Origin: Rhodovastum atsumiense | Lineage (GTDB): Bacteria > Pseudomonadota > Alphaproteobacteria > Acetobacterales > Acetobacteraceae | Length of the DNA stretch: 60,772 bases | Direction of reading: 5' to 3' | NCBI RefSeq assembly: GCF_937425535.1 | Contig: NZ_OW485607.1 | Location: forward strand, 1-60,772 | In this document: piece after piece, positions 1-60,772 of the stretch | Layout: every line of letters starts with the position of its first letter | Position numbering within the stretch: the stretch's first letter is position 1 | Made by a program: the position numbers and the translations under genes | Notes under the pieces: generated by a model | Seen by the model: the letters and a program-made list of their open reading frames with translations, nothing else | Told to the model about the DNA's origin: nothing | Databases searched by the model: none

Positions 1-170
1 TCAATAATAACAGTATCTTTAAACATATTTTTTGGTCGAACCCATATATCTTCAGCACCATAGAGTGCTTTATAGACAATTACCTCCTCAAGAGTCTCGC
101 TGTGCTTGGCCTCACCGATCACCACGTATTCTTTGCCCTTATAGTGGCGGTATTTTCCCAGCCGTATCAT
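1..170 (-). CDS. DUF1653 protein, N-terminal part (gene spans the sequence ends)
   Basis: Reading leftward from the ATG at 170 gives a typical DUF1653 start: the motif GKYRHYKGKEY, then HSETLEE, VYKALYG and WVRP. The frame is open to base 1. The remaining codons lie at 60733-60772 on the same strand and end in FEYIGE plus a stop, the usual end of this family, for a total of 69 residues. A good ribosome site, AAAGGAG, sits about 8 bases before the ATG. It is the third gene of a minus-strand operon behind the phosphoribosyltransferase-like gene. DUF1653 proteins are small and their function is not well established. Confidence 0.85.
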   Translation of the reverse strand, partial: MIRLGKYRHYKGKEYVVIGEAKHSETLEEVIVYKALYGAEDIWVRPKNMFKDTVII

Positions 171-193
171 ATCTTCTACTCCTTTTGCAGCGT

Positions 194-838
194 TTATAAC
201 GCAAGTCTAGCGTCAAGATCTCCGACGCCAGGAATTAGCATTCCATCTTCATCCAGGCCATCACAGTTTCCGATAATAATGATTTCAGATCTTGGAAATT
301 CATTAACCAAGTCAGCTAAACCAGCCTTGCTATAAAATATCGAAGCTATGAACAAACGAGACGGCATATACTGAGTAATTGCTGATTTAGTGAGAGAAAT
401 AGCTGTACATCCAGTCGCCAATACAGCTTTACCGACAATTACTGCTTCAACATTATGCCCACCAAGATTTGGGAAGCATGCCTCCCTTACAGGCGCATTT
501 AAGGCCTTTTTTCCTCGTATCCCTTGAAAATTAATGTAACCTTGATCAGTTGCTCCGGATGATGCAGAAATTCCATGCCCCAATGTTTCAGCATCAGCTT
601 TTGTAGTAATGACCACTAATCTAGGAATTCTAACAACTACCCCGTTAAAATTGACATTTTGCGGCGTGATAAATGCCTCATCCTTTGCGACTTTCATCGC
701 TTCACCACATATTCTGCCAATTTCACACCCAATTGCGGTCAGAATCTGTTTAATTTCTTTAGCATTCAAGCTCTTATCTCGTATAGAATTGGCTAGGCCA
801 ACAACCCTAGCATCTGTAACCTTCGTAACATGTGCCAT
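194..838 (-). CDS. divergent uracil phosphoribosyltransferase-like protein
   Basis: This 214-residue protein has the length and order of a uracil phosphoribosyltransferase (UPRTase). Its N-terminus has RDKSLNAKEIKQIL, like the RDKNTSTKEF helix of the enzymes. Mid-protein VLATGCTA matches the PRPP-binding loop, and the C-terminal GLDEDGMLIPGVGD matches the uracil-binding loop. The changes are notable: the residues before LATG are KAV where the enzymes have DPM, a Gly of the PRPP loop is Cys, and the RAGL motif is not recognisable. It may bind a nucleotide or PRPP without being a normal salvage enzyme. It starts one base after the stop of the DUF4062 gene, so the two are almost certainly co-transcribed. 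The region is much richer in A+T than the plasmid backbone, which suggests transfer. The fold is fairly sure; activity is not. Confidence 0.7.
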   Translation of the reverse strand: MAHVTKVTDARVVGLANSIRDKSLNAKEIKQILTAIGCEIGRICGEAMKVAKDEAFITPQNVNFNGVVVRIPRLVVITTKADAETLGHGISASSGATDQGYINFQGIRGKKALNAPVREACFPNLGGHNVEAVIVGKAVLATGCTAISLTKSAITQYMPSRLFIASIFYSKAGLADLVNEFPRSEIIIIGNCDGLDEDGMLIPGVGDLDARLAL

Positions 839-1528
839 TTATCTACACCTGATGCGTCCTGTGAATTGATCAAACTCGTAAACACATCCCCAAAATTCGG
901 TATAAATTTTTGATTTTTCAAAATGAATTTGATGGATATCTCGGTCGTTGTATATCTTAATTTCGATGTGTCGATCTAAGACAGAATATTCTATTTTACT
1001 GTGTGGAAATGGAGGACGAGACGTCACAATTAGAATAAATCTACTAACTATATTGCTGCTTCCTATTGCAGCCCTATCCAAAAGCCAAGATAAAAACACA
1101 CCTTGAAGTAAAGATTTCAAGTCATGTGTAAATTTGTACTTAGTTACCCAAAATCCAGTTTTATAGGAAGATACTTTTTTAATAAAATCTTTTTGCCGTT
1201 TTTCTAACTTTAAATCGTCTTCTTTTTGGAAGACAACTATTTTGGTGGGATCACTAAGGCATGCCGATTCGAATTCAAATTCGGTTGCTGACTTGCCCGC
1301 ACCTGGATCATAGCCATAGCGAGAGCCCAGCAAAAGAACAAAAAAATCACATTCCCGCGCAAGCGTTGTAGTTATATCAAATGGGTTTCCCGTATAGGCT
1401 GTATCGATTGGCGTCGCTCCCACCACTTCGACAATAGGATAATTCTCGAAAGATTTTAGAGCCGCATCCCGATCTGCGATGAGGTCTTTAATAGTAGAGC
1501 TAATCATCGCCTTTATCTTGTGACTCAA
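839..1528 (-). CDS. DUF4062 domain protein
   Basis: The first 110 residues match DUF4062: ISSTIKDLIADRDAA at the N-terminus, then CDFFVLLLGSRYG, then a TEFEFESA segment and a hydrophobic IVVF strand. The family commonly sits at the N-terminus of multi-domain proteins in defence and signalling contexts. Here it is followed by about 120 residues with no domain I recognise (229 in all). The start is a TTG at 1528 with AAGG upstream; an ATG at 1507 would cut into the conserved MISST motif. It is the first gene of a three-gene AT-rich operon with the UPRTase-like and DUF1653 genes. Confidence 0.75.
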   Translation of the reverse strand: MSHKIKAMISSTIKDLIADRDAALKSFENYPIVEVVGATPIDTAYTGNPFDITTTLARECDFFVLLLGSRYGYDPGAGKSATEFEFESACLSDPTKIVVFQKEDDLKLEKRQKDFIKKVSSYKTGFWVTKYKFTHDLKSLLQGVFLSWLLDRAAIGSSNIVSRFILIVTSRPPFPHSKIEYSVLDRHIEIKIYNDRDIHQIHFEKSKIYTEFWGCVYEFDQFTGRIRCR

Positions 1529-1662
1529 GTTTATACCGCCTTCATAAACAAAGACGCTTTGGCGCCTTCACCTTTTGGAAGCAGGGGTCGCCATCTTAGA
1601 CCATCCGTGACGGAAAGCGAACAGGGCACAATCGGGAAGGGCTCAAGAACCTTGCGGCCTTG

Positions 1663-1696
1663 GTTTTTTCCTCTTACGCCGTAGCGTAGAAAAAAC
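1663..1696. terminator. bulged inverted repeat, possible terminator
   Basis: GTTTTTTC and TACGC on the left pair with GCGTA and GAAAAAAC on the right, leaving a 4-base bulge and a 4-base loop. It lies upstream of the minus-strand operon, in the otherwise empty AT-rich stretch 1529-1919, and could stop transcription entering from either side. Nothing else is recognised between 1529 and 1919. Confidence 0.35.
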
Positions 1697-1919
1697 AATG
1701 ATCTGCCAAGCCTATCCCTGATCAGCCAAATTTTCCTTAAAAATCATTAGGTATCATCACGTGCATCATGAATACAATTCAGATAAAAATATTAATATTA
1801 AAAAATAAATTATCAGATTCTAAAGATATATTTGGCAATATTATTATTGTTTAACATGTTGGCAAGCTACAAATATTTTCACCAAATATGTAGTCGTCGT
1901 ACACGGCTATAAGGATCGC

Positions 1920-2184
1920 ATGAACGACGTGGTCGGTATCGACGCCGTCTGGCTCAAGCTTGACGCCTACGACGAGTGATAGTACGGCGACCACGCTTTC
2001 GCCAGGGAAGTTGAGGCCGCCGATGAGAAGGCGGTCTATATCAAGGGGCCGAATAAGCGCGCGTGACAAAGGAGCCGCAAGGCACGACCTTCCCCGGGCA
2101 TGCGACAGCGTGCAGGAGCACAAGGCGGCGATGGCGGTCATCGCCCAGATCAGGATGAGCGGCGAACATGCGGCCGGCCGTTAA
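1920..2184 (+). pseudogene. broken small plasmid gene
   Basis: From the ATG at 1920 a good coding frame runs 19 residues (MNDVVGIDAVWLKLDAYDE), meets two stops in a row (TGA TAG), and then continues in the same frame for 27 plausible residues to another stop near 2066. A different frame then reads to the stop at 2184, inside the start of the exonuclease gene. The pattern suggests a small gene broken by point changes and a shift. Its family is not recognised. Confidence 0.3.
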
Positions 2185-2731
2185 GCAAGCCCGGCTTGAC
2201 CGGTATATCTGCATCGACTTCGAAGCCTCCGCCCTGGGAGCGAAGAGTTTTCCGACGGAAGTCGGGCTTGCTGACCCGGTGACCGGCGAGGTCTGGGCGA
2301 CCCTCATCAAGCCGCATCCCGTCTGGCTGACAGAAGGGGAATGGAACGCCGTCGGCGAATCCGTCACCGGAATTACCAGGCCCATGCTGGCAGAAAGCGG
2401 CGCGGATCCCAGCCAGATCTATGCCAATGTGCGCCGCCGCGTCGCGGACCGCGCGGTCGTCTCGGACAGTCCGAGTTACGACGGGCGCTGGTTCGCGGCG
2501 CTGGCCGCCGCCGCGATGCAAGGGACCGGCATGGAGGGCGAGAAGCCGCCGCCGCTGCTGGGTCTCATTATGGTCGCCTGGGAACTCGCCGCAGCGCGTG
2601 GCCGGCGGCCAGACATCGCCTGGAACAAGGCCGAGCTTGAGGTGGGCCTGCGCTTTCCGAAGCCCCACCGGGCCGGACCCGACGCTCGGCACAACGCGGA
2701 AATCCTGCGCCATCTCGCGGGGGCGTCATGA
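2168..2731 (+). CDS. DEDD-type 3'-5' exonuclease
   Basis: This 187-residue protein has the three exonuclease motifs of the DnaQ-like superfamily in order. ExoI is CIDFEAS near residue 15 (the D and E bind metal), ExoII is SDSPSYDGRW near residue 100, and ExoIII is H followed by DARHNA near residue 175, giving the DEDDh subtype. It should remove nucleotides from 3' ends of DNA or RNA. It is translationally coupled to the next gene: its TGA overlaps the ATG at 2728. High GC and codon use match the plasmid backbone. Confidence 0.75.
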   Translation: MRPAVKQARLDRYICIDFEASALGAKSFPTEVGLADPVTGEVWATLIKPHPVWLTEGEWNAVGESVTGITRPMLAESGADPSQIYANVRRRVADRAVVSDSPSYDGRWFAALAAAAMQGTGMEGEKPPPLLGLIMVAWELAAARGRRPDIAWNKAELEVGLRFPKPHRAGPDARHNAEILRHLAGAS

Positions 2732-2964
2732 GCCACGAGTCTCAGCGAATGGTTGAAATTCAGGACGCAGACCTCCTGCTGGAAGCATGGTCCCGACCCA
2801 GTGCCGCATGGGTTGGAACCACGCACGGGGTCAAAATGACGCACAAGCCGACAGGCCTGATTGCGGTATGCGACGCGACGCCTTCTCAGTATCGCAACAG
2901 GGAAATTGCGCGCGCCATGCTGCGCGGTGGTATCGCCGCGTTGCTTCTGAGCGGGCGGACGTAA
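2728..2964 (+). CDS. release-factor-like domain protein without GGQ
   Basis: The 78 residues contain GVKMTHKPTGLIAVC followed by SQYRNREIARAML. This follows the pattern of class I peptide release factor domain 3 (VRITHLPTG...SQHKNKAKAL). The GGQ catalytic tripeptide that should lie just before this stretch is missing; the local sequence is WVGTTHG. It is therefore not expected to hydrolyse peptidyl-tRNA by the normal route but may still bind the ribosome or a related RNA. Its ATG overlaps the exonuclease stop, so the two proteins probably act together. Family assignment rests on motif similarity seen by eye. Confidence 0.55.
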   Translation: MSHESQRMVEIQDADLLLEAWSRPSAAWVGTTHGVKMTHKPTGLIAVCDATPSQYRNREIARAMLRGGIAALLLSGRT

Positions 2965-3068
2965 TGTAGGTTGCCCCGCAGAGGATGGGACGATCGGCGC
3001 TATTGCTGAGGGCTGTCTGCTTCCTCACGGCCCTGCGCGGTCAACAACTACGGGAACCAGCCCGCTGC

Positions 3069-3350
3069 TCACGAGCTTTCGCCGAGGGCCGGCAAAGCAC
3101 CGGGCTTGAAGTGGGTCGGTTGATGTTCAAGGGCTGTGTCATCGGCCCAGCCGGCCAGTCCGGCCGCGACTTCCCAGATCTGCAGCTCAATCATGGTGAC
3201 GGGAGCGGCTTCCGGGAATTCGAACCGGGGCGTCAGTACCGCCACGGCCCAGCCGCCTTTGGCGCTCCAGACCAGCTGCGGCTTCGCGGCCGGCGTCGCT
3301 TCGGCAATCGGTCGTAAGCCATAGCGCTTGAAAAGTTCCAGGTCGTCCAT
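3069..3350 (-). CDS. hypothetical protein, 93 residues
   Basis: The ATG at 3350 has a GAGGG ribosome site about 9 bases upstream and opens a 93-residue protein starting MDDLELFKRYGLRPIAEA. A longer reading frame exists upstream but overlaps the divergent gene at 3414 and lacks a good start. No domain is recognised. It converges with the gene ending at 2964 and diverges from the one at 3414. Confidence 0.5.
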   Translation of the reverse strand: MDDLELFKRYGLRPIAEATPAAKPQLVWSAKGGWAVAVLTPRFEFPEAAPVTMIELQIWEVAAGLAGWADDTALEHQPTHFKPGALPALGESS

Positions 3351-3413
3351 GGCGTAGCCCTCGCGCCGGGGATCCGTGCAGAATAACCTTTCCCATGGCC
3401 CGGGTTCGAGACG

Positions 3414-3992
3414 GTGAATGAGGATCGAACGCAAAAACAGAAGGAGTGCGTGGCTTTGCACGCCAACCATCCAGCGCTTCAATGGCAGCCGATCGAAACG
3501 GCCGCAACGGAAAGAAATATTTGTGTTGCCAGGTTCGAACGCGGCGCAATGATTTTTGGCGCGGTTGGCTTTCTGACAGCCGACCGACGCGAGTTGTTCC
3601 TGCCTTTCGACAGCTGGCGGGACGGGGATGAAACGCCTTACATGATCCCGTCTGACCCGGATTGGCCGACACATTGGATGCCGCTACCTGCCTTGAAGGA
3701 CAATGGCGACGGCGGCACGGTCGCGTCACTCCTTCCAGAAGAAGAAGGAGTTGCGGAGGCCGCCGCACTCGATGCAGTGCTGGCGAAGCTCCCGCCTGAA
3801 ATCAAGCGCACAGCGGCTGACCCTGTTGATTACGAGAAGAAACTCATGATGTTGCGCGCGGCAGGCGAAAATCTTCCCGCCTTCAACGCACGCCAAGCCC
3901 TACGCGACACCTACCCAGACCTGCCGGCAGCGCTCGCCAAGAGGCTGTGGGAGAGCCTCCATCGCACTGTGCGTGAATGCGGCGCCCCATGA
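3414..3992 (+). CDS. hypothetical protein with WQPIETA and THWMPLP motifs
   Basis: The protein of 192 residues starts at a GTG. It contains WQPIETA near residue 27 and THWMPLP near residue 87. This pair is typical of short phage and plasmid proteins (DUF551-like) of unknown role. The C-terminal half is helical and acidic and is not recognised. It is divergent from the gene at 3069-3350. Function unknown. Confidence 0.6.
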   Translation: MNEDRTQKQKECVALHANHPALQWQPIETAATERNICVARFERGAMIFGAVGFLTADRRELFLPFDSWRDGDETPYMIPSDPDWPTHWMPLPALKDNGDGGTVASLLPEEEGVAEAAALDAVLAKLPPEIKRTAADPVDYEKKLMMLRAAGENLPAFNARQALRDTYPDLPAALAKRLWESLHRTVRECGAP

Positions 3993-4032
3993 GCGCGGCA
4001 GCCGAATAGCCATGGTCCGTACGCGACACCCC

Positions 4033-4137
4033 ATGAGCCGCCTGCACTCGAAAAACCCAACTGATGCCGCTTGGCGTGCGGCACAGGCGCACGTGGATGC
4101 GGATACGCGTTTGATTCGCGAGGGAGACTACCTGTGA
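4033..4137 (+). CDS. possible small protein, 34 residues
   Basis: An ATG at 4033 opens MSRLHSKNPTDAAWRAAQAH and stops at 4137. The sequence is hydrophilic and reads like a real product, but there is no strong ribosome site and no known relative. It fills the gap between the genes at 3992 and 4181. Confidence 0.25.
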   Translation: MSRLHSKNPTDAAWRAAQAHVDADTRLIREGDYL

Positions 4138-4180
4138 GTGCTGTCATGGACGGCAGCCATTGAGACGGGAAAAACCTATT

Positions 4181-5782
4181 ATGGCGGCACAGGGCCAAGG
4201 CACCGCCCCTTTGGTTGTGCAGAATGCCGCGCTTTATTTGGCGTTCTCGGCGGGATCTTCACATTCCGGCGCTCGGCGTCTGCTTTTAAGCCACATTATT
4301 AAGCCGCCGCATTTGGAAGAGCTTTACGAGCCTCCCGAGAAATGGCCGTCATTGTGCCGCGAACTGTTGTTCGCAAATTCGCTCGACGTCTGCGGCATCC
4401 CGGCCCAACGACATCCTTTTTTGCCGCCAGGCAAAAGCGATATTGCACCCGCATCGGCCCACGCTATCCGTAGCACCATCCGTTACTTGAAGCTCGGAGA
4501 CGGCATAGAAGTCGTACGTGACCTCAATACCAACGCCCCCCGTGGCAATTTCATTCTCTTCGGCGGACCCGTTAATAACCGATATTCCAGAGCTATTCTG
4601 GGGACAGGTTGGGAATCGCCTCTTTTTCAGTTGGGCCGGGAAAAATGGCTCGGCCCTCCGATCAGGTTCGATATTACCTCCTTTTCGGAGGAAAAAAACT
4701 CATCAGAAGTAAGGTGGCCTTTAATTATTAAGGATCAGGTCTATGCTGGACCTGGAGAGTTTCTACTTATTACTAGCATACCTGATCCTCGGGCCCCATT
4801 GGCGCGCATCGTCAATCTTGCAGGCCGCGGCCCCCAAGGGGTTATGGCGGTTGAGCACTTTGTACGTAACGAAGCCATTTTGGAAAAATTGCTGAAAAGC
4901 GTTCGCCACATGACAGCGTGGCAGGCTTTACTTCGAGTTTCGTTGTCTTCTGACGGTTCTCCATCGGTTCTTGATATGGAGGCCGTCTATGAAATCGGCT
5001 ATGACTTTTCGAATTTACAACGAGAAATGAAGTCTGTTCGGTATTTAGACGAGCCAAATGTCATTGAATTTAACGGATTTTTTGGCCTTGTTCGGCCATG
5101 GATCGACGATGCGCCTATTTCAGTGCCTGGTATGAAGAAAGGCCAGAAAACACCGCCAGTACCATCAACCGAGAGAAACGAGCTCAGAAGAGCTTTCCAT
5201 ACCCTTGCCTTTCTCATGGCGAAGCGCACCGGCGTTCCCGTCTCTGTGATCGGGAGCGGCATTGAAAAAGGAATTGTCGCTGTGTGTGCAGAACATGGCG
5301 TAACGTTCACCGGATTTCTCGGCGAAAAACAAGAAGCGGCGAGAGGTCTACCAATGCCAGACGATCAAACGCCGCACAGCGACACCGGCTATGATAGTGG
5401 GGCGTCCAAGAAGGCGGAGAGCCTGCCTCCTCTACCTCCTGGCCTCGAATGGCCGCAGGAGACCTACCGCGAATGCCGCAAGCTCCACGGGTGGCGCATC
5501 GTCACCTTTTTGGAGAAATGTTGGCTGCCGTTGATTGAAGCCGGCGTGCCGATCAGCCTCAGCATCGTACGGAAAGTCGATCCGACTGCTGCTGTGGCAA
5601 TTAGCAATTATCGAAATCCAGTGACACACAAACGCGGAGATTTACCATCGCATCTCGATATTCCGGTGCGTCGTGAAGTGACAGATCGTAGAATTAAAGA
5701 GTCTGGGGTAACCGCCGATCCAACTTTGGTCCGTACCGTCATAAACCGATTGAAACGTGGCAAGAAAGTACCGGGAATGTGA
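4181..5782 (+). CDS. unrecognised 533-residue protein
   Basis: The ATG at 4181 was preferred over an in-frame TTG at 4160. The protein has no signal peptide or clear membrane segment. Visible features are a central NFILFGGPVNNRYSR stretch around residue 120, a Pro-rich linker near residues 310-325, and a basic C-terminus (INRLKRGKKVPGM). I do not recognise a family. Its GC content is clearly lower than that of the virB genes that follow, so it is likely imported cargo. It stands alone between accessory genes and the transfer operon. The GGPVNN segment recalls nucleotide- or sugar-binding loops, but this is only suggestive. Confidence 0.6.
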   Translation: MAAQGQGTAPLVVQNAALYLAFSAGSSHSGARRLLLSHIIKPPHLEELYEPPEKWPSLCRELLFANSLDVCGIPAQRHPFLPPGKSDIAPASAHAIRSTIRYLKLGDGIEVVRDLNTNAPRGNFILFGGPVNNRYSRAILGTGWESPLFQLGREKWLGPPIRFDITSFSEEKNSSEVRWPLIIKDQVYAGPGEFLLITSIPDPRAPLARIVNLAGRGPQGVMAVEHFVRNEAILEKLLKSVRHMTAWQALLRVSLSSDGSPSVLDMEAVYEIGYDFSNLQREMKSVRYLDEPNVIEFNGFFGLVRPWIDDAPISVPGMKKGQKTPPVPSTERNELRRAFHTLAFLMAKRTGVPVSVIGSGIEKGIVAVCAEHGVTFTGFLGEKQEAARGLPMPDDQTPHSDTGYDSGASKKAESLPPLPPGLEWPQETYRECRKLHGWRIVTFLEKCWLPLIEAGVPISLSIVRKVDPTAAVAISNYRNPVTHKRGDLPSHLDIPVRREVTDRRIKESGVTADPTLVRTVINRLKRGKKVPGM

Positions 5783-6125
5783 GTTTATTAAACTACATGT
5801 AAATCAATTATAAGTAATATGACAAAAATGTGAGAGAAATATTTTTTGGGCAGTTTTGCTGCATTTGGAGCAGCGGCAGAGGCAGAACAACAAAATAGTG
5901 GGCCCAATTCGGCGTTGTCTTCATCTGATAACTCGGTAATCATCCATCCCGCTTAAATAAGCGTCGCATAATATCGCGACGTCAACACAAAAACGCCAGC
6001 GTCGGCAGAACGCACACGCAGAACATGGACCGCGCAGAGATGCTTTGTTGTCAAATGGAGCATCTAATGACAGCGACAAGTCTATTTGTCTTAATCTCAC
6101 ATCTGTGGGTTGGGCAGAACTTGTC
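5783..6125 (+). promoter_or_regulatory. AT-rich leader before the virB operon
   Basis: This gap between the 4181-5782 gene and virB1 contains no convincing gene. The first 150 bases are AT-rich with several A/T runs and are the likeliest place for the virB promoter. I could not pick a specific -35/-10 pair with confidence. Confidence 0.3.
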
Positions 6126-6695
6126 GTGAGCAGCCTTACGGCAGCGGCAGTGTTGGCCATGGCCGCGCTACCGGCCTGCGGCGGCGGACTGGGCGTGCCG
6201 CCGTGGCGCATGGCGGCGCTTGTGGAGGTCGAAAGCGGCGGCGATCCGCTTGCCATCAACATCAATGGCCCCGGCGGCGGCACGCGGCGCCCGGCGACCA
6301 AGGCCGAGGCGGTCACGCAGGCAACGGCGTTGATCGCCAAAGGCCGGTCGCTCGATCTCGGGCTTACGCAGATCAACGCGGCCAATCTGGCGCGCCATGG
6401 GCTGACGATCGCGGCAGCGTTCGATCCCTGCGCCAGCCTGCGCGCCGGGACCGAGCATCTGATCGACGATTTCTGGCGGGCCGCGCACAGCGCCTACAAC
6501 ACCGGAGATCCCCGGCGCGGGATTCGCAATGGCTATGTCGGAAAGATCGAGCGCGCGCTGTCCCGCATGCCAGCCGTAGCGCCGGATCCTCCGGCGGCCG
6601 CCGTGCCACCGCCGGCACCATGGGACGTCTGGATCACGCCGCCAGCGATCGACGCCTTGGAACAGCTTGAAGCAATAGCGCCGGAGTTTCCCTAG
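6126..6695 (+). CDS. virB1: VirB1-like lytic transglycosylase
   Basis: VirB1 proteins locally open the peptidoglycan so the type IV secretion channel can be built. After a hydrophobic export signal (VSSLTAAAVLAMAALPAC), the mature part has the transglycosylase motifs VEVESGGDPLAIN (the Glu is catalytic), LDLGLTQIN and AYNTG. The Pro-rich C-terminus is typical. The start is uncertain: the frame is open from a TTG at 6045, but the GTG at 6126 gives a compact signal peptide. It is the first gene of the virB operon and lies 2 bases before virB2. Confidence 0.85.
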   Translation: MSSLTAAAVLAMAALPACGGGLGVPPWRMAALVEVESGGDPLAININGPGGGTRRPATKAEAVTQATALIAKGRSLDLGLTQINAANLARHGLTIAAAFDPCASLRAGTEHLIDDFWRAAHSAYNTGDPRRGIRNGYVGKIERALSRMPAVAPDPPAAAVPPPAPWDVWITPPAIDALEQLEAIAPEFP

Positions 6696-6697
6696 CC

Positions 6698-6883
6698 ATG
6701 CTTGATGCGCTCATCGCCTGGGTGCAAACCCACGCCGGCCGGCCAATGCTATCGGCAGGGGTGCTCCTGATAGCGTTCATGATGCTGACCGCCCGGATAA
6801 GCCTTGGCGTCATTGCCATCGTGGCCGGCGGCGGCCTGCTGTTTGCGAATTACGCGGCCATCGTAGGGATGTTTGGCTTCTGA
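6698..6883 (+). CDS. virB2: VirB2-like pilin
   Basis: This is a very short (61 residues) hydrophobic protein with two membrane segments (LSAGVLLIAFMML and LGVIAIVAGGGLLFA) separated by a short polar loop, the VirB2 pilin plan. It lacks the long cleaved leader of many VirB2 proteins, so it may be close to mature size. It sits between virB1 and virB3, and its stop overlaps the virB3 start. Confidence 0.8.
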   Translation: MLDALIAWVQTHAGRPMLSAGVLLIAFMMLTARISLGVIAIVAGGGLLFANYAAIVGMFGF

Positions 6884-7248
6884 TGCCAGCGGCGTCATCC
6901 GATCCTCACGCCGGCCGGGAAGACGCTTTGTATCTCGGCGCGACACGGCCCGCCATGTGGTTCGGGCTGCCGATCATGGCGGCCGTCGTGCTCGTGGCGA
7001 CGGCCTACATGATCCAGGTCACGATCACCGGTTGGCGGGGCATTGTTTGGGCAATCTGCTTGGTCGGGCCGGCCTGGATCGGCGCGCGCCACGCCGTCGC
7101 CCGCAGCCCCTATGGGCTCAACGTCGTTGCGCTCTGGATCAGAACATCGGCCCTGTGCGGCGACTGTGACACCTGGGGCGGGTCGTCGCGCAGCCCGTCG
7201 CCGAACCGCCCTCCGGTTCGTCCGCGCGGAATGCGGTATGTGGTCTGA
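6883..7248 (+). CDS. virB3: VirB3-like membrane protein
   Basis: Inner-membrane component of the type IV secretion system that works with the VirB4 ATPase. The N-terminal LYLGATRPAM and the following two membrane segments are typical of VirB3, as is the SPYGLNV stretch near residue 80. At 121 residues it is slightly longer than usual. Its last bases overlap the start of virB4. Confidence 0.85.
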   Translation: MPAASSDPHAGREDALYLGATRPAMWFGLPIMAAVVLVATAYMIQVTITGWRGIVWAICLVGPAWIGARHAVARSPYGLNVVALWIRTSALCGDCDTWGGSSRSPSPNRPPVRPRGMRYVV

Positions 7249-9625
7249 ACTGCGCGAAAGACTGGCGCTGCGCGATCGCGCAGCGACCGAGTACCAGGGG
7301 GTCGATCGCCACGCCGCGCCGGATGTCGTGCTGCTGCAAGACGGCACCCATCTCGCCATGGTGCACCTTGACGGCAAGCCGCTGGCGCAGCAGGACGATG
7401 CGCAGCGCTATGCCGAGCGCCGTCGCCGGCATGCGGTTTTGCGGGCGCTGTCCGATCCGAACATTGTCATTTACGAACATATGGTCGTGCATGACAGGGT
7501 CGCGCAGTTCAGGGTCGGGACCTTCCGCAGCGCCTATGGCCGTCAGCTTGCAGAGGACTACCATGCGGCCACGGACACCGGCGCGCTGACACGCGCGTGG
7601 TTCATTACCATTATGGCAAGGCCAGCCGGTGCCCTGGTCCATGGGCTGTTGGGCGGCTTTCGGCGCAGACAGGCGGAAAGCGACGCGGCGCTGAGACGCC
7701 AGATCGAGGAGCGCTGCGCCCTCATCGTCGACGCGCTGCGCGACTACGCGCCGCGCCGCCTCGGCACGCGCTGCCAGCGCGGCATCGTTTACTCCGAAAT
7801 CGCGGAAGCCCTTCGTCTCATCCTGTATGGGCGCTGGGCTCCGGTGCCGATGCCAGCTGGACCGCTGGCGGCCGCAATCTATAGCGACCGGATCATCTGC
7901 GGCTTGCGCGGATTCGAAATCCGCGGCGCCGGGCGCAGCACGTATGGCATGGCCTTCGGTCTGCTGGATTATCCGGAGAAAACCCCGCCATGGCTGATGG
8001 ATGGCCTGCGCGCCGGGCGCGACCGCCTCGTCGTCACCAACAGCTTCCGGTTCCAGGCGCGCGGCAGCGTCACCGAGCGGCTGGGCCTGCGCGGGCGGCA
8101 GATGGCGAACGCCCAGGATCCGGCCATCAGCCTGGCCGAAGGCCTCGACGAAGCGCGGGACGAGGCCGCCTCGGGGCGCGGGATCTTCGGCGACCATCAT
8201 TTTTCGGCCGTGGTTCACGTCGACACGCCGGAGGCGCTTCCGGCCGCCGCGAGCCGCACGCAGGCGCTGTTGCTGGCGTGCGGGTTGGCGACGACCCCGG
8301 AGACCCTGGGATGCGAGGCGGCCGTATGGGCGCAATTGCCGGACAGTCCGGCTTGGCTCCGGGCACGGTACGGGATGATTTCCGGCCATAATTTCCTTTC
8401 GTTCTCGCCCTGCGGCAACGACCCGCGCGGCGGCGGCCGCGGCCCGTGGGGCGAGCCGATCCTGCGTCTGCGCTGCGCCGATGGCACGGCGCACGATTTT
8501 CATCCGCATGCGGCGGATGACGTCGGGCACGCGCTGCTGTTCGGCCCGACCGGCAGCGGCAAGACCGTCTTCTTGGCGATGACCGCCATCATGCTGGAGC
8601 CGGTCATGGCCGCCCGGGGCGGGATCGTGGTGCTGTTCGATGCGGACAAGGCAAACGAATTGGCCGTGCGGGCGTGCGGCGGCTTCTACATCAGCATCCG
8701 GCGCGGCCGGCCCTCCGGCATGGCCCCCCTCAAGGCGCTGGCGCCAACGCCCGAGAACTTGGCCTGGCTCCAGGAGTTCGTGATCGGCCTGATCGTCAGC
8801 GACGGCAAGCCGCAGCCCTCTGCAGCCCAAGTCGAGCGCCTGGGCCGCGGCATCCGGTTCGTGATGCGCTTGCCCCCCGGGCGGCGCAGCCTGCTGGCGC
8901 TGCGCCAGTTCCTCGACCATGAGCCCGACGGTTGCGGCGCGCGCCTTGAGCCTTGGTGCGAGGGCGGGTCGCGCGGCTGGGCCTTCGACGGCGCGGAGGA
9001 CCATATCCGCCTGGAGGCGGGCCTCGTCGGCATCGACAATACGGAACTGCTTGGCGACGATACGGCAGCGGTGCGCGAGCTGATGGCCGCCTACCAGCTT
9101 TGGCGGATCGGCGAGAAGGTTGGCACCGGCGCGCCCGCCGCCGTGCTGGTGGACGAAGCGCAGGCCTACCTGCCCTCGCCCCGCTTTGCCGCCGCGTTCG
9201 AGATGTTCGTGACCCGCCTGCGCAAGGGCAACGGCATCCTGTGGATGGCGATGCAGCAGCTGCAGGCCGTGCTGCGCCACGCCTTCGGCCTGACGCTGGT
9301 CAGCAACAGCCCGACCAAGCTCCTGTTCCCGGACCCGGCGGCGGAGGCGGCCGCCTATCGCGAGGGCCTGCGGTGCACCGAAGGCGAGCTGGCCGCCGTG
9401 CGCGAGGGCATGCTGGCGATGGGCCGCGGCACGTTTCTCGTCAAGCGGGAGAGCGCCAGCTTCATCGCCCGCGCCGACCTGAGCGGCCTGCCCGATCATC
9501 TCGCCGTTCTGGCGGGAACGCCGCGGCGCCGCGCGCTGGCGCACCGGATCATGACCGAGGTGGGCGAAGACCCGGCCAGGTGGGTGCCGCTTTACCGGCA
9601 ACGCTATCGGGAGGCCGAGTCGTGA
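7238..9625 (+). CDS. virB4: VirB4 secretion ATPase
   Basis: VirB4 is the large ATPase at the cytoplasmic base of the channel, driving pilus assembly and substrate transfer. This copy has 795 residues, with Walker A FGPTGSGKT near 435-443 and Walker B AVLVDEAQAY near 637. The start was placed at the ATG at 7238 (MWSELRERL) because homologues begin near here; the open frame upstream lies inside virB3. It overlaps virB3 by 11 bases, and its TGA overlaps the virB5 GTG. Confidence 0.95.
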   Translation: MWSELRERLALRDRAATEYQGVDRHAAPDVVLLQDGTHLAMVHLDGKPLAQQDDAQRYAERRRRHAVLRALSDPNIVIYEHMVVHDRVAQFRVGTFRSAYGRQLAEDYHAATDTGALTRAWFITIMARPAGALVHGLLGGFRRRQAESDAALRRQIEERCALIVDALRDYAPRRLGTRCQRGIVYSEIAEALRLILYGRWAPVPMPAGPLAAAIYSDRIICGLRGFEIRGAGRSTYGMAFGLLDYPEKTPPWLMDGLRAGRDRLVVTNSFRFQARGSVTERLGLRGRQMANAQDPAISLAEGLDEARDEAASGRGIFGDHHFSAVVHVDTPEALPAAASRTQALLLACGLATTPETLGCEAAVWAQLPDSPAWLRARYGMISGHNFLSFSPCGNDPRGGGRGPWGEPILRLRCADGTAHDFHPHAADDVGHALLFGPTGSGKTVFLAMTAIMLEPVMAARGGIVVLFDADKANELAVRACGGFYISIRRGRPSGMAPLKALAPTPENLAWLQEFVIGLIVSDGKPQPSAAQVERLGRGIRFVMRLPPGRRSLLALRQFLDHEPDGCGARLEPWCEGGSRGWAFDGAEDHIRLEAGLVGIDNTELLGDDTAAVRELMAAYQLWRIGEKVGTGAPAAVLVDEAQAYLPSPRFAAAFEMFVTRLRKGNGILWMAMQQLQAVLRHAFGLTLVSNSPTKLLFPDPAAEAAAYREGLRCTEGELAAVREGMLAMGRGTFLVKRESASFIARADLSGLPDHLAVLAGTPRRRALAHRIMTEVGEDPARWVPLYRQRYREAES

Positions 9626-10338
9626 AAAAGTCCGCGCTCCTGGCTGCGGCGCTGACCGCGTCCTTGGGGCTAGGGTCGCCGGCGCAGGCCCAAAGTGTTT
9701 TCTGTATCAATTGCGCGGATCAGCCGACGCAGGCGCTCGGTTGGCAGATGCAGGGCCTCAACATGGCCAACCAGATCAACCAGCTGGTGGCGGAATACCG
9801 CCTGCTGACCCAGGTGTGGAATTCCCTCGCCCACGTCACCAATATCGGCGACATCGCCTACGCGATGGGCGGCGTCGCACACAGCTTCCTGCCGCCGGCC
9901 GGCGCGCTGCCGAGCCTGCTTGGCGGCGCCGGTCCCCTCTTCGGCGCCGCGCCCGCCTTCCTGCAGGAGAACCGCCTGGCCGATGTCGGCGCCGCCAGCC
10001 CCTGGGCGCAGGCGATGCAGCAGCGGGAGCTGACGACCGCCAATGTGCAGGCGCTGGCGCAAGCCGCCCTGGAGGATGCGCAAGCCCGCATCGCGGCGCT
10101 GACGGCAGCCGAGGCCGCGATCGCGGCGAGCGGCGACGTCACCAGCAACGGCGCGCTCGGCAACGTGGTGGCCCTCGCGCAATTGAACCTTGCGGCCCAC
10201 AAGCTGCAGCTCGACCAGATGCAGACCATGCTGGCGGCCGCCGGGCGCGTCGAGCAGCAGCGCGCCGAGCAGGCGCAATGGCAGAGCGCCAGGCAGATGC
10301 TCGAAAATTCTCGCCCGGTGACTGAGGAGTTTCGCTGA
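9622..10338 (+). CDS. virB5: VirB5-like minor pilin
   Basis: Periplasmic or pilus-tip component. The GTG at 9622 overlaps the virB4 stop. It begins with a classical signal peptide ending in PAQAQ, then a mostly helical 210-residue body with NQINQLVAEYRLLTQVW, typical of VirB5/TrbJ-like proteins. It is 238 residues long. The rest is Ala/Gln-rich. Confidence 0.85.
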   Translation: MKKSALLAAALTASLGLGSPAQAQSVFCINCADQPTQALGWQMQGLNMANQINQLVAEYRLLTQVWNSLAHVTNIGDIAYAMGGVAHSFLPPAGALPSLLGGAGPLFGAAPAFLQENRLADVGAASPWAQAMQQRELTTANVQALAQAALEDAQARIAALTAAEAAIAASGDVTSNGALGNVVALAQLNLAAHKLQLDQMQTMLAAAGRVEQQRAEQAQWQSARQMLENSRPVTEEFR

Positions 10339-10381
10339 CGCCCGCGCCGGGCGCGCCGGCGAAAGGGAAAGGATCCGGACG

Positions 10382-11278
10382 ATGGCCGAAAGCGGCTTTC
10401 TCGACCTGACCACCCATCTCGACACCGTGCTGATCGACGGCGTCGGCGAGGCCGTGCAAGGCCTGCTCGCCGGCGTGCGCGCGCCGCTGGCCGCCGCCCT
10501 GAGCCTGCTTGTGATGTTCCTCGGTCTTGAAGCCATGGTTGGCAACGCGTCGGCGCGCCGCTTCGCCATGACGGCGCTCAAGGCCGCCTTCATCGTCACG
10601 CTCCTGCGCGCCGAGAATTATGTCCCCTACATCCAGGAAGCCGCGCTGACGACCGTGCCGGCCGAGCTCGCGCGCTGGCTCAACGGCCCCGGCGTGCAGG
10701 CGAACGCGGCCCGGCAGTTCGACGTGCTGGCCGAAGCCCTCAAGCATGCGGCCGCCTTGCTGCTTGTCCAGTTGCCGGGCGTCCTGAACAGCGTCAACCG
10801 CGGTCTGGTCCACGGCTTTGGCATCGTAGGTAGCGGCGGGATCTATGTCATGTGCCTGCTGTGGTATCTGCCAAGGATTTTGTTAGGAATTGTTATCGTT
10901 CTTGGGCCCTGCCTGATCCCGTTTTTCCTCTTTCACGCCACGCGTGCCTACGCGGAGTCCTGGGTCGGCAAGGTGGTGGCGCTGACGGTCCTGCAGCTCG
11001 CCGCCGCCGTCCTGGTGCGCTTGCTGCTCGTCGCGATCACGCACCGGATGCTGGTCCTGCAGGCATCCGCCGCGGCCGGGGACGAAGGGCTCTGGACGTT
11101 CGCCGGCATGACCGGGCTGATGTGGTTCGGCGCCCTCATGATGGCGGTTTTGCCGCTCGCCATCACCGTCGGCTCCGGCATCGGCGCCGCGAGCACCGCC
11201 ATTTTCGCCTACACCGCGGCGGCCGCACGGATGCCGGTGCGGACCACGGCAGCCGCGGCCCGCCTCGCCCGCCGCTAG
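10382..11278 (+). CDS. virB6: VirB6-like polytopic membrane protein
   Basis: The 298 residues hold five or more membrane segments, including a long one around WYLPRILLGIVIVLGPCLIP. This matches VirB6, which forms part of the inner-membrane channel. It starts at an ATG 43 bases after virB5 with GGAAAGGA upstream, and is followed 13 bases later by virB7. Confidence 0.9.
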   Translation: MAESGFLDLTTHLDTVLIDGVGEAVQGLLAGVRAPLAAALSLLVMFLGLEAMVGNASARRFAMTALKAAFIVTLLRAENYVPYIQEAALTTVPAELARWLNGPGVQANAARQFDVLAEALKHAAALLLVQLPGVLNSVNRGLVHGFGIVGSGGIYVMCLLWYLPRILLGIVIVLGPCLIPFFLFHATRAYAESWVGKVVALTVLQLAAAVLVRLLLVAITHRMLVLQASAAAGDEGLWTFAGMTGLMWFGALMMAVLPLAITVGSGIGAASTAIFAYTAAAARMPVRTTAAAARLARR

Positions 11279-11291
11279 GAGAAATTTGCCG

Positions 11292-11423
11292 ATGCTGCGT
11301 CGCGCGCTGCTGATCCTTGGCCTCCTCGTCCTGACCGGATGCGGGGCGTCCTACGCAGCGCCGGGCTGCCGGGGCGACGTCTTCGAGCTGAATGCGCCAC
11401 CCGTTGGGGGAGGACGCCCATGA
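11292..11423 (+). CDS. virB7: VirB7-like lipoprotein
   Basis: The product has only 43 residues. It starts MLRRALLILGLLVLTGCG, a textbook lipoprotein signal with the lipobox LTGC, and continues with CRGDVFELN, like the short motif after the lipid anchor in other VirB7 proteins. VirB7 anchors VirB9 in the outer membrane core complex. Its TGA overlaps the virB8 ATG (ATGA). Confidence 0.85.
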   Translation: MLRRALLILGLLVLTGCGASYAAPGCRGDVFELNAPPVGGGRP

Positions 11424-12181
11424 CCATGCCGCCGCATCCGGCGCCGGACGAAGAGCGCCCGCAAGCGCCGGACGACATCCTCACGCCGGCCGAGCTCGCC
11501 AGCCTGTATCGCGGCGCCGGCGCGGCGCGCGCCCGCGAGGCCCGGCGCCGGGCCCTGGCCAATTGCGGGCGCGTTTCGCTCCTCGTGGCGCTCGCGGGCG
11601 CCTGCATCGCGCAAGCGGCGGCGCTTGCCGCCCTTTTGCCGACGGTGCGCGTCGAGCCGGTGTTCGTTTACCTGCGCGAGGACGGCACCGCGACGTCTTC
11701 GCTGGCCTGGAAGGACATGCCCGCCGATCTGCGCGAGGCGAACATCCTCAACGTCATTGCCGAATACGTGCGCTTGCGCGAGGGCTGGTCGGCGGGCGAG
11801 GCCGGCCACGCCTGGGACGTCGTGTCCGCCTTGTCGGCGAAGGCCGTGCGCGACGAATTCCAGGCCTGGTATCGCCAGGACAACCGGGAATCGCCGCAGC
11901 GCCTTTACGGCGAGACGGCGACCGTCCGCGTCGTGGTCACCGACGCGCGCCGCGATCCGACGGTGCCTGGCGCTTGGCGCGTTTACTTCACGCGCGCCGT
12001 GCAGGCGGGCGGCGCGGCCGCCCGGCCCGTGCCCATGGTGGCGGCGCTGCGCCTCCGCGACGCCGCCAATCCCAGGCTGATCCCGTGGTACCAGCGGGTC
12101 CAGTTCAACGGCCCCGCCATCGTGGTCGTCGAATATCCCGGCGCCGTGCCGGTCGGCCCGGCCGGGGAGTCGGCCCGATGA
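11420..12181 (+). CDS. virB8: VirB8-like assembly factor
   Basis: Bitopic inner-membrane protein that nucleates the channel. It has a cytoplasmic N-terminus of about 50 residues, one membrane segment (VSLLVALAGACIAQAAALAA), then a periplasmic domain with SLAWKDMPADLREANI and the family C-terminal pattern. It is 253 residues long. The start at 11420 overlaps virB7; its stop overlaps the virB9 ATG. Confidence 0.9.
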   Translation: MTMPPHPAPDEERPQAPDDILTPAELASLYRGAGAARAREARRRALANCGRVSLLVALAGACIAQAAALAALLPTVRVEPVFVYLREDGTATSSLAWKDMPADLREANILNVIAEYVRLREGWSAGEAGHAWDVVSALSAKAVRDEFQAWYRQDNRESPQRLYGETATVRVVVTDARRDPTVPGAWRVYFTRAVQAGGAAARPVPMVAALRLRDAANPRLIPWYQRVQFNGPAIVVVEYPGAVPVGPAGESAR

Positions 12182-13191
12182 GGCGCGCAGGGGCGCGGGC
12201 CCCCGCGCTGGCGCTTTGCGTGGCGGCCATGGTCCTGGGCGCCGCGCCGGCCCTGGCAACCAGCATCCCGCAGCCTTGCACGAAGGCGGACCAGCGGGTG
12301 CGCTGCGTGGCGTATAGCCCGAGCCAGGTGGTGCAGCTCTACGCCGCGGTTGGCGCGGCGCTGACGATCGAGTTTTCCGACGCCGAGACCGTCGCCGACG
12401 TCTCGGCGTCCGATAACGGCCTTTTGGAGGGCGCGGCAAGATCCGAGCGGCAGCCGCTCGTCGCAAACGACCAAGGCCCGGCCACGGCCGATCGCAACCT
12501 GATGATGGCGAAGCGGCGCAATTACCTTTTCCTGAAGCCGCTGCTCGCCTTGCTGCCGCAGCCGCTCACCGTGCTCACCAAGCGCGCGGACGGCACCGCG
12601 CGCCGCTACACCTTCCAGCTGGAGACCCGCCCGGGCGGGCTCACCGCCGCCGTGCCGGACACGTTTTACACCGTGCGGTTCACCTATCCTGAGGAGGCGG
12701 CGGCCGCGCGGCGGGCCGCGGCGCAGGCGGAACGGGCGGCGCGGGACGCCGCCCGGGTCGCGGCGCGGCTCAAGCAAAACCGGAACGCCGGCCCGGCCGT
12801 ACGCAACGCCCGTTATCGGGGCCAGGGCACGGCCGCCGCCCGCGCCGCGCTTGCGCCGGCCGGCAGCGCCCGCGGCCCGGCGATCTGGGACGACGGCCAG
12901 CAGACCTACTTGCGCTACCCGGGCAACCGGCGCGTGCCGATGATCTACCAGGTGTTGCAAGACGGCCAGGAAGGCGTCGTCGGCCAGTCGGTTGCCCCGG
13001 ATCCTTCCACGCACGGCACGCTGGTGACGCTGCACGCCGTCGTGCCCATGCTGCGGCTGCGCGACGGCGAGAGCGTGCTGTGCATCGTCAACGCCGGCTT
13101 CGACGCGACCGGCTGGAATCCCGGCACCGGCACCACGACGCCCGACGTCGTGCGCGAGCTGATCCCCGAGGAGCGGCGGAATGGCCGATAA
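12178..13191 (+). CDS. virB9: VirB9 core-complex protein
   Basis: Outer-membrane core component that pairs with VirB7 and VirB10. It has a signal peptide ending in ALATS, then QRVRCVAYSPSQVVQL (a VirB9 signature), and an Ala/Arg-rich linker in the middle. The C-terminal domain has YLRYPGNRRVPMIYQV. Length is 337 residues. The ATG overlaps the virB8 stop, and the gene overlaps virB10 by 11 bases. Confidence 0.93.
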   Translation: MRRAGARAPALALCVAAMVLGAAPALATSIPQPCTKADQRVRCVAYSPSQVVQLYAAVGAALTIEFSDAETVADVSASDNGLLEGAARSERQPLVANDQGPATADRNLMMAKRRNYLFLKPLLALLPQPLTVLTKRADGTARRYTFQLETRPGGLTAAVPDTFYTVRFTYPEEAAAARRAAAQAERAARDAARVAARLKQNRNAGPAVRNARYRGQGTAAARAALAPAGSARGPAIWDDGQQTYLRYPGNRRVPMIYQVLQDGQEGVVGQSVAPDPSTHGTLVTLHAVVPMLRLRDGESVLCIVNAGFDATGWNPGTGTTTPDVVRELIPEERRNGR

Positions 13192-14275
13192 CGAATTGCC
13201 GCCGGCCGCCTCGCCGGTGGGCGGCGGCCCGCCTGCGCGCTGGCGCCGCCGCGCGCTGCTGCTTCTGGCTCTTGTCCTCTTCCTCGGCTTCATGTGGCTC
13301 ACGACGGAGCCGCCCCGCCGCCCGCCCGCCCCCAAGCCGAACAGTGGCACCGAGGAGCCCGGGCAGATTGGCCGCCCCTTCGAGCCGGTCCCGCCGCCCC
13401 CGGAGCCCGCGCGGCCGGCGCTGCCCGCAAAGCCCGCCATTCCCGCGACCGCGCTTCCGATCGCCCCGCCCTACCGGCCGGCACCGTTGATGGCGTTTGG
13501 CGGCCCGGCGGAGACCATGCAGCCGGGCCCCGCGATGGCGGGGCCCGGGCGCAGGGAAGACGGCGCCGGCCCGTTCCCGCCGGCCGTCGAGCCGGCCGCC
13601 GCGGCTGTCCTGCAGGCCGACCCGCTCGCCGCCCGCTTGCGCGCCGACGACCAGCCGGTCGCGGTGGCCACCCGCCTGCCCGACCGGAATCTGGTCCTCA
13701 CCGAAGGCACGCCGATCCCCTGTTTGCCGGACGCGCCGATCACGAGCGACATCGAGGGCGCCTTTCGCTGCAAGGTGCCCGCGGCCGTCTATGCCACCAG
13801 CGGCGCCGTGGCGCTGCTCGATCCCGGCACCTGGATTGTCGGCCGCGTCGGCGCCGGCCTGCGGCGCGGCCAGCGGCGGCTGTTCGCGGTCATGACCCGG
13901 ATCGAGACGCCGCAAGGCTGCGTGGTGCGTCTGCGCGCGCCGGTGGCCGACGCGCTTGGCCAGGCCGGGCTCGACGGCGACATCGACACCCATTTCTTCG
14001 AGCGCTTTTCGGCTTATCTCGGCATGGCCTTCCTCGACACGGCCCTGCAGGCCGCCGTGCTCGCCGCCAGCAATGCCGGCGGGCGCAACAACGGCTTTCA
14101 GTTCTACCAGTTCCAGCAGGCGGGCCGCGAAGGGGGCCAGGCGCTGTTCGCCGACCAGGCGGCCATACCGAGCACGCTCAGCCGCGGCCAGGCCATGCCC
14201 ATCGTCGTGCGGCTGACCCAGGACATCGACATGCGCGCCTGCTTCCGGCTGCGCGCGCGAGAGGCGGGGCGATGA
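13181..14275 (+). CDS. virB10: VirB10 core-complex protein
   Basis: VirB10 spans inner and outer membranes and senses ATP use by the channel. There is a short cytoplasmic start, one membrane segment (RALLLLALVLFLGFMWL), a long Pro-rich periplasmic stretch (residues 45-130), and the conserved beta domain with LTEGTPIPC and RGQRRLFAVMTRIETP. Length is 364 residues. The stop overlaps the virB11 ATG. Confidence 0.95.
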   Translation: MADNELPPAASPVGGGPPARWRRRALLLLALVLFLGFMWLTTEPPRRPPAPKPNSGTEEPGQIGRPFEPVPPPPEPARPALPAKPAIPATALPIAPPYRPAPLMAFGGPAETMQPGPAMAGPGRREDGAGPFPPAVEPAAAAVLQADPLAARLRADDQPVAVATRLPDRNLVLTEGTPIPCLPDAPITSDIEGAFRCKVPAAVYATSGAVALLDPGTWIVGRVGAGLRRGQRRLFAVMTRIETPQGCVVRLRAPVADALGQAGLDGDIDTHFFERFSAYLGMAFLDTALQAAVLAASNAGGRNNGFQFYQFQQAGREGGQALFADQAAIPSTLSRGQAMPIVVRLTQDIDMRACFRLRAREAGR

Positions 14276-15309
14276 GTGGCGTCCGTGAAGCCGCCCTGTT
14301 GCTGGATGAGATTTTGGCGCCGATCGCCGCCGACCTCGCGGACCCGGCCGTCGAGGATGTGGCGATCAACGCCCCGCAGGAAGCCTGGGCGCGGGGCCCG
14401 GACGGCTGGACGCGCCGCGATGTGCCGGCCTTCGACGGCGAGACGCTCGAAGCCATCGCCATCCTGATGGGCGCGCTGCGCCGGCAGGATGTCGGAGCCG
14501 ACAAGCCCTTCTGCGGCGGCGAGCTGCACACGGGCCACCGCTTTCAGGTGGTCGTTCCCCCCGCCGTTCCCCCGGGCACCGTCAGCCTGACTTTTCGCCG
14601 GCCAAGCGACGCCGTCGCGCCGCTTTCTGACGTGCCGCGGCGCTACGGCACCGCGCGGTGGAACAAGTGGCAGGCCCGGGGCGCCAGCCGGCGGCGGGAC
14701 AGCGCCGCCCTGCTCCAGCTCTATGACAGCGGCGATGTGGTGGGATTTCTCCGCGCCATTGTGCGCACGCGCCGGACGCCGCTGCTGGCGGGCCCAACCG
14801 GAGCGGGCAAGACCTTCATGAGCAAAACGATGCTTGCCGCGGCGCCGCGGGAACGGCGCGTCCTGACGATCGAGGACGCGCTTGAAATGGTGGTGCGCCA
14901 GCCCAACGCGGTGCGGCTGCTGTTTGCCGGCGGCGGCGTCACGCCGGCCGCCTGTCTTCACGCCGCCCTGCGCATGCGCCCGGACCTGATCCCGCTCCAG
15001 GAGCTGCGCGAGCCGGCCGCGGCCTGGGTCTATCTGAACGAGGTGGCGACCGGCCATCCGGGATCTCCCACGACCATCCACGGCGAGACCGCGCCGCAGG
15101 CGGCGCGCCGTCTGTTTGCCCTGCTCAAAGGCAGCCCCGAAGGGGCGGGCATCGGCGACGCGGTGCTGTTCGGGATGATGGGCGCGGCGATCGACCTGAT
15201 CGTGCCGATCGGCACCGAAGGCGCGACCCGCCAGATCGGCGAAGTGTGGTTTGCCGATGAGGCGGCGCGGCGCGGCGAGACAATCGCCGACCTGCTGCGG
15301 ATGGCCTGA
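14272..15309 (+). CDS. virB11: VirB11 traffic ATPase
   Basis: Hexameric ATPase of the GspE/VirB11 family that switches the system between pilus assembly and DNA transfer. Walker A is AGPTGAGKTF near residue 172, the Asp box is TIEDALEM, and the His box region contains EVATGHPGSPTTIHG. The Walker B region reads RPDLIPLQELRE instead of the more usual RPDRIILGE, a mild variation. It has 345 residues and overlaps virB10. Confidence 0.95.
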   Translation: MSGVREAALLLDEILAPIAADLADPAVEDVAINAPQEAWARGPDGWTRRDVPAFDGETLEAIAILMGALRRQDVGADKPFCGGELHTGHRFQVVVPPAVPPGTVSLTFRRPSDAVAPLSDVPRRYGTARWNKWQARGASRRRDSAALLQLYDSGDVVGFLRAIVRTRRTPLLAGPTGAGKTFMSKTMLAAAPRERRVLTIEDALEMVVRQPNAVRLLFAGGGVTPAACLHAALRMRPDLIPLQELREPAAAWVYLNEVATGHPGSPTTIHGETAPQAARRLFALLKGSPEGAGIGDAVLFGMMGAAIDLIVPIGTEGATRQIGEVWFADEAARRGETIADLLRMA

Positions 15310-15312
15310 CCC

Positions 15313-17511
15313 GTGACCCGCAAAGCCCTGCTGCTGGCTGGCGCCGCCGTTGGCCTGCCGTGCGTCTGGACCGTCACGGCCAGCGTCGGCTTTCTCGCCC
15401 TGACCGGCTTCTGGACCCATCCCGCCTTTGCCACCGGCTGGCGCTGGGCCTGGGCCTGGTGGCTCTACGCCCCCGATCCGGCGCTGCGCGCGACGTTCGC
15501 GCCAGCCCTCGCCTTCTCCGGCATGACCGCGGGCCTGTTCGCCGCCGCCGCCGCCGTCCGGGCCGCGCAGGCCGGCCGGCGCCAGCGGCTGCATGGCGAG
15601 GCGCATTGGGCCGGCAAAGCCGAAGCCCGCCGAAGCGGCCTGCGCTTCACCCGGCGGCCGCCCGGGGATGCGCTGATCCTCGGTCGCACCCGCGGGATCT
15701 GGGGTCTCTGGCGCCGCTATGTGGTGTTGCCCGGCGAGGAGCACGTCTCCCTCTATGCCCGGACCCGCAGCGGCAAAGGGGTCTCCGTCGTGGTGCCGAA
15801 TTGCCTGGCGTGGGACGGCTCGCTCGTGGCCTTCAGCATCAAGCGCGACCTGGTGAGAGACGCGGCAGGGGCGCGGCGCGCCAAGGGCCAGGAGGTTTTC
15901 GTCTTTGATCCGACGAATCCGGATGGCCGGTCGCATCGCTGGAATCCGCTCGGCCATGTGCCGCGCGGCCAGGTCGGGTGCGCTGACGCCATCCAGCGGG
16001 TGATGCAGACGCTTGTCCCCGAGACAAAGGCGAACAATCCGTATTGGGACAATGCCGGCCGCCGTGTGGCCGGCGCCGCCGCGGTGCTACTCGCCGAAAC
16101 GCCGGGCGCGCCGCTGACCGTGGCCGCCGTGCGCCGCCTGATCGAGCGGGCGGACTACGCCCAGAACTTCCGGACCATGATCGACGCCGCCCGCGCCCGG
16201 GCGCAGCCCTACCCGGCGGCGGCCGTCGACGCCATTCTCGGCTGGCTCGACCGGGAGGCGGATCCGGGCGCGTTGGGCGTGCGCGACACCATCGTCACGG
16301 CGCTGCGGCTGTGGGACAGCGAGGTCATTGCTGCCGCGACCGAAACCAGCGATTTCGATCTGGCGGCGCTGCGGCACCGGCCCGTCAGCGTGTTTGTCTG
16401 CGCGGAAGTGGCCGATATCCGCCGCTTGCGGCCGCTGTTCAGCCTCTTCTTCCAGCAGCTGATCGCCGTCAACACGCGCCGGGAGTTCGGCGAGGATCCG
16501 CGCGACCGCCATCGCCTGGCCGTGGTGCTGGACGAATTCTGGGCGCCGGGCCGGATGGATGTGCTGGCCGACGCCGCGGCGTTCACGGCCAGCTTCGGCT
16601 TCCGCATGCTCTATGTCGTCCAGAGCAAACAACAGTTGGCATCTATCTATTTACAGGAAGGGGCCGAGAACCTGTTTCTCAACACCGGCGCCGAATTGCT
16701 GTTCGGCGGCGCCGACCAGCGCTTGGCCGAAGAGGTCAGCAAGCGCGCCGGCACGGACACCGTGGAAACCGTCAGCACGCACAGGCCGCGCTTCTTCGGC
16801 TGGCTGTTGCCGGCCAGGCAGCAGGAGCAGCTGGCGCCCCGGCCGCGCCCGCTGCTCCTGCCGCAAGAGCTGCAGCGGCTTCCCCCCCATGAGATGATCG
16901 TTCTGCGCCCGTCCCTGCCGCCCCTGAAACTCGATCGCATCATCTATTACACCGATCCCGCCTTTCGCGATCTGCTGGCGCCGCCGCCCGTCGTGCCGCG
17001 TCTCCAGCTGCGGGTCGAGCGCGACCCGGAACCGCCGCGGCCCTCGCCGGCGGAATGTGAAGCGGCGGCGCGGGCGCAGGCGGACAGCGAAGCCGCGGCG
17101 GCCCGCCAACAAGCCGAAGCCGCGCACGCGGCCTTGCGGCAAGCGGCAGCCGCAACGTCGCAACTGGCCTATGACGCGGCGGTCGCCGAACGCGGCGCCG
17201 CCGCGGCAGCCGAGGGCGAAGTCGCACGGGCCGCCATCGCCGCCGAGCGGGCGCGGGCGGCGCGCGCCGAAGCCGCGCGGGCGCTGCGGGCGGCCGCGGC
17301 CGATGAGGCCTGGCGCGGGCACGCGGCCGCCGCGGGGGCGGCGGCCGAACAGCTGTCCGCGGAAGCGGCCCGCATCGCCGAGAGCGCCCGGCGGGCCAAG
17401 CGGACGGCCACGGCGGCCGCGCAGGCGGCCCGGGCGGCGGCGAAGCGCGCGGCCCATTGCGCCCGGGCCGCGGCGGAAGCCGGTGATCGGCCGCTCGAAG
17501 ACGACGCATGA
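15313..17511 (+). CDS. virD4: VirD4-type coupling protein
   Basis: This ATPase brings the relaxase-DNA complex to the channel. It has N-terminal membrane segments, Walker A RTRSGKGVS near residue 150 and Walker B LAVVLDEFWAPG near 402. It starts at a GTG 3 bases after virB11. Unusually it has a tail of about 155 residues (from 576) made almost only of Ala, Arg and Glu, which should form a long coiled coil. In related proteins such tails help select substrates; here it may recognise one of the two relaxases. It converges with the relaxase gene and the stops lie 59 bases apart. Confidence 0.93.
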   Translation: MTRKALLLAGAAVGLPCVWTVTASVGFLALTGFWTHPAFATGWRWAWAWWLYAPDPALRATFAPALAFSGMTAGLFAAAAAVRAAQAGRRQRLHGEAHWAGKAEARRSGLRFTRRPPGDALILGRTRGIWGLWRRYVVLPGEEHVSLYARTRSGKGVSVVVPNCLAWDGSLVAFSIKRDLVRDAAGARRAKGQEVFVFDPTNPDGRSHRWNPLGHVPRGQVGCADAIQRVMQTLVPETKANNPYWDNAGRRVAGAAAVLLAETPGAPLTVAAVRRLIERADYAQNFRTMIDAARARAQPYPAAAVDAILGWLDREADPGALGVRDTIVTALRLWDSEVIAAATETSDFDLAALRHRPVSVFVCAEVADIRRLRPLFSLFFQQLIAVNTRREFGEDPRDRHRLAVVLDEFWAPGRMDVLADAAAFTASFGFRMLYVVQSKQQLASIYLQEGAENLFLNTGAELLFGGADQRLAEEVSKRAGTDTVETVSTHRPRFFGWLLPARQQEQLAPRPRPLLLPQELQRLPPHEMIVLRPSLPPLKLDRIIYYTDPAFRDLLAPPPVVPRLQLRVERDPEPPRPSPAECEAAARAQADSEAAAARQQAEAAHAALRQAAAATSQLAYDAAVAERGAAAAAEGEVARAAIAAERARAARAEAARALRAAAADEAWRGHAAAAGAAAEQLSAEAARIAESARRAKRTATAAAQAARAAAKRAAHCARAAAEAGDRPLEDDA

Positions 17512-17570
17512 AGCAAATGAAGAAAAGATCCCGTCCTGCCGCGCCGGGGCCGCACCCGGCGGTCCGGCGT

Positions 17571-20500
17571 TCAGATCGTCAGCGTCGGCCCCGGCCGACG
17601 GGCGTTTGGCTCCGGCGTGATCTGGGGCGCCTGCTGGCGCGGCTCAATCCGCCCTTGCGCCGCGATTTGCCGACAAGCGGCGGCCTGCGCCGCCGGGCGG
17701 CCCTCGGCCAGCCGATAGTCGTTCCAGTCCGTGCCGGCATCCGCAGCGGTGCGCGCCGGCAAGGCGGGCGGGGCGACGACGAGCGCGGGACGGTTTTCCG
17801 CGGCGGCGGCGGTCGCCTTTTCGAGGCCGATGTTCGGCATGCGGCGCACACCGTCCCGCTGCGGCAGGTGGGCGTCGTTGTCGGCGCCGAAGATCAGCTG
17901 GGCCCGGGGATAAGCCGCCCGCAGGGCCCGCGCCACGGGCGCCAAAGTGCCGCTGTCCAGCGCCATCACGGTGGCCGGCAGGCCCGCGGCGGCATGAAAA
18001 TCCGCCGCCGTGGCGTAGCCTTCGCAAAGGCCGATCGGTCCCTCCGGATCGATTGTCCCGAACAGGTGGAAGGCGCCAACTTTGCGCGCGCCGTATTGCG
18101 GCCGCTTGGTGCCGTCGGCCGTGATCGTCTGCGCGTTGACGAGCCGCAGCGCGCCGCCGTCGAGCACGTAAAGCGGGATCACCAGCCGCCCGTGCCGATC
18201 CTGCCGCAGGCCGGCGCCCGACAGGCCTTTGGCGGCAAGATAAGGATGCGCCGGATCGGCCGGGGCGGCCGTGTCCCACAGCCTCTGGGCCGCCCGGGCG
18301 CCGTGGGCCGCGCGGCGCGCGTCGTCGCGCGCGCGTGCGGCCGCCGCTTCGGCCTGGCGGCGCGCGAGCGCTGCGGCATCGGCGGGCGCAAGCGGGGCGC
18401 GTTCGCCGTCGGCCTTCCAGGTCGTGACCGTGCCGGTATGGAAATTCCAGATCGCGCCCGCCGGGCGGACCCCGTCATAGTAGGCGCGGTACGCCCCGCG
18501 CTGCTGGCGCCCGCGATCTTCCTTGAGCGGCGCGTAATGGCGCTGCCCGTCGAGCACCGGCAGTTCCTTGAGGCGCGCCACATCGAAGCCGGCGCGATCG
18601 AGGGCCGCGCGAAGCTGGTGCCGCGCGTCATGTTCCGACACCTTGATCCATTGCGCGGCGGGGCGCGGCGCGCGCGGTGGCGGCGCTGGAGAGGGCTTTT
18701 GCGCCGGCTCGGGCTGGTGCGCCGCGGCGGGATGCGGCGCCGCCGTCCGGCGCGGCATGGGCCGCCGCAGCCGATGCCGCAGGGCGCGGAGATAGGCGGG
18801 CACGTCGATCCGGCGCAGCGTCTTGAATCTCTGGCCGAACGCCGCGGCCATCTCGGCCGCGGTCCGCACGAGGGCCTGGCCGCGCGTTTCGCGGGCGGTT
18901 TCCGGCAGCGCGTGCGGATCGCCGGTGCGCAGCCAGGTTGCGCGGTCCGCCACGTAGTCGCTCGCATTCCGGCCGGCTTCGTTGGTCCTGGCGGTGCGCA
19001 AAAACGCCTGCCGCACGGCCTCACGCGTGGGCTTGAGGCCGCTCTCGGCCAGGCGGCGCGCGATCAGGCCGGCGTCGGCCACCACGAGCGCGTCGCGGCG
19101 ATGGCGGGTGAGCGCGACATAAGCGCTCGACGCGTCCAGGCCGTCGCCGGCATGGACGATCGTGAAATCCGCCGTCTGGCCCTGCGCCTTGTAGATCGTC
19201 CGCGCGTAGGCGTGCTGAAGCGCCGGCAGCGCCGGCCGCTTCGCCTGGCCGGCGCGGCGGGACGGGACCAGTTCCGACAGCCGCAGCGTCTCGGTACGGC
19301 CGGTGCGGTCGATCCGCAGGCTCAAAACGGGATCGGGACCGGCCGCGAAAGCCGTCAGCGTGGCAAGATCGTTCGGCAGCACGTTCCGGCCGTCCCGCGC
19401 CAGCTTGACGCCGACCGTCACCCGGTCGCCGACGCGCAGCTCCATGGCGCGCGCCTCGCCCTGGCCGTGCCGGCCCCCGGCATGCAGCGTGCGGACCGTG
19501 AGCGTGTCCGGGCCGAGTTCGCCCGCCGCCAGAAGCCGGGCGCGGATTTCCCGGTTGAGCGCGTGCACATCCGCGTTCCTGGCGGCGAGCACCATCCGGC
19601 TTGCCGCCGGATGAAGCTGCCGGTTATGCGCCCAGGCCTCGGCAACCTTGCGGACGGCGTGCGCGCCGTCGCGCGCCCAGCGCACCTGGCGTTTGGCGTC
19701 GTAGCGGGTCAGGCCTTCGACGCTGTCGCCGGCGGCGAAGCGCCGCGTCGCTTCTTGCTGCCAGGGCGGCGCATGCCGTTGCCGCCGCACATCCGCCAGG
19801 CGGGAGACACCCAGGGCATCGGCCACGGCCTGGAACGCGGCGCCGGGCTCGATGCTGGGCAACTGCCGCCGGTCGCCGATCAGCACGACCTGGGCGCGAT
19901 GCGCGCGGGCCTGCGCCAACAGCGCCGCCAGGTCCTGCGAGCCGGCCATGCTGGCCTCATCCACGATCAGCACGACCTTGGCGCCGAGACGCTGCACGCC
20001 CGGTTCCGTTTGGCCGGCGGGCGGCGCGCCGAACCGGATCGTGCCGGCTGCGAGCCCTTGAACGAATCCCTGCAGGGCCCGCGCGTCCGGCAGATTGGCG
20101 TCCGCGCGCACGACGTCGGCCGCAACCCAGGAGGGCGCCAGGCCGATCACCCGGGCGCCGCTGGCCCACGCCGCCGCAACGATGGCGCCCAGCGCGAACG
20201 ACTTGCCCGCCCCGGCAAGGCCCTCGACCACCGTCACGCCGTCGCCGCGCGCGATATGCCGAACCGCGGCCCTCTGCTCGGCCGACAGGGTCGGCCGGGC
20301 GGCGAGCGCCGCGGCCACCGCGCCGGCCCCGATCAGGCTGCCCTCGCCGCGCCGTTCCAGCACATCGCGCAGCATCTGGCGCTCGCGCGCCAGCGTCGCG
20401 CTTGTGCTGAACATCTCTTCGCCGCGCCGGTTGGGGCGCAAGGCGATGAGCTGGCCGCTGCGGATCAGGCGGGCATAGGCCGCATCGGCGCCGGCGGCGC

Positions 20501-21710
20501 CCCCGCCGCGGGTTTGCGCCTGCTCGGCGATCAGGCGCCGCAAGGTGCGCGCGCTGACGACCGCGTTGCGGGCCATCGCCTCGGCAAGAGCCGCGTCACC
20601 GGCGTCCAGCACCGGCCGCTGGTGACGGGCGGCGGCCGCGCGGACGGACCGCCAGACGGATTCCGGCGTCAGGCCGAGCCCGCGCAAGTCCTCTCGCCAG
20701 CGGCGTTCCAGATCGCCGTCGCTGGGCAGCGCGTCCTTGCGGTGCCGGGTCGCGGCGACGATCGCCGCGCGCAACTTGCGCAGCGTTTCCCCGCGCGGGG
20801 CTTCCGGCGCGGCGGCCGCGGCGTCGCGCAGCGGCCCTTGCCTGACGCCCGGCGCCCGTGCCGCGTCGGCGGCGTCCTGCGCGCTCGCCTCCAAGGCGGC
20901 GCGCAGCGCGTCGAGCCTGCCGTTGAGGGCGGCCCGGCGCTTCGACCACAAGGCGGTCAGCGCCCCGGGCACGCCCAGCACACGAAACGCTTGCCCGTCC
21001 TCGCCGCTCGCGAGGCCGCGGTCCATCAGCCGGCCGGCCAGTTCGGCGCGAAACATCGCGCCCGCATAAGTCTTCCACGGAAACAGCTGGGCGGGATCGA
21101 GGCTGCCCGTCGTGCCATCGGCGCGCAGGCTGGCGTTGATCAACACGGCATGGACATGCAGCTGCGGATCGCCCGCCCGGCTCGTGACATGCGGGAACAG
21201 CGCCGCCGCGACATCCGCCGCCGCCTCGCGGACCGCGCTGCCCTTGCCGCGGCGGGTCTCGAACACGCCGCGCGCCTCCAGCGCCTGCAAGCCGGCGCGC
21301 GCCGCCGCCACCAGGTCGGACAGAAGCGCCGCCCGGACCTCGGGCGTGGCCATCGCCCACAGCGCACTGACGCTCTTCGGCGCCGAAAAGGTGATGTCCC
21401 ATCCGCCCACGCGCTGGTTGCGGGCGGCCGCCTGCACCAGCGGCCGGCCGTCGAGCCCCCGCCCTTCCAGCAGGGCGCGCAGCGCGCCGGGGGTCAGGGC
21501 CGCGCCATCGGGCGCGAGCGCGCCCTTCACCGACCACCAGCGCGGCTGGGCCGCCGCGGCGCTGCCGGCCAGCAGATATTCGTCCATCGCCTGCGCGGCG
21601 TCCGCTTCGGGCTCGCGGGGCTGCGCGTTCCGCTGCTCGTAATAGGCGACCGCCGCCCCGAGCGCGACCGCGTCGCCGCCGCCGCCGATGCGCTTGAGAC
21701 TCGCCGTCAT
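17571..21710 (-). CDS. MobF relaxase-helicase-primase fusion
   Basis: The 1,379-residue protein starts conjugation by nicking oriT and unwinding the strand. The N-terminal MobF relaxase has the twin tyrosines in AYYEQRN near residues 24-25 and the metal-binding motif DPQLHVHAVLIN near 182. The central helicase has Walker A GLAGAGKSF near 493 and IVDEASMAG near 580. The C-terminal part has a primase-like Toprim domain, with GLCEGYATA near 1225 and GADND near 1273 and the HPYLAAKG segment before it. All three activities in one chain is longer than classical TrwC/TraI. It overlaps the upstream accessory gene by 4 bases. Confidence 0.92.
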   Translation of the reverse strand: MTASLKRIGGGGDAVALGAAVAYYEQRNAQPREPEADAAQAMDEYLLAGSAAAAQPRWWSVKGALAPDGAALTPGALRALLEGRGLDGRPLVQAAARNQRVGGWDITFSAPKSVSALWAMATPEVRAALLSDLVAAARAGLQALEARGVFETRRGKGSAVREAAADVAAALFPHVTSRAGDPQLHVHAVLINASLRADGTTGSLDPAQLFPWKTYAGAMFRAELAGRLMDRGLASGEDGQAFRVLGVPGALTALWSKRRAALNGRLDALRAALEASAQDAADAARAPGVRQGPLRDAAAAAPEAPRGETLRKLRAAIVAATRHRKDALPSDGDLERRWREDLRGLGLTPESVWRSVRAAAARHQRPVLDAGDAALAEAMARNAVVSARTLRRLIAEQAQTRGGGAAGADAAYARLIRSGQLIALRPNRRGEEMFSTSATLARERQMLRDVLERRGEGSLIGAGAVAAALAARPTLSAEQRAAVRHIARGDGVTVVEGLAGAGKSFALGAIVAAAWASGARVIGLAPSWVAADVVRADANLPDARALQGFVQGLAAGTIRFGAPPAGQTEPGVQRLGAKVVLIVDEASMAGSQDLAALLAQARAHRAQVVLIGDRRQLPSIEPGAAFQAVADALGVSRLADVRRQRHAPPWQQEATRRFAAGDSVEGLTRYDAKRQVRWARDGAHAVRKVAEAWAHNRQLHPAASRMVLAARNADVHALNREIRARLLAAGELGPDTLTVRTLHAGGRHGQGEARAMELRVGDRVTVGVKLARDGRNVLPNDLATLTAFAAGPDPVLSLRIDRTGRTETLRLSELVPSRRAGQAKRPALPALQHAYARTIYKAQGQTADFTIVHAGDGLDASSAYVALTRHRRDALVVADAGLIARRLAESGLKPTREAVRQAFLRTARTNEAGRNASDYVADRATWLRTGDPHALPETARETRGQALVRTAAEMAAAFGQRFKTLRRIDVPAYLRALRHRLRRPMPRRTAAPHPAAAHQPEPAQKPSPAPPPRAPRPAAQWIKVSEHDARHQLRAALDRAGFDVARLKELPVLDGQRHYAPLKEDRGRQQRGAYRAYYDGVRPAGAIWNFHTGTVTTWKADGERAPLAPADAAALARRQAEAAAARARDDARRAAHGARAAQRLWDTAAPADPAHPYLAAKGLSGAGLRQDRHGRLVIPLYVLDGGALRLVNAQTITADGTKRPQYGARKVGAFHLFGTIDPEGPIGLCEGYATAADFHAAAGLPATVMALDSGTLAPVARALRAAYPRAQLIFGADNDAHLPQRDGVRRMPNIGLEKATAAAAENRPALVVAPPALPARTAADAGTDWNDYRLAEGRPAAQAAACRQIAAQGRIEPRQQAPQITPEPNARRPGPTLTI

Positions 21711-22108
21711 GCGTCGGGCCCGAACGCCGCCGCGGGGTCGTCCGCCGCGTCGAGCGGTTCGAGGCTGCCGGCCAGCACGCCGACCGCGTGGCCGATGTCA
21801 ACGAGCAGGGCCCGCGTGTCTTCGCGTTCGGCGCCGGCGGCCGCGGCTTCCGGCACCAGCTGGCCGAGAGCCGCGACATGCTGGCCGAGCGTTCCGGCGA
21901 GCGCCTCAAGGCGGGCGAGGAGCGGCGCCAGGGCGTCCGGGCTGGCCGCCGCGCCTGGCCCCGCCAGGGGAGCCCGGATCGCCGCCAGGACCATGGTTCG
22001 GGCCGGATCGGACGGGCGCACGCCCCGCGCCGCCGCCGTCTGCCGGAAGACGGCCCATTCGTCGGCCGTCACGGTCGCCCAAATCCGGTGGGAGGGGGAT
22101 TTCGCCAT
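21707..22108 (-). CDS. relaxase accessory protein
   Basis: This 133-residue protein starts at the ATG at 22108, with GAAAGGG upstream. The N-terminal RIWATVTADEWAVFRQTAAARGVRPSDPARTMVL looks like a ribbon-helix-helix-type DNA-binding segment, followed by a long helical Ala/Leu-rich tail. Position directly upstream of and coupled to the relaxase (ATGA overlap) fits an oriT-binding helper of the TraJ/MobC kind. Confidence 0.65.
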   Translation of the reverse strand: MAKSPSHRIWATVTADEWAVFRQTAAARGVRPSDPARTMVLAAIRAPLAGPGAAASPDALAPLLARLEALAGTLGQHVAALGQLVPEAAAAGAEREDTRALLVDIGHAVGVLAGSLEPLDAADDPAAAFGPDA

Positions 22109-22367
22109 CCTCGTCGCCCTTTCGGCGCTTGGCGCAGCCCTGTGCAAATCTGTGCTCCGCCAGGAGCCGCGCCGTGTGAACCTCACGCATGGCTTCGGAA
22201 AAGCTTGGCATCTGCTTGGTGGCGCCGCGGCTTATTTGGCGTCGGCTTGGCCATCCACAGTATCTACACTCATTGTATTGGCCTATATTGGCAAGCTTAT
22301 TGTGCATGAACACGACTACGCCCGCCGTTATTGGCGGCCGCGTGAAACCGGGAGGCCGGAACTTCCG
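22109..22367. other. probable oriT and divergent promoter region
   Basis: This 259-base gap separates the minus-strand relaxase operon from the plus-strand accessory genes, the usual place for oriT. At 22275-22287 it contains GTATTGGCCTATA, one base longer than the core around the R388 nic site (GTATTGTCTATA), followed by a second TATTGGC. The area from 22250 to 22320 is AT-rich compared with its surroundings. Placement of nic is inference. Confidence 0.5.
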
Positions 22368-22754
22368 ATGAGCGATGCCTTCCGGGCCAGGCTCCGCGCC
22401 ATGGTCCCCGCCGGCGGCCGGCCCGAACCCTCCGCCGCGCGCGTGCGGATCAGCGAAACCTTCGACGACATCGCCGCGGCGCGGGCGCGCGGCGTCACTT
22501 GGCAACAGATTGCAGACCTGTTCACCGCCGACGGCCTGGCCGCCGCCGACGGCACGCCGCTGACCGCCGGCAAGCTCAACTCGCTTTACGCCGCCGAAAA
22601 AGCCGCCCGCGGCGGGCGGCGGAAGAAGCGGCGGCCGAAAACGCCGGCGGCGTCACCGCCGGTGCCGGCGGGCGCGGACCCGGTCGCGCCGCGGCCGGCG
22701 CCAGGTCCGTCTCCGGCCCGCTTCAGGTTCAGCGGTCCCGTCAAACTCAAATAG
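22368..22754 (+). CDS. small mobilization-region DNA-binding-like protein
   Basis: The ATG at 22368 follows a strong GGGAGG site. The 128 residues contain a helix-turn-helix-like segment (ARGVTWQQIADLFTADGL) around 43-60 and a basic, Pro-rich tail beginning GGRRKKRRPKTP. It is divergent from the relaxase operon across the presumed oriT and is followed by a P-loop ATPase and a membrane protein gene. A regulatory or oriT-binding role is likely but not proven. Confidence 0.55.
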   Translation: MSDAFRARLRAMVPAGGRPEPSAARVRISETFDDIAAARARGVTWQQIADLFTADGLAAADGTPLTAGKLNSLYAAEKAARGGRRKKRRPKTPAASPPVPAGADPVAPRPAPGPSPARFRFSGPVKLK

Positions 22755-22765
22755 GGAGAAAAGGC

Positions 22766-23608
22766 GTGGTTTCGTTCCGGAGAGAACTGCCGCCGGCGAC
22801 CAAGGTGCATCGGCTGCCCGGCGCCCTTGCCGCGGCTCCCGCGGGCAAGCCGGCTTCGCGCAAGGTGCCGGCTCTGACCGGCCTGCCGATCTGGTGGCTG
22901 ATCGGCCCCAACGGCAGCGGCAAAACCCTTGTGGCGCGCTGGATGCTTGAGCGCGCCATTATGGCCGGCCGCGCCATCAAGGCGGCGGCGCTCGACGTCA
23001 ACAGCCGCACGCTTGCCAGTTTCTTTCCCGACGGCGTCGACCAACCCGAGGCCGCCGACGCGGCCGCCGTGGTGGCCTGGATGCAGGGCTATCTCGGCTA
23101 TGTGGCGCAGCTACAGGTGCCGGCGCTCCTCGACATGGGCGGCGGCGACCAGAGCCTGGTCGGCCTCGTCACCAGCACGCCCGATCTCCTCGAGGTTCTG
23201 GCCGAGCAGCGGCAGGCGGCGGTCGCCTGCTATTTCCTGACGCCGCGGCCCGAGGATCTCGATGTGCTCGGCACTTTGGAGGAGTTCGGCTTCCGGCCGC
23301 GCAACACCGTTCTGGTGGTCAACGAGGCGCTTGTGACCGACCGCAGCCTCTTCGCGCCGATCCTGGGACATGCGGACGTCACGGCGGCGCTGGCGCGCGG
23401 CGCGGTGCTGGTGGCGCTGCCGCGCCTGTTCGACCAGGATCTGGCCATCCGGCTTGATTCGGCCGCCCTGCTGCTGGGCGAGGCCGGGGCACCGACGCTG
23501 CGGGACGGCGCCGTCAATCCGCTGGACACGTTCCAGCGCGCCGCGGCCCGCGCGGCCTGGCGGCGGCTCGAAGACAGCTTCGCCCCGGTCGGCGCGTGGT
23601 TGCCGTGA
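22766..23608 (+). CDS. P-loop ATPase of the mobilization region
   Basis: The GTG at 22766 follows AGGGAGAA. The protein of 280 residues has a clear Walker A, IGPNGSGKTLVARWML, near residue 47. A LLDMGGGDQ segment near residue 115 may be the Walker B region. In other MobF plasmids a ParA/StbB- or MobD-like ATPase occupies this place and affects stability or transfer, which makes that role the likeliest here. A zeta-toxin-like kinase was considered, but the kinase residues are not evident. It overlaps the next gene by 4 bases. Confidence 0.6.
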   Translation: MVSFRRELPPATKVHRLPGALAAAPAGKPASRKVPALTGLPIWWLIGPNGSGKTLVARWMLERAIMAGRAIKAAALDVNSRTLASFFPDGVDQPEAADAAAVVAWMQGYLGYVAQLQVPALLDMGGGDQSLVGLVTSTPDLLEVLAEQRQAAVACYFLTPRPEDLDVLGTLEEFGFRPRNTVLVVNEALVTDRSLFAPILGHADVTAALARGAVLVALPRLFDQDLAIRLDSAALLLGEAGAPTLRDGAVNPLDTFQRAAARAAWRRLEDSFAPVGAWLP

Positions 23609-24153
23609 CCGGCGCGCCGCCGCTGGCCGACGTCGAAGCGGCGCTCGCCGCGCGGGTCGGCGGCATTCCGGCCGACGATCCGCTCTATGCGGTGGCGCAG
23701 GCCCTGCTGGTTTCCGTCCGGACCTACGGCCAGGCCATTGCTCACCTGGAGGCCATGACCGCGCGGCCGCCGCAGGCTCTCACGCTCACGGCCGCGCAGC
23801 TCGACCCGCTCACCGCCGCGGTCGAGAACGCCGCCGCGTGCGGCGTGCGCCAAGCCGCTTCGCGGATCGCGGGGTGGCGCGCGGTGTTTGGCGGCGGGCT
23901 CGTGGCACTTGCAGCTCTTGGCGCCGGCGTGGCCGTCCACGCCTGGGACAAGGCGCAAGTGATCGCGACGCAAAGCGCGCTCGGCGCGCTGCCGGCCGCC
24001 GTGGCCGCGGAATGGGCGCATCTGGCGGCGCTCAATCCGTCGCCGAAGAAACTCGCCGCCAGACCGGAACGCGTGGACGACGGCTCAACCGCCGCCTGGT
24101 TGCTGATGCGCACCGCGCCGCCTTCGCCGGCGCCGCCGCAAGCGGGGCCATGA
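23605..24153 (+). CDS. predicted membrane-anchored helical protein
   Basis: The GTG at 23605 overlaps the ATPase stop. The 182 residues have helical N-terminal regions, one membrane segment (VFGGGLVALAALGAGVAVHAW) near 100-120, and a soluble tail. Three-gene order (HTH-like, ATPase, membrane protein) suggests one transfer or stability operon. Family not recognised. Confidence 0.55.
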   Translation: MTGAPPLADVEAALAARVGGIPADDPLYAVAQALLVSVRTYGQAIAHLEAMTARPPQALTLTAAQLDPLTAAVENAAACGVRQAASRIAGWRAVFGGGLVALAALGAGVAVHAWDKAQVIATQSALGALPAAVAAEWAHLAALNPSPKKLAARPERVDDGSTAAWLLMRTAPPSPAPPQAGP

Positions 24154-24349
24154 CCCTGTATCGTTTTTATGACGTTCCAACTTACAGCGAAGAGATTCGC
24201 GGGCCGCCGAGACTCTCATCGCAGCTTTACGGCTGTCATCTCGACGGCGCAGCGGATTTCCGGCAAGGTGGGAAGTTGCGGAGCTGATTCGAAATTCCGC
24301 AGTTCCACGCAACAACTTTGGAGGATGCCCAAGGCCCAGAAACAGCAAA

Positions 24350-24366
24350 CCCCGCCAAGGGCGGGG
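24350..24366 (+). terminator. GC hairpin after the mobilization operon
   Basis: CCCCGCC and GGCGGGG pair around a 3-base loop. There is no long T run, so termination may be weak. It is in the 24154-24556 gap, which has no gene but several AAACCGG repeats around 24385-24415. Confidence 0.45.
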
Positions 24367-24466
24367 CTGCATAAGATGGATTTTTGAAACCGGCAAACCG
24401 GATTTCTGAACCGGAAACTCAGTGACGTGGCAGTCCTGAGATTCCCAAAAATCCTTCTGGCAGTCA

Positions 24467-24487
24467 AGCGAAACCTGCGGTTTCGCT
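24467..24487. promoter_or_regulatory. perfect 9-base inverted repeat upstream of the winged-helix gene
   Basis: AGCGAAACC and GGTTTCGCT flank a 3-base loop, 70 bases before the ATG at 24557. It could be an operator for the protein encoded just downstream or a leader hairpin. Confidence 0.4.
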
Positions 24488-24556
24488 AACGGGGACGTTT
24501 GTGCCCGGATTCGGCCCTTCCCGGCGGGTTGTTCCCCAACCCAGAAAGGAAGAATC

Positions 24557-25261
24557 ATGCTTGCAATTTCATCACTTGCGCCGCTTTTCCCCGGCTTTAC
24601 TGCGCCGAAGACCTACGCCGCCTACCCGGTGTGGGCCGACAGCACGACCAAGACTGTGAAGTTCGTCGCGCTGTCCAAGAAGGCCGCCGTGCGGCTTTAT
24701 CACCGCGCCCGCGATTTCGACCGCCGCACGCACGAGCCCGGCAAGCACGGCGGCGTGGTGGGCCGTACCGCCCTTGCCGTCCTGCACGCCCTGCTCTTCG
24801 ATTTTCTGAACTACCGGACCGGACGGCTGGACCCGTCCTGGCAAGCGCTCGCCTTCAAAGCCGGCGTGGCCTATTCTAGCGTTGGCCGTGCCCTGAAGCG
24901 CCTCAAGGCGCTCGGCATGCTGTTCTGGCTGCGCCGCTGCACCGAGACCCACGACGCGGACGGGCGCTTCCTGCTGAAGCAGGACACGAACGCCTATGCC
25001 GTGCTGCCGGAAAGCCAGTGGCTTGGCTATGTGGCGCCACCGGCGCCGCCACCGCCCGCGCCTGGCACCTGGGGCGATCACCCGCCCCTGCCCGACGCCC
25101 TTACGGCGGCGATGGCCGAGCAGCGTCACGGCGGCACCCTGGAAAGCGTGGTGCGGGCGCTCGAAAGCGAACCGGACAACGGCGTGGCCGCCATACTCGC
25201 GCGCCTTGGGCGGGCGGTCCAGAAGGCGGAGTCCGGGAAATCCTCCGGACTCTCACAGTGA
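24557..25261 (+). CDS. winged-helix plasmid protein, possibly replication-related
   Basis: The ATG at 24557 has AGGAAG upstream. The 234 residues contain a winged-helix pattern around residues 70-120 (LDPSWQALAFKAGVAYSSVGRALKRLKALGML is the recognition region) and a Pro-rich linker after 155. Proteins of this type lie near replication or transfer genes on alphaproteobacterial plasmids. Since RepA with iterons is 600 bases away, this may be an accessory replication factor, the initiator of a second merged replicon, or a transfer regulator. Confidence 0.55.
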   Translation: MLAISSLAPLFPGFTAPKTYAAYPVWADSTTKTVKFVALSKKAAVRLYHRARDFDRRTHEPGKHGGVVGRTALAVLHALLFDFLNYRTGRLDPSWQALAFKAGVAYSSVGRALKRLKALGMLFWLRRCTETHDADGRFLLKQDTNAYAVLPESQWLGYVAPPAPPPPAPGTWGDHPPLPDALTAAMAEQRHGGTLESVVRALESEPDNGVAAILARLGRAVQKAESGKSSGLSQ

Positions 25262-25416
25262 GAGAGAACCCTTAACCTCCCTAGAAATATAACTATGCCG
25301 TAGCTCTTTTTGCACAGCAGTGAACAAGGAAGCGGACACGCCCTAACGGGCGTGCGGATCATCGCGCCCTCTCGGGCGCCGTGGGGAGGGGCGCTGCCCC
25401 TCCCCCTTCCCCTCCT

Positions 25417-25438
25417 CGGGATATTTGAACAAGGAAAT
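25417..25438. repeat. 22-base dispersed repeat, copy 1
   Basis: A 22-base sequence beginning CGGGATATTTG occurs here and identically at 47671-47692. Both copies follow a small hairpin of the form GAGGGG-loop-CCCCTC. It resembles the intergenic REP-like elements common in alphaproteobacteria. Confidence 0.6.
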
Positions 25439-25507
25439 GCGGGGGAAGAAGGATTGTTGCTGCCAGGTCTTTTCCTGGATCCCGCGCCGCGCACGGCAAA
25501 AGGCGGG

Positions 25508-25666
25508 CTATGCCGGAACGTCCACCCAGCCGCCTCCGGCCACCCATGAGGCCAATGCCGCCTCCACGAACGCCAGTCGCGCCACGCCATCGGCGACGGT
25601 GGGAAAATCGAGCGCCAGCGGATCGGCGGCCAGGCCGGTGAGCCGTGTGCGCCGCAAGGAAACCAT
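25508..25666 (-). pseudogene. C-terminal fragment of a Gfo/Idh/MocA-type oxidoreductase
   Basis: From an ATG at 25666, 52 residues read MVSLRRTRLTGLAADPLALD, then FPTVADGVARLAFVEAALAS and GGGWVDVPA before a stop. This fits the last 40-50 residues of NAD-dependent sugar oxidoreductases, where a GV..MAFIEA helix precedes the end. No upstream part is present, so this is a remnant left by rearrangement. The rest of 25262-25784 shows no other gene. Confidence 0.45.
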
Positions 25667-25784
25667 GGCCGACAGACTTTGGCATCGGCAAAAAGCGGAC
25701 TGTGAATTTGGAAAATGCGCTCTGGGCCGTTATCGCCCAGAGGTATAATTTACGATGAAAAACTAAACCGTCCGGCAAGGCCGC

Positions 25785-25804
25785 GTGCGAACTCTTGGCG
25801 GAGC
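25785..25804 (+). repeat. iteron copy after repA
   Basis: GTGCGAACTCTTGGCGGAGC matches the copy at 26755-26774 exactly and the inverted copies near 26815, 26882 and 26902. It touches the repA stop codon at 25805, so the initiator gene is bracketed by its own presumed binding sites. Confidence 0.7.
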
Positions 25805-26719
25805 TTATCGCGCGCTGACCAGTTTCGGCGCGACGGGCGGTTTCGACGGGTGCAACACCAGGCCGCCATCCTCGACTTCGACCTTGGCGTCTGGATAGAC
25901 GGCCAGGGCCAAGGCGAGGTTGGGAAGAAACCGGCGGCGGAAGATGTCCATGCGCCCCACCGAGGCGCCAAACTGGACCTTCAGGGCGGCCCAGGACACG
26001 GGGCGCGGGGCCGGCAGGACATGAAGGCGATAGGCCAGCCAGCAGTAGATGTCGATCGCCTGCGAGTTGTTCGACACCGCTTTGATGGCGGCGTCCTCAA
26101 GCGGCACGGGATGCTGCTGGAGCTGGCGGAAGAAGCCGTCCGACAGCGTCACGCTTTCGGCGAACAGGCCTTCCTGCGGTCCGGCGCCGACGAACATGGC
26201 CGTCTCGACGACGTTATGGCGCATGACGCCCGCGCGTTCTTTGGCACGCATGTGAAACGAGAAGGTGCAGAAGGTGATCCGCTCGGCCTGGTCGCGCACG
26301 GCGGCGATGTTCTTGCCGGCGCAAGGAATGCCCATCTTCCCGAACCATTGCCGCAGGCTGCGGCCGAGTTCCACGTTCCGGCTGCTGGTGCGCAAAGCTT
26401 CGGTCTGGAGATAGATCAGGATCAGGCGCGCGCGGCTGCCGTAGGGAACGCCGACGGGAATGGGCGTATCGCCCTCGCCCATTCGCATCCCCGGCTCGAC
26501 GATGAGGCCGACATGCTCGCCTTTGATTTGCCAGCCCTCGCCGTCGGGCAGCCGCTTGTGCGGCAAGGCGGCTTGGCACCAGCCGGAATAGAGGAGGCCA
26601 ATGCCGCCGTCCTCATTCGCCAGGTAGGAGGCGGCCGCCTCGATGACGTCCCGGCTCAGGCCGCCCGCGAGCGCGGCCTGCTTCCCGTGCGCCATCAGGA
26701 TGTCATGCACCTCGCCCAT
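25805..26719 (-). CDS. repA: RepA replication initiator (plasmid RPA family)
   Basis: The 304-residue protein has the typical RPA-type RepA content: MRMGEGDTPIPVGVPYGSRARLILIYLQTEA, then WFGKMGIPCAGKNIAAV, then the C-terminal IDIYCWLAYRLHVL and FRRRFLPNLALALAVYP. This family binds iterons and loads host replication proteins. Iterons lie on both sides of the gene, supporting the call. It is transcribed toward the winged-helix gene. Confidence 0.9.
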   Translation of the reverse strand: MGEVHDILMAHGKQAALAGGLSRDVIEAAASYLANEDGGIGLLYSGWCQAALPHKRLPDGEGWQIKGEHVGLIVEPGMRMGEGDTPIPVGVPYGSRARLILIYLQTEALRTSSRNVELGRSLRQWFGKMGIPCAGKNIAAVRDQAERITFCTFSFHMRAKERAGVMRHNVVETAMFVGAGPQEGLFAESVTLSDGFFRQLQQHPVPLEDAAIKAVSNNSQAIDIYCWLAYRLHVLPAPRPVSWAALKVQFGASVGRMDIFRRRFLPNLALALAVYPDAKVEVEDGGLVLHPSKPPVAPKLVSAR

Positions 26720-26754
26720 GCCGCTACCCTGCCTCGGACCGGGCTGGGCCGGAA

Positions 26755-26936
26755 GTGCGAACTCTTGGCGGAGCAGCTACTAGGAAGGCTATTTGGATTC
26801 TATGTACTAGTTTGTCCGCCAAGAGTTCTCGGGATAACTCCGCTAAGGGATTGAATCTCCCAGATTGCCGGCAGGGGGCGTTCCGCCAAGAGTTCGCACC
26901 GGCTCCGCCAAGAGTTCGCACCCGGCCTGTGGATAG
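26755..26936. other. iteron cluster, probable origin of replication
   Basis: Upstream of repA the iteron core TCCGCCAAGAGTTC and its complement occur at 26755-26774 (forward), about 26815-26828 (reverse, shorter match), 26882-26900 (reverse) and 26902-26921 (reverse). A DnaA-box-like TGTGGATAG is at 26928-26936. An AT-rich stretch lies between the first two iterons. This is the most probable replication origin. The rest of 26937-27134 shows no gene. Confidence 0.75.
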
Positions 26937-27134
26937 CTCGGGCAGCGGAAATGGTCTCAGGACGGCGACTCAGCGACTCGGGAATGCCAAGAACGGTGCT
27001 GATAAGGAATGGACAACGCTATCCGCGTTCCCAGCTCCGGCAATCAATTTCAACCCTGAGCTGAATATGAATATAGAAACCATCTCTTAAGTAAGGCATA
27101 AAGGCGTCTCTCACGAGGTGGTTGGAAAGCAGAA

Positions 27135-28007
27135 ATGAAGGCTCTGAAATGGATCGGCGGCTTGATGCTCTCTTTGATCATCCTTGGCAGCCTTCTGCCA
27201 AAAGGCCCGCCCCCAGCTTGGGATGCCTATGTCAAATATTCGGCCGAAGACGGGGTCAAAGATAGATTGCGCGATCCGGATTCAGCAGAGTTCAAAAATG
27301 TATTTGTTCGAAGTCTTGACGAGAATACACGAGCTGTCTGTGGACTTATAAACGCAAAAAACGGTTTTGGTGGACGTGTTGGTTTTACACCATTTTTGGT
27401 GATCTTTAAAAAATCAGGAGATCAAGCGCTAAGAAGTCCCGCTTTACTTGCTTCTGAAAGCATTGGTGGTGGGGTTTCCGCGGACGTTTCGGCAGGTGCA
27501 ATTCAGCTTGCCTGCTTTGGCAATCCTCAACCCCCGGCGGCGCCGCCAGCACCAGCGTCGAAGATTGAAGAAAAAGGCATCCCGAACACTGCGGCGCTCA
27601 ACAACACGCTTGAGCGACTTCGCGCCTTGCAGCGCCAGCAGCAGACCGAACGTGCCGCGCCTGCCCCTATGGGCAACGGAGACAACCCAAAGGGTTTGTC
27701 TGATCGGCTTTCGAGTAGCCAGCTCAGCGCTATCGGCGAACGCATACGGGAGTGCTGGAGCAAGGATGCTGGCGCACTCGATTTGGAGAAAATGCAGGCA
27801 AAGCTACTGGTGACGGTGGGCGCCGACGGTGTGGCCCGCGAGGCGATGATAGCCCCTGAGGACCGCGGACGCCTTAACGACCCGCGCTTTCGCGTTTTTG
27901 CCGAACGTGCTGTACGCGCTGCTCTTAACCCGCGGTGCGCGACCTTGCCTATACCGAAAGGTCTAATCGGCAGCGTTGGTATAGTGAGAGTAACATTCAG
28001 ACCATAA
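27135..28007 (+). CDS. exported protein with TolA-like C-terminal domain
   Basis: There is a hydrophobic N-terminus (WIGGLMLSLIILGSLLP), then a domain with VKDRLRDPDSAEFKNVFV and CGLINAKNGFGGRVGF, a pattern seen in several small exported proteins of phages and proteobacteria. A Gln/Pro-rich linker follows. The C-terminal 85 residues (IRECW, KLLVTVGADGVAREAMI, FAERAVRAAL) resemble the TolA/TonB-type periplasmic domain. It has 290 residues. Probably periplasmic or anchored in the inner membrane; role on the plasmid unknown. Confidence 0.6.
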   Translation: MKALKWIGGLMLSLIILGSLLPKGPPPAWDAYVKYSAEDGVKDRLRDPDSAEFKNVFVRSLDENTRAVCGLINAKNGFGGRVGFTPFLVIFKKSGDQALRSPALLASESIGGGVSADVSAGAIQLACFGNPQPPAAPPAPASKIEEKGIPNTAALNNTLERLRALQRQQQTERAAPAPMGNGDNPKGLSDRLSSSQLSAIGERIRECWSKDAGALDLEKMQAKLLVTVGADGVAREAMIAPEDRGRLNDPRFRVFAERAVRAALNPRCATLPIPKGLIGSVGIVRVTFRP

Positions 28008-28044
28008 ATGTTGTGATGATTATATAATACAACAGCATCGCGAA

Positions 28045-28544
28045 CCAGATGATGCGGCACTGCAGAGTGTGCGATCTGCGCGACCGGGCACTGATCGCGA
28101 CTGTCATCTATGGCTTCGCATACATCGGAGCAGTGCTCAAGATAAGGGGGGAGAATTAGAACCGAAAGGCTCGGATCGGCTCATTCGTCTGCATGAAAAA
28201 GGCGGCAAGGAACATCTCATACCCTGCTATCACGCACGCCTCCACCAAAATTCTGCACGCCTCCAACCGAGGCAACCGGCATCAGCGAAGTCAAAAAGGA
28301 CGCCATTCCAACATCAACCCATGACGCACGACTGACATGGCACGCGCACGCTAGCCGTCCGTTTCCTGGGCTGATTGGCAAGCACAGTTTCCAGGCAATC
28401 GGTACTAAATCGTATCTTTTCAATAAGGAATTGTTAGAGCATGCTCAGGCTGTAACGGCGCATGAGGGCCCACGAACGACCAAGCTCCATGACCGGCCGA
28501 AGGAGCGATTAAGCCAGGATAAAGACGAAAAGAGCAGACTATGA
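28045..28544 (+). pseudogene. decayed tyrosine integrase
   Basis: Pieces in different frames match the intact integrase at 59501-60508. LRDRALIATVIYGFAYIGAVL corresponds to LRDRALIGVMTYTFARIGAVV, RLIRLHEKGGKEH corresponds to RLHEKGGKRH, and TAHEGPRTTKLHDR corresponds to AAHESPRTTKLYDR. The catalytic Arg is Tyr and the catalytic Tyr is His, with frame breaks between blocks, so it is dead. It ends at the TGA overlapping 28541, just before the first Hachiman-like locus. Confidence 0.8.
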
Positions 28545-28609
28545 ATTCTCCGTCCTGCATAGGTGTTAGCGATCTCCTTCCTACAACCCTTTTGGAAGGA
28601 GACAAATAC

Positions 28610-29386
28610 ATGGTTCAATTCCAAGATTGGTGTATTACCGCCGAGACGGTTATTGGCCATCACGCACTTCGCGTTCTCTCTGGCGACCCAGCGCGATTGG
28701 ATGTCGGCGTCACTACTACGGCAGCAATCATTCCCAGCCATTATGCTGCTGAAGAGCAAGTCTCCCGTATCCTAGCGCGTCTTGGCAAAATAAGAGCAGC
28801 CAAACTCATTGAAAATAAACTGCCAACCACGAAATCAATCCGATCCGGTGACCTGGGTGAAATTTTGGCAACAGAATACATCGCCAGCAACACGACTTAC
28901 TTGATTCCGATCAAGCGGCTGCGGTGGAAGGATCATCGGAATATGGCCATGCGCGGCGACGATGTTATCGGTATCGCGCAAGACCAGACAACAGGCCGCC
29001 TTCATTTTCTGAAGACGGAGGCTAAGAGCCGGGCCACCCTAAGCGCTGGCGTTGTCGCCGAGGCTCGCGCCGGCCTTGATAAGGACGGCGGTTTGCCATC
29101 AGCCCATGCGCTATCGTTCATCTCGGCGCGTCTTCTGGAGCTTGGCCATCTCGCGCTTGCCGATGCGATCGACGACGCGCAATTAAAACACGGCATACCC
29201 GTATATAGCGTAAAGCACTTGCTGTTTACGTTTTCCGGCAACGGGCCCACTACCCATCTCGCGGCGTCGCTTCAGGGTTACACGGGCCCGGTCGTGCAGT
29301 GGGCCGTGGGACTCCACGTGACGGACCATGCGGCCTTTGTCGGGAACGTCTACGACCAGGTGATCGCCAATGCCAACAACGATTGA
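28610..29386 (+). CDS. hamA: HamA-like nuclease (Hachiman locus 1)
   Basis: HamA/AbpA C-terminal (DUF1837) proteins are the nuclease half of Hachiman-type anti-phage systems. This 258-residue copy has SGDLGEILATEY near residue 80, MRGDDVIGI near 113 and the (D/E)xK element LKTEAKS near 134. GDD plus EAK would form the PD-(D/E)xK site. The ATG at 28610 has a strong GGAAGGAG site, better than the ATG at 28541 that overlaps the dead integrase. It overlaps the helicase gene by 17 bases. It is quite unlike the second copy at 40012. Confidence 0.8.
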   Translation: MVQFQDWCITAETVIGHHALRVLSGDPARLDVGVTTTAAIIPSHYAAEEQVSRILARLGKIRAAKLIENKLPTTKSIRSGDLGEILATEYIASNTTYLIPIKRLRWKDHRNMAMRGDDVIGIAQDQTTGRLHFLKTEAKSRATLSAGVVAEARAGLDKDGGLPSAHALSFISARLLELGHLALADAIDDAQLKHGIPVYSVKHLLFTFSGNGPTTHLAASLQGYTGPVVQWAVGLHVTDHAAFVGNVYDQVIANANND

Positions 29387-32300
29387 AGCCATTCAGGCCG
29401 AGATCGAAGCCGCGGCTACGCCGGGATTTCGCGGTCGCCTCATCGCACGCGGCCAAGCGAGGGCTATGATTTGGCGCGACGGGGCGCTTCCAGCGGATGC
29501 TCCCGCTTTCTCCCCCCAGCTTAGCTACGACCTCCACTCGTATGGTTATTCACTCCTTGGACTCGGTCTCCGCCTGCGTGACCTCGGGGGTGATCCCGCG
29601 CGCGCGCGCATTGCCTTTGAGCAAGCTGCTACTGCGCTTGAAGCGGTCATGGCCAAAGGCAATCGTGGCGACAGCGACCGCGACTTTCATTTCGTCATGG
29701 CCGCCGCCGCATACCATCTCGCGAGGCTTTCGGCGCGCGCCTATTCGCTACTCGTTATCGTGTTGGGAGAAAGCAATTTCTCGCCCATCGAACGTGCCAT
29801 CGCCCAGCTCATGCTTCGAGACTTCAATGCGCTTGATGACCTGGTCATGAGCTTTCGAGCCTATGGCACCGGCAGTGACGAGCGGATCACAGCAGCTTTC
29901 GAAGCCTATCTCAATCAGGACGAGCCTCAGGCTGCTGATGGTGCTGATTCAGAGCACTCGTCATTCATTTTGGATGGTATCGACCTTGCGTTGACAGACA
30001 ATTTCTTGGCGGCCATGTCGATCTTTCGGGCTGCTCTGGAGCATGGCGAGCAAGCTCTTGTCAACGAGGCGCTGACGCGTCTGCGGGAGGGTCAAAATAT
30101 TTGTGGAGAACTGAATCTTTTACCCCAATGGTGGGCGCACCGGGTTGCCATTCACCTTCTTTCCGACCTGTGGGATTCGACATTTCACGTTCGGCTTCCC
30201 GCCAACCCGTCGGGGGGATCTGCACCGTTGTGGCCATCTTTGCGAGAACTCTTCATTGCATCTCTCATGCGCCGTCCAAGGGCCGAAGTCGATCTGTGGC
30301 CTTCACAGATCGATGCTGCTGTGCGGGCGGTCAATCAGACTGATGACCTCGTGGTGTCGCTTCCTACCAGCGCCGGCAAGACGCGTATCGCTGAACTCTG
30401 TATTCTGCGATGCCTCGCTTCAGGCAAGCGGGTGGTCTTCATCACCCCTTTGCGGGCGCTCTCGGCTCAGACCGAGACAGCCTTGCAGCGGACATTCTTT
30501 CCTTTAGGCAGAACGATCTCGGCCCTTTACGGTAGCGTCGGTGTCAGCGGCCTCGACGAAGATGCCATTCGCGAGCGGCATATCGTGGTTGCAACACCCG
30601 AGAAGATCGATTTCGCATTGCGCAACGACCCCAGCCTGCTCGACGACGTAGGATTGCTAGTGTTCGACGAAGGCCATATGATCGGGCCCGGCGAGCGCGA
30701 GGTTCGCTACGAGGTCCAGATTCAGCGGCTGTTGAAGCGATCGGACGCGTCTCAGCGGCGCATCGTCTGCCTTTCGGCGATTCTTCCAGACGGTGATCAG
30801 CTAGAGGATTTCGCCAACTGGCTGCGCCGAGACCAGCCAGGGGGCCTCGTTAAGAACGATTGGCGGCCAACGCGGCTCCGGTATGGAGAGGTCACTTGGA
30901 ACGGCCAGACCGCGTTGCTCAGCTTGCGGGTCGGCGAAGAACGTCCTTTCGTACCACGCTTCCTGACAGCGTTTACGCCACCTTTGTTTATTCGCCCCAA
31001 GCGGCAGCGAACGCGAGTCTTTCCTGACGATCAGCGTGAGCTTTGCTTGGCCACAGCGTGGCGCCTTGTTGAGGACGGCCAGACTATCCTGATTTTTTGT
31101 CCGGAGCGACGCAGCGTTGAACCCTTCGCCGAGGTAATCATCGACCTCCATGAGCGCGGTGCGCTCAAGTCGTTGCTCACTATCGAGCCGTCCAAACTCG
31201 CTACCGCATTGGCCCTCGGGCAAGAGTGGCTCGGCCAGGGTCATGCGATCCTCAGGTGCCTTGAACTCGGGGTTGCATTGCATCACGGGGCTTTGCCGAC
31301 CGCCTATCGCAAGGAGGTCGAGCGTCTTCTGCGCGAAGGCGTGCTCAAGGTCACGATTTCATCGCCGACCTTAGCTCAAGGCCTCAATCTGTCGGCGACC
31401 GTCGTCATAATGCATTCTCTGTTCCGCCGCGGTGAGCTCATCGAGATATCGGAGTTTAAGAACGTCATTGGCCGCGCTGGCCGAGCCTACATCGATGTCG
31501 AGGGACTGGTTCTCTACCCAGTTTTTGATGGCGATCCATACCACCTCTCCCAATGGGATCGGCTCATCACCAACCTTGGCTCGCGTGAGATGGAAAGTGG
31601 TTTAGTACGTCTGGTGCTGGAGCTGTTGGTCCGCATGCACAACAGGACTGGTGGCACTTTGCAGCAGCTTGCCGACTACGTCGTGAACAACCCCGCTGCT
31701 TGGACATTTCCCGAGATACCAAACGAGAAGCCGCAGATTCGCGAACACGCATTTTTATCGTGGCAACGGAACCTAGCCACCCTAGACACAGCGATTCTGA
31801 GCCTGATCGGGGAAAATGATATCCCTGATCACAGCGTTGAGGAGACCTTGGACCGCATCCTCCAGTCATCTCTTTGGGAACGTAGCCTCAAGCGCCGGCC
31901 CCAAGACCACCAGCTGGTGCTGAAGACCGCATTCGTTGCCCGCAGCAAGGTCATATGGGCGCAGTCGACATCCGTTCGCCGACGCGGCTATTTTCTTGCT
32001 GGCATTGGCCTTGAGAGCGGTCTCGCTCTCGACGCCATTGCTGCAGAATGCAACGAGCTTCTCGTGACCGCCAATAATGCCATCTTCGCCTTTGAAGCTG
32101 AGGATGCGATTGCCGCAATTACCAGTATAGCCGAGCGCGTGTTCAGCTTCTATCCCTTTGCGCCTGATCCTATGCCACCCAATTGGCGGGCGATCTTGCG
32201 CTGCTGGTTGCTTGGTGAGCCGCTCGCAGCCGTCGCCGCTGACCAGGAATCTGACACGCTCCAATTCGTCGAGGGCGGATTGGTATATCGGCTGCCATGG

Positions 32301-32909
32301 GCGATGGAAGCGATCCGGGTGCGTGGAATCGCAAACGGCGATATTATCGACGATACATTCGGCCTGCGCCTTGAGGATTACGATCTGCGTTTTGCCGTTT
32401 GCGCCGTGGAGACCGGCACTCTCAATCGTTCAGCTTCAATATTGATTCAAGCAGGATTCAATTCCCGCATCGCGGCAATCAAAGTTGTTAATGATACCGG
32501 CGCCACCTTTTCTACCGCGGCCGAGCTTAACCAGTGGTTAGGTTCGGAAGTTGTGGCGGCTTGGAGTGCGTTGCCTGATTGGCCGACGCCTGAAACGCAG
32601 GTGATGTGGGCGACCTTCAGCCGGGATTTTGTGCCTCATGAAGGCAACACCTGGACTAGTCGACGCTATTGGGCTTCGGTGGCGTGGAATTCTAGCACCG
32701 CGCCGCGCTCAGGCACACCTGTCCGTCTATTTCACCTGGATGGCCGGCCTGCGGTGCTGTCTGTCGACGGTCTGCCTATCGGCACGCTGAAAGCGCCGTT
32801 GAACCCCAATCGGCGTGGCCTCCTGCGGGGAGTGGTCGGAGATGAAGCCGGAAAAATCCTGCTGACGTACCTCGGTCCTGAAGATCTCTGGCTAAAGAAT
32901 ATAGCTTAG
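29370..32909 (+). CDS. hamB: HamB-like helicase, 1,179 residues (Hachiman locus 1)
   Basis: Superfamily 2 helicase partner of HamA. A helical N-terminal region of about 300 residues precedes Walker A LPTSAGKTR near 328, the DEGH box near 431, a motif SPTLAQGLNLSATVV, and motif VI NVIGRAGRAY near 705, as in Ski2-like helicases. About 450 further residues follow. At 1,179 residues it is far longer than the second HamB at 40871 (708 residues). In studied Hachiman systems the helicase senses abnormal DNA and controls the nuclease. Overlap with hamA supports an obligate pair. Confidence 0.82.
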   Translation: MPTTIEAIQAEIEAAATPGFRGRLIARGQARAMIWRDGALPADAPAFSPQLSYDLHSYGYSLLGLGLRLRDLGGDPARARIAFEQAATALEAVMAKGNRGDSDRDFHFVMAAAAYHLARLSARAYSLLVIVLGESNFSPIERAIAQLMLRDFNALDDLVMSFRAYGTGSDERITAAFEAYLNQDEPQAADGADSEHSSFILDGIDLALTDNFLAAMSIFRAALEHGEQALVNEALTRLREGQNICGELNLLPQWWAHRVAIHLLSDLWDSTFHVRLPANPSGGSAPLWPSLRELFIASLMRRPRAEVDLWPSQIDAAVRAVNQTDDLVVSLPTSAGKTRIAELCILRCLASGKRVVFITPLRALSAQTETALQRTFFPLGRTISALYGSVGVSGLDEDAIRERHIVVATPEKIDFALRNDPSLLDDVGLLVFDEGHMIGPGEREVRYEVQIQRLLKRSDASQRRIVCLSAILPDGDQLEDFANWLRRDQPGGLVKNDWRPTRLRYGEVTWNGQTALLSLRVGEERPFVPRFLTAFTPPLFIRPKRQRTRVFPDDQRELCLATAWRLVEDGQTILIFCPERRSVEPFAEVIIDLHERGALKSLLTIEPSKLATALALGQEWLGQGHAILRCLELGVALHHGALPTAYRKEVERLLREGVLKVTISSPTLAQGLNLSATVVIMHSLFRRGELIEISEFKNVIGRAGRAYIDVEGLVLYPVFDGDPYHLSQWDRLITNLGSREMESGLVRLVLELLVRMHNRTGGTLQQLADYVVNNPAAWTFPEIPNEKPQIREHAFLSWQRNLATLDTAILSLIGENDIPDHSVEETLDRILQSSLWERSLKRRPQDHQLVLKTAFVARSKVIWAQSTSVRRRGYFLAGIGLESGLALDAIAAECNELLVTANNAIFAFEAEDAIAAITSIAERVFSFYPFAPDPMPPNWRAILRCWLLGEPLAAVAADQESDTLQFVEGGLVYRLPWAMEAIRVRGIANGDIIDDTFGLRLEDYDLRFAVCAVETGTLNRSASILIQAGFNSRIAAIKVVNDTGATFSTAAELNQWLGSEVVAAWSALPDWPTPETQVMWATFSRDFVPHEGNTWTSRRYWASVAWNSSTAPRSGTPVRLFHLDGRPAVLSVDGLPIGTLKAPLNPNRRGLLRGVVGDEAGKILLTYLGPEDLWLKNIA

Positions 32910-33119
32910 CTACTTGGGGTCGCGACCCAAAGCCGGACTGCGAGGCAGATGTTAGGCTGTGTCGGTATAGTTTCAGCACCCTTCGCCGATTTGCTGCTGC
33001 GACTGACCGTCAGTGCAGCATCGACGCTTGTGGTGTTCCTTGCTGAAACTCACAACAATATGCAGATTTTCCGCCGTCTCGTGGATCGCAGCCATCAAGC
33101 GGCTGCGGTAGCGCTTATA
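32910..33119. other. gap between hamB locus 1 and IS630
   Basis: No gene is evident. A 12-base palindrome, GGGTCGCGACCC, at 32917-32928 directly after the hamB stop may act as a weak terminator. Further on AGTTTCAGCA and its inverse TGCTGAAACT lie about 70 bases apart, possibly an old element end. Confidence 0.35.
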
Positions 33120-34282
33120 CCAATGCCCACGGGTCAGAACCGATGTGCCCAGTCGCGTAGTCCGATGGACATGATCCGCCAAGGCTGATCCATGAGCCTG
33201 TTCCACGCGTCGCAGCAGTGTTCGACGATAGCCTCGTAGGAGCGGAACACTAGGTTCGAGAGCCAGTTGTCACGTAGGAATTGCCATATATTCTCGGTGG
33301 GGTTGAGCTCAGGGCATTTCGGCGGCAGCGGCACCAAGGTGATGTTGGACGGCACCACGAGGCGCGCTGAGGTATGCCATCCCGCCTGATCGAGCAGCAG
33401 CACGGCATGTGCACCAGGCGCCACGGCGGCGGCGATCTCGACCAGATGCAGATTCATCGCATCGAGATTGCATCGGGGCAGAACCAGCGCTGCCCCCTTG
33501 CCCTCCCGAGGGCAGATGGCGCCGAAGATGTAGGTGGACGCCGTGCGCTGGTCCTGGGGTGCAGAGGGTCGAGTACCCCGTCGGGCCCAGCGGCGGGTGA
33601 GCTTGTTTTTCTGGCCAACCCGGGCTTCGTCAGCAAACCAGACCTCTATTCGCTCAGGGGCGATACCCGTCTCGGCGGCGATTTCCTCCAGACGGGCCGG
33701 GAAACTTTTTTAAAATGTTCGATTGCTCCTTCGGCCTGGGCATGATGGCGCGGCCGAACCGACAGCTTGCGAAAGCCCATCGCCCGCAATTCCCGGCTTA
33801 TCGTTTGCCGCGACACCGATATCTGGAATTCTTCCCACACCCACTGACACAGATCGATTTGCCGCCAGCGCACCACACCGTGCACCGCCGGGATCGGCCC
33901 GCTATCGATGACCGCCGCCAATGCCGCACGCTGCTCGGCAGTCAGCAGAGGCGCTGGCCCCGGCCGCTTGGGATCGATCAGCCCCGCCGGACCAGCCGCG
34001 TTGAACTTCACCACCCAGTCCCGAACGATCTGCGGCGTCACCCCGCCGATCTTCGCCGCCTCCGTTCGGCTCGACCCCTCGTAGATCGCCGCCAGTGCCA
34101 ACAGACGTCGGGCTTGTCCCCCGTCCTTCGCGGCCCGGGCCGCCGCACGGACCAACATCGCGTCAAAATCACCTCGCAAGAGCAGGGGGCGTGTCATGGC
34201 GAACCTCCTTCGTTCGCCATCTTGAATCCGATCTCACCCGCGTCGGGCAACCCCCAAACGAGTTGTCATCCACGGGCATTGG
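33120..34282. mobile_element. IS630-family insertion sequence
   Basis: The element begins CCAATGCCC and ends GGGCATTGG and is flanked by TA on both sides, the target duplicated by this family. It carries one transposase in two overlapping frames. Its right end is also found as a 58-base relic at 53480-53537, and its end sequences recur in the small element at 54962-55055. Confidence 0.85.
33134..34197 (-). CDS. IS630 transposase made by -1 frameshift
   Basis: The first frame (34197 down to about 33707) encodes the helix-turn-helix N-terminal part ending EGAIEHFKK. At the A6 run (TTTTAAAAAAG) the reading frame must slip back one base to continue as FPARLEEIAAETGIAPERIE, then WFADEARVGQKNK, LLLDQAGWH and PELNPTENIW, which hold the DDE catalytic residues. 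Many IS630 elements use just such programmed frameshifting. The two parts together give a full-length, otherwise intact transposase. Confidence 0.8.
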
Positions 34283-34284
34283 TA

Positions 34285-34923
34285 TTAGCCATGGCCTTTC
34301 GTCCCGGTCTGGTCGTCTCCCGGCGCGCGCGCGAACGCCAGCAGCGGGCCAATGTCGTGGGCATCCGCTTGCCGCAGGGCGTCGATGTAGCGCCGCCGCA
34401 GGTCACCGGCGCTCGCCAGCGTGCCCCGCCCCCACGGGAAGCGCGGCTGGCCGAGTTGCATCGCGAGAAGGTCGGCCATCAGGCGCGCATGGCGGCCGTT
34501 GCCGTTAGGGAATGGGTGGATCGCGACCAGCCGGTGATGCAGACGCACCGCGATTTCGTCCGGCGGGAAGACCTGCGCCGCCACCCAGAGCCTGGCGTCG
34601 TCGAGCAACTGGCGCAGCTCCACGGGAATCTTCCAGGGGTCTATGCCGATGTTGCGCGTCGTGGTGCGGAACTTTCCCGCCCAACGCCAGACGTCGCCGA
34701 ACATGTGCCGGTGTAAACTGCGCGCGAAATCCTCGCAGAGGAGGTCACGCCGCAACTGGCGCAGCCCCCATTCCTGCCCGGCGAGGATGTTCGCCTGTTC
34801 CGCCGCGTTCAGCTCGCGGCGTAGGGCGATGTGCGAGGGAATGAGGCCGTCCCGTTCCGTGTCGGCGAGCGGCGTGGCCGCATCATCCGGCTCCTCGAAA
34901 AGCCCGCTCACCGGTCGTCCCAC
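34285..34923 (-). CDS. mobile mystery protein B (Fic domain)
   Basis: Fic enzymes attach AMP or another nucleotide part to target proteins. The 212 residues carry the Fic motif HPFPNGNGRHAR at 136-147, with Asn in place of the usual Asp/Glu, as is normal for the mobile mystery B family. MFGDVWRWAGKFR near 74 is the other family block. It overlaps mobile mystery protein A by 16 bases. The IS630 element lies 2 bases after its stop, so the tail may have been altered. The pair likely acts as a toxin-antitoxin-like or regulatory unit. Confidence 0.85.
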   Translation of the reverse strand: MGRPVSGLFEEPDDAATPLADTERDGLIPSHIALRRELNAAEQANILAGQEWGLRQLRRDLLCEDFARSLHRHMFGDVWRWAGKFRTTTRNIGIDPWKIPVELRQLLDDARLWVAAQVFPPDEIAVRLHHRLVAIHPFPNGNGRHARLMADLLAMQLGQPRFPWGRGTLASAGDLRRRYIDALRQADAHDIGPLLAFARAPGDDQTGTKGHG

Positions 34924-35369
34924 AGCGTGCGCGGATCGATCGCGCGCGCGAAGGCCTCGTTTTGCGCCTCGGCATCCCGCGCGGCCAATTCCTGCCGCTC
35001 CAGCAGCATCGTATGGGCGACCGCCGGCAGGCGACGCCGCGCCACCGCCCGCGCGCGATCCTGCACCATGGTTTCCAGCGGCTTGTTGGGCACGAGCGCG
35101 TAGACAAGCTTGCAGTCGAAGGCCGCCGCGACCCTTTGCAGCGAGCGCAGCTGCACTGTGCCCTTGATCTCGGATTGTTCCATGGCGGCCAGCGCCGGCT
35201 GGCTGACCTTGAGGCGGCGGGCGAGTTGCAACGAGGACATGCCGAGCGCCTCCCGGATGGCCCGAATCCAGCCCTTGACCGGGGGCGTGAAACGGACGGC
35301 GGGGCCGAATTCAGTAAATCTGCGGTCCAAGGCCCGGCGTGCCTCGTGCTTGTGAATGAAGGATTTCAT
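34908..35369 (-). CDS. mobile mystery protein A (HTH)
   Basis: The 153-residue protein has an XRE-type helix-turn-helix (MSSLQLARRLKVSQPALAAMEQSE) around residues 43-68. It then has LQRVAAAFDCKLVYALVP, the standard plan of mobile mystery protein A. It is always found next to mobile mystery protein B and probably represses the pair. An AT-rich promoter region lies between it and the divergent nuclease-like gene at 35592. Confidence 0.85.
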   Translation of the reverse strand: MKSFIHKHEARRALDRRFTEFGPAVRFTPPVKGWIRAIREALGMSSLQLARRLKVSQPALAAMEQSEIKGTVQLRSLQRVAAAFDCKLVYALVPNKPLETMVQDRARAVARRRLPAVAHTMLLERQELAARDAEAQNEAFARAIDPRTLWDDR

Positions 35370-35591
35370 AATCCGCAGCCTATAATTTTATAGCAGATAT
35401 ATAAACCATAGGCTGTATTTTATCGAATGTCAAACAAATTGCGATTTATACGTTCTCTGGAATGAAAAAGACGCGTGCAAGACTTTGCCGCACGGGCACA
35501 GGCGCCCGATCCAGGCGCTGAAGCCCCTATTGTGAAGGCCCTCGCTTTCGCGGATAATTCCAAAAGAAAAACGAAAGACGGCACCGAGACG

Positions 35592-36491
35592 ATGCGTTCC
35601 CTATGGCGACTGCACATCCGCCCGAACGGCGGACATGGCAACATTGCCGCTTCCGTCGGGCTCTGCCTGGAGCGCTCGATCATCGGCATGGGATGGGCGG
35701 CGCCGAATGAGGCCGTGACGCGGTCGGCCGATCTTGAGTGGTACAAGGCGGCCGCTGCCCGGCAGTACCCGGACAGCACCGCTTGGCATTCGGTCTGGAC
35801 GTTCGCGGCGGATCCGCAATTAGGCGACCTGGTATGGTTCCGAGACCTTGAAGGCCACTTCTTCCTCGCCGAGATCACCGGCCCCTGGCAATACGCCTAC
35901 GAGGACGACGAGGCGATCGGCGCCGACATCGTTAACTTCCGGCCGGCGCGTATCATCCCAGTCGGGCTGGCCGATGCCGTGCCCGGCAAGATCATCGCCT
36001 GCTTCCGCCCGCCGATAACCTTTATGCCCATTCGCTCACCGGGCATGCTTGCCTTCTCGGAGCAGCTGGCCGGTCTGCCGGTGAGTGGCGATGCGGGGCG
36101 TGACGTTTTCGAGTTCATGTCCGATGCCGACCTCGAAAACTTGGTCTTTGTTTATCTGCAGTTTCTCGGCTGGTACGTGCTGCCCGGCACCCGCACGGCC
36201 ACCACGGCCCATTATGAGTTCGTGCTGGTCAACCGCGAAAGCGGCGAACGGGCCGTCGTGCAGGTCAAGTCCGGGCATACGTGGATCGACGCTGCCCGCT
36301 ATGCCGGCGCGGAAAAGGCTTTTCTCTTTGCCGCCTGCGACCACTACGGCACGAACCCGCCGCCGAACGTGGTCATCATCACCCGGCCAGAGCTGGAGGA
36401 CTTCATGCTGAGCCAGCCCCATCTGCTGCCGCGCGCCGTGAGCCACTGGATGGCCATTGCCGGTCTCGCGCCAGTGGGAGGGACGCCATAG
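35592..36491 (+). CDS. probable restriction-type nuclease with N-terminal reader-like domain
   Basis: The 299-residue protein has two parts. Residues 1-150 (WRLHIRPNGG, GMGWAAPNE, GDLVWFRDLEGHFFLAEITGPWQY, RPARIIPVG) resemble PUA/EVE-like domains that read modified bases. Residues 180-280 (DLENLVFVYLQFLGWYVLPGT, HYEFVLVN, AVVQVKSG) match an Mrr-like PD-(D/E)xK nuclease, where QxK replaces (D/E)xK. It may cut modified DNA. The start at the ATG at 35592 is preferred over an upstream GTG at 35475. It is followed by another probable nuclease gene. Confidence 0.6.
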   Translation: MRSLWRLHIRPNGGHGNIAASVGLCLERSIIGMGWAAPNEAVTRSADLEWYKAAAARQYPDSTAWHSVWTFAADPQLGDLVWFRDLEGHFFLAEITGPWQYAYEDDEAIGADIVNFRPARIIPVGLADAVPGKIIACFRPPITFMPIRSPGMLAFSEQLAGLPVSGDAGRDVFEFMSDADLENLVFVYLQFLGWYVLPGTRTATTAHYEFVLVNRESGERAVVQVKSGHTWIDAARYAGAEKAFLFAACDHYGTNPPPNVVIITRPELEDFMLSQPHLLPRAVSHWMAIAGLAPVGGTP

Positions 36492-36656
36492 AACGGGCAG
36501 AACAGTACGGTTCACGGCCCGCATCTGCACCGTCGCCGAAGCGAGCGACTTCACAAGGCGTTCCGACCGTCGATCGGCCGAGCCATCCGCTCATCCTCCA
36601 TCTTGCGCAGGCAAATGTATAGGGCTCCGATCGAGATCGGAACGAATGTAGGTGAC

Positions 36657-37667
36657 ATGCAGAAAGCGCCCACCAAAACGTCCCGCAAGACGACCACGAC
36701 ACTTCCCAAGGTGATCTTCTTCCACATCGGCTGGACCCGGGAATATCGCGGAGCCAAGGACGATCCCCCGCTCGGAAAATTTGGCTTCATCGGCGAGTGG
36801 CACGAGGCCCTGAACTTCCGCCCATACCGTGGGCGCTGCTACGGCTATGCGCCGCACTCCAGCGTCAGGGTAGGCGAACTAGGGGCGGCCCGCGGAGCGG
36901 ACTATGCGGATGGGGTTCTGGTGATCTGGACAGCAACGGATCCGGCGGGTGGCGGCCGCTACATCGTGGGATGGTACCGAAACGCAACCGTTCATAGGCA
37001 ACTCGATGACAGGCGCCCTAGCGGGGCCATGACGCTGGCGATCGCCGACGCCGCAGCGGACGACTGTTATCTCGTCCCAGTCGACGAACGACGCTTCTTC
37101 GTCCCTAGCTTGCAAGATGGATGGCCTGGACAGAAGAGTGCGTTCTACGCCAACAAGCACCTCTCGGATTCAGACCTGAAAAAGGTGATCGCTTACATAG
37201 ATGGTCAGTCGTCTAACGGGTTCTTTCGTGAGGAGCCCGCGCAGGCCGACAAGAAGAAGAGACACGGCGGAGGCCGCAGCCAGGATCCAGAGACACGGGC
37301 GCGCGTGGAAAGAGCCGCGGTCGATCTAGTGACGACACAATACGAGCATGATGACTGGGACGTTGAGTCCGTGGAGTCGGACAACAAGGGCTGGGACCTA
37401 GAAGTGACCCGGGCCGGGATGCTGCTCCGCGTCGAGGTCAAGGGACTTTCCGGCGAAGGCGCCGTCGAGCTGACCCCTAATGAGTACGAGGCCATGAGGT
37501 CGAAAGACAAGCGCATGAGCTATAGGCTCGCGATCGTCTGGAACGCGCTATCGCGGGCGCCGACTCTTACCATATTTTCCTACGAGCCGGGAACGGAAGC
37601 ATGGCGCTCCGATGACGGCAGAAAGCTCCACTTCAAGGACCTCATCGGCGCGCGGGTTAAATTCTAG
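36657..37667 (+). CDS. DUF3883 (NO VEIN) domain protein with N-terminal sensor domain
   Basis: The 336-residue protein begins at an ATG with AGGTG just upstream. The N-terminal 130 residues (VIFFHIGWTREYRG, RCYGYAPHS, GGRYIVGWYRNATVHR) look like a recognition domain. The C-terminal 110 (DPETRARVERAAVDLV, DNKGWDLEVTR, LRVEVKGLSG) is the DUF3883 domain, with D and ExK arranged as in PD-(D/E)xK nucleases near residues 243-260. DUF3883 is frequent in defence islands. It probably works with the gene at 35592. Confidence 0.65.
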   Translation: MQKAPTKTSRKTTTTLPKVIFFHIGWTREYRGAKDDPPLGKFGFIGEWHEALNFRPYRGRCYGYAPHSSVRVGELGAARGADYADGVLVIWTATDPAGGGRYIVGWYRNATVHRQLDDRRPSGAMTLAIADAAADDCYLVPVDERRFFVPSLQDGWPGQKSAFYANKHLSDSDLKKVIAYIDGQSSNGFFREEPAQADKKKRHGGGRSQDPETRARVERAAVDLVTTQYEHDDWDVESVESDNKGWDLEVTRAGMLLRVEVKGLSGEGAVELTPNEYEAMRSKDKRMSYRLAIVWNALSRAPTLTIFSYEPGTEAWRSDDGRKLHFKDLIGARVKF

Positions 37668-37857
37668 TGGATAAAACCTGACGGAAGAGACCCAAGGGAA
37701 TGGCAGAAATCTGCGCCTTTCAAAGGAATTCGGCCGGCACCAAGCGTTAGGTTTTCACCACTAGCAGCCTGTCCGGCTTAACGCTGCGAATCGACCTCGT
37801 TTAGAACCGGAGCGCCTGAACTTGACCGAAGAGGAAAGCCGCCTCATGCCGGTGCCG

Positions 37858-39253
37858 GAGCTATGCTGGAAATTGGGTGACGGCCCGATCAGGCGGCGGT
37901 CTGCACTGGGGCCTCGATGACCTCGAGGCCGTTGCGGAATCTGACACCTCGGACGACCTTCGGCAACTGGTTCTCACCCTTCAGGCGGCGCCATGTCTTG
38001 GCAGCCGTCATCACCAGTTTGAAAACCATGAGGCGGGCAGTGTCCTGCGAGAGCGCGCCCTTGGTCCGCACCGTGCGTAGGCGAACGGTGGCGAACACGC
38101 TTTCAATCGGGTTCGATGTGCGCAGATGATCCCAGTGCTCGGCTGGGAAGTCGTAGAAGGTCAGCAGCGCGTCACGGTCCTTGAGCAGGCAGGCAACGGC
38201 CTTGGCGTATTTCGCCGCATATTTCTCGGCGAACGTATCCACGGCGTCCTCGGCCGTGGCACGGTCAGGCGCCTGCCAGATCTCGCGCAGGTCATGCTTC
38301 ACCGCGGGCTGAACCGACTTGGGCAGCTTGTCGAGGATATTCGCGGTTTTATGCACCCAGCAGCGCTGATGCCGGGTGGTCGGGAACACCTCCCCCAGTG
38401 CTTTCCAGAAGCCGAGACTTCCATCTCCGGTGGCCAGCCGCGGCGCGACCGCCAGCCCGCGGGCCTTGAGGTCGACCAGCAGCTCGTGCCAGCTCTGTGC
38501 GCTCTCGCGCATCCCGACCTGAAAGCCCACGAGTTCCTTCTTGCCCTCCGGGGTGGCGCCGATCAGGACCAACATGCACTCGGCCTGCGGCTCCATGCGC
38601 GCCTGTAGATAGACGCCATCGGCCCAGCAATAGACGTAATGCCGGGCCGACAGATCACGGCGCTGCCAGCGGGTATAGTCGGACTGCCATTCGTCCCGCA
38701 GACGGCCAATGACCGCAGGCGACAGGTTCGGCGCCTCCGGGCCGAGCAGCGCCGTCAGCGCCTCCTGGAAATCGCCCATCGAGACCCCACGCAGGTAGAG
38801 GATCGGCAATAGCGCGTCCAGGCTGCGCGTCCGCCGCGCCCAGCGCGGCAGCAGCGCCGAGGTAAAACGGATCCGCTCCGCTTCCGACGCGGCGCCGCGA
38901 TCGCGCAGCTTCACCCGCCGCACCGGAACCGGCCCAATGCCAGTCTGCACCAGGCGTTCGGGCCCATACCCGTGTCGCACCAGCCGCTCACGCCCGTCCG
39001 GCAGCCGCAGACCACTCATTTCGGCCAGGAATGCCTCGGCTTCCGCTTCCACCGCCTGGGCCAGCAGACGCCGGGCGCCGCTCCTCAGCACCGCTGTCAG
39101 CGGGTCATCCACCTCATCGGGCTGACGGAGGGCAACAACCCTGGTATGGCTCGTCATGGCGTATCGCTCCTTCAGGAGGTTCTGGCAGGCTCGTCACCCG
39201 CCTCGATACGCCGCCTCACTCAGGCCGTCGTCACCCAGTTTCCCCCATAGCTC
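37858..39253. mobile_element. IS256-family element, copy 1
   Basis: The ends are GAGCTATG and CATAGCTC, extended as imperfect inverted repeats of about 28 bases. The 9-base sequence CCGGTGCCG is present on both sides (37849-37857 and 39254-39262), a perfect target duplication. It is inserted in a fragment of an IS1182-type transposase gene. Confidence 0.93.
37889..39157 (-). CDS. IS256 transposase, copy 1
   Basis: The 422-residue DDE transposase has WADGVYLQAR (first Asp), LATGDGSLGFWKAL (second Asp) and SNPIESVF (Glu). It is intact and nearly identical to copy 2 at 49589, with only a few substitutions. Confidence 0.95.
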   Translation of the reverse strand: MTSHTRVVALRQPDEVDDPLTAVLRSGARRLLAQAVEAEAEAFLAEMSGLRLPDGRERLVRHGYGPERLVQTGIGPVPVRRVKLRDRGAASEAERIRFTSALLPRWARRTRSLDALLPILYLRGVSMGDFQEALTALLGPEAPNLSPAVIGRLRDEWQSDYTRWQRRDLSARHYVYCWADGVYLQARMEPQAECMLVLIGATPEGKKELVGFQVGMRESAQSWHELLVDLKARGLAVAPRLATGDGSLGFWKALGEVFPTTRHQRCWVHKTANILDKLPKSVQPAVKHDLREIWQAPDRATAEDAVDTFAEKYAAKYAKAVACLLKDRDALLTFYDFPAEHWDHLRTSNPIESVFATVRLRTVRTKGALSQDTARLMVFKLVMTAAKTWRRLKGENQLPKVVRGVRFRNGLEVIEAPVQTAA

Positions 39254-39385
39254 CCGGTGCCGGGCGGCGGCTTCAAGCAATGCTACAACGCGCAGGCCGC
39301 TGTAGCGGCCGGTCCCTGCTGGTGGTGGCCAACAATGTAGTGCAGGCGACCAACGACAAGCAGCAGGTCGTGCCGATGCCGGACA
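39254..39385 (+). pseudogene. IS1182-family transposase fragment (split by IS256)
   Basis: Left of the IS, 37811-37857 reads ERLNLTEEESRLMPVP. Right of it the reading continues GGGFKQCYNAQAAV, then SLLVVANNVVQATNDKQQV. Together they match the middle of IS1182-type transposases. The beginning and end are missing and a short out-of-frame patch is present. The fragment is then joined to an IS66 piece. Confidence 0.7.
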
Positions 39386-39786
39386 AGGCGATGAACTATA
39401 TGCTGAAGCGCTGGGACACGTTCAGTCGGTTCCTCGACGACGGCCGGATCTGCCTGTCAAACAACGCCGTCGCGCGCGCCCTGCGCGGGATCGCTCTCGG
39501 TCGGAAAGCGTGGTTGTTCGCAGGATCAGATCGCGGCGACGAGCGGGCCGCGGCGATGTACTCCCTCCTCATCACGGTAAAGCTCAACGATATCTATCCG
39601 CAAGCCTGGCTCGCCGACGTGCTGGCGCGCATCGCTGATCATCCAGCTTCGCGCCTGCACGAACTGCTGCCCTGGAACTGGCGCAGGTTGAACCAGCATG
39701 GAGCCTACCGCCGCCTGATCGCAATCCGCGGCACTCAGCGGATGGATACACAGCGGGCGGCACACTGGCACTGTTCGTTAAGCTAG
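39386..39786 (+). pseudogene. IS66 TnpC C-terminal fragment
   Basis: MLKRWDTFSRFLDDGRICLS, NNAVARALRGIALGRKAWLF and YPQAWLADVLARIADHPASR are the C-terminal hallmark of IS66 TnpC. Nothing of the N-terminal two-thirds remains. It runs to 39786, where the frame ends in non-homologous sequence. Confidence 0.8.
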
Positions 39787-40011
39787 CGTGCCGCCAAGCG
39801 GCGTCAAACTCAGCGGCCGGGATGCCAGATTCGTGGACGATTACCTGCACCAGCGCCAGCAAGTCCGCGATCGTGTCATCGGTCATCATGGCGCCAGCCA
39901 TGCCACAAACCAAGCAATCCTGCTGAGCCGTCCGGCCTCGTGGGAGCCATTGATCAATCAATGATAGCGCGATTATGTTCTGACGCATCAACCTGTTGGC
40001 GACACCTGCGC

Positions 40012-40863
40012 ATGAATGCTCTTCGGCCGCAGCCTTTCCTCGAGGTCCGGGTAGAAGACACTGTCGGATTGCCGACCCTGCTAGGGCTATGCGCAGGTTA
40101 CGAGCTTGGGCAGTGGCGCTCGAGGCAATTTGCCAAGTACCTGATCCGGAATCTGATTGAATTTATCTACCCCATCGAGGAATGGGACGCTGCAAATTCT
40201 GCCACGGGTGTCGAAATGACTGCTCGGGCGGCGGAGGCAGTCTATAAGACGACGAAATACGAGAATCGTGGCGAAATCGGTGAACTAATCCTGTTTTCCA
40301 TCTTGCGATCGTACTATGGCTCGCTTCCGGTCGTGTCCAAGTTCTATTTCAAATCAGCCGTCAACGACACAGTGAAGGGTTTCGACGCTGTGCACTTTAT
40401 CAAAGGAAAAGACGGCCTAGAGCTTTGGCTCGGAGAGGTGAAGTTCTATACCGACGCTGCTGCTGCAATCCGCGACGTAATCGAGGAGCTCCATAAACAC
40501 CTAGAGGCAGATTATCTGCGCGGGGAGTTCACATGGATCGGTAATAAGATGCGAGGCGATGGGCCCCATTACCACGAGATCCGGCGCCTGTTTGACGACA
40601 AGACTTCGCTCGATCAAGTGTTCCCAGTGCTGCACATCCCGGTGCTGATTACCTACGAAAGCAAGGCTATCGGCACCCACGACATTGTCAACGATGTCTA
40701 CAGGGCTGCAATCGAGGCGGAACTGCGACACCACTTCGAATCGTTTAAGGGCCGTTGTGCCATCCAACGTGCCGCCGTCCACCTGATCCTTGTCCCTCTA
40801 GGCAGCAAACGAGCCTTGCAGGAAGACTTCGACAGTAGGCTCCGGGCCGCTCAGGATCTCTAG
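40012..40863 (+). CDS. hamA: HamA nuclease (Hachiman locus 2)
   Basis: A classical HamA: TTKYENRGEIGELILFSIL near residues 80-98, VKGFDAVHF near 122 and LWLGEVKFY near 140 form the DUF1837 PD-(D/E)xK core. The 283 residues start at the ATG at 40012 (a GTG at 39940 is also open). The downstream helicase starts 8 bases after its stop. It shares little visible sequence with the HamA-like protein at 28610 beyond the core motifs. Confidence 0.88.
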   Translation: MNALRPQPFLEVRVEDTVGLPTLLGLCAGYELGQWRSRQFAKYLIRNLIEFIYPIEEWDAANSATGVEMTARAAEAVYKTTKYENRGEIGELILFSILRSYYGSLPVVSKFYFKSAVNDTVKGFDAVHFIKGKDGLELWLGEVKFYTDAAAAIRDVIEELHKHLEADYLRGEFTWIGNKMRGDGPHYHEIRRLFDDKTSLDQVFPVLHIPVLITYESKAIGTHDIVNDVYRAAIEAELRHHFESFKGRCAIQRAAVHLILVPLGSKRALQEDFDSRLRAAQDL

Positions 40864-40870
40864 GAACCGG

Positions 40871-42997
40871 ATGATGAACCCCGACGAACTTCGCCGGATC
40901 CTCAGCGACCGAGCCCAGATCCGACGGGATCCGTTTAGGGTGGCGCGCATGGTTGCAGATATCTGCAACGCGGATCCAGACGCCATAATCGCCAGGGAGA
41001 TGGTGATTCGTGCTCTCGACCACTCGGACCTTTTCGAATCGCTGAATGGCTTGCTGGATGCGCTTGCCCGCCAAGTTGGTCTCTTTCCCTATGCGGTGCC
41101 TGAAAAGCTCGGCCTGCGCGACCAGCTTGCATGGGAAGCGCATCGGCCGCTCAACCTGCAACTTGACGGTAGCGACATCGTTTTTCACCGCGAACAGGCC
41201 GACGTTTATCGTGGCTTGATGGATGGACATAGCTACGTCCTCAGCGCACCGACGTCATTTGGGAAATCCCTGGTCATCGACGCGCTGATCGCGTCGGGCC
41301 GGTATCAAAATATCATTATTATTGTTCCGACCATTGCCCTAATCGACGAAACCCGCCGAAGGCTCGGCCGCTTTCGGGACAGATACAAGCTGGTAACTCA
41401 CCCCGACCAGGCACTTGCCGAGTGTAACATCCTGATTGTAACCCAAGAACGGGCAATTGACCGTGAAGACATCAAATCTATCGATTTGCTGGTGATCGAC
41501 GAGTTCTACAAGCTAGATCCAGCTTCGGAGGAGGAACGGGACCGCGCGTCGGCATTGAATCATGCCTTGTACAAACTGAGCCGGATCGCCAAGCAGATAT
41601 ACCTGCTCGGGCCAAACATCAGCGAAATTCCCCACGGTTTCGGTGCTCGGTTCAAATGCCAGTTTAAGCGCACAGACTTCAACACGGTAGTTTCCGAGGT
41701 CCGGCGCCTGGCTCCCACGCCGAACCGCGAGGAAGCTTTCGTCGAACTATGCCGCACTCTTGACGAGCCGACCCTGGTCTATTGCAAGTCGCCCAAGCAG
41801 GCGAACGATGTCATGCGCCTGCTGATCAAGCGACATGTCACGGATGAGATCCCTAAGTTGGAGCGTGCGGCGGAATGGGTTGGCCTCACCTATCACCCGG
41901 AATGGTCGCTGCGGGATGCCCTAAGGCTCGGTATCGGCATTCACCACGGACGCCTGCCGCGCTCCCTCGCTCAGCTAATGGTGGCCCTGTTCAATGACCG
42001 GCTCCTACGGTTCCTGGTCTGTACTTCCTCATTGATTGAAGGTGTAAATACCTCCGCGAAGAACGTCGTCATCTACGAGAGCAAGATCGGATCTCCTCCG
42101 CTCGACCACTTCACTTTCAAGAATATCCTGGGACGGGCAGGCCGCATGCGGCGCCATTTCATAGGCAATGTCTACACCTTCGATCCGCCCCCGGCAGAGG
42201 AATTGGATTTCGTCGATATCCCGGTGTTCACCCAAGGCGACGATACGCCCCTTGGATTGCTGGTTCAGGTCGAAGACAAGGACCTGCGCCCCGAAGCTAA
42301 TGAGCGCCTCACTGGGATACGTCAGCAGGATGTCCTGTCATTGGCGACGATCAGGCTAAATGCCCACATCAACCCCGAAGACCAAATTGCCTTGGCTAAG
42401 GAGCTGATGCAGCGCTTTCACACACTTCATCCTCCCATGTTCTGGACGGGACTTTACCCAACTTGGCCTCAGCTGCAGACGGCGTGCATGCTTATCTTTA
42501 ATTTCTTTATCAAAAGGCCGCGTCAGGGGGTATTTTCTGGATCACAACTTGCCTTTCGCCTAAACAAGTTGCGAGAGGCCGGATCGACTGCCGCCTTTAT
42601 CCGAGTGATCTTGTCTTCCGATCGAAATGTCGAAACGCCCGACGAGGCGGTGGAAACCGGTATGGAATTTACCCGCAATTGGGCAGGATTCACGTTCCCC
42701 AGGTATCTCATCGCACTCGACCGCATCCAGGCCGAGGTATTCAGGCGCCGTGGTCTAAGGCCGGGCAACTACGCCGCCTATGCTGCCGCGGTTGAGTCTC
42801 TCTTTATGCCACGCGAGATCCCAGAGCTAGAGGAATACGGCCTTCCCACCGAGATCGGCCGCAAAATCCAATCTCGGTTGGTAATCGGCCAGGGCCTCGA
42901 CGTAGCGTTGCTGTCGCTGAAGCGTGCTGACCTGAGCGGCATCCCTCTATCTCCTTTCGAGCGGGAGATGGTCGATCGTTGCCGTGCGGATCTGTGA
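40871..42997 (+). CDS. hamB: HamB helicase (Hachiman locus 2)
   Basis: Superfamily 2 helicase of 708 residues with Walker A SAPTSFGKSLV near 126, the DEFY box (VIDEFYKLD) near 209, CTSSLIEGVNTSAKNVV and motif VI NILGRAGRMRRH near 420. This matches the short HamB class. It should form the sensor half with HamA at 40012. The gene ends only 15 bases before an IS256 fragment, but the C-terminus looks natural. Confidence 0.9.
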   Translation: MMNPDELRRILSDRAQIRRDPFRVARMVADICNADPDAIIAREMVIRALDHSDLFESLNGLLDALARQVGLFPYAVPEKLGLRDQLAWEAHRPLNLQLDGSDIVFHREQADVYRGLMDGHSYVLSAPTSFGKSLVIDALIASGRYQNIIIIVPTIALIDETRRRLGRFRDRYKLVTHPDQALAECNILIVTQERAIDREDIKSIDLLVIDEFYKLDPASEEERDRASALNHALYKLSRIAKQIYLLGPNISEIPHGFGARFKCQFKRTDFNTVVSEVRRLAPTPNREEAFVELCRTLDEPTLVYCKSPKQANDVMRLLIKRHVTDEIPKLERAAEWVGLTYHPEWSLRDALRLGIGIHHGRLPRSLAQLMVALFNDRLLRFLVCTSSLIEGVNTSAKNVVIYESKIGSPPLDHFTFKNILGRAGRMRRHFIGNVYTFDPPPAEELDFVDIPVFTQGDDTPLGLLVQVEDKDLRPEANERLTGIRQQDVLSLATIRLNAHINPEDQIALAKELMQRFHTLHPPMFWTGLYPTWPQLQTACMLIFNFFIKRPRQGVFSGSQLAFRLNKLREAGSTAAFIRVILSSDRNVETPDEAVETGMEFTRNWAGFTFPRYLIALDRIQAEVFRRRGLRPGNYAAYAAAVESLFMPREIPELEEYGLPTEIGRKIQSRLVIGQGLDVALLSLKRADLSGIPLSPFEREMVDRCRADL

Positions 42998-43011
42998 CGA
43001 GCTCCTGAAGT

Positions 43012-43258
43012 CAAGCCGCGCATTTCCGCCAGGAACGCCTCGGCTTCCGCTTCCACCGCCTGCGCCAGCAGCCGCCGGGCGCCGTTCCTCAGCACCGCTG
43101 TCAGCGGGTCATCCACCTCATCGGGCTGACGGAGGGCAACAACTCTGGTATCGCTTGTCATGGCGTATCGCTCCTTCGGGAGGTTCTGGCAGGCTCGTCA
43201 CCCGCCTCGATACGCCGCCTCACTCAGGCCGTCGTCACCCAGTTTCCCCCATAGCTCC
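43012..43258. mobile_element. IS256 fragment (third copy)
   Basis: This holds the first 46 or so codons of the same IS256 transposase (minus strand, MTSDTRVVALRQPDEVDDPL) and the right inverted repeat ending CATAGCTC. The left three-quarters are missing. It probably records a recombination or deletion that placed hamB next to the relaxase region. Confidence 0.9.
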
Positions 43259-43469
43259 GAAACCCCCTCTCGCCCACCGTACAAGGGATTCTCGAAACCG
43301 CCTGCTACGCTCCGTAACGGCGGGCGATCCCCAGCTCTGCCCCATCGGGAATGGTCAAAGTCGAGACGGGCAGAATAGCACGGTTGGCGGAACGGACAGG
43401 GAACAACGACATCGACTGCCCCCGGTCAGACTCGATAACCAGTTGTTATCGCGTTTGCCTAGCTCTGCC
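43259..43469. other. short gap with no recognised gene
   Basis: Nothing convincing is seen here on either strand; several short GC-rich inverted repeats may be element remains. Confidence 0.3.
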
Positions 43470-43727
43470 CTAATTAGCGATAAAAGCTGGGACATCAGTG
43501 GGGTGCTGATCCTTCTCGGCGACCTCTAGCGCTCTGGTGAGGATCCGCAGGTGTGCCGGTCGAGATTGCGGATCCGTCGGGCGACGAAGATTTTGAGTGG
43601 TAGCAACGGCACCGCGTCCCGGGTGGAGGATCTCGCAGTTCTTCACCATATACGGAGACGCCGCATATCTCTCCTTGCCCACCTGACCTGAAATGGCCCC
43701 AAAGCCATTTTTGCTTTTCTCGTGCAT
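43470..43727 (-). CDS. possible hypothetical protein, 85 residues
   Basis: The frame from the ATG at 43727 begins MHEKSKNGFGAISGQVGKER and ends ALEVAEKDQHPTDVPAFIAN. Composition looks protein-like, and it lies directly after the 43747 gene on the same strand. There is no ribosome site of note and no family, so it could be a chance frame. Confidence 0.3.
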   Translation of the reverse strand: MHEKSKNGFGAISGQVGKERYAASPYMVKNCEILHPGRGAVATTQNLRRPTDPQSRPAHLRILTRALEVAEKDQHPTDVPAFIAN

Positions 43728-43746
43728 CCAGGCCCGTTTCCGCGGC

Positions 43747-44001
43747 TCATCCGTCAAGCTCATCCTCGTCGAAGGCACGGGGGCGCTGCGGTTCGAGGCG
43801 GGGAGGCTGGGTGCCTAACGGGGCAAGGTAAACATAGCCGTTGAACCCGCCGACCGGCAGGCGGTCGAGAAAGACATGCACGCCGCCCTCTTCGTCGATC
43901 CGCGCCTTGCCGATTTCAAGCCAGCGGCCCTGCCGTTTCAGGTTCATGGCCCGCTTCACCGCAAACGCGGTGTGGGTCGGTGTTTTTGTTGTGTCGGCCA
44001 T
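43747..44001 (-). CDS. small plasmid protein downstream of the relaxase
   Basis: The protein of 84 residues begins MADTTKTPTHTAFAVKRAMN and contains LEIGKARIDEEGGVHVFLDRLPVGGFNGYVYL. This is a pattern of small proteins encoded next to plasmid relaxase genes. It starts 18 bases after the relaxase stop and is probably co-transcribed. Function unknown. Confidence 0.65.
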   Translation of the reverse strand: MADTTKTPTHTAFAVKRAMNLKRQGRWLEIGKARIDEEGGVHVFLDRLPVGGFNGYVYLAPLGTQPPRLEPQRPRAFDEDELDG

Positions 44002-44019
44002 GCGCGAACCCTAGCAAGT

Positions 44020-46854
44020 CTAGGGCGACAACGAAATACGATCTGACACTACATCGAAGTTTTCCTCGATCTGGCCGTCGCTTGCCGCATTGGCGTCCCA
44101 GAGAATGAGCCAATCGAGCGTGTCGGAGAGAAAGGCCTTTTCTTCATCAGAGGCATCCGGCGGCACCGGTGCCGCGCGCCATCGGCCGATCTTTTGTGCC
44201 GCTTGCCTGAAAGACTTCCGGACATTGAAGCGCCGGGCCAGGCCGCGCGCCAGGCTCGCGAACCCGCCGCCGGCGGTTCCGCCGCGCCGCCGCCGCGGAA
44301 AGGGCTTCCCGTCGCGGGGTGACCGGCCTGCGAGGGTGCGGGCTGCCGCCCGGCAAGCGGCCAGCAACCCGGCCAAGGGGCCGCGGCTCTTTTCCGGCTC
44401 GCCCCTGTCCGGCCCGGGCGGCAAGGGCGGCGCCGCGTTTCCCGGCACGATCCCAGGGGCTGAGGGCCCCGGAACCGGCACGCCGCGAAGGCCGGACGGC
44501 AGGGGCGGATCCGGGGGCGCCGCAAGCCTGGGCCGCCCTGGATTGTTCTGAACCGGCCCGGCTGTGTCCGCCCCCTGCCCCCGGTCAGGCGCGGCCGCCT
44601 GGTAGGAGGAAGCCGCCCGCTTCGTGTCCGCGCGTCCCATGTGCCGCGCCAGCGCGGCGAGGTCGTCCGCCCCATGGTCCTCCTTGGCCCATTGCTCCTG
44701 GACGTAGGCGACATAAGCGGCAAGGTCGTATTTGGCGGCCAGCGCCGGCTTTGCCTCCGCCCAGGCGGCATAGCTCCGCGCGGCCTGGGCCTGGAGGGCG
44801 GCGGTCAAGGCGTCGTACCCGCCCGCCTTTGCCATCCAGGGCTGGAGCCCCCGCAGCGCGTCCTTGGCCACGAACACCGCGACCGCCTCCCTGTGCCGGG
44901 ACAGGGCGACATAAGCGGAAGCCGCGCGCCAATGCGGCGAATGATAAAGATACGATTGGTCGAGCGTGCGGCCCTGCCCGCGGTAGATCGTTCCGGCATA
45001 GCCGTGCCGGAAACTCCGGAATGCGCCGGTCTTGGCGTCGGCGCCGACGGTGAACGTGACTTCCCGGACAGCCGCGCCGGCCTTGCCGTCGAGCGCCACG
45101 GTGACGCGGGAACCGTCGAGCGCCAGGATGGTGCCGACATTGCCGGTGACGAGACCGGCGTCCCGCGCCCCTTTGCGGGACGCGCTGCCGGTGAACTGGA
45201 TGCGGTCGCCGACCGCGAAAGCCAGCTCGCCGTTCGCCGTGGCCAGCCAGTGATCGGCCCCGAGCTCGCCCCGCGCCTTGCGGGCGGCGCGAATGGCCTG
45301 GTTGAGGGCATCGACATCCTTGTTCGTGTAGGCGAAAACGAAGCGGGCCTTGGCCGGAGCGGCCGCGACGTCGGCCATGTAGCGCGCCACGAGCGCGGCC
45401 TGCGCCTCGTCCTGCCGGTCGCTCCAGTGGAGCGCGCCGCGCGCGGCGAACAGGCGCAAGGCGCCGGCGAAGTCGCCCTTGTGCATAAGGTTGAAGGCTT
45501 GCTTCTGGCGCGGGTCCGCGACCCGGCGCACCTCGTGCAGCTCGGCCGCGCCATGCGCGGCGCGCAGCGGCCCGAACATGCCGCCGCGCTCGATGCTGCC
45601 GAGCTGGCGGTCGTCGCCCGCCAGGATCAATTTCGCACCCGCCGCCCGCGCCGCGGCGGCAAGCTGCGCCAGAGGCGCGGTCGCCAGCATGGCGGCCTCG
45701 TCGACGACGAGAACGGTGTTCGCGTCCCAGGCCGTCGTCCCCTTTTGCAGCCGCAGAAGCTCGGCGGCGACCGTGCGCGCCGTGCCGAACCCGTCGCGGC
45801 GCATGTCCTGGGCGACCGCGTTCGTCCAGGCGAGGCCCACCACCCGGCGGCCGCTGCCCTCGTAGGCGGCCCGCACGGCGGCGAGGGTGGCGCTTTTGCC
45901 TGTTCCCGCCTCGCCCGCCAGCAGCGCGAAGCCCGCACGGCCGGTCAGGGCGGCAAAGGCGACGCGCTGCTCGGCCGAAAGGAAGGGATGCGCGTCCAGC
46001 GCCGCGGCGGCCGCCGCCGGATCGGCGGTATGCCCTTGCGCGGCGGCCAGCGCCGCCGCGTCCGCCGCCAAGGCCTGCTCGGCGGCCAGCACCTGCCGGG
46101 TCGTGTAACAGCTCACGGGCGCATCCCCGCTCTCGCGCAGGCCGATGACATCGGCCCGCGTCAGCAGGCGGTCGGCGAACGCCGCGCGGGCGGCGGCGCC
46201 CGGGATCGCCCGGGCGAGCGTCCGCAAGAGCGCGGCCCGGCTGAAGGTTGCCTGATTTTTCGTAAGCAATTCAAGGACAAGCGCCGGCGCAGCGTGCCAT
46301 TGCGCCGCCAGTTCCGGCGCGGTCAGCCGGCCGTGGCACCGCACCGGGCCGTGCGCGATCTCCCATGCCTTGGCCCACCGGCTTAGCGCCAGATAGTCGT
46401 CCCTGTCCGGAAACGCTTTGCCGGTCTCGGGATTGATGCGCGACGCCACGATGTGCAGATGCGCATGGGTCGTGTCGTTGTGGGCGACGAACACGGCGCG
46501 CGCCGTGCCCAGACCGAGCGCCTGGAGCGCGCTCCGGGCTGCCGCCTCCATGTCCGGCCGGGACGGGCGTTCGTCGGGATGCCAGGACAGGGACAAGTGC
46601 AGCGCGTCCCGCGTGCAGGGGCGGGTCCGGCTTGCCTGGTGCAGGGCTTCCCATTCCATCATCCGGCGCGCCACCTCGGCGCGGTCCGGGCCATCGATTT
46701 CGAAACCGAAGTTCTGGCCGGCGAGCCACGCCACGCGGCTGCCCTGCCCTGGCGCCAAAACCGGAGGCGGAGCCGCCGGCACGCGCTTCCCTTCTCCCAG
46801 CACATAGCGCATCAAACCGCTGATACCGCACCCTTTTTCGACGTTTGGGATCAT
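44020..46854 (-). CDS. MobP-type relaxase fused to a helicase
   Basis: This is the second relaxase of the plasmid, 944 residues. The N-terminal relaxase starts MIPNVEKGCGISGLMRYVLG and has HLSLSWHPDERP and the metal-binding HNDTTHAHLHIVASR near 122, the pattern of the relaxase/mobilization nuclease domain. The AAA helicase part has Walker A GEAGTGKSA near 313, VVDEAAML, and YAGTIYRGQGRTL. A Pro-rich, basic tail of about 200 residues follows. It has its own MobC directly upstream and could be mobilised by the VirB/VirD4 system. Sequence unlike the MobF protein at 17571. Confidence 0.88.
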   Translation of the reverse strand: MIPNVEKGCGISGLMRYVLGEGKRVPAAPPPVLAPGQGSRVAWLAGQNFGFEIDGPDRAEVARRMMEWEALHQASRTRPCTRDALHLSLSWHPDERPSRPDMEAAARSALQALGLGTARAVFVAHNDTTHAHLHIVASRINPETGKAFPDRDDYLALSRWAKAWEIAHGPVRCHGRLTAPELAAQWHAAPALVLELLTKNQATFSRAALLRTLARAIPGAAARAAFADRLLTRADVIGLRESGDAPVSCYTTRQVLAAEQALAADAAALAAAQGHTADPAAAAAALDAHPFLSAEQRVAFAALTGRAGFALLAGEAGTGKSATLAAVRAAYEGSGRRVVGLAWTNAVAQDMRRDGFGTARTVAAELLRLQKGTTAWDANTVLVVDEAAMLATAPLAQLAAAARAAGAKLILAGDDRQLGSIERGGMFGPLRAAHGAAELHEVRRVADPRQKQAFNLMHKGDFAGALRLFAARGALHWSDRQDEAQAALVARYMADVAAAPAKARFVFAYTNKDVDALNQAIRAARKARGELGADHWLATANGELAFAVGDRIQFTGSASRKGARDAGLVTGNVGTILALDGSRVTVALDGKAGAAVREVTFTVGADAKTGAFRSFRHGYAGTIYRGQGRTLDQSYLYHSPHWRAASAYVALSRHREAVAVFVAKDALRGLQPWMAKAGGYDALTAALQAQAARSYAAWAEAKPALAAKYDLAAYVAYVQEQWAKEDHGADDLAALARHMGRADTKRAASSYQAAAPDRGQGADTAGPVQNNPGRPRLAAPPDPPLPSGLRGVPVPGPSAPGIVPGNAAPPLPPGPDRGEPEKSRGPLAGLLAACRAAARTLAGRSPRDGKPFPRRRRGGTAGGGFASLARGLARRFNVRKSFRQAAQKIGRWRAAPVPPDASDEEKAFLSDTLDWLILWDANAASDGQIEENFDVVSDRISLSP

Positions 46855-47202
46855 TCAGACGCCCATGATCCGGCGCGTCGCCTCCCCGAGTTCGGCCAGC
46901 GCCGCCCGCAGGGCGCGCGCACTGGCGATCTCCCCGGTCGCGTTGGCATGGTGGGCTAACTGGTTCAAGTTGTTGCCGATGCGGGCGAGCGCGGCCACCA
47001 GTTCGCGCTGCTCGGCGCGCGTGCAGGTCCGGTCGGCGGGCGGCAGGTGGCCGTTCAGGCAGCGCGCGCGCACGTAGGCGGCCATGGTCAGGCAGTGGGA
47101 TTCCGCGCGCTGTTCGAGGGCCATCCGCTCGTGGGGGGTCAGTTGCACGGTGTAGCCGGCGGTGCGGCGCGCGCCGCTATAGGTCCGCCGGTAGCGCCCC
47201 AT
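46855..47202 (-). CDS. mobC: MobC-like relaxosome protein
   Basis: The ATG at 47202 follows AGGAGG. The 115 residues show the MobC pattern, YTVQLTPHERMALEQRAESH then IGNNLNQLAHHAN. MobC proteins bind oriT and help the relaxase. It is adjacent to the relaxase (stop at 46855, relaxase ATG at 46854). Confidence 0.85.
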   Translation of the reverse strand: MGRYRRTYSGARRTAGYTVQLTPHERMALEQRAESHCLTMAAYVRARCLNGHLPPADRTCTRAEQRELVAALARIGNNLNQLAHHANATGEIASARALRAALAELGEATRRIMGV

Positions 47203-47750
47203 GCCCTCCTGCCTTTCCGCCGGGGGCGGCGAGCGCAATTCCAGCGGAATTGCATAGCTCGCTCCCCTTCTCTCCGTCTTTCGTTGCCATGGGCTAAGGG
47301 TGGGCGGCAGCGGCTAAAATTCCGATCCTGATCCCCTGGCCGCGCGGTAGGAAACGAGCCGCCGCCAAGGGGCGGCGAAGAGCGTCACATGTGGAACGAT
47401 CTCCCTTGGAGCAAAGGGCCAAGCCAGGCGTCGGCCCCCGGCTTGGCCCGATCCCAAGGGCGGGGAAAGCGGCAGAGAAGAACCGCGGGCGAAGCCCCCT
47501 CCCTTTAAAGGGAGGGCCGCGAAGCGGCGCGGAAGGGGGAGGGTCGGACCGCCCCTCGGTGCCGCCCGTTCCCGAAGCGCCGTTGCACCAGACTTCCCGG
47601 CGCGCCGCGCCCGCACCGGCCCCGGCGCGCGGCTTTAGCCTGCTGCGAGGGGCCAGCCCCTCGCGCTCCCCGGGATATTTGAACAAGGAAATCACCAGCC
47701 GCTTCAGAAAATGGCCGCGCCGCCGGAAGCCGCTCGGGGCAGCGGCTTTG
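47203..47750. other. non-coding stretch upstream of mobC with palindromes, candidate second oriT
   Basis: An inverted repeat, GCAATTCC-AGC-GGAATTGC, is at 47235-47253. ATCCTG, the core of IncP-like nic sites, occurs at 47325-47330. A perfect 20-base palindrome centred on TTTAAA is at 47497-47516. The reading frames here do not look coding. The nic assignment is a guess. Confidence 0.4.
47671..47692. repeat. 22-base dispersed repeat, copy 2
   Basis: Identical to 25417-25438. It also follows a GAGGGG/CCCCTC hairpin. Confidence 0.6.
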
Positions 47751-48540
47751 CTAGGAACCTAGAAATCTAGCAAGCTAGAAATTTGATGTCGCCCTTCCCT
47801 GCCCCGTCCCGGCAAAGGGACCACGGGAAAGGTGCTCTGCCTCGCGGGGGAAGGGCAGGCCGTGCATAAAGGCTAGAGTCCTAGGAATGGGAAATCCTAG
47901 GATTCCTCCCCTCCCCTCCCCCATCTTGGCGCCCCGCCCAAATGGGGAAACGCCAGGAGCCGACATTCCTAGGAAGCTATGAAGCTAGGATTGTTGAATC
48001 CTAGAAGCCGAAATCGCCCTCTCCGTGCCGTGGCTTGGGCAGAGAGGTCGTCCCGTCGGGGCTAAATGGTCGGCGGGAAATGCTAGAAAGCTAGGATCAA
48101 AGAAATCTAGGATGCTAGGGGTGACGTTTTGGCTTTGCGGCCTCATAGCGCGGCCGGGGCAAGGCAAGTCAACCGCTTCCCTAGAAAGCTAGAAATCTAG
48201 GATTGCAGAATCGTCGAATCCTAGCGTGACCTTTGGCGCCACGGCGATCTGGAAGGGGTTCCGGTAGCAGTGTCCTCGTAAAGGGGCAGTTACCACCCCG
48301 ACCGGCTCTAGCAAGCTAGGATGAAAGAATCCTAGGAATGTCAAATCATAGCTTCCTAGGATCGGCGACGGCTTCCAACCCCGCCCTTTGGGCCGCCGAA
48401 GCGCAACAGGGGCCGCGTGGCGCGCGCCAAGCCCCCATGTATGAGGTTGCTTCCTTCCTAGGAATCGCATATCCTAGGAATTTAGGATGTTAGGCTTCTA
48501 GCGTCCTAGCGCATACTCCGAGCATCCTAGGAATCTAGCA
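47751..48540. repeat. CTAG-rich array upstream of parA, probable centromere
   Basis: I count 28 CTAG tetranucleotides in 790 bases, most inside CCTAGGA, TCTAG or AGCTAG words with irregular spacing. The run ends at the parA ATG. Three more lie just after the partner gene (49459-49490) and three at about 58459-58479. CTAG is normally rare in proteobacterial DNA. Repeated short operators beside a small ParA/ribbon-helix-helix pair are what a type Ib parC site looks like, which is the most likely role. No genes are seen in it. Confidence 0.7.
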
Positions 48541-49182
48541 ATGATTATCTCCCTGATTTCCCAGAAAGGGGGGGTCGGCAAATCGGCGTTGGCCCGGCTC
48601 CTTGCGGTCGAATACATCCGCGCCGGCTGGACGGTGAAGATTGCCGACCTCGACACGATGCAGGGCACCTCCACCAAGTGGAAAGCGCGCCGCGACCGCG
48701 CCGGGATCACCCCCGAAGTCCCGGTCGAGAAGTTCGCGACGGTCGAGCGCGCCATTCGCGAGGCCGAGCGGTTCGACCTCCTCCTGCTGGACGGGCCCGC
48801 GCACGCGGAGCAGGGCGGGCGCAGCATGGCCAAGGCCTCCGACCTGATCCTGATCCCGAGCTGCTACGGGCTGGACGACCTGGAGGCGCAGGTCGAGGCC
48901 GCCTACGAGCTGGAGGAGGGCGGCATCAACCGCGACCGGATCTGGTTCGTGTTCTCGCGGGTGACCGGTTCCCCGGCCGAGGACGAGGCGGCGCGGGAAT
49001 ATCTAGAGCGCGCGAAGATCAATGTCTTCGAGCCGGTGCTCCCGGAGCTGCCCTCCATCCGCCAGGGGCATAACGGGGGCAAAGCTGCCTCGGAAATCAG
49101 CTTTCCAGTGATCCGCGAACGGGCCATCGCCCTTGCCCTTGCGATCGCCACCCAAGCGCGAAGTGTGAAGGAGGCCGCCTAA
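48541..49182 (+). CDS. parA: ParA partition ATPase
   Basis: The 213-residue protein has the deviant Walker A KGGVGKS near residue 9 and DLDTMQG near 38, with LLLLDGPAH as Walker B. It lacks an N-terminal DNA-binding domain, the type Ib form. ParA moves plasmid copies apart using its partner. The ATG follows the CTAG array directly, so the array is likely also the operator. Confidence 0.93.
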   Translation: MIISLISQKGGVGKSALARLLAVEYIRAGWTVKIADLDTMQGTSTKWKARRDRAGITPEVPVEKFATVERAIREAERFDLLLLDGPAHAEQGGRSMAKASDLILIPSCYGLDDLEAQVEAAYELEEGGINRDRIWFVFSRVTGSPAEDEAAREYLERAKINVFEPVLPELPSIRQGHNGGKAASEISFPVIRERAIALALAIATQARSVKEAA

Positions 49183-49461
49183 ATGCAGAATCCCTTGAAG
49201 ATCGCCCCGCCGCCGCCCCGCCGCACGCCCGTGAGCGAGCCGGCGGCCGATGTGGCGGCGCCGCCCGCGCCCGTGGCCCCGGCGGCACCGCCGCCGAAAT
49301 TCGCCCAGGTCAAGGAGGACGAGCGGGTGCAGTTCAACAAGCGGGTGACGCGCCGCGTCGCCGACGGCTTCGAGATGCTCGCCATCCGTTCGCGCAAGCG
49401 GGTGCCGGAGCTGCTGGCGGAAGCCCTGGAACTGCTGGAAGAACGCTACGGCAAGGTCTAG
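49183..49461 (+). CDS. ribbon-helix-helix ParB-like centromere-binding protein
   Basis: The 92 residues start directly after the parA stop. A Pro/Ala-rich N-terminal half precedes VQFNKRVTRRVADGFEMLAI and KRVPELLAEALELLEERYG, a ribbon-helix-helix fold as in ParG-type partners. It should bind the CTAG array and stimulate ParA. Confidence 0.8.
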   Translation: MQNPLKIAPPPPRRTPVSEPAADVAAPPAPVAPAAPPPKFAQVKEDERVQFNKRVTRRVADGFEMLAIRSRKRVPELLAEALELLEERYGKV

Positions 49462-49557
49462 TTTCCTATGTTCCTAGCATCCTAGGATTTTTGGGAGTCA
49501 GGCGGCTTGCTGCCGATGCGCGGCGCTTTCAAACCAACGGATGCCGCGTTTCGACGA

Positions 49558-50953
49558 GAGCTATGCTGGAAACTGGGTGACGGCCCGATCAGGCGGCGGT
49601 CTGCACTGAGGTCTCGATGACCTCGAGGCCGTTGCGGAATCTGACACCCCGGACGACCTTGGGCAACTGGTTCTCGCCCTTCAGGCGGCGCCATGTCTTG
49701 GCGGCCATCATCACCAGTTTGAAAACCATGAGGCGGGCAGTGTCCTGCGAGAGCGCACCCTTGGTCCGTACCGTGCGCAGGCGAACGGTGGAGAACACGC
49801 TTTCGATCGGGTTGGACGTGCGCAGATGATCCCAGTGCTCAGCCGGGAAGTCGTAGAAGGTCAGCAGCGCGTCACGGTCCTTGAGCAGGCAGGCAACGGC
49901 CTTGGCGTATTTCGCCGCATATTTCTCGGCGAACGTATCCACGGCATCCTCGGCGGTGGCACGGTCGGGGGCCTGCCAGATTTCACGTAGGTCATGCTTC
50001 ACCGCGGGCTGAACCGACTTGGGCAGCTTGTCGAGGATATTCGCGGTTTTATGCACCCAGCAGCGCTGATGCCGGGTGGTCGGGAACACCTCCCCCAGTG
50101 CCTTCCAGAAGCCGAGACTTCCATCCCCGGTGGCCACCCGCGGCGCAACCGCCAGGCCGCGGGCCTTGAGGTCGACCAGCAGTTCGCGCCAGCTCTGCGC
50201 GCTCTCGCGCATCCCGACCTGAAAGCCCACGAGTTCCTTCTTGCCCTCCGGGGTGGCGCCGATCAGGACCAACATGCACTCGGCCTGCGGCTCCATGCGC
50301 GCCTGCAGGTAGACGCCATCGGCCCAGAGATAGACGTAATGCCGGGCCGACAGATCACGGCGCTGCCAGCGGGTATAGTCCGCCTGCCATTCGTCCCGCA
50401 GACGGCCAATGACGGAAGGCGACAGGTTCGGCGCCTCCGGGCCGAGCAGCGCCTTCAGCGCCTCCTGGAAATCGCCCATCGAGACCCCACGCAGGTAGAG
50501 GATCGGCAACAGCGCATCCAGGCTGCGCGTCCGCCGCGCCCAGCGCGGCAGCAGCGCCGAGGTGAAGCGGATCCGCTCCGCTTCGGACGGGGCGCCGCGA
50601 TCGCGCAGCTTCACCCGCCGCACCGGAACCGGCCCGATGCCGGTCTGCACCAGGCGCTCCGGGCCGTGCCCGTGTCGCACCAGCCGCTCGCGTCCGTCCG
50701 GCAGGCGCAAGCCGCGCATTTCCGCCAGGAACGCCTCGGCTTCCGCTTCCACCGCCTGCGCCAGCAGCCGCCGGGCGCCGTTCCTCAGCACCGCTGTCAG
50801 CGGGTCATCCATCTCATCGGGCTGACGCAGGGCAACAACTCTGGTATCGCTCGTCATGGCGTATCGCTCCTTCGGGAGGTTCTGGCAGGCTCGTCACCCG
50901 CCTCGATACGCCGCCTCACTCAGGCCGTCGTCACCCAGTTTCCCCCATAGCTC
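49558..50953. mobile_element. IS256-family element, copy 2
   Basis: Same ends as copy 1 (GAGCTATG ... CATAGCTC). Flanking bases differ (TTCGACGA on the left, AAGGCGAG on the right), so no target duplication is seen, which suggests a rearrangement between copies. It interrupts the ParB-like gene to its right. Confidence 0.93.
49589..50857 (-). CDS. IS256 transposase, copy 2
   Basis: A 422-residue transposase with all three catalytic blocks intact. It differs from copy 1 at a small number of positions (for example R/S near residue 26 of the N-terminus and the C-terminal EVIET versus EVIEA). Confidence 0.95.
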   Translation of the reverse strand: MTSDTRVVALRQPDEMDDPLTAVLRNGARRLLAQAVEAEAEAFLAEMRGLRLPDGRERLVRHGHGPERLVQTGIGPVPVRRVKLRDRGAPSEAERIRFTSALLPRWARRTRSLDALLPILYLRGVSMGDFQEALKALLGPEAPNLSPSVIGRLRDEWQADYTRWQRRDLSARHYVYLWADGVYLQARMEPQAECMLVLIGATPEGKKELVGFQVGMRESAQSWRELLVDLKARGLAVAPRVATGDGSLGFWKALGEVFPTTRHQRCWVHKTANILDKLPKSVQPAVKHDLREIWQAPDRATAEDAVDTFAEKYAAKYAKAVACLLKDRDALLTFYDFPAEHWDHLRTSNPIESVFSTVRLRTVRTKGALSQDTARLMVFKLVMMAAKTWRRLKGENQLPKVVRGVRFRNGLEVIETSVQTAA

Positions 50954-52278
50954 AAGGCGAGGGGGCTGTCGCCGCCTTCGTAGAACACCGCTTGCGCCAG
51001 CGCGTGCACAAGCGCGGCCAGCGCCACGTCCGGCCGGTCGGCCAGCAAGGCCCGCAGCGCCGCCGTCCGCTGCGCGACAAGGTCCGCCGCGACCGCGCCG
51101 GAGAGGCGCGGCGCTGGCCCGGATGGCCCGTCTTCCGCGCCGGTGGCGGCATCGGCGGCGGACGGTTCCGGCCTCTTGGCGGGGCGCACAAGGCCGCGCA
51201 CAACGGCGAGGGCGCCGTCGGGCCGGATGCCGACGAACGCGCCGCCGCGGGCCTTCTGCCGGTCGCTGAACACGAAAGCGGCGGCGGACAGCGCGGCGAT
51301 CGCGGCGTCGAGCGCGTCGCACCGCGCCCATTCCGCGTCGGTGAGCGACTCCTGTTCGGCAAGCCGCTCCCGCTCCCGCTGCGCCTTGGCGAGGGCCTTG
51401 GCCTGCGCGGGGGGCAAAGGCTGGCGCTTGCCGCGCAGTTCCTCGAAGCCGCGCAAGAGATCGAAATCGATCTCGGGCGCGACGGTGACCCATTGCCAGC
51501 CTTCCGCGCGGACGGCCGCCGCTTCGCGCGCCAGCTTTTCGCTGACCAGCCGGTCGAGCAGGGCCGGATCGGTCAGGTAGCTCTGGGTCTGGAAAAGGTC
51601 GTTCACGACCGCGCCGCCCGCCGCGACATAGGCTTCGACGGTCACGAACTGCGCCCGCCGGTCGCTGGCAGGCACATGCGCCGCTGTCAGGCGCTTGCGG
51701 AGGGCAGGGGCGCTGCGCTGCCAGTCCGGCGCTTCGAACCACGCGGCTTCCTGCGCCGCGTGATCGTCGCTGACGGTGAAAGCCATCAACTGGTCGAGGG
51801 TCATGGCCCCTTCGCGGTAGAGCGCGAACAGCGTGGGGCTGACGGCGGCGAGCTTGAGCCGTTGCCGCACCGCGTGGGCCGTCACGCCGAAACGGGCTGC
51901 GATTTCGTCCGGCCCGTGGCCGCCGTCGACCAGCGCCTTAAAGGCGACGAACTGGTCGGCGGGATGCATCGCCTGCCGCATTTCGTTCTCGGCGAGGCTG
52001 ATCTCGCTGGCCGTCTCGCCGGTCAGAACGTGGCAGGGAATCGGCGCGTCCTTGGCGAGGGCTTTGCGCTTCGCCAGCAGCTTCAGGGCGGCAAGGCGGC
52101 GGCCGCCGGCGACCACCTCGAACCTGCCGCTCTCTGTTGGGCGGACCTGCAAGTTCTGCAAGAGGCCGTGCGCCTCGATGCTGGCGGCGAGTTCGCCAAG
52201 GCCGGAAGCGGCCCCGGTTTTCCGCACATTGGCCGGGGAAGGCACAAGCTGTGAAAGAGGAATGGTCTTGATCGTCAT
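50920..52278 (-). CDS. ParB/Spo0J-like protein truncated by IS256
   Basis: The ATG at 52278 follows CAGGAG. The N-terminal ParB domain has IPLSQLVPSPANVRKT, EVVAGGRRLAALK and ISLAENEMRQAMHPADQ. The helix-turn-helix DEIAARFGVTAHAVRQRL follows. Residues after about 442 (base 50953) come from the IS end (SYGGNWVTTA), so the natural C-terminus is gone. Related long plasmid ParB-like proteins extend a few hundred residues further. The protein may still bind DNA but not function fully. It is followed upstream by the DUF6876 gene. Confidence 0.82.
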   Translation of the reverse strand: MTIKTIPLSQLVPSPANVRKTGAASGLGELAASIEAHGLLQNLQVRPTESGRFEVVAGGRRLAALKLLAKRKALAKDAPIPCHVLTGETASEISLAENEMRQAMHPADQFVAFKALVDGGHGPDEIAARFGVTAHAVRQRLKLAAVSPTLFALYREGAMTLDQLMAFTVSDDHAAQEAAWFEAPDWQRSAPALRKRLTAAHVPASDRRAQFVTVEAYVAAGGAVVNDLFQTQSYLTDPALLDRLVSEKLAREAAAVRAEGWQWVTVAPEIDFDLLRGFEELRGKRQPLPPAQAKALAKAQRERERLAEQESLTDAEWARCDALDAAIAALSAAAFVFSDRQKARGGAFVGIRPDGALAVVRGLVRPAKRPEPSAADAATGAEDGPSGPAPRLSGAVAADLVAQRTAALRALLADRPDVALAALVHALAQAVFYEGGDSPLALSYGGNWVTTA

Positions 52279-52346
52279 GGCTGAAACTCCTGTGTGTTGA
52301 AGAGGGAAAGAAAAACGGGCGGCCAGTAACGGCCGCCCGTTCGCGT

Positions 52347-52721
52347 TCAGTATTCGCTGGGCACAAGGATCGTGTTGTTGGTGCAGTAGAGGTTCACGCC
52401 TTCGGCGGGGAAGTCGGTGAACGGGATTTCTTTGGAAAGCACGACCCCCCCGTTGCCGTCCTCGCAGGTGAGGGTGGCGGTCTGGTCGGGCCGCACCACG
52501 AGTTTCCAGAACTGGAAATCCTCTTTCTTCACCGCCGCCACAAACCGGTTGGCGAGGGCGATCTCGTCCAAGAGCCAATAGGCTTCGGCGGTGTCTGCGA
52601 CATACTTGGCCCCGTCGGTGATGAGGATGGCGGGGACAAGCGGATGGCGGTACCAGCATGTGGTGCCGGTAAACTGCATAAGGTCCGCTCTGCGGAACGT
52701 CTTGCCGTGTGCGTCGTTCAT
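52347..52721 (-). CDS. DUF6876-like protein
   Basis: The 124 residues begin MNDAHGKTFRRADLMQFTGT. TCWYRHPLVPAILITDGAKY, AYWLLDEIALA and FQFWKLVV are typical of this small plasmid and phage family. The ATG follows AAAGGAAA. It is upstream of the ParB-like gene on the same strand. Function unknown. Confidence 0.7.
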   Translation of the reverse strand: MNDAHGKTFRRADLMQFTGTTCWYRHPLVPAILITDGAKYVADTAEAYWLLDEIALANRFVAAVKKEDFQFWKLVVRPDQTATLTCEDGNGGVVLSKEIPFTDFPAEGVNLYCTNNTILVPSEY

Positions 52722-52748
52722 GGCCGTTTCCTTTCTTGGTTGGTTTTG

Positions 52749-52772
52749 GGGTTGCAGCTGCTGCTGCAACCC
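52749..52772. promoter_or_regulatory. hairpin upstream of the DUF6876 gene
   Basis: GGGTTGCAGC and GCTGCAACCC form a perfect 10-base stem with a 4-base loop, 28 bases before the ATG on the minus strand. It could be a leader hairpin or operator. The remaining sequence to 53191 shows no convincing gene. Confidence 0.4.
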
Positions 52773-53191
52773 TTGCCCATCGGCGAGATCGGGGTGTGCA
52801 AACGGAAAGGGCCTTCTCGGGAGACCGGCAAAAGCAACGGCGTCTGCGCGCCCTTGCGCGAAACGCCGTCTGTCTTTTTCCGGCGGAAGGCCCTTGGAGT
52901 GCGCCGAGGGGCTGGCCCCTAAGCAGGGGCCGCGTCTGCGGCCCGCATGAGGCACGTGAGGGATCGTGACCCGCAGGGCCGAGACCCGCAGGGGCTCGGG
53001 GCGAAGCCTAGAGCCCGGCCCCCCCTTGCGGGGGGACACGCCCCGTTCGCCACGGTTATGGCGTCCAGATCAAGGTTGCGGAGGGTGGCGCTGGAGAATT
53101 TCGGAAAGCGCCGCGTCGTCCTGTTGGCGGCGGCGATCAGCGCCGGGATCATCGACGCGCAGAGCGGGAAAGGACGAGGGCTGCGCGGTCG

Positions 53192-53419
53192 TCAGTTCAC
53201 CCGCCGCTTGATCACATACAGGGCTTGCTTGCCGGTGTATTCGAGATGCGCGAAGGCCTCGGCGTCGGTGCCGAAGTCCGGTTCGATCAGCATTTGCAGG
53301 AACAGATTGCCGGAAATGCCTTCAATCTCGCGGATGCGTCGCGCGGCCGCCGTCACGCTCTCGAAGGTGCCCGCCTCCACCCATTCGCAGGCCGCGTTCG
53401 TCATCATCAGCCGCCACAT
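53192..53419 (-). CDS. hypothetical protein, 75 residues
   Basis: It begins MWRLMMTNAACEWVEAGTFE and continues AARRIREIEGISGNLFLQML and LEYTGKQALYVIKRRVN. Good coding composition, GC matches the backbone. Family not recognised. Confidence 0.55.
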   Translation of the reverse strand: MWRLMMTNAACEWVEAGTFESVTAAARRIREIEGISGNLFLQMLIEPDFGTDAEAFAHLEYTGKQALYVIKRRVN

Positions 53420-53479
53420 GCGCCCCCTGGGGTGGTTGGTTCAGAGAGCAGCACGGCAAGCCTCTCCGATTTGCTCGGC

Positions 53480-53537
53480 AATCCGATCTCACCCGCGTCG
53501 GGCAACCCCCGCATGCGTCGTCATCCACAGGCATTGG
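53480..53537. mobile_element. IS630 right-end relic
   Basis: These 58 bases match the right end of the IS630 element (34225-34282) at most positions and end GGCATTGG followed by TA. No other part of that element is present next to it. Confidence 0.75.
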
Positions 53538-53631
53538 TATTACCCTTGCTGCCGAACCACCATTGCCACTGCACAAGCGCATGATATTCTTATATGGTAA
53601 TATAATGTCTGTTTTCTTCCGGGAGGTTTTC

Positions 53632-54951
53632 TTGAAAGCTTTGAAGCCTGTGCTGGCCTTAGCCGCCTTGGCAGCCTGCTCACCCAGTTTGTCTTACACT
53701 CCTGTAAAATCCGGGCCTGATCAGGCAAACTCACTCAGGTTCTCGTTGCAAGCGCCTGCAATCCTACTTGCCGACGCCTCCTTAGAAATAAAGAAGAGTA
53801 ACGGTGATATAGTGAAGCCTCAGGACTCCTGCCGAGGCGTGACAGAGAAAGACGTCTATAAATGCCTTGAGAATGTTGTTCCAGTAGTATCCTCTGTTGC
53901 GGAGGACGATGGTGGAAGATGGCTAGCGATTCCAAACAATTCTTTTCCACGTTGGATTTTTGGAACAACTAAAATCGGTGGCACGCCTGTTGAAGGTAGC
54001 GAATTCCTGTACAAGCAAGTGACAATAAATTACATAGATAACACGAAAAATATCATCGCCACGGCGGGAGCCGGTGCCGCAACAGGCGTCTCGATAGGGG
54101 GCCTCGCAGGCGGATTGGCCGGAGCGGGAGTTGGTGCTATTATCGGTGCGGCAGAAAATAAAATGACATTCAGACCACCAGTTCCATTCAAAGAAAAAAT
54201 ATGCCAGGAGGACAGGGAAATTATCGACTTAGAAAAATTAGAAGAAATCGGCAATCAGCCTCACATTGGTTTACCAATTATTATTCTCCCAAAAAATTTA
54301 CCTGATATTAGAAATACAATTACAAGCAAAAATCTCTATGCAGCGGATCCAGACCCCGCATTACATGCAGTATACCCGAATAGTCCTACGTCAGTGTGCT
54401 GGCATCTTGTGCCGAATATGCTCTCCACCTCGTCCTCAACGGCATCCTTAAGCCTAGCCCAATTAGGAGGTGCTGTCCCTGTTGAGCCTCGCAAGCCGGA
54501 AAAAGGCGACGGTTGGTTTTATAGAATTGTCTTTGTACATTCTGATGATACTCCAGACGAAACTGGCAATGCGCCCACGGCTGAGGATGCACTCTCGGGT
54601 AAGTCGCCAGATAAGCAAATTGAAGGCAATATGTTTCCGGCGTCGCTATGCCGTCCGGGCGCTATCTTACAAATCATCTGGTGGAAAAATCTAAGAGATT
54701 TTAAATTCAACTATCAGGTGGCAACGCGCAGCTACAAGCTCGGCACCCTTCCCGATCCTGGCCTGATACAGAAAGTTAGCTTACCGGATAACGGAGTGAT
54801 CAATTTCCGCAAGCAATGCGGTGTGTCGTCCACCAATGGGTCGGCGCCTGCCGATATCAAAGGAGATTGGGATGCGCTGAACAACGCCATTAATAATTAT
54901 AAAACGAAGGAAAAAGATTATATTACTGTCCATAAAAAGACAAATTTTTGA
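53632..54951 (+). CDS. low-GC lipoprotein with glycine zipper
   Basis: The TTG at 53632 follows GGGAGG and opens a lipoprotein signal, MKALKPVLALAALAAC (an ATG at 53605 is also in frame). Near residues 145-170 the protein has a glycine zipper (IGGLAGGLAGAGVGAIIG), a helix type that packs in membranes. The rest (439 residues in all) is not recognised. It is much richer in A+T than its neighbours and lies between an IS630 relic and a MITE, so it was likely brought in recently. Probably in the outer membrane or periplasm. Confidence 0.6.
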   Translation: MKALKPVLALAALAACSPSLSYTPVKSGPDQANSLRFSLQAPAILLADASLEIKKSNGDIVKPQDSCRGVTEKDVYKCLENVVPVVSSVAEDDGGRWLAIPNNSFPRWIFGTTKIGGTPVEGSEFLYKQVTINYIDNTKNIIATAGAGAATGVSIGGLAGGLAGAGVGAIIGAAENKMTFRPPVPFKEKICQEDREIIDLEKLEEIGNQPHIGLPIIILPKNLPDIRNTITSKNLYAADPDPALHAVYPNSPTSVCWHLVPNMLSTSSSTASLSLAQLGGAVPVEPRKPEKGDGWFYRIVFVHSDDTPDETGNAPTAEDALSGKSPDKQIEGNMFPASLCRPGAILQIIWWKNLRDFKFNYQVATRSYKLGTLPDPGLIQKVSLPDNGVINFRKQCGVSSTNGSAPADIKGDWDALNNAINNYKTKEKDYITVHKKTNF

Positions 54952-54961
54952 CCAATTAATA

Positions 54962-55055
54962 CCAATGCTCAGAGATCGGAACCGGCGCTCCGGAGTGCAG
55001 ATGTCGAGAGCAGCGCACCCCAAGTCATCGATCGGTTCTGGTCAACGGGCATTGG
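54962..55055. mobile_element. 94-base MITE with IS630-type ends
   Basis: It begins CCAATGCTC and ends GGGCATTGG, flanked by TA on both sides. It has further inner inverted repeats (ATCGGAACCGG / ATCGGTTCTGG) and no coding capacity. Its ends match those of the IS630 element at 33120, whose transposase could move it. From 55056 to 55239 no gene is recognised. Confidence 0.8.
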
Positions 55056-55239
55056 TATTATTTATAGGTGTAACTCATTTGACTGAGGCTATTCTAGCTA
55101 GAGACTGATCCACCCGCGAGGAGAGCGCCCGACATTCTGCTGAAACGCCGTGAATGTGACTTTCATCGCAACCTCTATTCACAACGCCACAAATTCAAAG
55201 CGCTGCTTCGCTCCTGCTTTTGCTGGGGGCCGGCCGGTT

Positions 55240-55743
55240 TCAGCCGGAGACCAGGCGCCGAAGATCCTTGGTCAACAGAAATAGATGGAGCGGGTCTGTC
55301 GGTGACGGCACGAACCCGAAATGCTCGTAGAAGCGGCGGGCGGGGGCGTCCTTCGCATGCACCGCGAAAGCGCGGATTCCGGCGATGTCGCCCGCTTGCA
55401 GGGTGCGACGGATCGCGTCCTTCAGCAGCCCCGCGCCGATCCCCCGGCCTTGCCAGGCGAGGCCGACCGCCAGGCGCGCGAGCAGCATGAGCGGCACCGG
55501 ATGCCTGGCCAGGCCCTTGGTCAGGCGTTCGGGCGCGTCGTCATAGGCAACCTCGCCCACGACCAGGCTGTAAAAGCCGACGATCGCGTCTTCGTGAAGG
55601 CCGAGATAGGTTTGCGAAGCGTTCGCCTGCTGGTTGGCGAAGGCGTAGCGGGTCAGAAACCGATCCAGTTCCTCGCGTCCGCAGCTGAAGCCATCGACAG
55701 CATGGTCGCGACGCAGCTTCTCGATCCGGAAACCTCGTGTCAT
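55240..55743 (-). CDS. GNAT acetyltransferase toxin (TacT-like)
   Basis: The 167-residue GNAT protein has the acetyl-CoA loop WQGRGIGAGLL near 95 and the catalytic Tyr in RFYEHFGFVP near 140. TacT-like toxins acetylate charged tRNAs and stop translation. Its start overlaps the stop of the DUF1778 antitoxin (55740-55743). Confidence 0.88.
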   Translation of the reverse strand: MTRGFRIEKLRRDHAVDGFSCGREELDRFLTRYAFANQQANASQTYLGLHEDAIVGFYSLVVGEVAYDDAPERLTKGLARHPVPLMLLARLAVGLAWQGRGIGAGLLKDAIRRTLQAGDIAGIRAFAVHAKDAPARRFYEHFGFVPSPTDPLHLFLLTKDLRRLVSG

Positions 55744-56042
55744 CCGGGTTCGGGCGGATCGAAAGGCCCGGCTTCGCGGAACAGGCGCTCAAGGCGCGGC
55801 AGCGCGCGCGGCGGCGCGTCGAGCGCCGTCATGAACGCGGTCCACCGGGCCGCGTCGAGCGTGAAGCGCTGCCGCTCGGCAAGCGTCTCGTCGGCGCGGA
55901 CAAGGGCGCTTTCCAGCACGAACTGGCTGACGGTCTGGTGCCGCGCGTGCGCGGCGGCGTTCAGCCGCGCCTTCGCTTCGGGCGAAAGCCGGAGATCGAG
56001 CTTGCTGGTGCGGGGCGGATTCGACGCCATGAAACCCTCCAA
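55740..56042 (-). CDS. DUF1778 antitoxin (TacA-like)
   Basis: The 100-residue protein has a ribbon-helix-helix N-terminus, SKLDLRLSPEAKARLNAAAH, and the toxin-neutralising tail TLDAARWTAFMTALD. It represses the operon and blocks the GNAT toxin encoded next to it. The promoter should lie just after 56042. Confidence 0.88.
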   Translation of the reverse strand: MEGFMASNPPRTSKLDLRLSPEAKARLNAAAHARHQTVSQFVLESALVRADETLAERQRFTLDAARWTAFMTALDAPPRALPRLERLFREAGPFDPPEPG

Positions 56043-56482
56043 TCTCGAAAATGATACACCATTTGCCAGACAATGTCATGACAAAAATCGCGTGTCGGTG
56101 TTCACGTGGCCGGCGATTTTCCGCCCCAACGGCGGAAGCGCGGACGTTGTGGGCCTCTTCTTAACCATGTTCCTTGTTCGGACCGAAAAGGGCCCTGTTC
56201 CTCGTCCCGTTCCTGCTTTTGACTGCCCGAAGCGCGCGGAAGGCCGCAAGGGACCGAAACGCTACGCGGAGCTTGGCGGCGGAGCCGCCTAGCGGAGCTT
56301 GTGTTTTGAAGCCCTTGCGGCCTGAGCACGCGTAGGGATGATGGGGCAGGGGAGGGCGATCCTTCGCTGCGGCCTTTGGGCAGCCCGCTGAGTGGCTTTT
56401 GCCGCTTTCTTTCCCGCAAACCTCTCTACGCAGCGCCTGACGCATCGACAGGACCGTTCCTCAGGTTCCTGACGCGTGACGG
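56043..56482. other. intergenic stretch, no gene recognised
   Basis: The first 60 bases are AT-rich and probably hold the promoter of the toxin-antitoxin pair. The rest is GC-rich with no convincing reading frame on either strand. Confidence 0.35.
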
Positions 56483-56953
56483 TTATTCTCCGTCTTCGCC
56501 GTCCCTGAAATGCTCGCACATGCCCTCATACGCCCAGTCCCGCTGGTCCGGCGTGGCGGTCCTGCTCGTCAGCACGCTTAGCCACGTCGCGAACTCTGGC
56601 GGGTCGTCCGGCAAGGGCCTGGCAATGGCTGCCAGCTCGCGCGCCTCTTGCTCGATGCAGTCGGCTTCCCGCCAGTCCGCATTGCCAAGGCATGGATAGG
56701 TGTAGGCATCGTAGAACAGGCGCAGCACGTCTCTGACTGTGACAGGATCCATGTCATGCTCGTCCGGAAAGCGCTCGGCCAGCGACTTGAGCAGGGCGGC
56801 TTTCGACGGGGTGCGCTTGCGAAGCTTCGCGGCGATCCGCTGCCGGTTGATGGCTGCCGCCAGCTCGCCCTTGTCGATGCGCGAGATGAATTCCCGGCTG
56901 TGCGCCTCGATATCCGCAACGGTGATAGGACCGGTAAGCGGTTCCTTCAGCAT
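56483..56953 (-). CDS. hypothetical protein, 156 residues
   Basis: It begins MLKEPLTGPITVADIEAHSR and is rich in charged residues, with no membrane segment. Its start overlaps the preceding small gene (56947-57150) by 7 bases, so both belong to one minus-strand operon with 57128-57346. Family not recognised. Confidence 0.6.
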   Translation of the reverse strand: MLKEPLTGPITVADIEAHSREFISRIDKGELAAAINRQRIAAKLRKRTPSKAALLKSLAERFPDEHDMDPVTVRDVLRLFYDAYTYPCLGNADWREADCIEQEARELAAIARPLPDDPPEFATWLSVLTSRTATPDQRDWAYEGMCEHFRDGEDGE

Positions 56954-57150
56954 TGCCGCGCCCCGCCGCTATCTCCTTCCTCGGCCTGCTGCATGAACTC
57001 GCCGAAGTCGATGAACGCCCGGCGCTTGATCATCTCGCACACCCACCTGTGGAGCCAGTCGGCCTGCTCGTCGGTCAGAGGAATGACGGTGTCCATTTCC
57101 GGTTCGTCGTCATTGGCTGCTTGCCGGTCAGTTCGCATTGGATTTGCCAT
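56947..57150 (-). CDS. hypothetical protein, 67 residues
   Basis: An acidic protein that begins MANPMRTDRQAANDDEPEMD and continues IPLTDEQADWLHRWVCEMIK. Overlaps both neighbours, as in a tight operon. No known function. Confidence 0.55.
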   Translation of the reverse strand: MANPMRTDRQAANDDEPEMDTVIPLTDEQADWLHRWVCEMIKRRAFIDFGEFMQQAEEGDSGGARQC

Positions 57151-57346
57151 TGGTGATCCGGATCTCGTAGCCCTCGTCCAGCGCCTGCCCCGGCCTGTCT
57201 CCCGGCAGGTCCACGCCCCATTTGATGACGGCGCCGCGCTCGTAGGCCTCCACGAGCGCGGCCGCGCGGCTGGCGTGGGCCTTGCTCACCTGCTTGCCGT
57301 TGCGGAACAGGGCGAACCACGTCTTTTGAGAAGCTTCATTGCCCAT
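57128..57346 (-). CDS. hypothetical protein, 72 residues
   Basis: Begins MGNEASQKTWFALFRNGKQV and ends YEIRITNGKSNAN; compact alpha/beta composition. First intact gene of the small operon that runs down to 56483. Function unknown. Confidence 0.6.
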   Translation of the reverse strand: MGNEASQKTWFALFRNGKQVSKAHASRAAALVEAYERGAVIKWGVDLPGDRPGQALDEGYEIRITNGKSNAN

Positions 57347-57399
57347 GGGTTCTTCTCTTTGCCGGTCCCGGGAAACAGGAAAGGGCAGAGACGGACAAA

Positions 57400-57739
57400 T
57401 TAGGCTCTTTTCAGCTCGCGGTCTTCCAGGATCGTCCCGTCTTCGTCGCGCACGCGAACCAGGAGCAGCGCAACCATTTCGCCTTCCGCGTTCAGCCATC
57501 CCTTGTCCTGCCCGTAGGTGATCAGGTCGCACAGCCGGCCGGCCGTCTGCGCGAGATCGACTTTCCCGCCCTCGTCCTGGATGGCGCAGGGTCACGGCCG
57601 GTGTGGCAAGCGTCAGCGCCTTGCCGTGCGCGGGCCATATGGCGTCCTCCGTCCACATGAAGCCGCCGCCTTTGCTTGGACCGAGCGGCGTCGCCAGGTG
57701 CAGGATCCGGGCGTGAATGGCGTCAAGGGCCGCGAACAC
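57400..57739 (-). pseudogene. frameshifted small gene
   Basis: From the ATG at 57739 the frame gives MFAALDAIHARILHLATPLG and continues to about TLATPAVTLR near base 57585. Then a one-base shift leads to IQDEGGKVDLAQTAGRLCDL, ITYGQDKGWLNAEGE and a stop at 57400. Both halves look like one protein of about 110 residues. Either an indel has broken the gene or the sequence has an error here. Family not recognised. Confidence 0.6.
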
Positions 57740-57825
57740 GCGGGTTCCGAAAATTCTGCCCCCCGCGGACCAGCAAGCGGAACGGTGCCGTTTGCGGGAA
57801 AGTGTTTAGCGCGGCTACAACCTTT

Positions 57826-58239
57826 CTACGCCTCGAAGTCGCTGAGAAGAATACCGGCAAGGGCGCTGAGCCACAGTACAAGACCGGATGACGAGAGTTG
57901 CGCCCAGAATTCTGCATGAACCCAAATATGGACAATCATGGCGCCGATAAACGTCGCGAATCCAGCCGCGAAGGCAAGGGCGAGCAGCGCCTTGAGGAGC
58001 GGCGACAGCTGAAATTTCGTGAAATCGCCGTCCTTGATTTCGCCGAGAAACAGGCCAAGCGGCAGGCAAAAAAGCAAGACGGCGGTGGCGAGCGCCTTCC
58101 GAGGCCATTCTGCGGCGGACCATATGCAGAGGACCACCAGCGCGGCGATCAGAAGAAGGCCGGCTATGGCCAGACGGGGAAGGAATTTCGAAGGTGTTTG
58201 GCTGTTGCTTTGCATGCCAGTCCGTTTCAATGGTGCCAT
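57826..58239 (-). CDS. small membrane protein
   Basis: The 137 residues hold four hydrophobic segments (IAGLLLIAALVVLCIW, LATAVLLFCLPLGLFLG, LLALAFAAGFATFIGA, LVLWLSALAGILL). It could also start at the ninth codon (MQSNSQTP). Likely inner membrane, role unknown. Confidence 0.6.
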   Translation of the reverse strand: MAPLKRTGMQSNSQTPSKFLPRLAIAGLLLIAALVVLCIWSAAEWPRKALATAVLLFCLPLGLFLGEIKDGDFTKFQLSPLLKALLALAFAAGFATFIGAMIVHIWVHAEFWAQLSSSGLVLWLSALAGILLSDFEA

Positions 58240-58579
58240 CCATCACCCAACGCCGGACCGCCGCTGGGGGCCGGTATTGCCCCTTATGCGCCCCCCGCAC
58301 GGGAGCGGGGTGGCGGTCGTGAACCGTTCCTTGATTTTGCCCGTCCGGCGGACGTCTGCCTACGGGCTTGAGGCAACAAGGATAAGTTATTTTAAAAACA
58401 ATATCTTATGCGTAGAATTTAGCGTCAAATATGAGATACCCCCAAGGGCGCCATTTCCTAGATACCTAGGATTCTAGGATAGACCGCGACCGGTCGTGGG
58501 GCGTCAGGGTTGGCATTGGGGGACCGCCCGGAAAGCTGCAAACGTCGCAGCGCACCGTATTCCGCTTTGAAAGCACCCG
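58240..58579. other. intergenic stretch with a CTAG cluster
   Basis: No gene is recognised. Three CTAG words (CCTAGATACCTAGGATTC and following) at about 58459-58479 match those of the array near parA and may be an extra binding site for the partition proteins. Confidence 0.35.
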
Positions 58580-58596
58580 ATCCATTTTGAATGGAT
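58580..58596. promoter_or_regulatory. palindrome upstream of the DUF6088 gene
   Basis: ATCCATT-TTG-AATGGAT is a perfect 7-base inverted repeat, extended by CCCG on the left and CGGG on the right, followed by TTTTT. It is 28 bases before the gene start and could be an operator or a terminator. Confidence 0.45.
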
Positions 58597-58624
58597 AACG
58601 GGTTTTTGGCGGCCGGGGGAGGGC

Positions 58625-59038
58625 ATGGGGCAATCGCCGACAGTGCGGGAGAAGGTGGAGGCGCGGATCGCCGGGCGGCCGGACGAGGTGTTCCTCACGC
58701 GCGAATTCCGCGACCTCGGTGGCGAAAATCAGGTTCTGCGGGTTCTGCGCGCGTTGGTGCAAGACAAGCGTCTGGTGCGCCTTGGGTATGGCGTTTATGG
58801 CCCTGCTGTCGTCTCGCGGCTTTCCGGCGAGCCGCTCCTCGCCAGTCCGGGTGGGTTTCTCGGCGCGGCGCGGCAGGCGCTCGACAAGCTTGGGGTGGAA
58901 TGGGAGCCGACGGCGACGCAGCGCGCCTATAACGAGGGCCGTTCGACCCAGGTGCCGGCGAATCCGGCGGTGCGGATCAAGGGCCGGTTTTCACGGCGGC
59001 TCCGCCTCGGGACGACGGAGTTGCGCCTTGAACGGTGA
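58625..59038 (+). CDS. DUF6088-like AbiEi-type protein
   Basis: The 137-residue protein begins MGQSPTVREKVEARIAGRPD and has LTREFRDLGGENQVLRVLRA, then VRLGYGVYGP, a winged-helix as in the N-terminal part of AbiEi antitoxins. DUF6088 is often next to an AbiEii nucleotidyltransferase toxin. No such partner is seen on either side, so it is solitary. Confidence 0.7.
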   Translation: MGQSPTVREKVEARIAGRPDEVFLTREFRDLGGENQVLRVLRALVQDKRLVRLGYGVYGPAVVSRLSGEPLLASPGGFLGAARQALDKLGVEWEPTATQRAYNEGRSTQVPANPAVRIKGRFSRRLRLGTTELRLER

Positions 59039-59128
59039 AGAGCCGCAAACCGCTCTCGAAGTTCGGGCGGCGTTTCAGATTGCCAAGCCTGGAACTTGAG
59101 AATTTGGCAAGAGCGGCTGCGCTGCTGT

Positions 59129-59240
59129 TTGAAAGAACGCGCGGAATGTGATAGGTTCCGCCCACGGTACAGGCTGGGAAGCCGATGGCCGTCAAGGAAA
59201 TGGGCCCGCCACGGCGACGTGGCGGGCTTTGCTTTTGCAC
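59129..59240 (+). ncRNA. candidate small RNA with strong terminator
   Basis: A promoter-like TTGAAA (59129-59134), 17 bases, then TAGGTT (59152-59157) precedes about 70 bases ending in a strong hairpin. GCCCGCCACG pairs with CGTGGCGGGC (59204-59227), followed by TTTGCTTTT. The short transcript could be a regulatory RNA. A short reading frame starting MAVKEMGPP overlaps it, but it is probably not real. The -10 match is only moderate. Confidence 0.4.
59204..59236 (+). terminator. strong intrinsic terminator
   Basis: A perfect 10-base GC-rich stem with a GCGA loop, followed by TTTGCTTTT. It ends transcription of the candidate small RNA or of the DUF6088 gene. Confidence 0.7.
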
Positions 59241-59500
59241 GCGGCGCTATGGAAGCGCGCCGCGGCCGCGCGGGCGGATGCCGAGGGCGGACGCTGAGGC
59301 GCAGCGCCGGGACGAGCGGTTCGCTGGATTGGGTCTTGCAGGCGCCGCCTTTCTTCATGGCGCTTCCCCTTAAATAAATAGACCATATAGTTGAGTGATC
59401 GTAACGAAATTGTGTGTATTTGGCCGGTTTGAGGCTTGGGCGGAGATGAAGCGGCGATTTGTTTGATGAAACATAAAGGACGTTATGTTACACTAAAGCC

Positions 59501-60508
59501 ATGACTAAGCCTGAGCCTGTCCAGACCCGTCAGCTGACTATTGCTGACCCCCGCGGTCCCGTCGCCGGCCCGGCCGCCAGGGTCGTGCCCGCCATCATTG
59601 CGGACGCCGGCGACCGGGCCGCACGCCGCTTTCTGGAGTTTTTCGCCGCCACCATCCGCAACCGCAATACCCGCGCCGCCTATCTCCATGCGGCCAACCG
59701 GTTCTTCGCTTGGTGCGACCGCCACCGCATCGGCCAGCTCGCCGACATCGAGCCGCTGCACGTCGCCACCTACATCGAGGCGCTGGGCGCGGATTTCGAA
59801 AAGCCCACCGTCAAGCAGCACCTGGCCGCGATCCGCATGCTGTTCGACTGGCTGGTCACCGGCGGCGTGCTGGCGGCCAATCCGGCGCACGCGGTCCGCG
59901 GGCCCAAGCACGTTGTCAAGCGCGGCAAGACGCCCGTGCTCACCGCCGACCAGGCGCGCGCGCTGATCGAAAGCATCGATACCTCCACCCTCGTCGGCCT
60001 GCGCGACCGAGCGTTGATCGGCGTCATGACCTACACTTTCGCCCGCATCGGCGCCGTCGTCGGCATGCGCGGCGAGGACTACTTCGCCAACGGCAAGCGC
60101 TGGTGGATCCGCCTGCACGAAAAAGGCGGCAAGCGTCACGAGATGCCGGCGCACCACAAGCTCGAAGCCTTCCTCGACGCCTACATCAAAACCGCCGGCA
60201 TCGCGGGCGAAAACAAGAGTCCCCTGTTTCGCGCCGCGGTCGGCCGCACCGGCGCGCTCGCCGCCACCGCGATGAGCCGGGTCGATGCCTGGCGCATGAT
60301 CCAGCGACGCGTCGCCGCGATGGGCCTTCAGGTGCGCATCGGCTGCCACACCTTCCGGGCCACCGGCATCACCGCCTATCTGGAGGCCAAAGGCACGCTG
60401 GAAAACGCCCAGGCCATGGCGGCGCACGAGAGCCCGCGCACCACCAAGCTCTATGATCGACGCGGCGACGAAATCACGCTCGACGAGGTCGAGCGGATCA
60501 CGATTTGA
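59501..60508 (+). CDS. tyrosine recombinase / integrase
   Basis: The 335-residue enzyme has a SAM-like N-terminal domain (NTRAAYLHAANRFFAWC) and a catalytic domain with Arg in FARIGAVVGMRGED near 180, HTFRATGIT near 282 and the Tyr in RTTKLYDRRGDE near 316. It probably resolves plasmid dimers or integrates cassettes. The dead copy at 28045-28544 closely resembles its C-terminal half. Upstream 59240-59500 is AT-rich with no gene. Confidence 0.92.
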   Translation: MTKPEPVQTRQLTIADPRGPVAGPAARVVPAIIADAGDRAARRFLEFFAATIRNRNTRAAYLHAANRFFAWCDRHRIGQLADIEPLHVATYIEALGADFEKPTVKQHLAAIRMLFDWLVTGGVLAANPAHAVRGPKHVVKRGKTPVLTADQARALIESIDTSTLVGLRDRALIGVMTYTFARIGAVVGMRGEDYFANGKRWWIRLHEKGGKRHEMPAHHKLEAFLDAYIKTAGIAGENKSPLFRAAVGRTGALAATAMSRVDAWRMIQRRVAAMGLQVRIGCHTFRATGITAYLEAKGTLENAQAMAAHESPRTTKLYDRRGDEITLDEVERITI

Positions 60509-60732
60509 GGGCTCAGGATTTGCGACTCAGAGAAACACTCGCTGGAGTCGCGGGGTTGCCGGCGGCTCCAGCGGAATCTGCTGCCCAATAACAAAGGATA
60601 CATACAAATCGTCGACACAACGTCGCCAATTTTTCCTTGTCATAAATTACCCTGCAGACTCCTCTTAACATATTAATCAGAAGTTAGATATAATTATTCT
60701 TCTAAAGAATCCAGTTCTTCTGCCACAAAAAT
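60509..60732. other. AT-rich end, no gene recognised
   Basis: No reading frame of note. Low GC content links it with the operon at 1-1528 across the junction. Confidence 0.4.
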
Positions 60733-60772
60733 TTATTCACCTATATATTCGAATCTGAGAATTTCTTTGCCA
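60733..60772 (-). CDS. DUF1653 protein, C-terminal part (continues at base 170-1)
   Basis: Read leftward from 60772, after one base that completes the codon begun at base 1, the frame gives GKEILRFEYIGE and TAA at 60733-60735. This is exactly how DUF1653 proteins end. Joined with 170-1 it makes one 69-residue protein. Confidence 0.85.
   Translation of the reverse strand, partial: GKEILRFEYIGE

Follow-up and report, generated by a model that had tools for sequence, protein, structure and literature searches.

The Hachiman mechanism was worked out on the HamAB complex of Escherichia coli ECOR31 (PDB 8vx9, 8vxa, 8vxc, 8vxy), whose subunits have been shown to form a complex, sense DNA, become activated and clear DNA (PMC12278908). 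In this system HamA has 259 and HamB 1,174 aa, the NAH domain of HamB binds HamA, and a conserved threonine lies at the DNA 3' end (PMC12278908). Another described pair is AbpAB of E. coli K-12 (PDB 8zue), also a nuclease with a Ski2-like helicase, here of 729 aa. AbpAB is recognised as Hachiman-like (PMC12278908, PMC10732053) and, according to PMC10732053, is triggered by DNA damage; its nuclease subunit, AbpA, carries an N-terminal Cap4-like nuclease domain and an inactive HamA site (PMC12278908). Furthermore, a protease-HamA form (HamMAB), with a trypsin-like domain fused to HamA and an upstream MBL nuclease gene, is described in PMC12799240.

The long Hachiman form is widespread, and full-length PADLOC models for it already exist (PDLC00159 and PDLC00174, labelled HamA1 and HamB1). 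A label "hachiman_type" is used in a PADLOC-style table of PMC11973324, and our literature search found no work joining Hachiman, DUF1837, subtype and helicase.

Gene organization

The window, i.e., the whole stretch of 60,772 nucleotides of contig NZ_OW485607.1 that was analyzed, carries two open reading frames on the forward strand at 28610-32909, and the ORF list, Pfam and PADLOC bear out the initial annotation of a HamA-like nuclease followed by a HamB-like helicase of 1,179 residues. The first, hamA (28610..29386, +), encodes a 258-aa PD-(D/E)XK nuclease of the HamA/DUF1837 type, and the second, hamB (29370..32909, +), encodes a Ski2/Hel308-like SF2 DNA helicase of the long (ECOR31) type in a frame without internal stops. 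The mechanical ORF of hamA begins earlier, at 28541; the start at 28610 is preferred, its methionine aligning with M1 of ECOR31 HamA, and a Shine-Dalgarno-like AAGGAG (28596..28601, +) can be read 8 nt 5' of this ATG. Among the long-type HamA relatives, a start codon yielding 252-263 aa was available in 78 of 79, and 63 of those 78 had a four-base word resembling an SD no more than 18 nt from the start, a raw count taken without a control.

The end of hamA and the start of hamB share 17 nt (29370..29386, +), likely reflecting translational coupling. An identical overlap was counted, from mechanical ORF starts, in 56/79 related loci, and it also occurs between the annotated genes of six loci (L003-L007 and L108, the latter being the HamAB pair of E. 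coli AR_0128).

Regarding the HamMAB form, Pfam shows no trypsin-like domain on the window HamA, which rejects this assignment, and the next upstream same-strand ORF of more than 100 aa (27135-28007) had no Pfam match at E 0.01. Likewise, two relatives with long HamA ORFs (434 aa in L057 and 408 aa in L038) were considered as N-terminal fusions and rejected, Pfam showing the HamA domain only; their length probably reflects a frame that stays open as far as start codons further upstream.

Domains and catalytic residues

HamA matched the Pfam model PF08878 with 39 bits (cut-off 25) and PADLOC PDLC00159 with 363.5 bits over the whole model, whereas HamB scored 85.5 bits for DEAD, 32.1 bits for Helicase_C and 1774 bits for PDLC00174 over residues 1-1176. 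On the Pfam scores for HamA, DEAD and Helicase_C, these matches are therefore far beyond chance. In HamA, the D-ExK nuclease motif is formed by D118, E137 and K139 (nt 28961-28963, 29018-29020 and 29024-29026, +), of which E137 and K139 align with E138 and K140 of ECOR31; all three residues are kept in 79/79 HamA relatives. The interface loop at residues 102-117 is nearly unchanged from the ECOR31 form (15/16 identical), while the interface region at 30-63 retains just 12 of 34 residues and the segment 159-199 retains 22 of 41.

About 300 residues of HamB precede the helicase core, where the DEAD match begins at residue 316, and about 470 follow the end of Helicase_C at 706. The N-terminal part corresponds to the NAH helical bundle (residues 1-287; 29370..30230, +; 56.1% identity to reference residues 1-285), which is helical in the AlphaFold2 model. 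RecA1 follows (30231..30791, +; 82.4% identity to reference 286-472), with the Walker A GKT at 30375-30383 and DEGH at 30666-30677 (both +), where D433 aligns with D431 of ECOR31; GKT and DEGH are kept in 80/80 HamB relatives, as are both arginines of motif VI (GRAGR), which lies in RecA2 (30873..31565, +; 65.1% identity to reference 500-731). The C-terminal part (31566..32906, +; 57.1% identity to reference 732-1174) comprises WH*, CAH and an OB-like barrel, and appears in the model as a helical region followed by six strands at 1096-1169. Two RecA2 positions facing NAH differ, with E523 and F527 here vs Y521 and W525 in the AR_0128 HamB; in ECOR31 the RecA2 residues moving against NAH are printed as Tyr525 and Trp521 (PMC12278908).

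Relationship to ECOR31 HamAB

A phmmer search of the PDB aligned HamB 1-1173 with 8vx9_B 1-1171 (1636 bits) and HamA 1-257 with 8vx9_A 1-258 (247 bits). As a near-identical stand-in for the ECOR31 pair we used the AR_0128 HamAB, whose HamA differs from 8vx9_A at one of 258 residues compared and whose HamB showed no difference from 8vx9_B in a letter-by-letter comparison covering the first 184 residues. By BLASTP, the window proteins are 62.8% (HamB, over 1175 positions) and 49.6% (HamA, over 258) identical to this pair, and the AR_0128 proteins have PADLOC scores almost equal to those of the window proteins (362.3 bits for HamA with PDLC00159, 1775 bits for HamB with PDLC00174). With the HamB AlphaFold2 model, whose confidence is moderate (mean pLDDT 78), Foldseek ranked the HamB entries 8vxa, 8vx9 and 8vxy first to third, the TM-score against 8vx9_B being 0.92/0.93 over 1175 columns; the nearest non-HamB folds were Hel308, pol theta helicase and Brr2. 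In quick trees with SH-aLRT support only and some long branches, the window sequences fell with AR_0128 in a 13-row clade for both HamA (SH-aLRT 100) and HamB (SH-aLRT 99), and the two trees agreed, each with a deep split between long and short forms.

The window pair is thus an end-to-end orthologue of the characterized ECOR31 HamAB, with the same catalytic residues and domains and two genes that share the 17-nt overlap seen in the near-identical AR_0128 pair. It differs in identity (about 63% for HamB and 50% for HamA), in the HamA 30-63 interface and the two RecA2-NAH contact residues, and in residing in a host other than E. coli on a plasmid-like contig. What is established for this pair is how its genes are arranged, that it is homologous from end to end, that its catalytic residues are intact, and which fold it is predicted to adopt and which clade it falls in; against the PADLOC families, whose models are matched in full, nothing was seen that sets it apart.

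This placement bears on the proposal of the initial annotation that the pair is strongly divergent from classical Hachiman and perhaps a subtype of its own, with extra N- and C-terminal parts recognizing another trigger. A HamB of 1,179 aa, when the window's other HamB has 708, a HamA with just 39 bits from Pfam, and the deep long/short split of both trees would fit that proposal; however, the ECOR31 form belongs to the long half of the split, in the window pair's own clade, and the apparent extra parts (given as 300 N-terminal and about 450 C-terminal residues) are the known NAH and WH*/CAH/OB domains of 8vx9, which align to the reference with just 2 and 7 gapped positions. Those lengths are real, but they are extra only relative to short-type proteins such as the 708-aa HamB. 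For the long form 1,179 aa is a normal size and no new variant, the HamB ORF measuring 1,150-1,215 aa in 73 of 80 related loci (median 1,172; the remaining seven shorter). As a classification, the separate subtype was ruled out by the PDB search, the identities of the single domains, the two trees and the comparison of folds, and we consider the proposal as a whole extremely unlikely; no evidence was found for a trigger other than that of ECOR31. Since it was with this long type of helicase that the mechanism was solved, no new subtype or trigger is needed. The impression of divergence probably arose from comparison with short-type Hachiman: long-form HamA receives a low score from the Pfam HamA model (39 bits vs 182 bits for the window's short pair), which can make an ordinary long-type Hachiman seem divergent.

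Membership in, or kinship with, the AbpAB type was likewise weighed, AbpAB being a recognised Hachiman-like pair and the helicase cores of HamB and AbpB matching weakly. By BLASTP this match is confined to two stretches of the core (29.5% over 88 residues and 24.5% over 192), and HamA and AbpA gave nothing better than E = 0.067. Moreover, the window HamB is far longer than the AbpAB helicase, and HamA keeps D-ExK and has, within its 258 aa, no second Pfam domain, having neither the Cap4-like domain nor the inactive site of AbpA. AbpAB was placed across from the window pair in both trees; together with BLASTP, this rules out membership and leaves the AbpAB reading a practically negligible likelihood.

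Proposed function

The locus very probably encodes an intact long, ECOR31-type Hachiman anti-phage system. In such a system, the PD-(D/E)XK nuclease HamA would be held in an inactive state by the NAH of its helicase partner, HamB would survey DNA as a 3'-to-5' Ski2/Hel308-like helicase, and 3'-ssDNA ends entering HamB would release HamA against all DNA. By analogy with ECOR31, genome-integrity sensing is the most likely function, and the window pair would be expected to form a complex, sense DNA, become activated and clear DNA.

Expression and activity of this copy in its native host are likewise presumed. A homologous but inactive relic, silent or decaying on the plasmid, could be suggested by the surrounding IS elements, with an IS630-like element beginning about 200 nt 3' of hamB, and by a promoter scan that found no sigma-70-like promoter from 28300 to hamA; nevertheless, both frames are open, no catalytic residue has been lost, and neither the gene overlap nor the SD is disrupted, while the scan covers one consensus only and its sites were no more numerous than in shuffles, making a relic very unlikely. 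As for carriage by phages, none of 50,697 phage records matched HamA, and a HamB scan of IMG/VR yielded four loci among 68 pattern matches.

A second Hachiman pair in the window

A second, short Hachiman pair (307 and 708 aa) lies at 39940-42997, 7 kb from the long ECOR31-type pair, between IS256 sequences. Like the long pair, it combines a HamA nuclease with intact ExK and an SF2 helicase; however, its HamB lacks the long N- and C-terminal parts, shows 25% identity to the long HamB over only 183 aa (BLASTP) and belongs to a different clade in both trees. None of the 80 genomes with a long HamB, mostly drafts, had long and short pairs in such closeness. The remaining interest of the locus is that both Hachiman architectures stand side by side on one small plasmid-like contig. 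The long ECOR31-type and short AbpB-like pairs, within 15 kb on a plasmid, might complement each other as genome-integrity sensors that differ in the DNA ends or the threshold they respond to, or might disturb each other by exchanging subunits, an idea we regard as unlikely; if true, one plasmid would offer a natural test of why Hachiman has two architectures. An ORF at 42984-43529, downstream of this second pair, was considered as a third ham gene and rejected, as its frame runs across a copy of the IS256 end and, within the set of compared ORFs, phmmer matched it to just one other, the IS-region ORF 39031-39786.

Results and Discussion

The pair of genes at 28610-32909 in the window is a real, intact and ordinary long-type Hachiman, an already known kind of system. 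The gene hamA (28610-29386, forward strand; 258 aa; Pfam HamA, 39 bits) overlaps hamB (29370-32909, forward strand; 1,179 aa; Pfam DEAD, 85.5 bits; Helicase_C, 32.1 bits) by 17 nt, and the placing of both ORFs in the initial annotation was borne out. Mechanically, the hamA ORF is longer, beginning at 28541; the start at 28610 has an AAGGAG box, and its position is aligned with M1 of HamA from the E. coli ECOR31 Hachiman complex. Chance is excluded as a source of the coding capacity of both genes, and we infer that this copy is expressed and active.

Searched with phmmer against all PDB chains, the window HamB aligned through residues 1-1173 with residues 1-1171 of ECOR31 HamB (8vx9_B; 1636 bits), the second-best sequence reaching 124 bits only. 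Likewise, 257 of the 258 HamA residues (1-257) matched 8vx9_A (247 bits), and with E-values as high as 10 admitted, the PDB yielded just one further sequence, the mutant form of that chain (8vxy_A). Together with the Pfam matches, these end-to-end alignments uphold the reading of the pair as a HamA-like nuclease with a HamB-like helicase. As a full-length stand-in for ECOR31 we used the E. coli AR_0128 locus (L108), whose HamA differs from 8vx9_A at one of 258 residues compared and whose HamB agrees with 8vx9_B across 184 residues compared letter by letter. Against this reference, identity was 49.6% for HamA (258 positions) and 62.8% for HamB (1,175 positions).

With RecA1 (286-472) and RecA2 (500-731) delimited as for 8VXA in PMC12278908, HamB identity was 56.1% in the N-terminal part (reference 1-285), 82.4% in RecA1, 65.1% in RecA2 and 57.1% in the C-terminal part (reference 732-1174), with gaps at two positions in the window protein and seven in the reference. 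That paper describes in ECOR31 HamB an N-terminal helical bundle (NAH) that binds HamA, as well as WH*, CAH and OB parts. Given these per-domain identities and the few gaps, the roughly 300 N-terminal and 450 C-terminal residues initially regarded as extra correspond to NAH and to WH*, CAH and OB, respectively; they are indeed present, but as known ECOR31 parts rather than novelties. An AlphaFold2 model of HamB (16 input sequences; mean pLDDT 78, pTM 0.75) had 8vxa, 8vx9 and 8vxy as its first PDB matches in Foldseek (TM-score 0.90-0.93 over 1,174-1,175 columns); after these HamB entries came helicases of the Hel308 and pol theta kinds, for which the query TM-score fell to about 0.4.

Regarding catalysis, the D-ExK residues of the window HamA are D118, E137 and K139; E138 and K140 of ECOR31 HamA, needed for defence, are both retained, and D431 of ECOR31 HamB corresponds to D433. 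Differences from the ECOR31-type reference were found in the HamA interface region 30-63 (12/34 identical) and in region 159-199 (22/41 identical), while RecA2 residues Y521 and W525 of the reference are E523 and F527 in the window HamB; the same two residues are printed as Tyr525 and Trp521 in PMC12278908. According to that paper, ECOR31 HamB surveys DNA, and entry of a 3' single-stranded end into the helicase leads to ATP hydrolysis and RecA2/NAH ratcheting, by which HamA is activated and both phage and host DNA are degraded. No argument was found in favour of a different trigger for the window pair.

The proposal of a separate subtype was addressed with trees of 42 HamA and 42 HamB rows, comprising the two window pairs and 40 loci: 14 of 80 genome loci, three of four viral-contig loci, ten E. 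coli or plasmid loci (L003-L008, L108-L111) and 13 of 15 further genome loci, from which L113 (HamB ORF not found) and L125 (548-aa HamB ORF) were omitted. In both, the window pair and L108 fell within a 13-row clade (SH-aLRT 100 for HamA and 99 for HamB), i.e., within already described HamAB, and the subtype proposal was not sustained. Long HamB (1,093-1,209 aa) was split from short HamB (708-879 aa) in both trees, with AbpAB, the nuclease-helicase pair of E. coli K-12, on the short side of each. These were quick trees without bootstrap, with long branches on L123 and several short-type rows, so the order inside the short side is unsure. Four loci (L109, L122, L124 and L107; HamB 1,133-1,171 aa) formed their own clade in both trees, sister to long HamAB; L109 is 38% (HamA) and 40% (HamB) identical to the window pair, and its HamB reached 1648 bits against the PADLOC model that the window HamB also matches.

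The impression of strong difference from the classical form can probably be traced to the Pfam HamA model PF08878, which within the window gave 39 bits for the long-type HamA versus 182 bits for the short-type one. In the genomes of 80 long-HamB loci this model mostly scored about 26-50 bits, and two of the 80 had no match. Comparison with short forms would make this pair look distant and its helicase huge.

These 80 loci were the best retained from 182 relatives among 236 pattern matches in a genome-contig scan. Among them, HamB ORFs had a median length of 1,172 aa (1,150-1,215 aa in 73/80), a HamA ORF was present at 79/80, and the 17-nt overlap was counted at 56/79; D, E and K were conserved in 79/79 HamA relatives, as were GKT, DEGH and both motif VI arginines in 80/80 HamB relatives. 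PADLOC has full-length models for the long form, and orthologues carry the RefSeq label "Hachiman antiphage defense system protein HamA". HamB matched 179 of 72,556 plasmid records by tblastn (54 at ≥80% coverage), and a DNA search recovered it from 63 complete E. coli genomes out of 5,426 (≥80% coverage in 25). In E. coli LR-27 (L003), hamA (4365-4976) is marked incomplete in RefSeq, lacking its N-terminus, and hamB is annotated intact; perhaps the Hachiman of this chromosome has decayed and its helicase stands alone.

A HamB-profile match of some kind was obtained from 29 of the 385 genomes searched in the window's class; only four of these, including the window's and one partial, exceeded 700 bits. 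At the level of the phylum, 16 genomes out of 398 had PF08878, as did three of the 40 close relatives; both counts include the window's genome, which alone among the 398 had two matches. Since PF08878 was not found in the six other genomes of the genus, some of them incomplete drafts, the Hachiman genes probably arrived horizontally. The contig (60,772 bases, one of nine in a 7.4-Mb genome) carries a RepA_C replication gene (25805-26719, reverse strand) and a MobA/TraA-type relaxase-helicase (44020-46854, reverse strand), and on these grounds is read as a plasmid or plasmid-like; an exact-match overlap between its ends was sought and not found, so that a circular form is not implied.

A second, short Hachiman pair lies 7 kb from the long one. 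HamA2 (39940-40863, forward strand; 307 aa) has an intact GEVK motif and no second Pfam domain was found on it, and HamB2 (40871-42997, forward strand; 708 aa) matched the PADLOC HamB2 model PDLC00201 (783 bits). The nearest PDB helicase to HamB2 is AbpB (8zue_B; 329 bits) and its nearest row in the HamB tree is L117 (56%); among plasmids the best full-length match was 39.6%, with a partial one of 49.7% over 55%. Of the 80 long-HamB genomes, eight, four from each of two sets of 40, had a second HamA match above the Pfam cut-off and a ninth had one below it; two matches shared a contig once, about 93 kb apart, and none lay within 20 kb of each other, so the 7-kb gap is unusual in this sample, mostly of drafts.

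The short pair is flanked by an IS256/Mutator transposase gene (37889-39157, reverse strand), and a 243-nt IS256 element end occurs twice as a direct repeat (39012-39254 and 43016-43258; 95% identical), placing the pair between the transposase gene and the second element end, much as in a composite transposon. Within 39031-39786 there is also a remnant of an IS66 transposase. Directly after hamB stands another element (33113-34289), which we take to be IS630-like, with 28-nt imperfect inverted ends (79%) and a transposase in two reverse-strand ORFs (33134-33457, DDE_3; 33646-34197, HTH). Further defence-like genes were observed between the two Hachiman pairs (34285-37667). They encode a Fic-like protein together with its HTH partner, known as mobile mystery proteins A and B, as well as the PADLOC candidate PDC-S02 (35475-36491) and a protein bearing the NO VEIN C-terminal domain (36603-37667).
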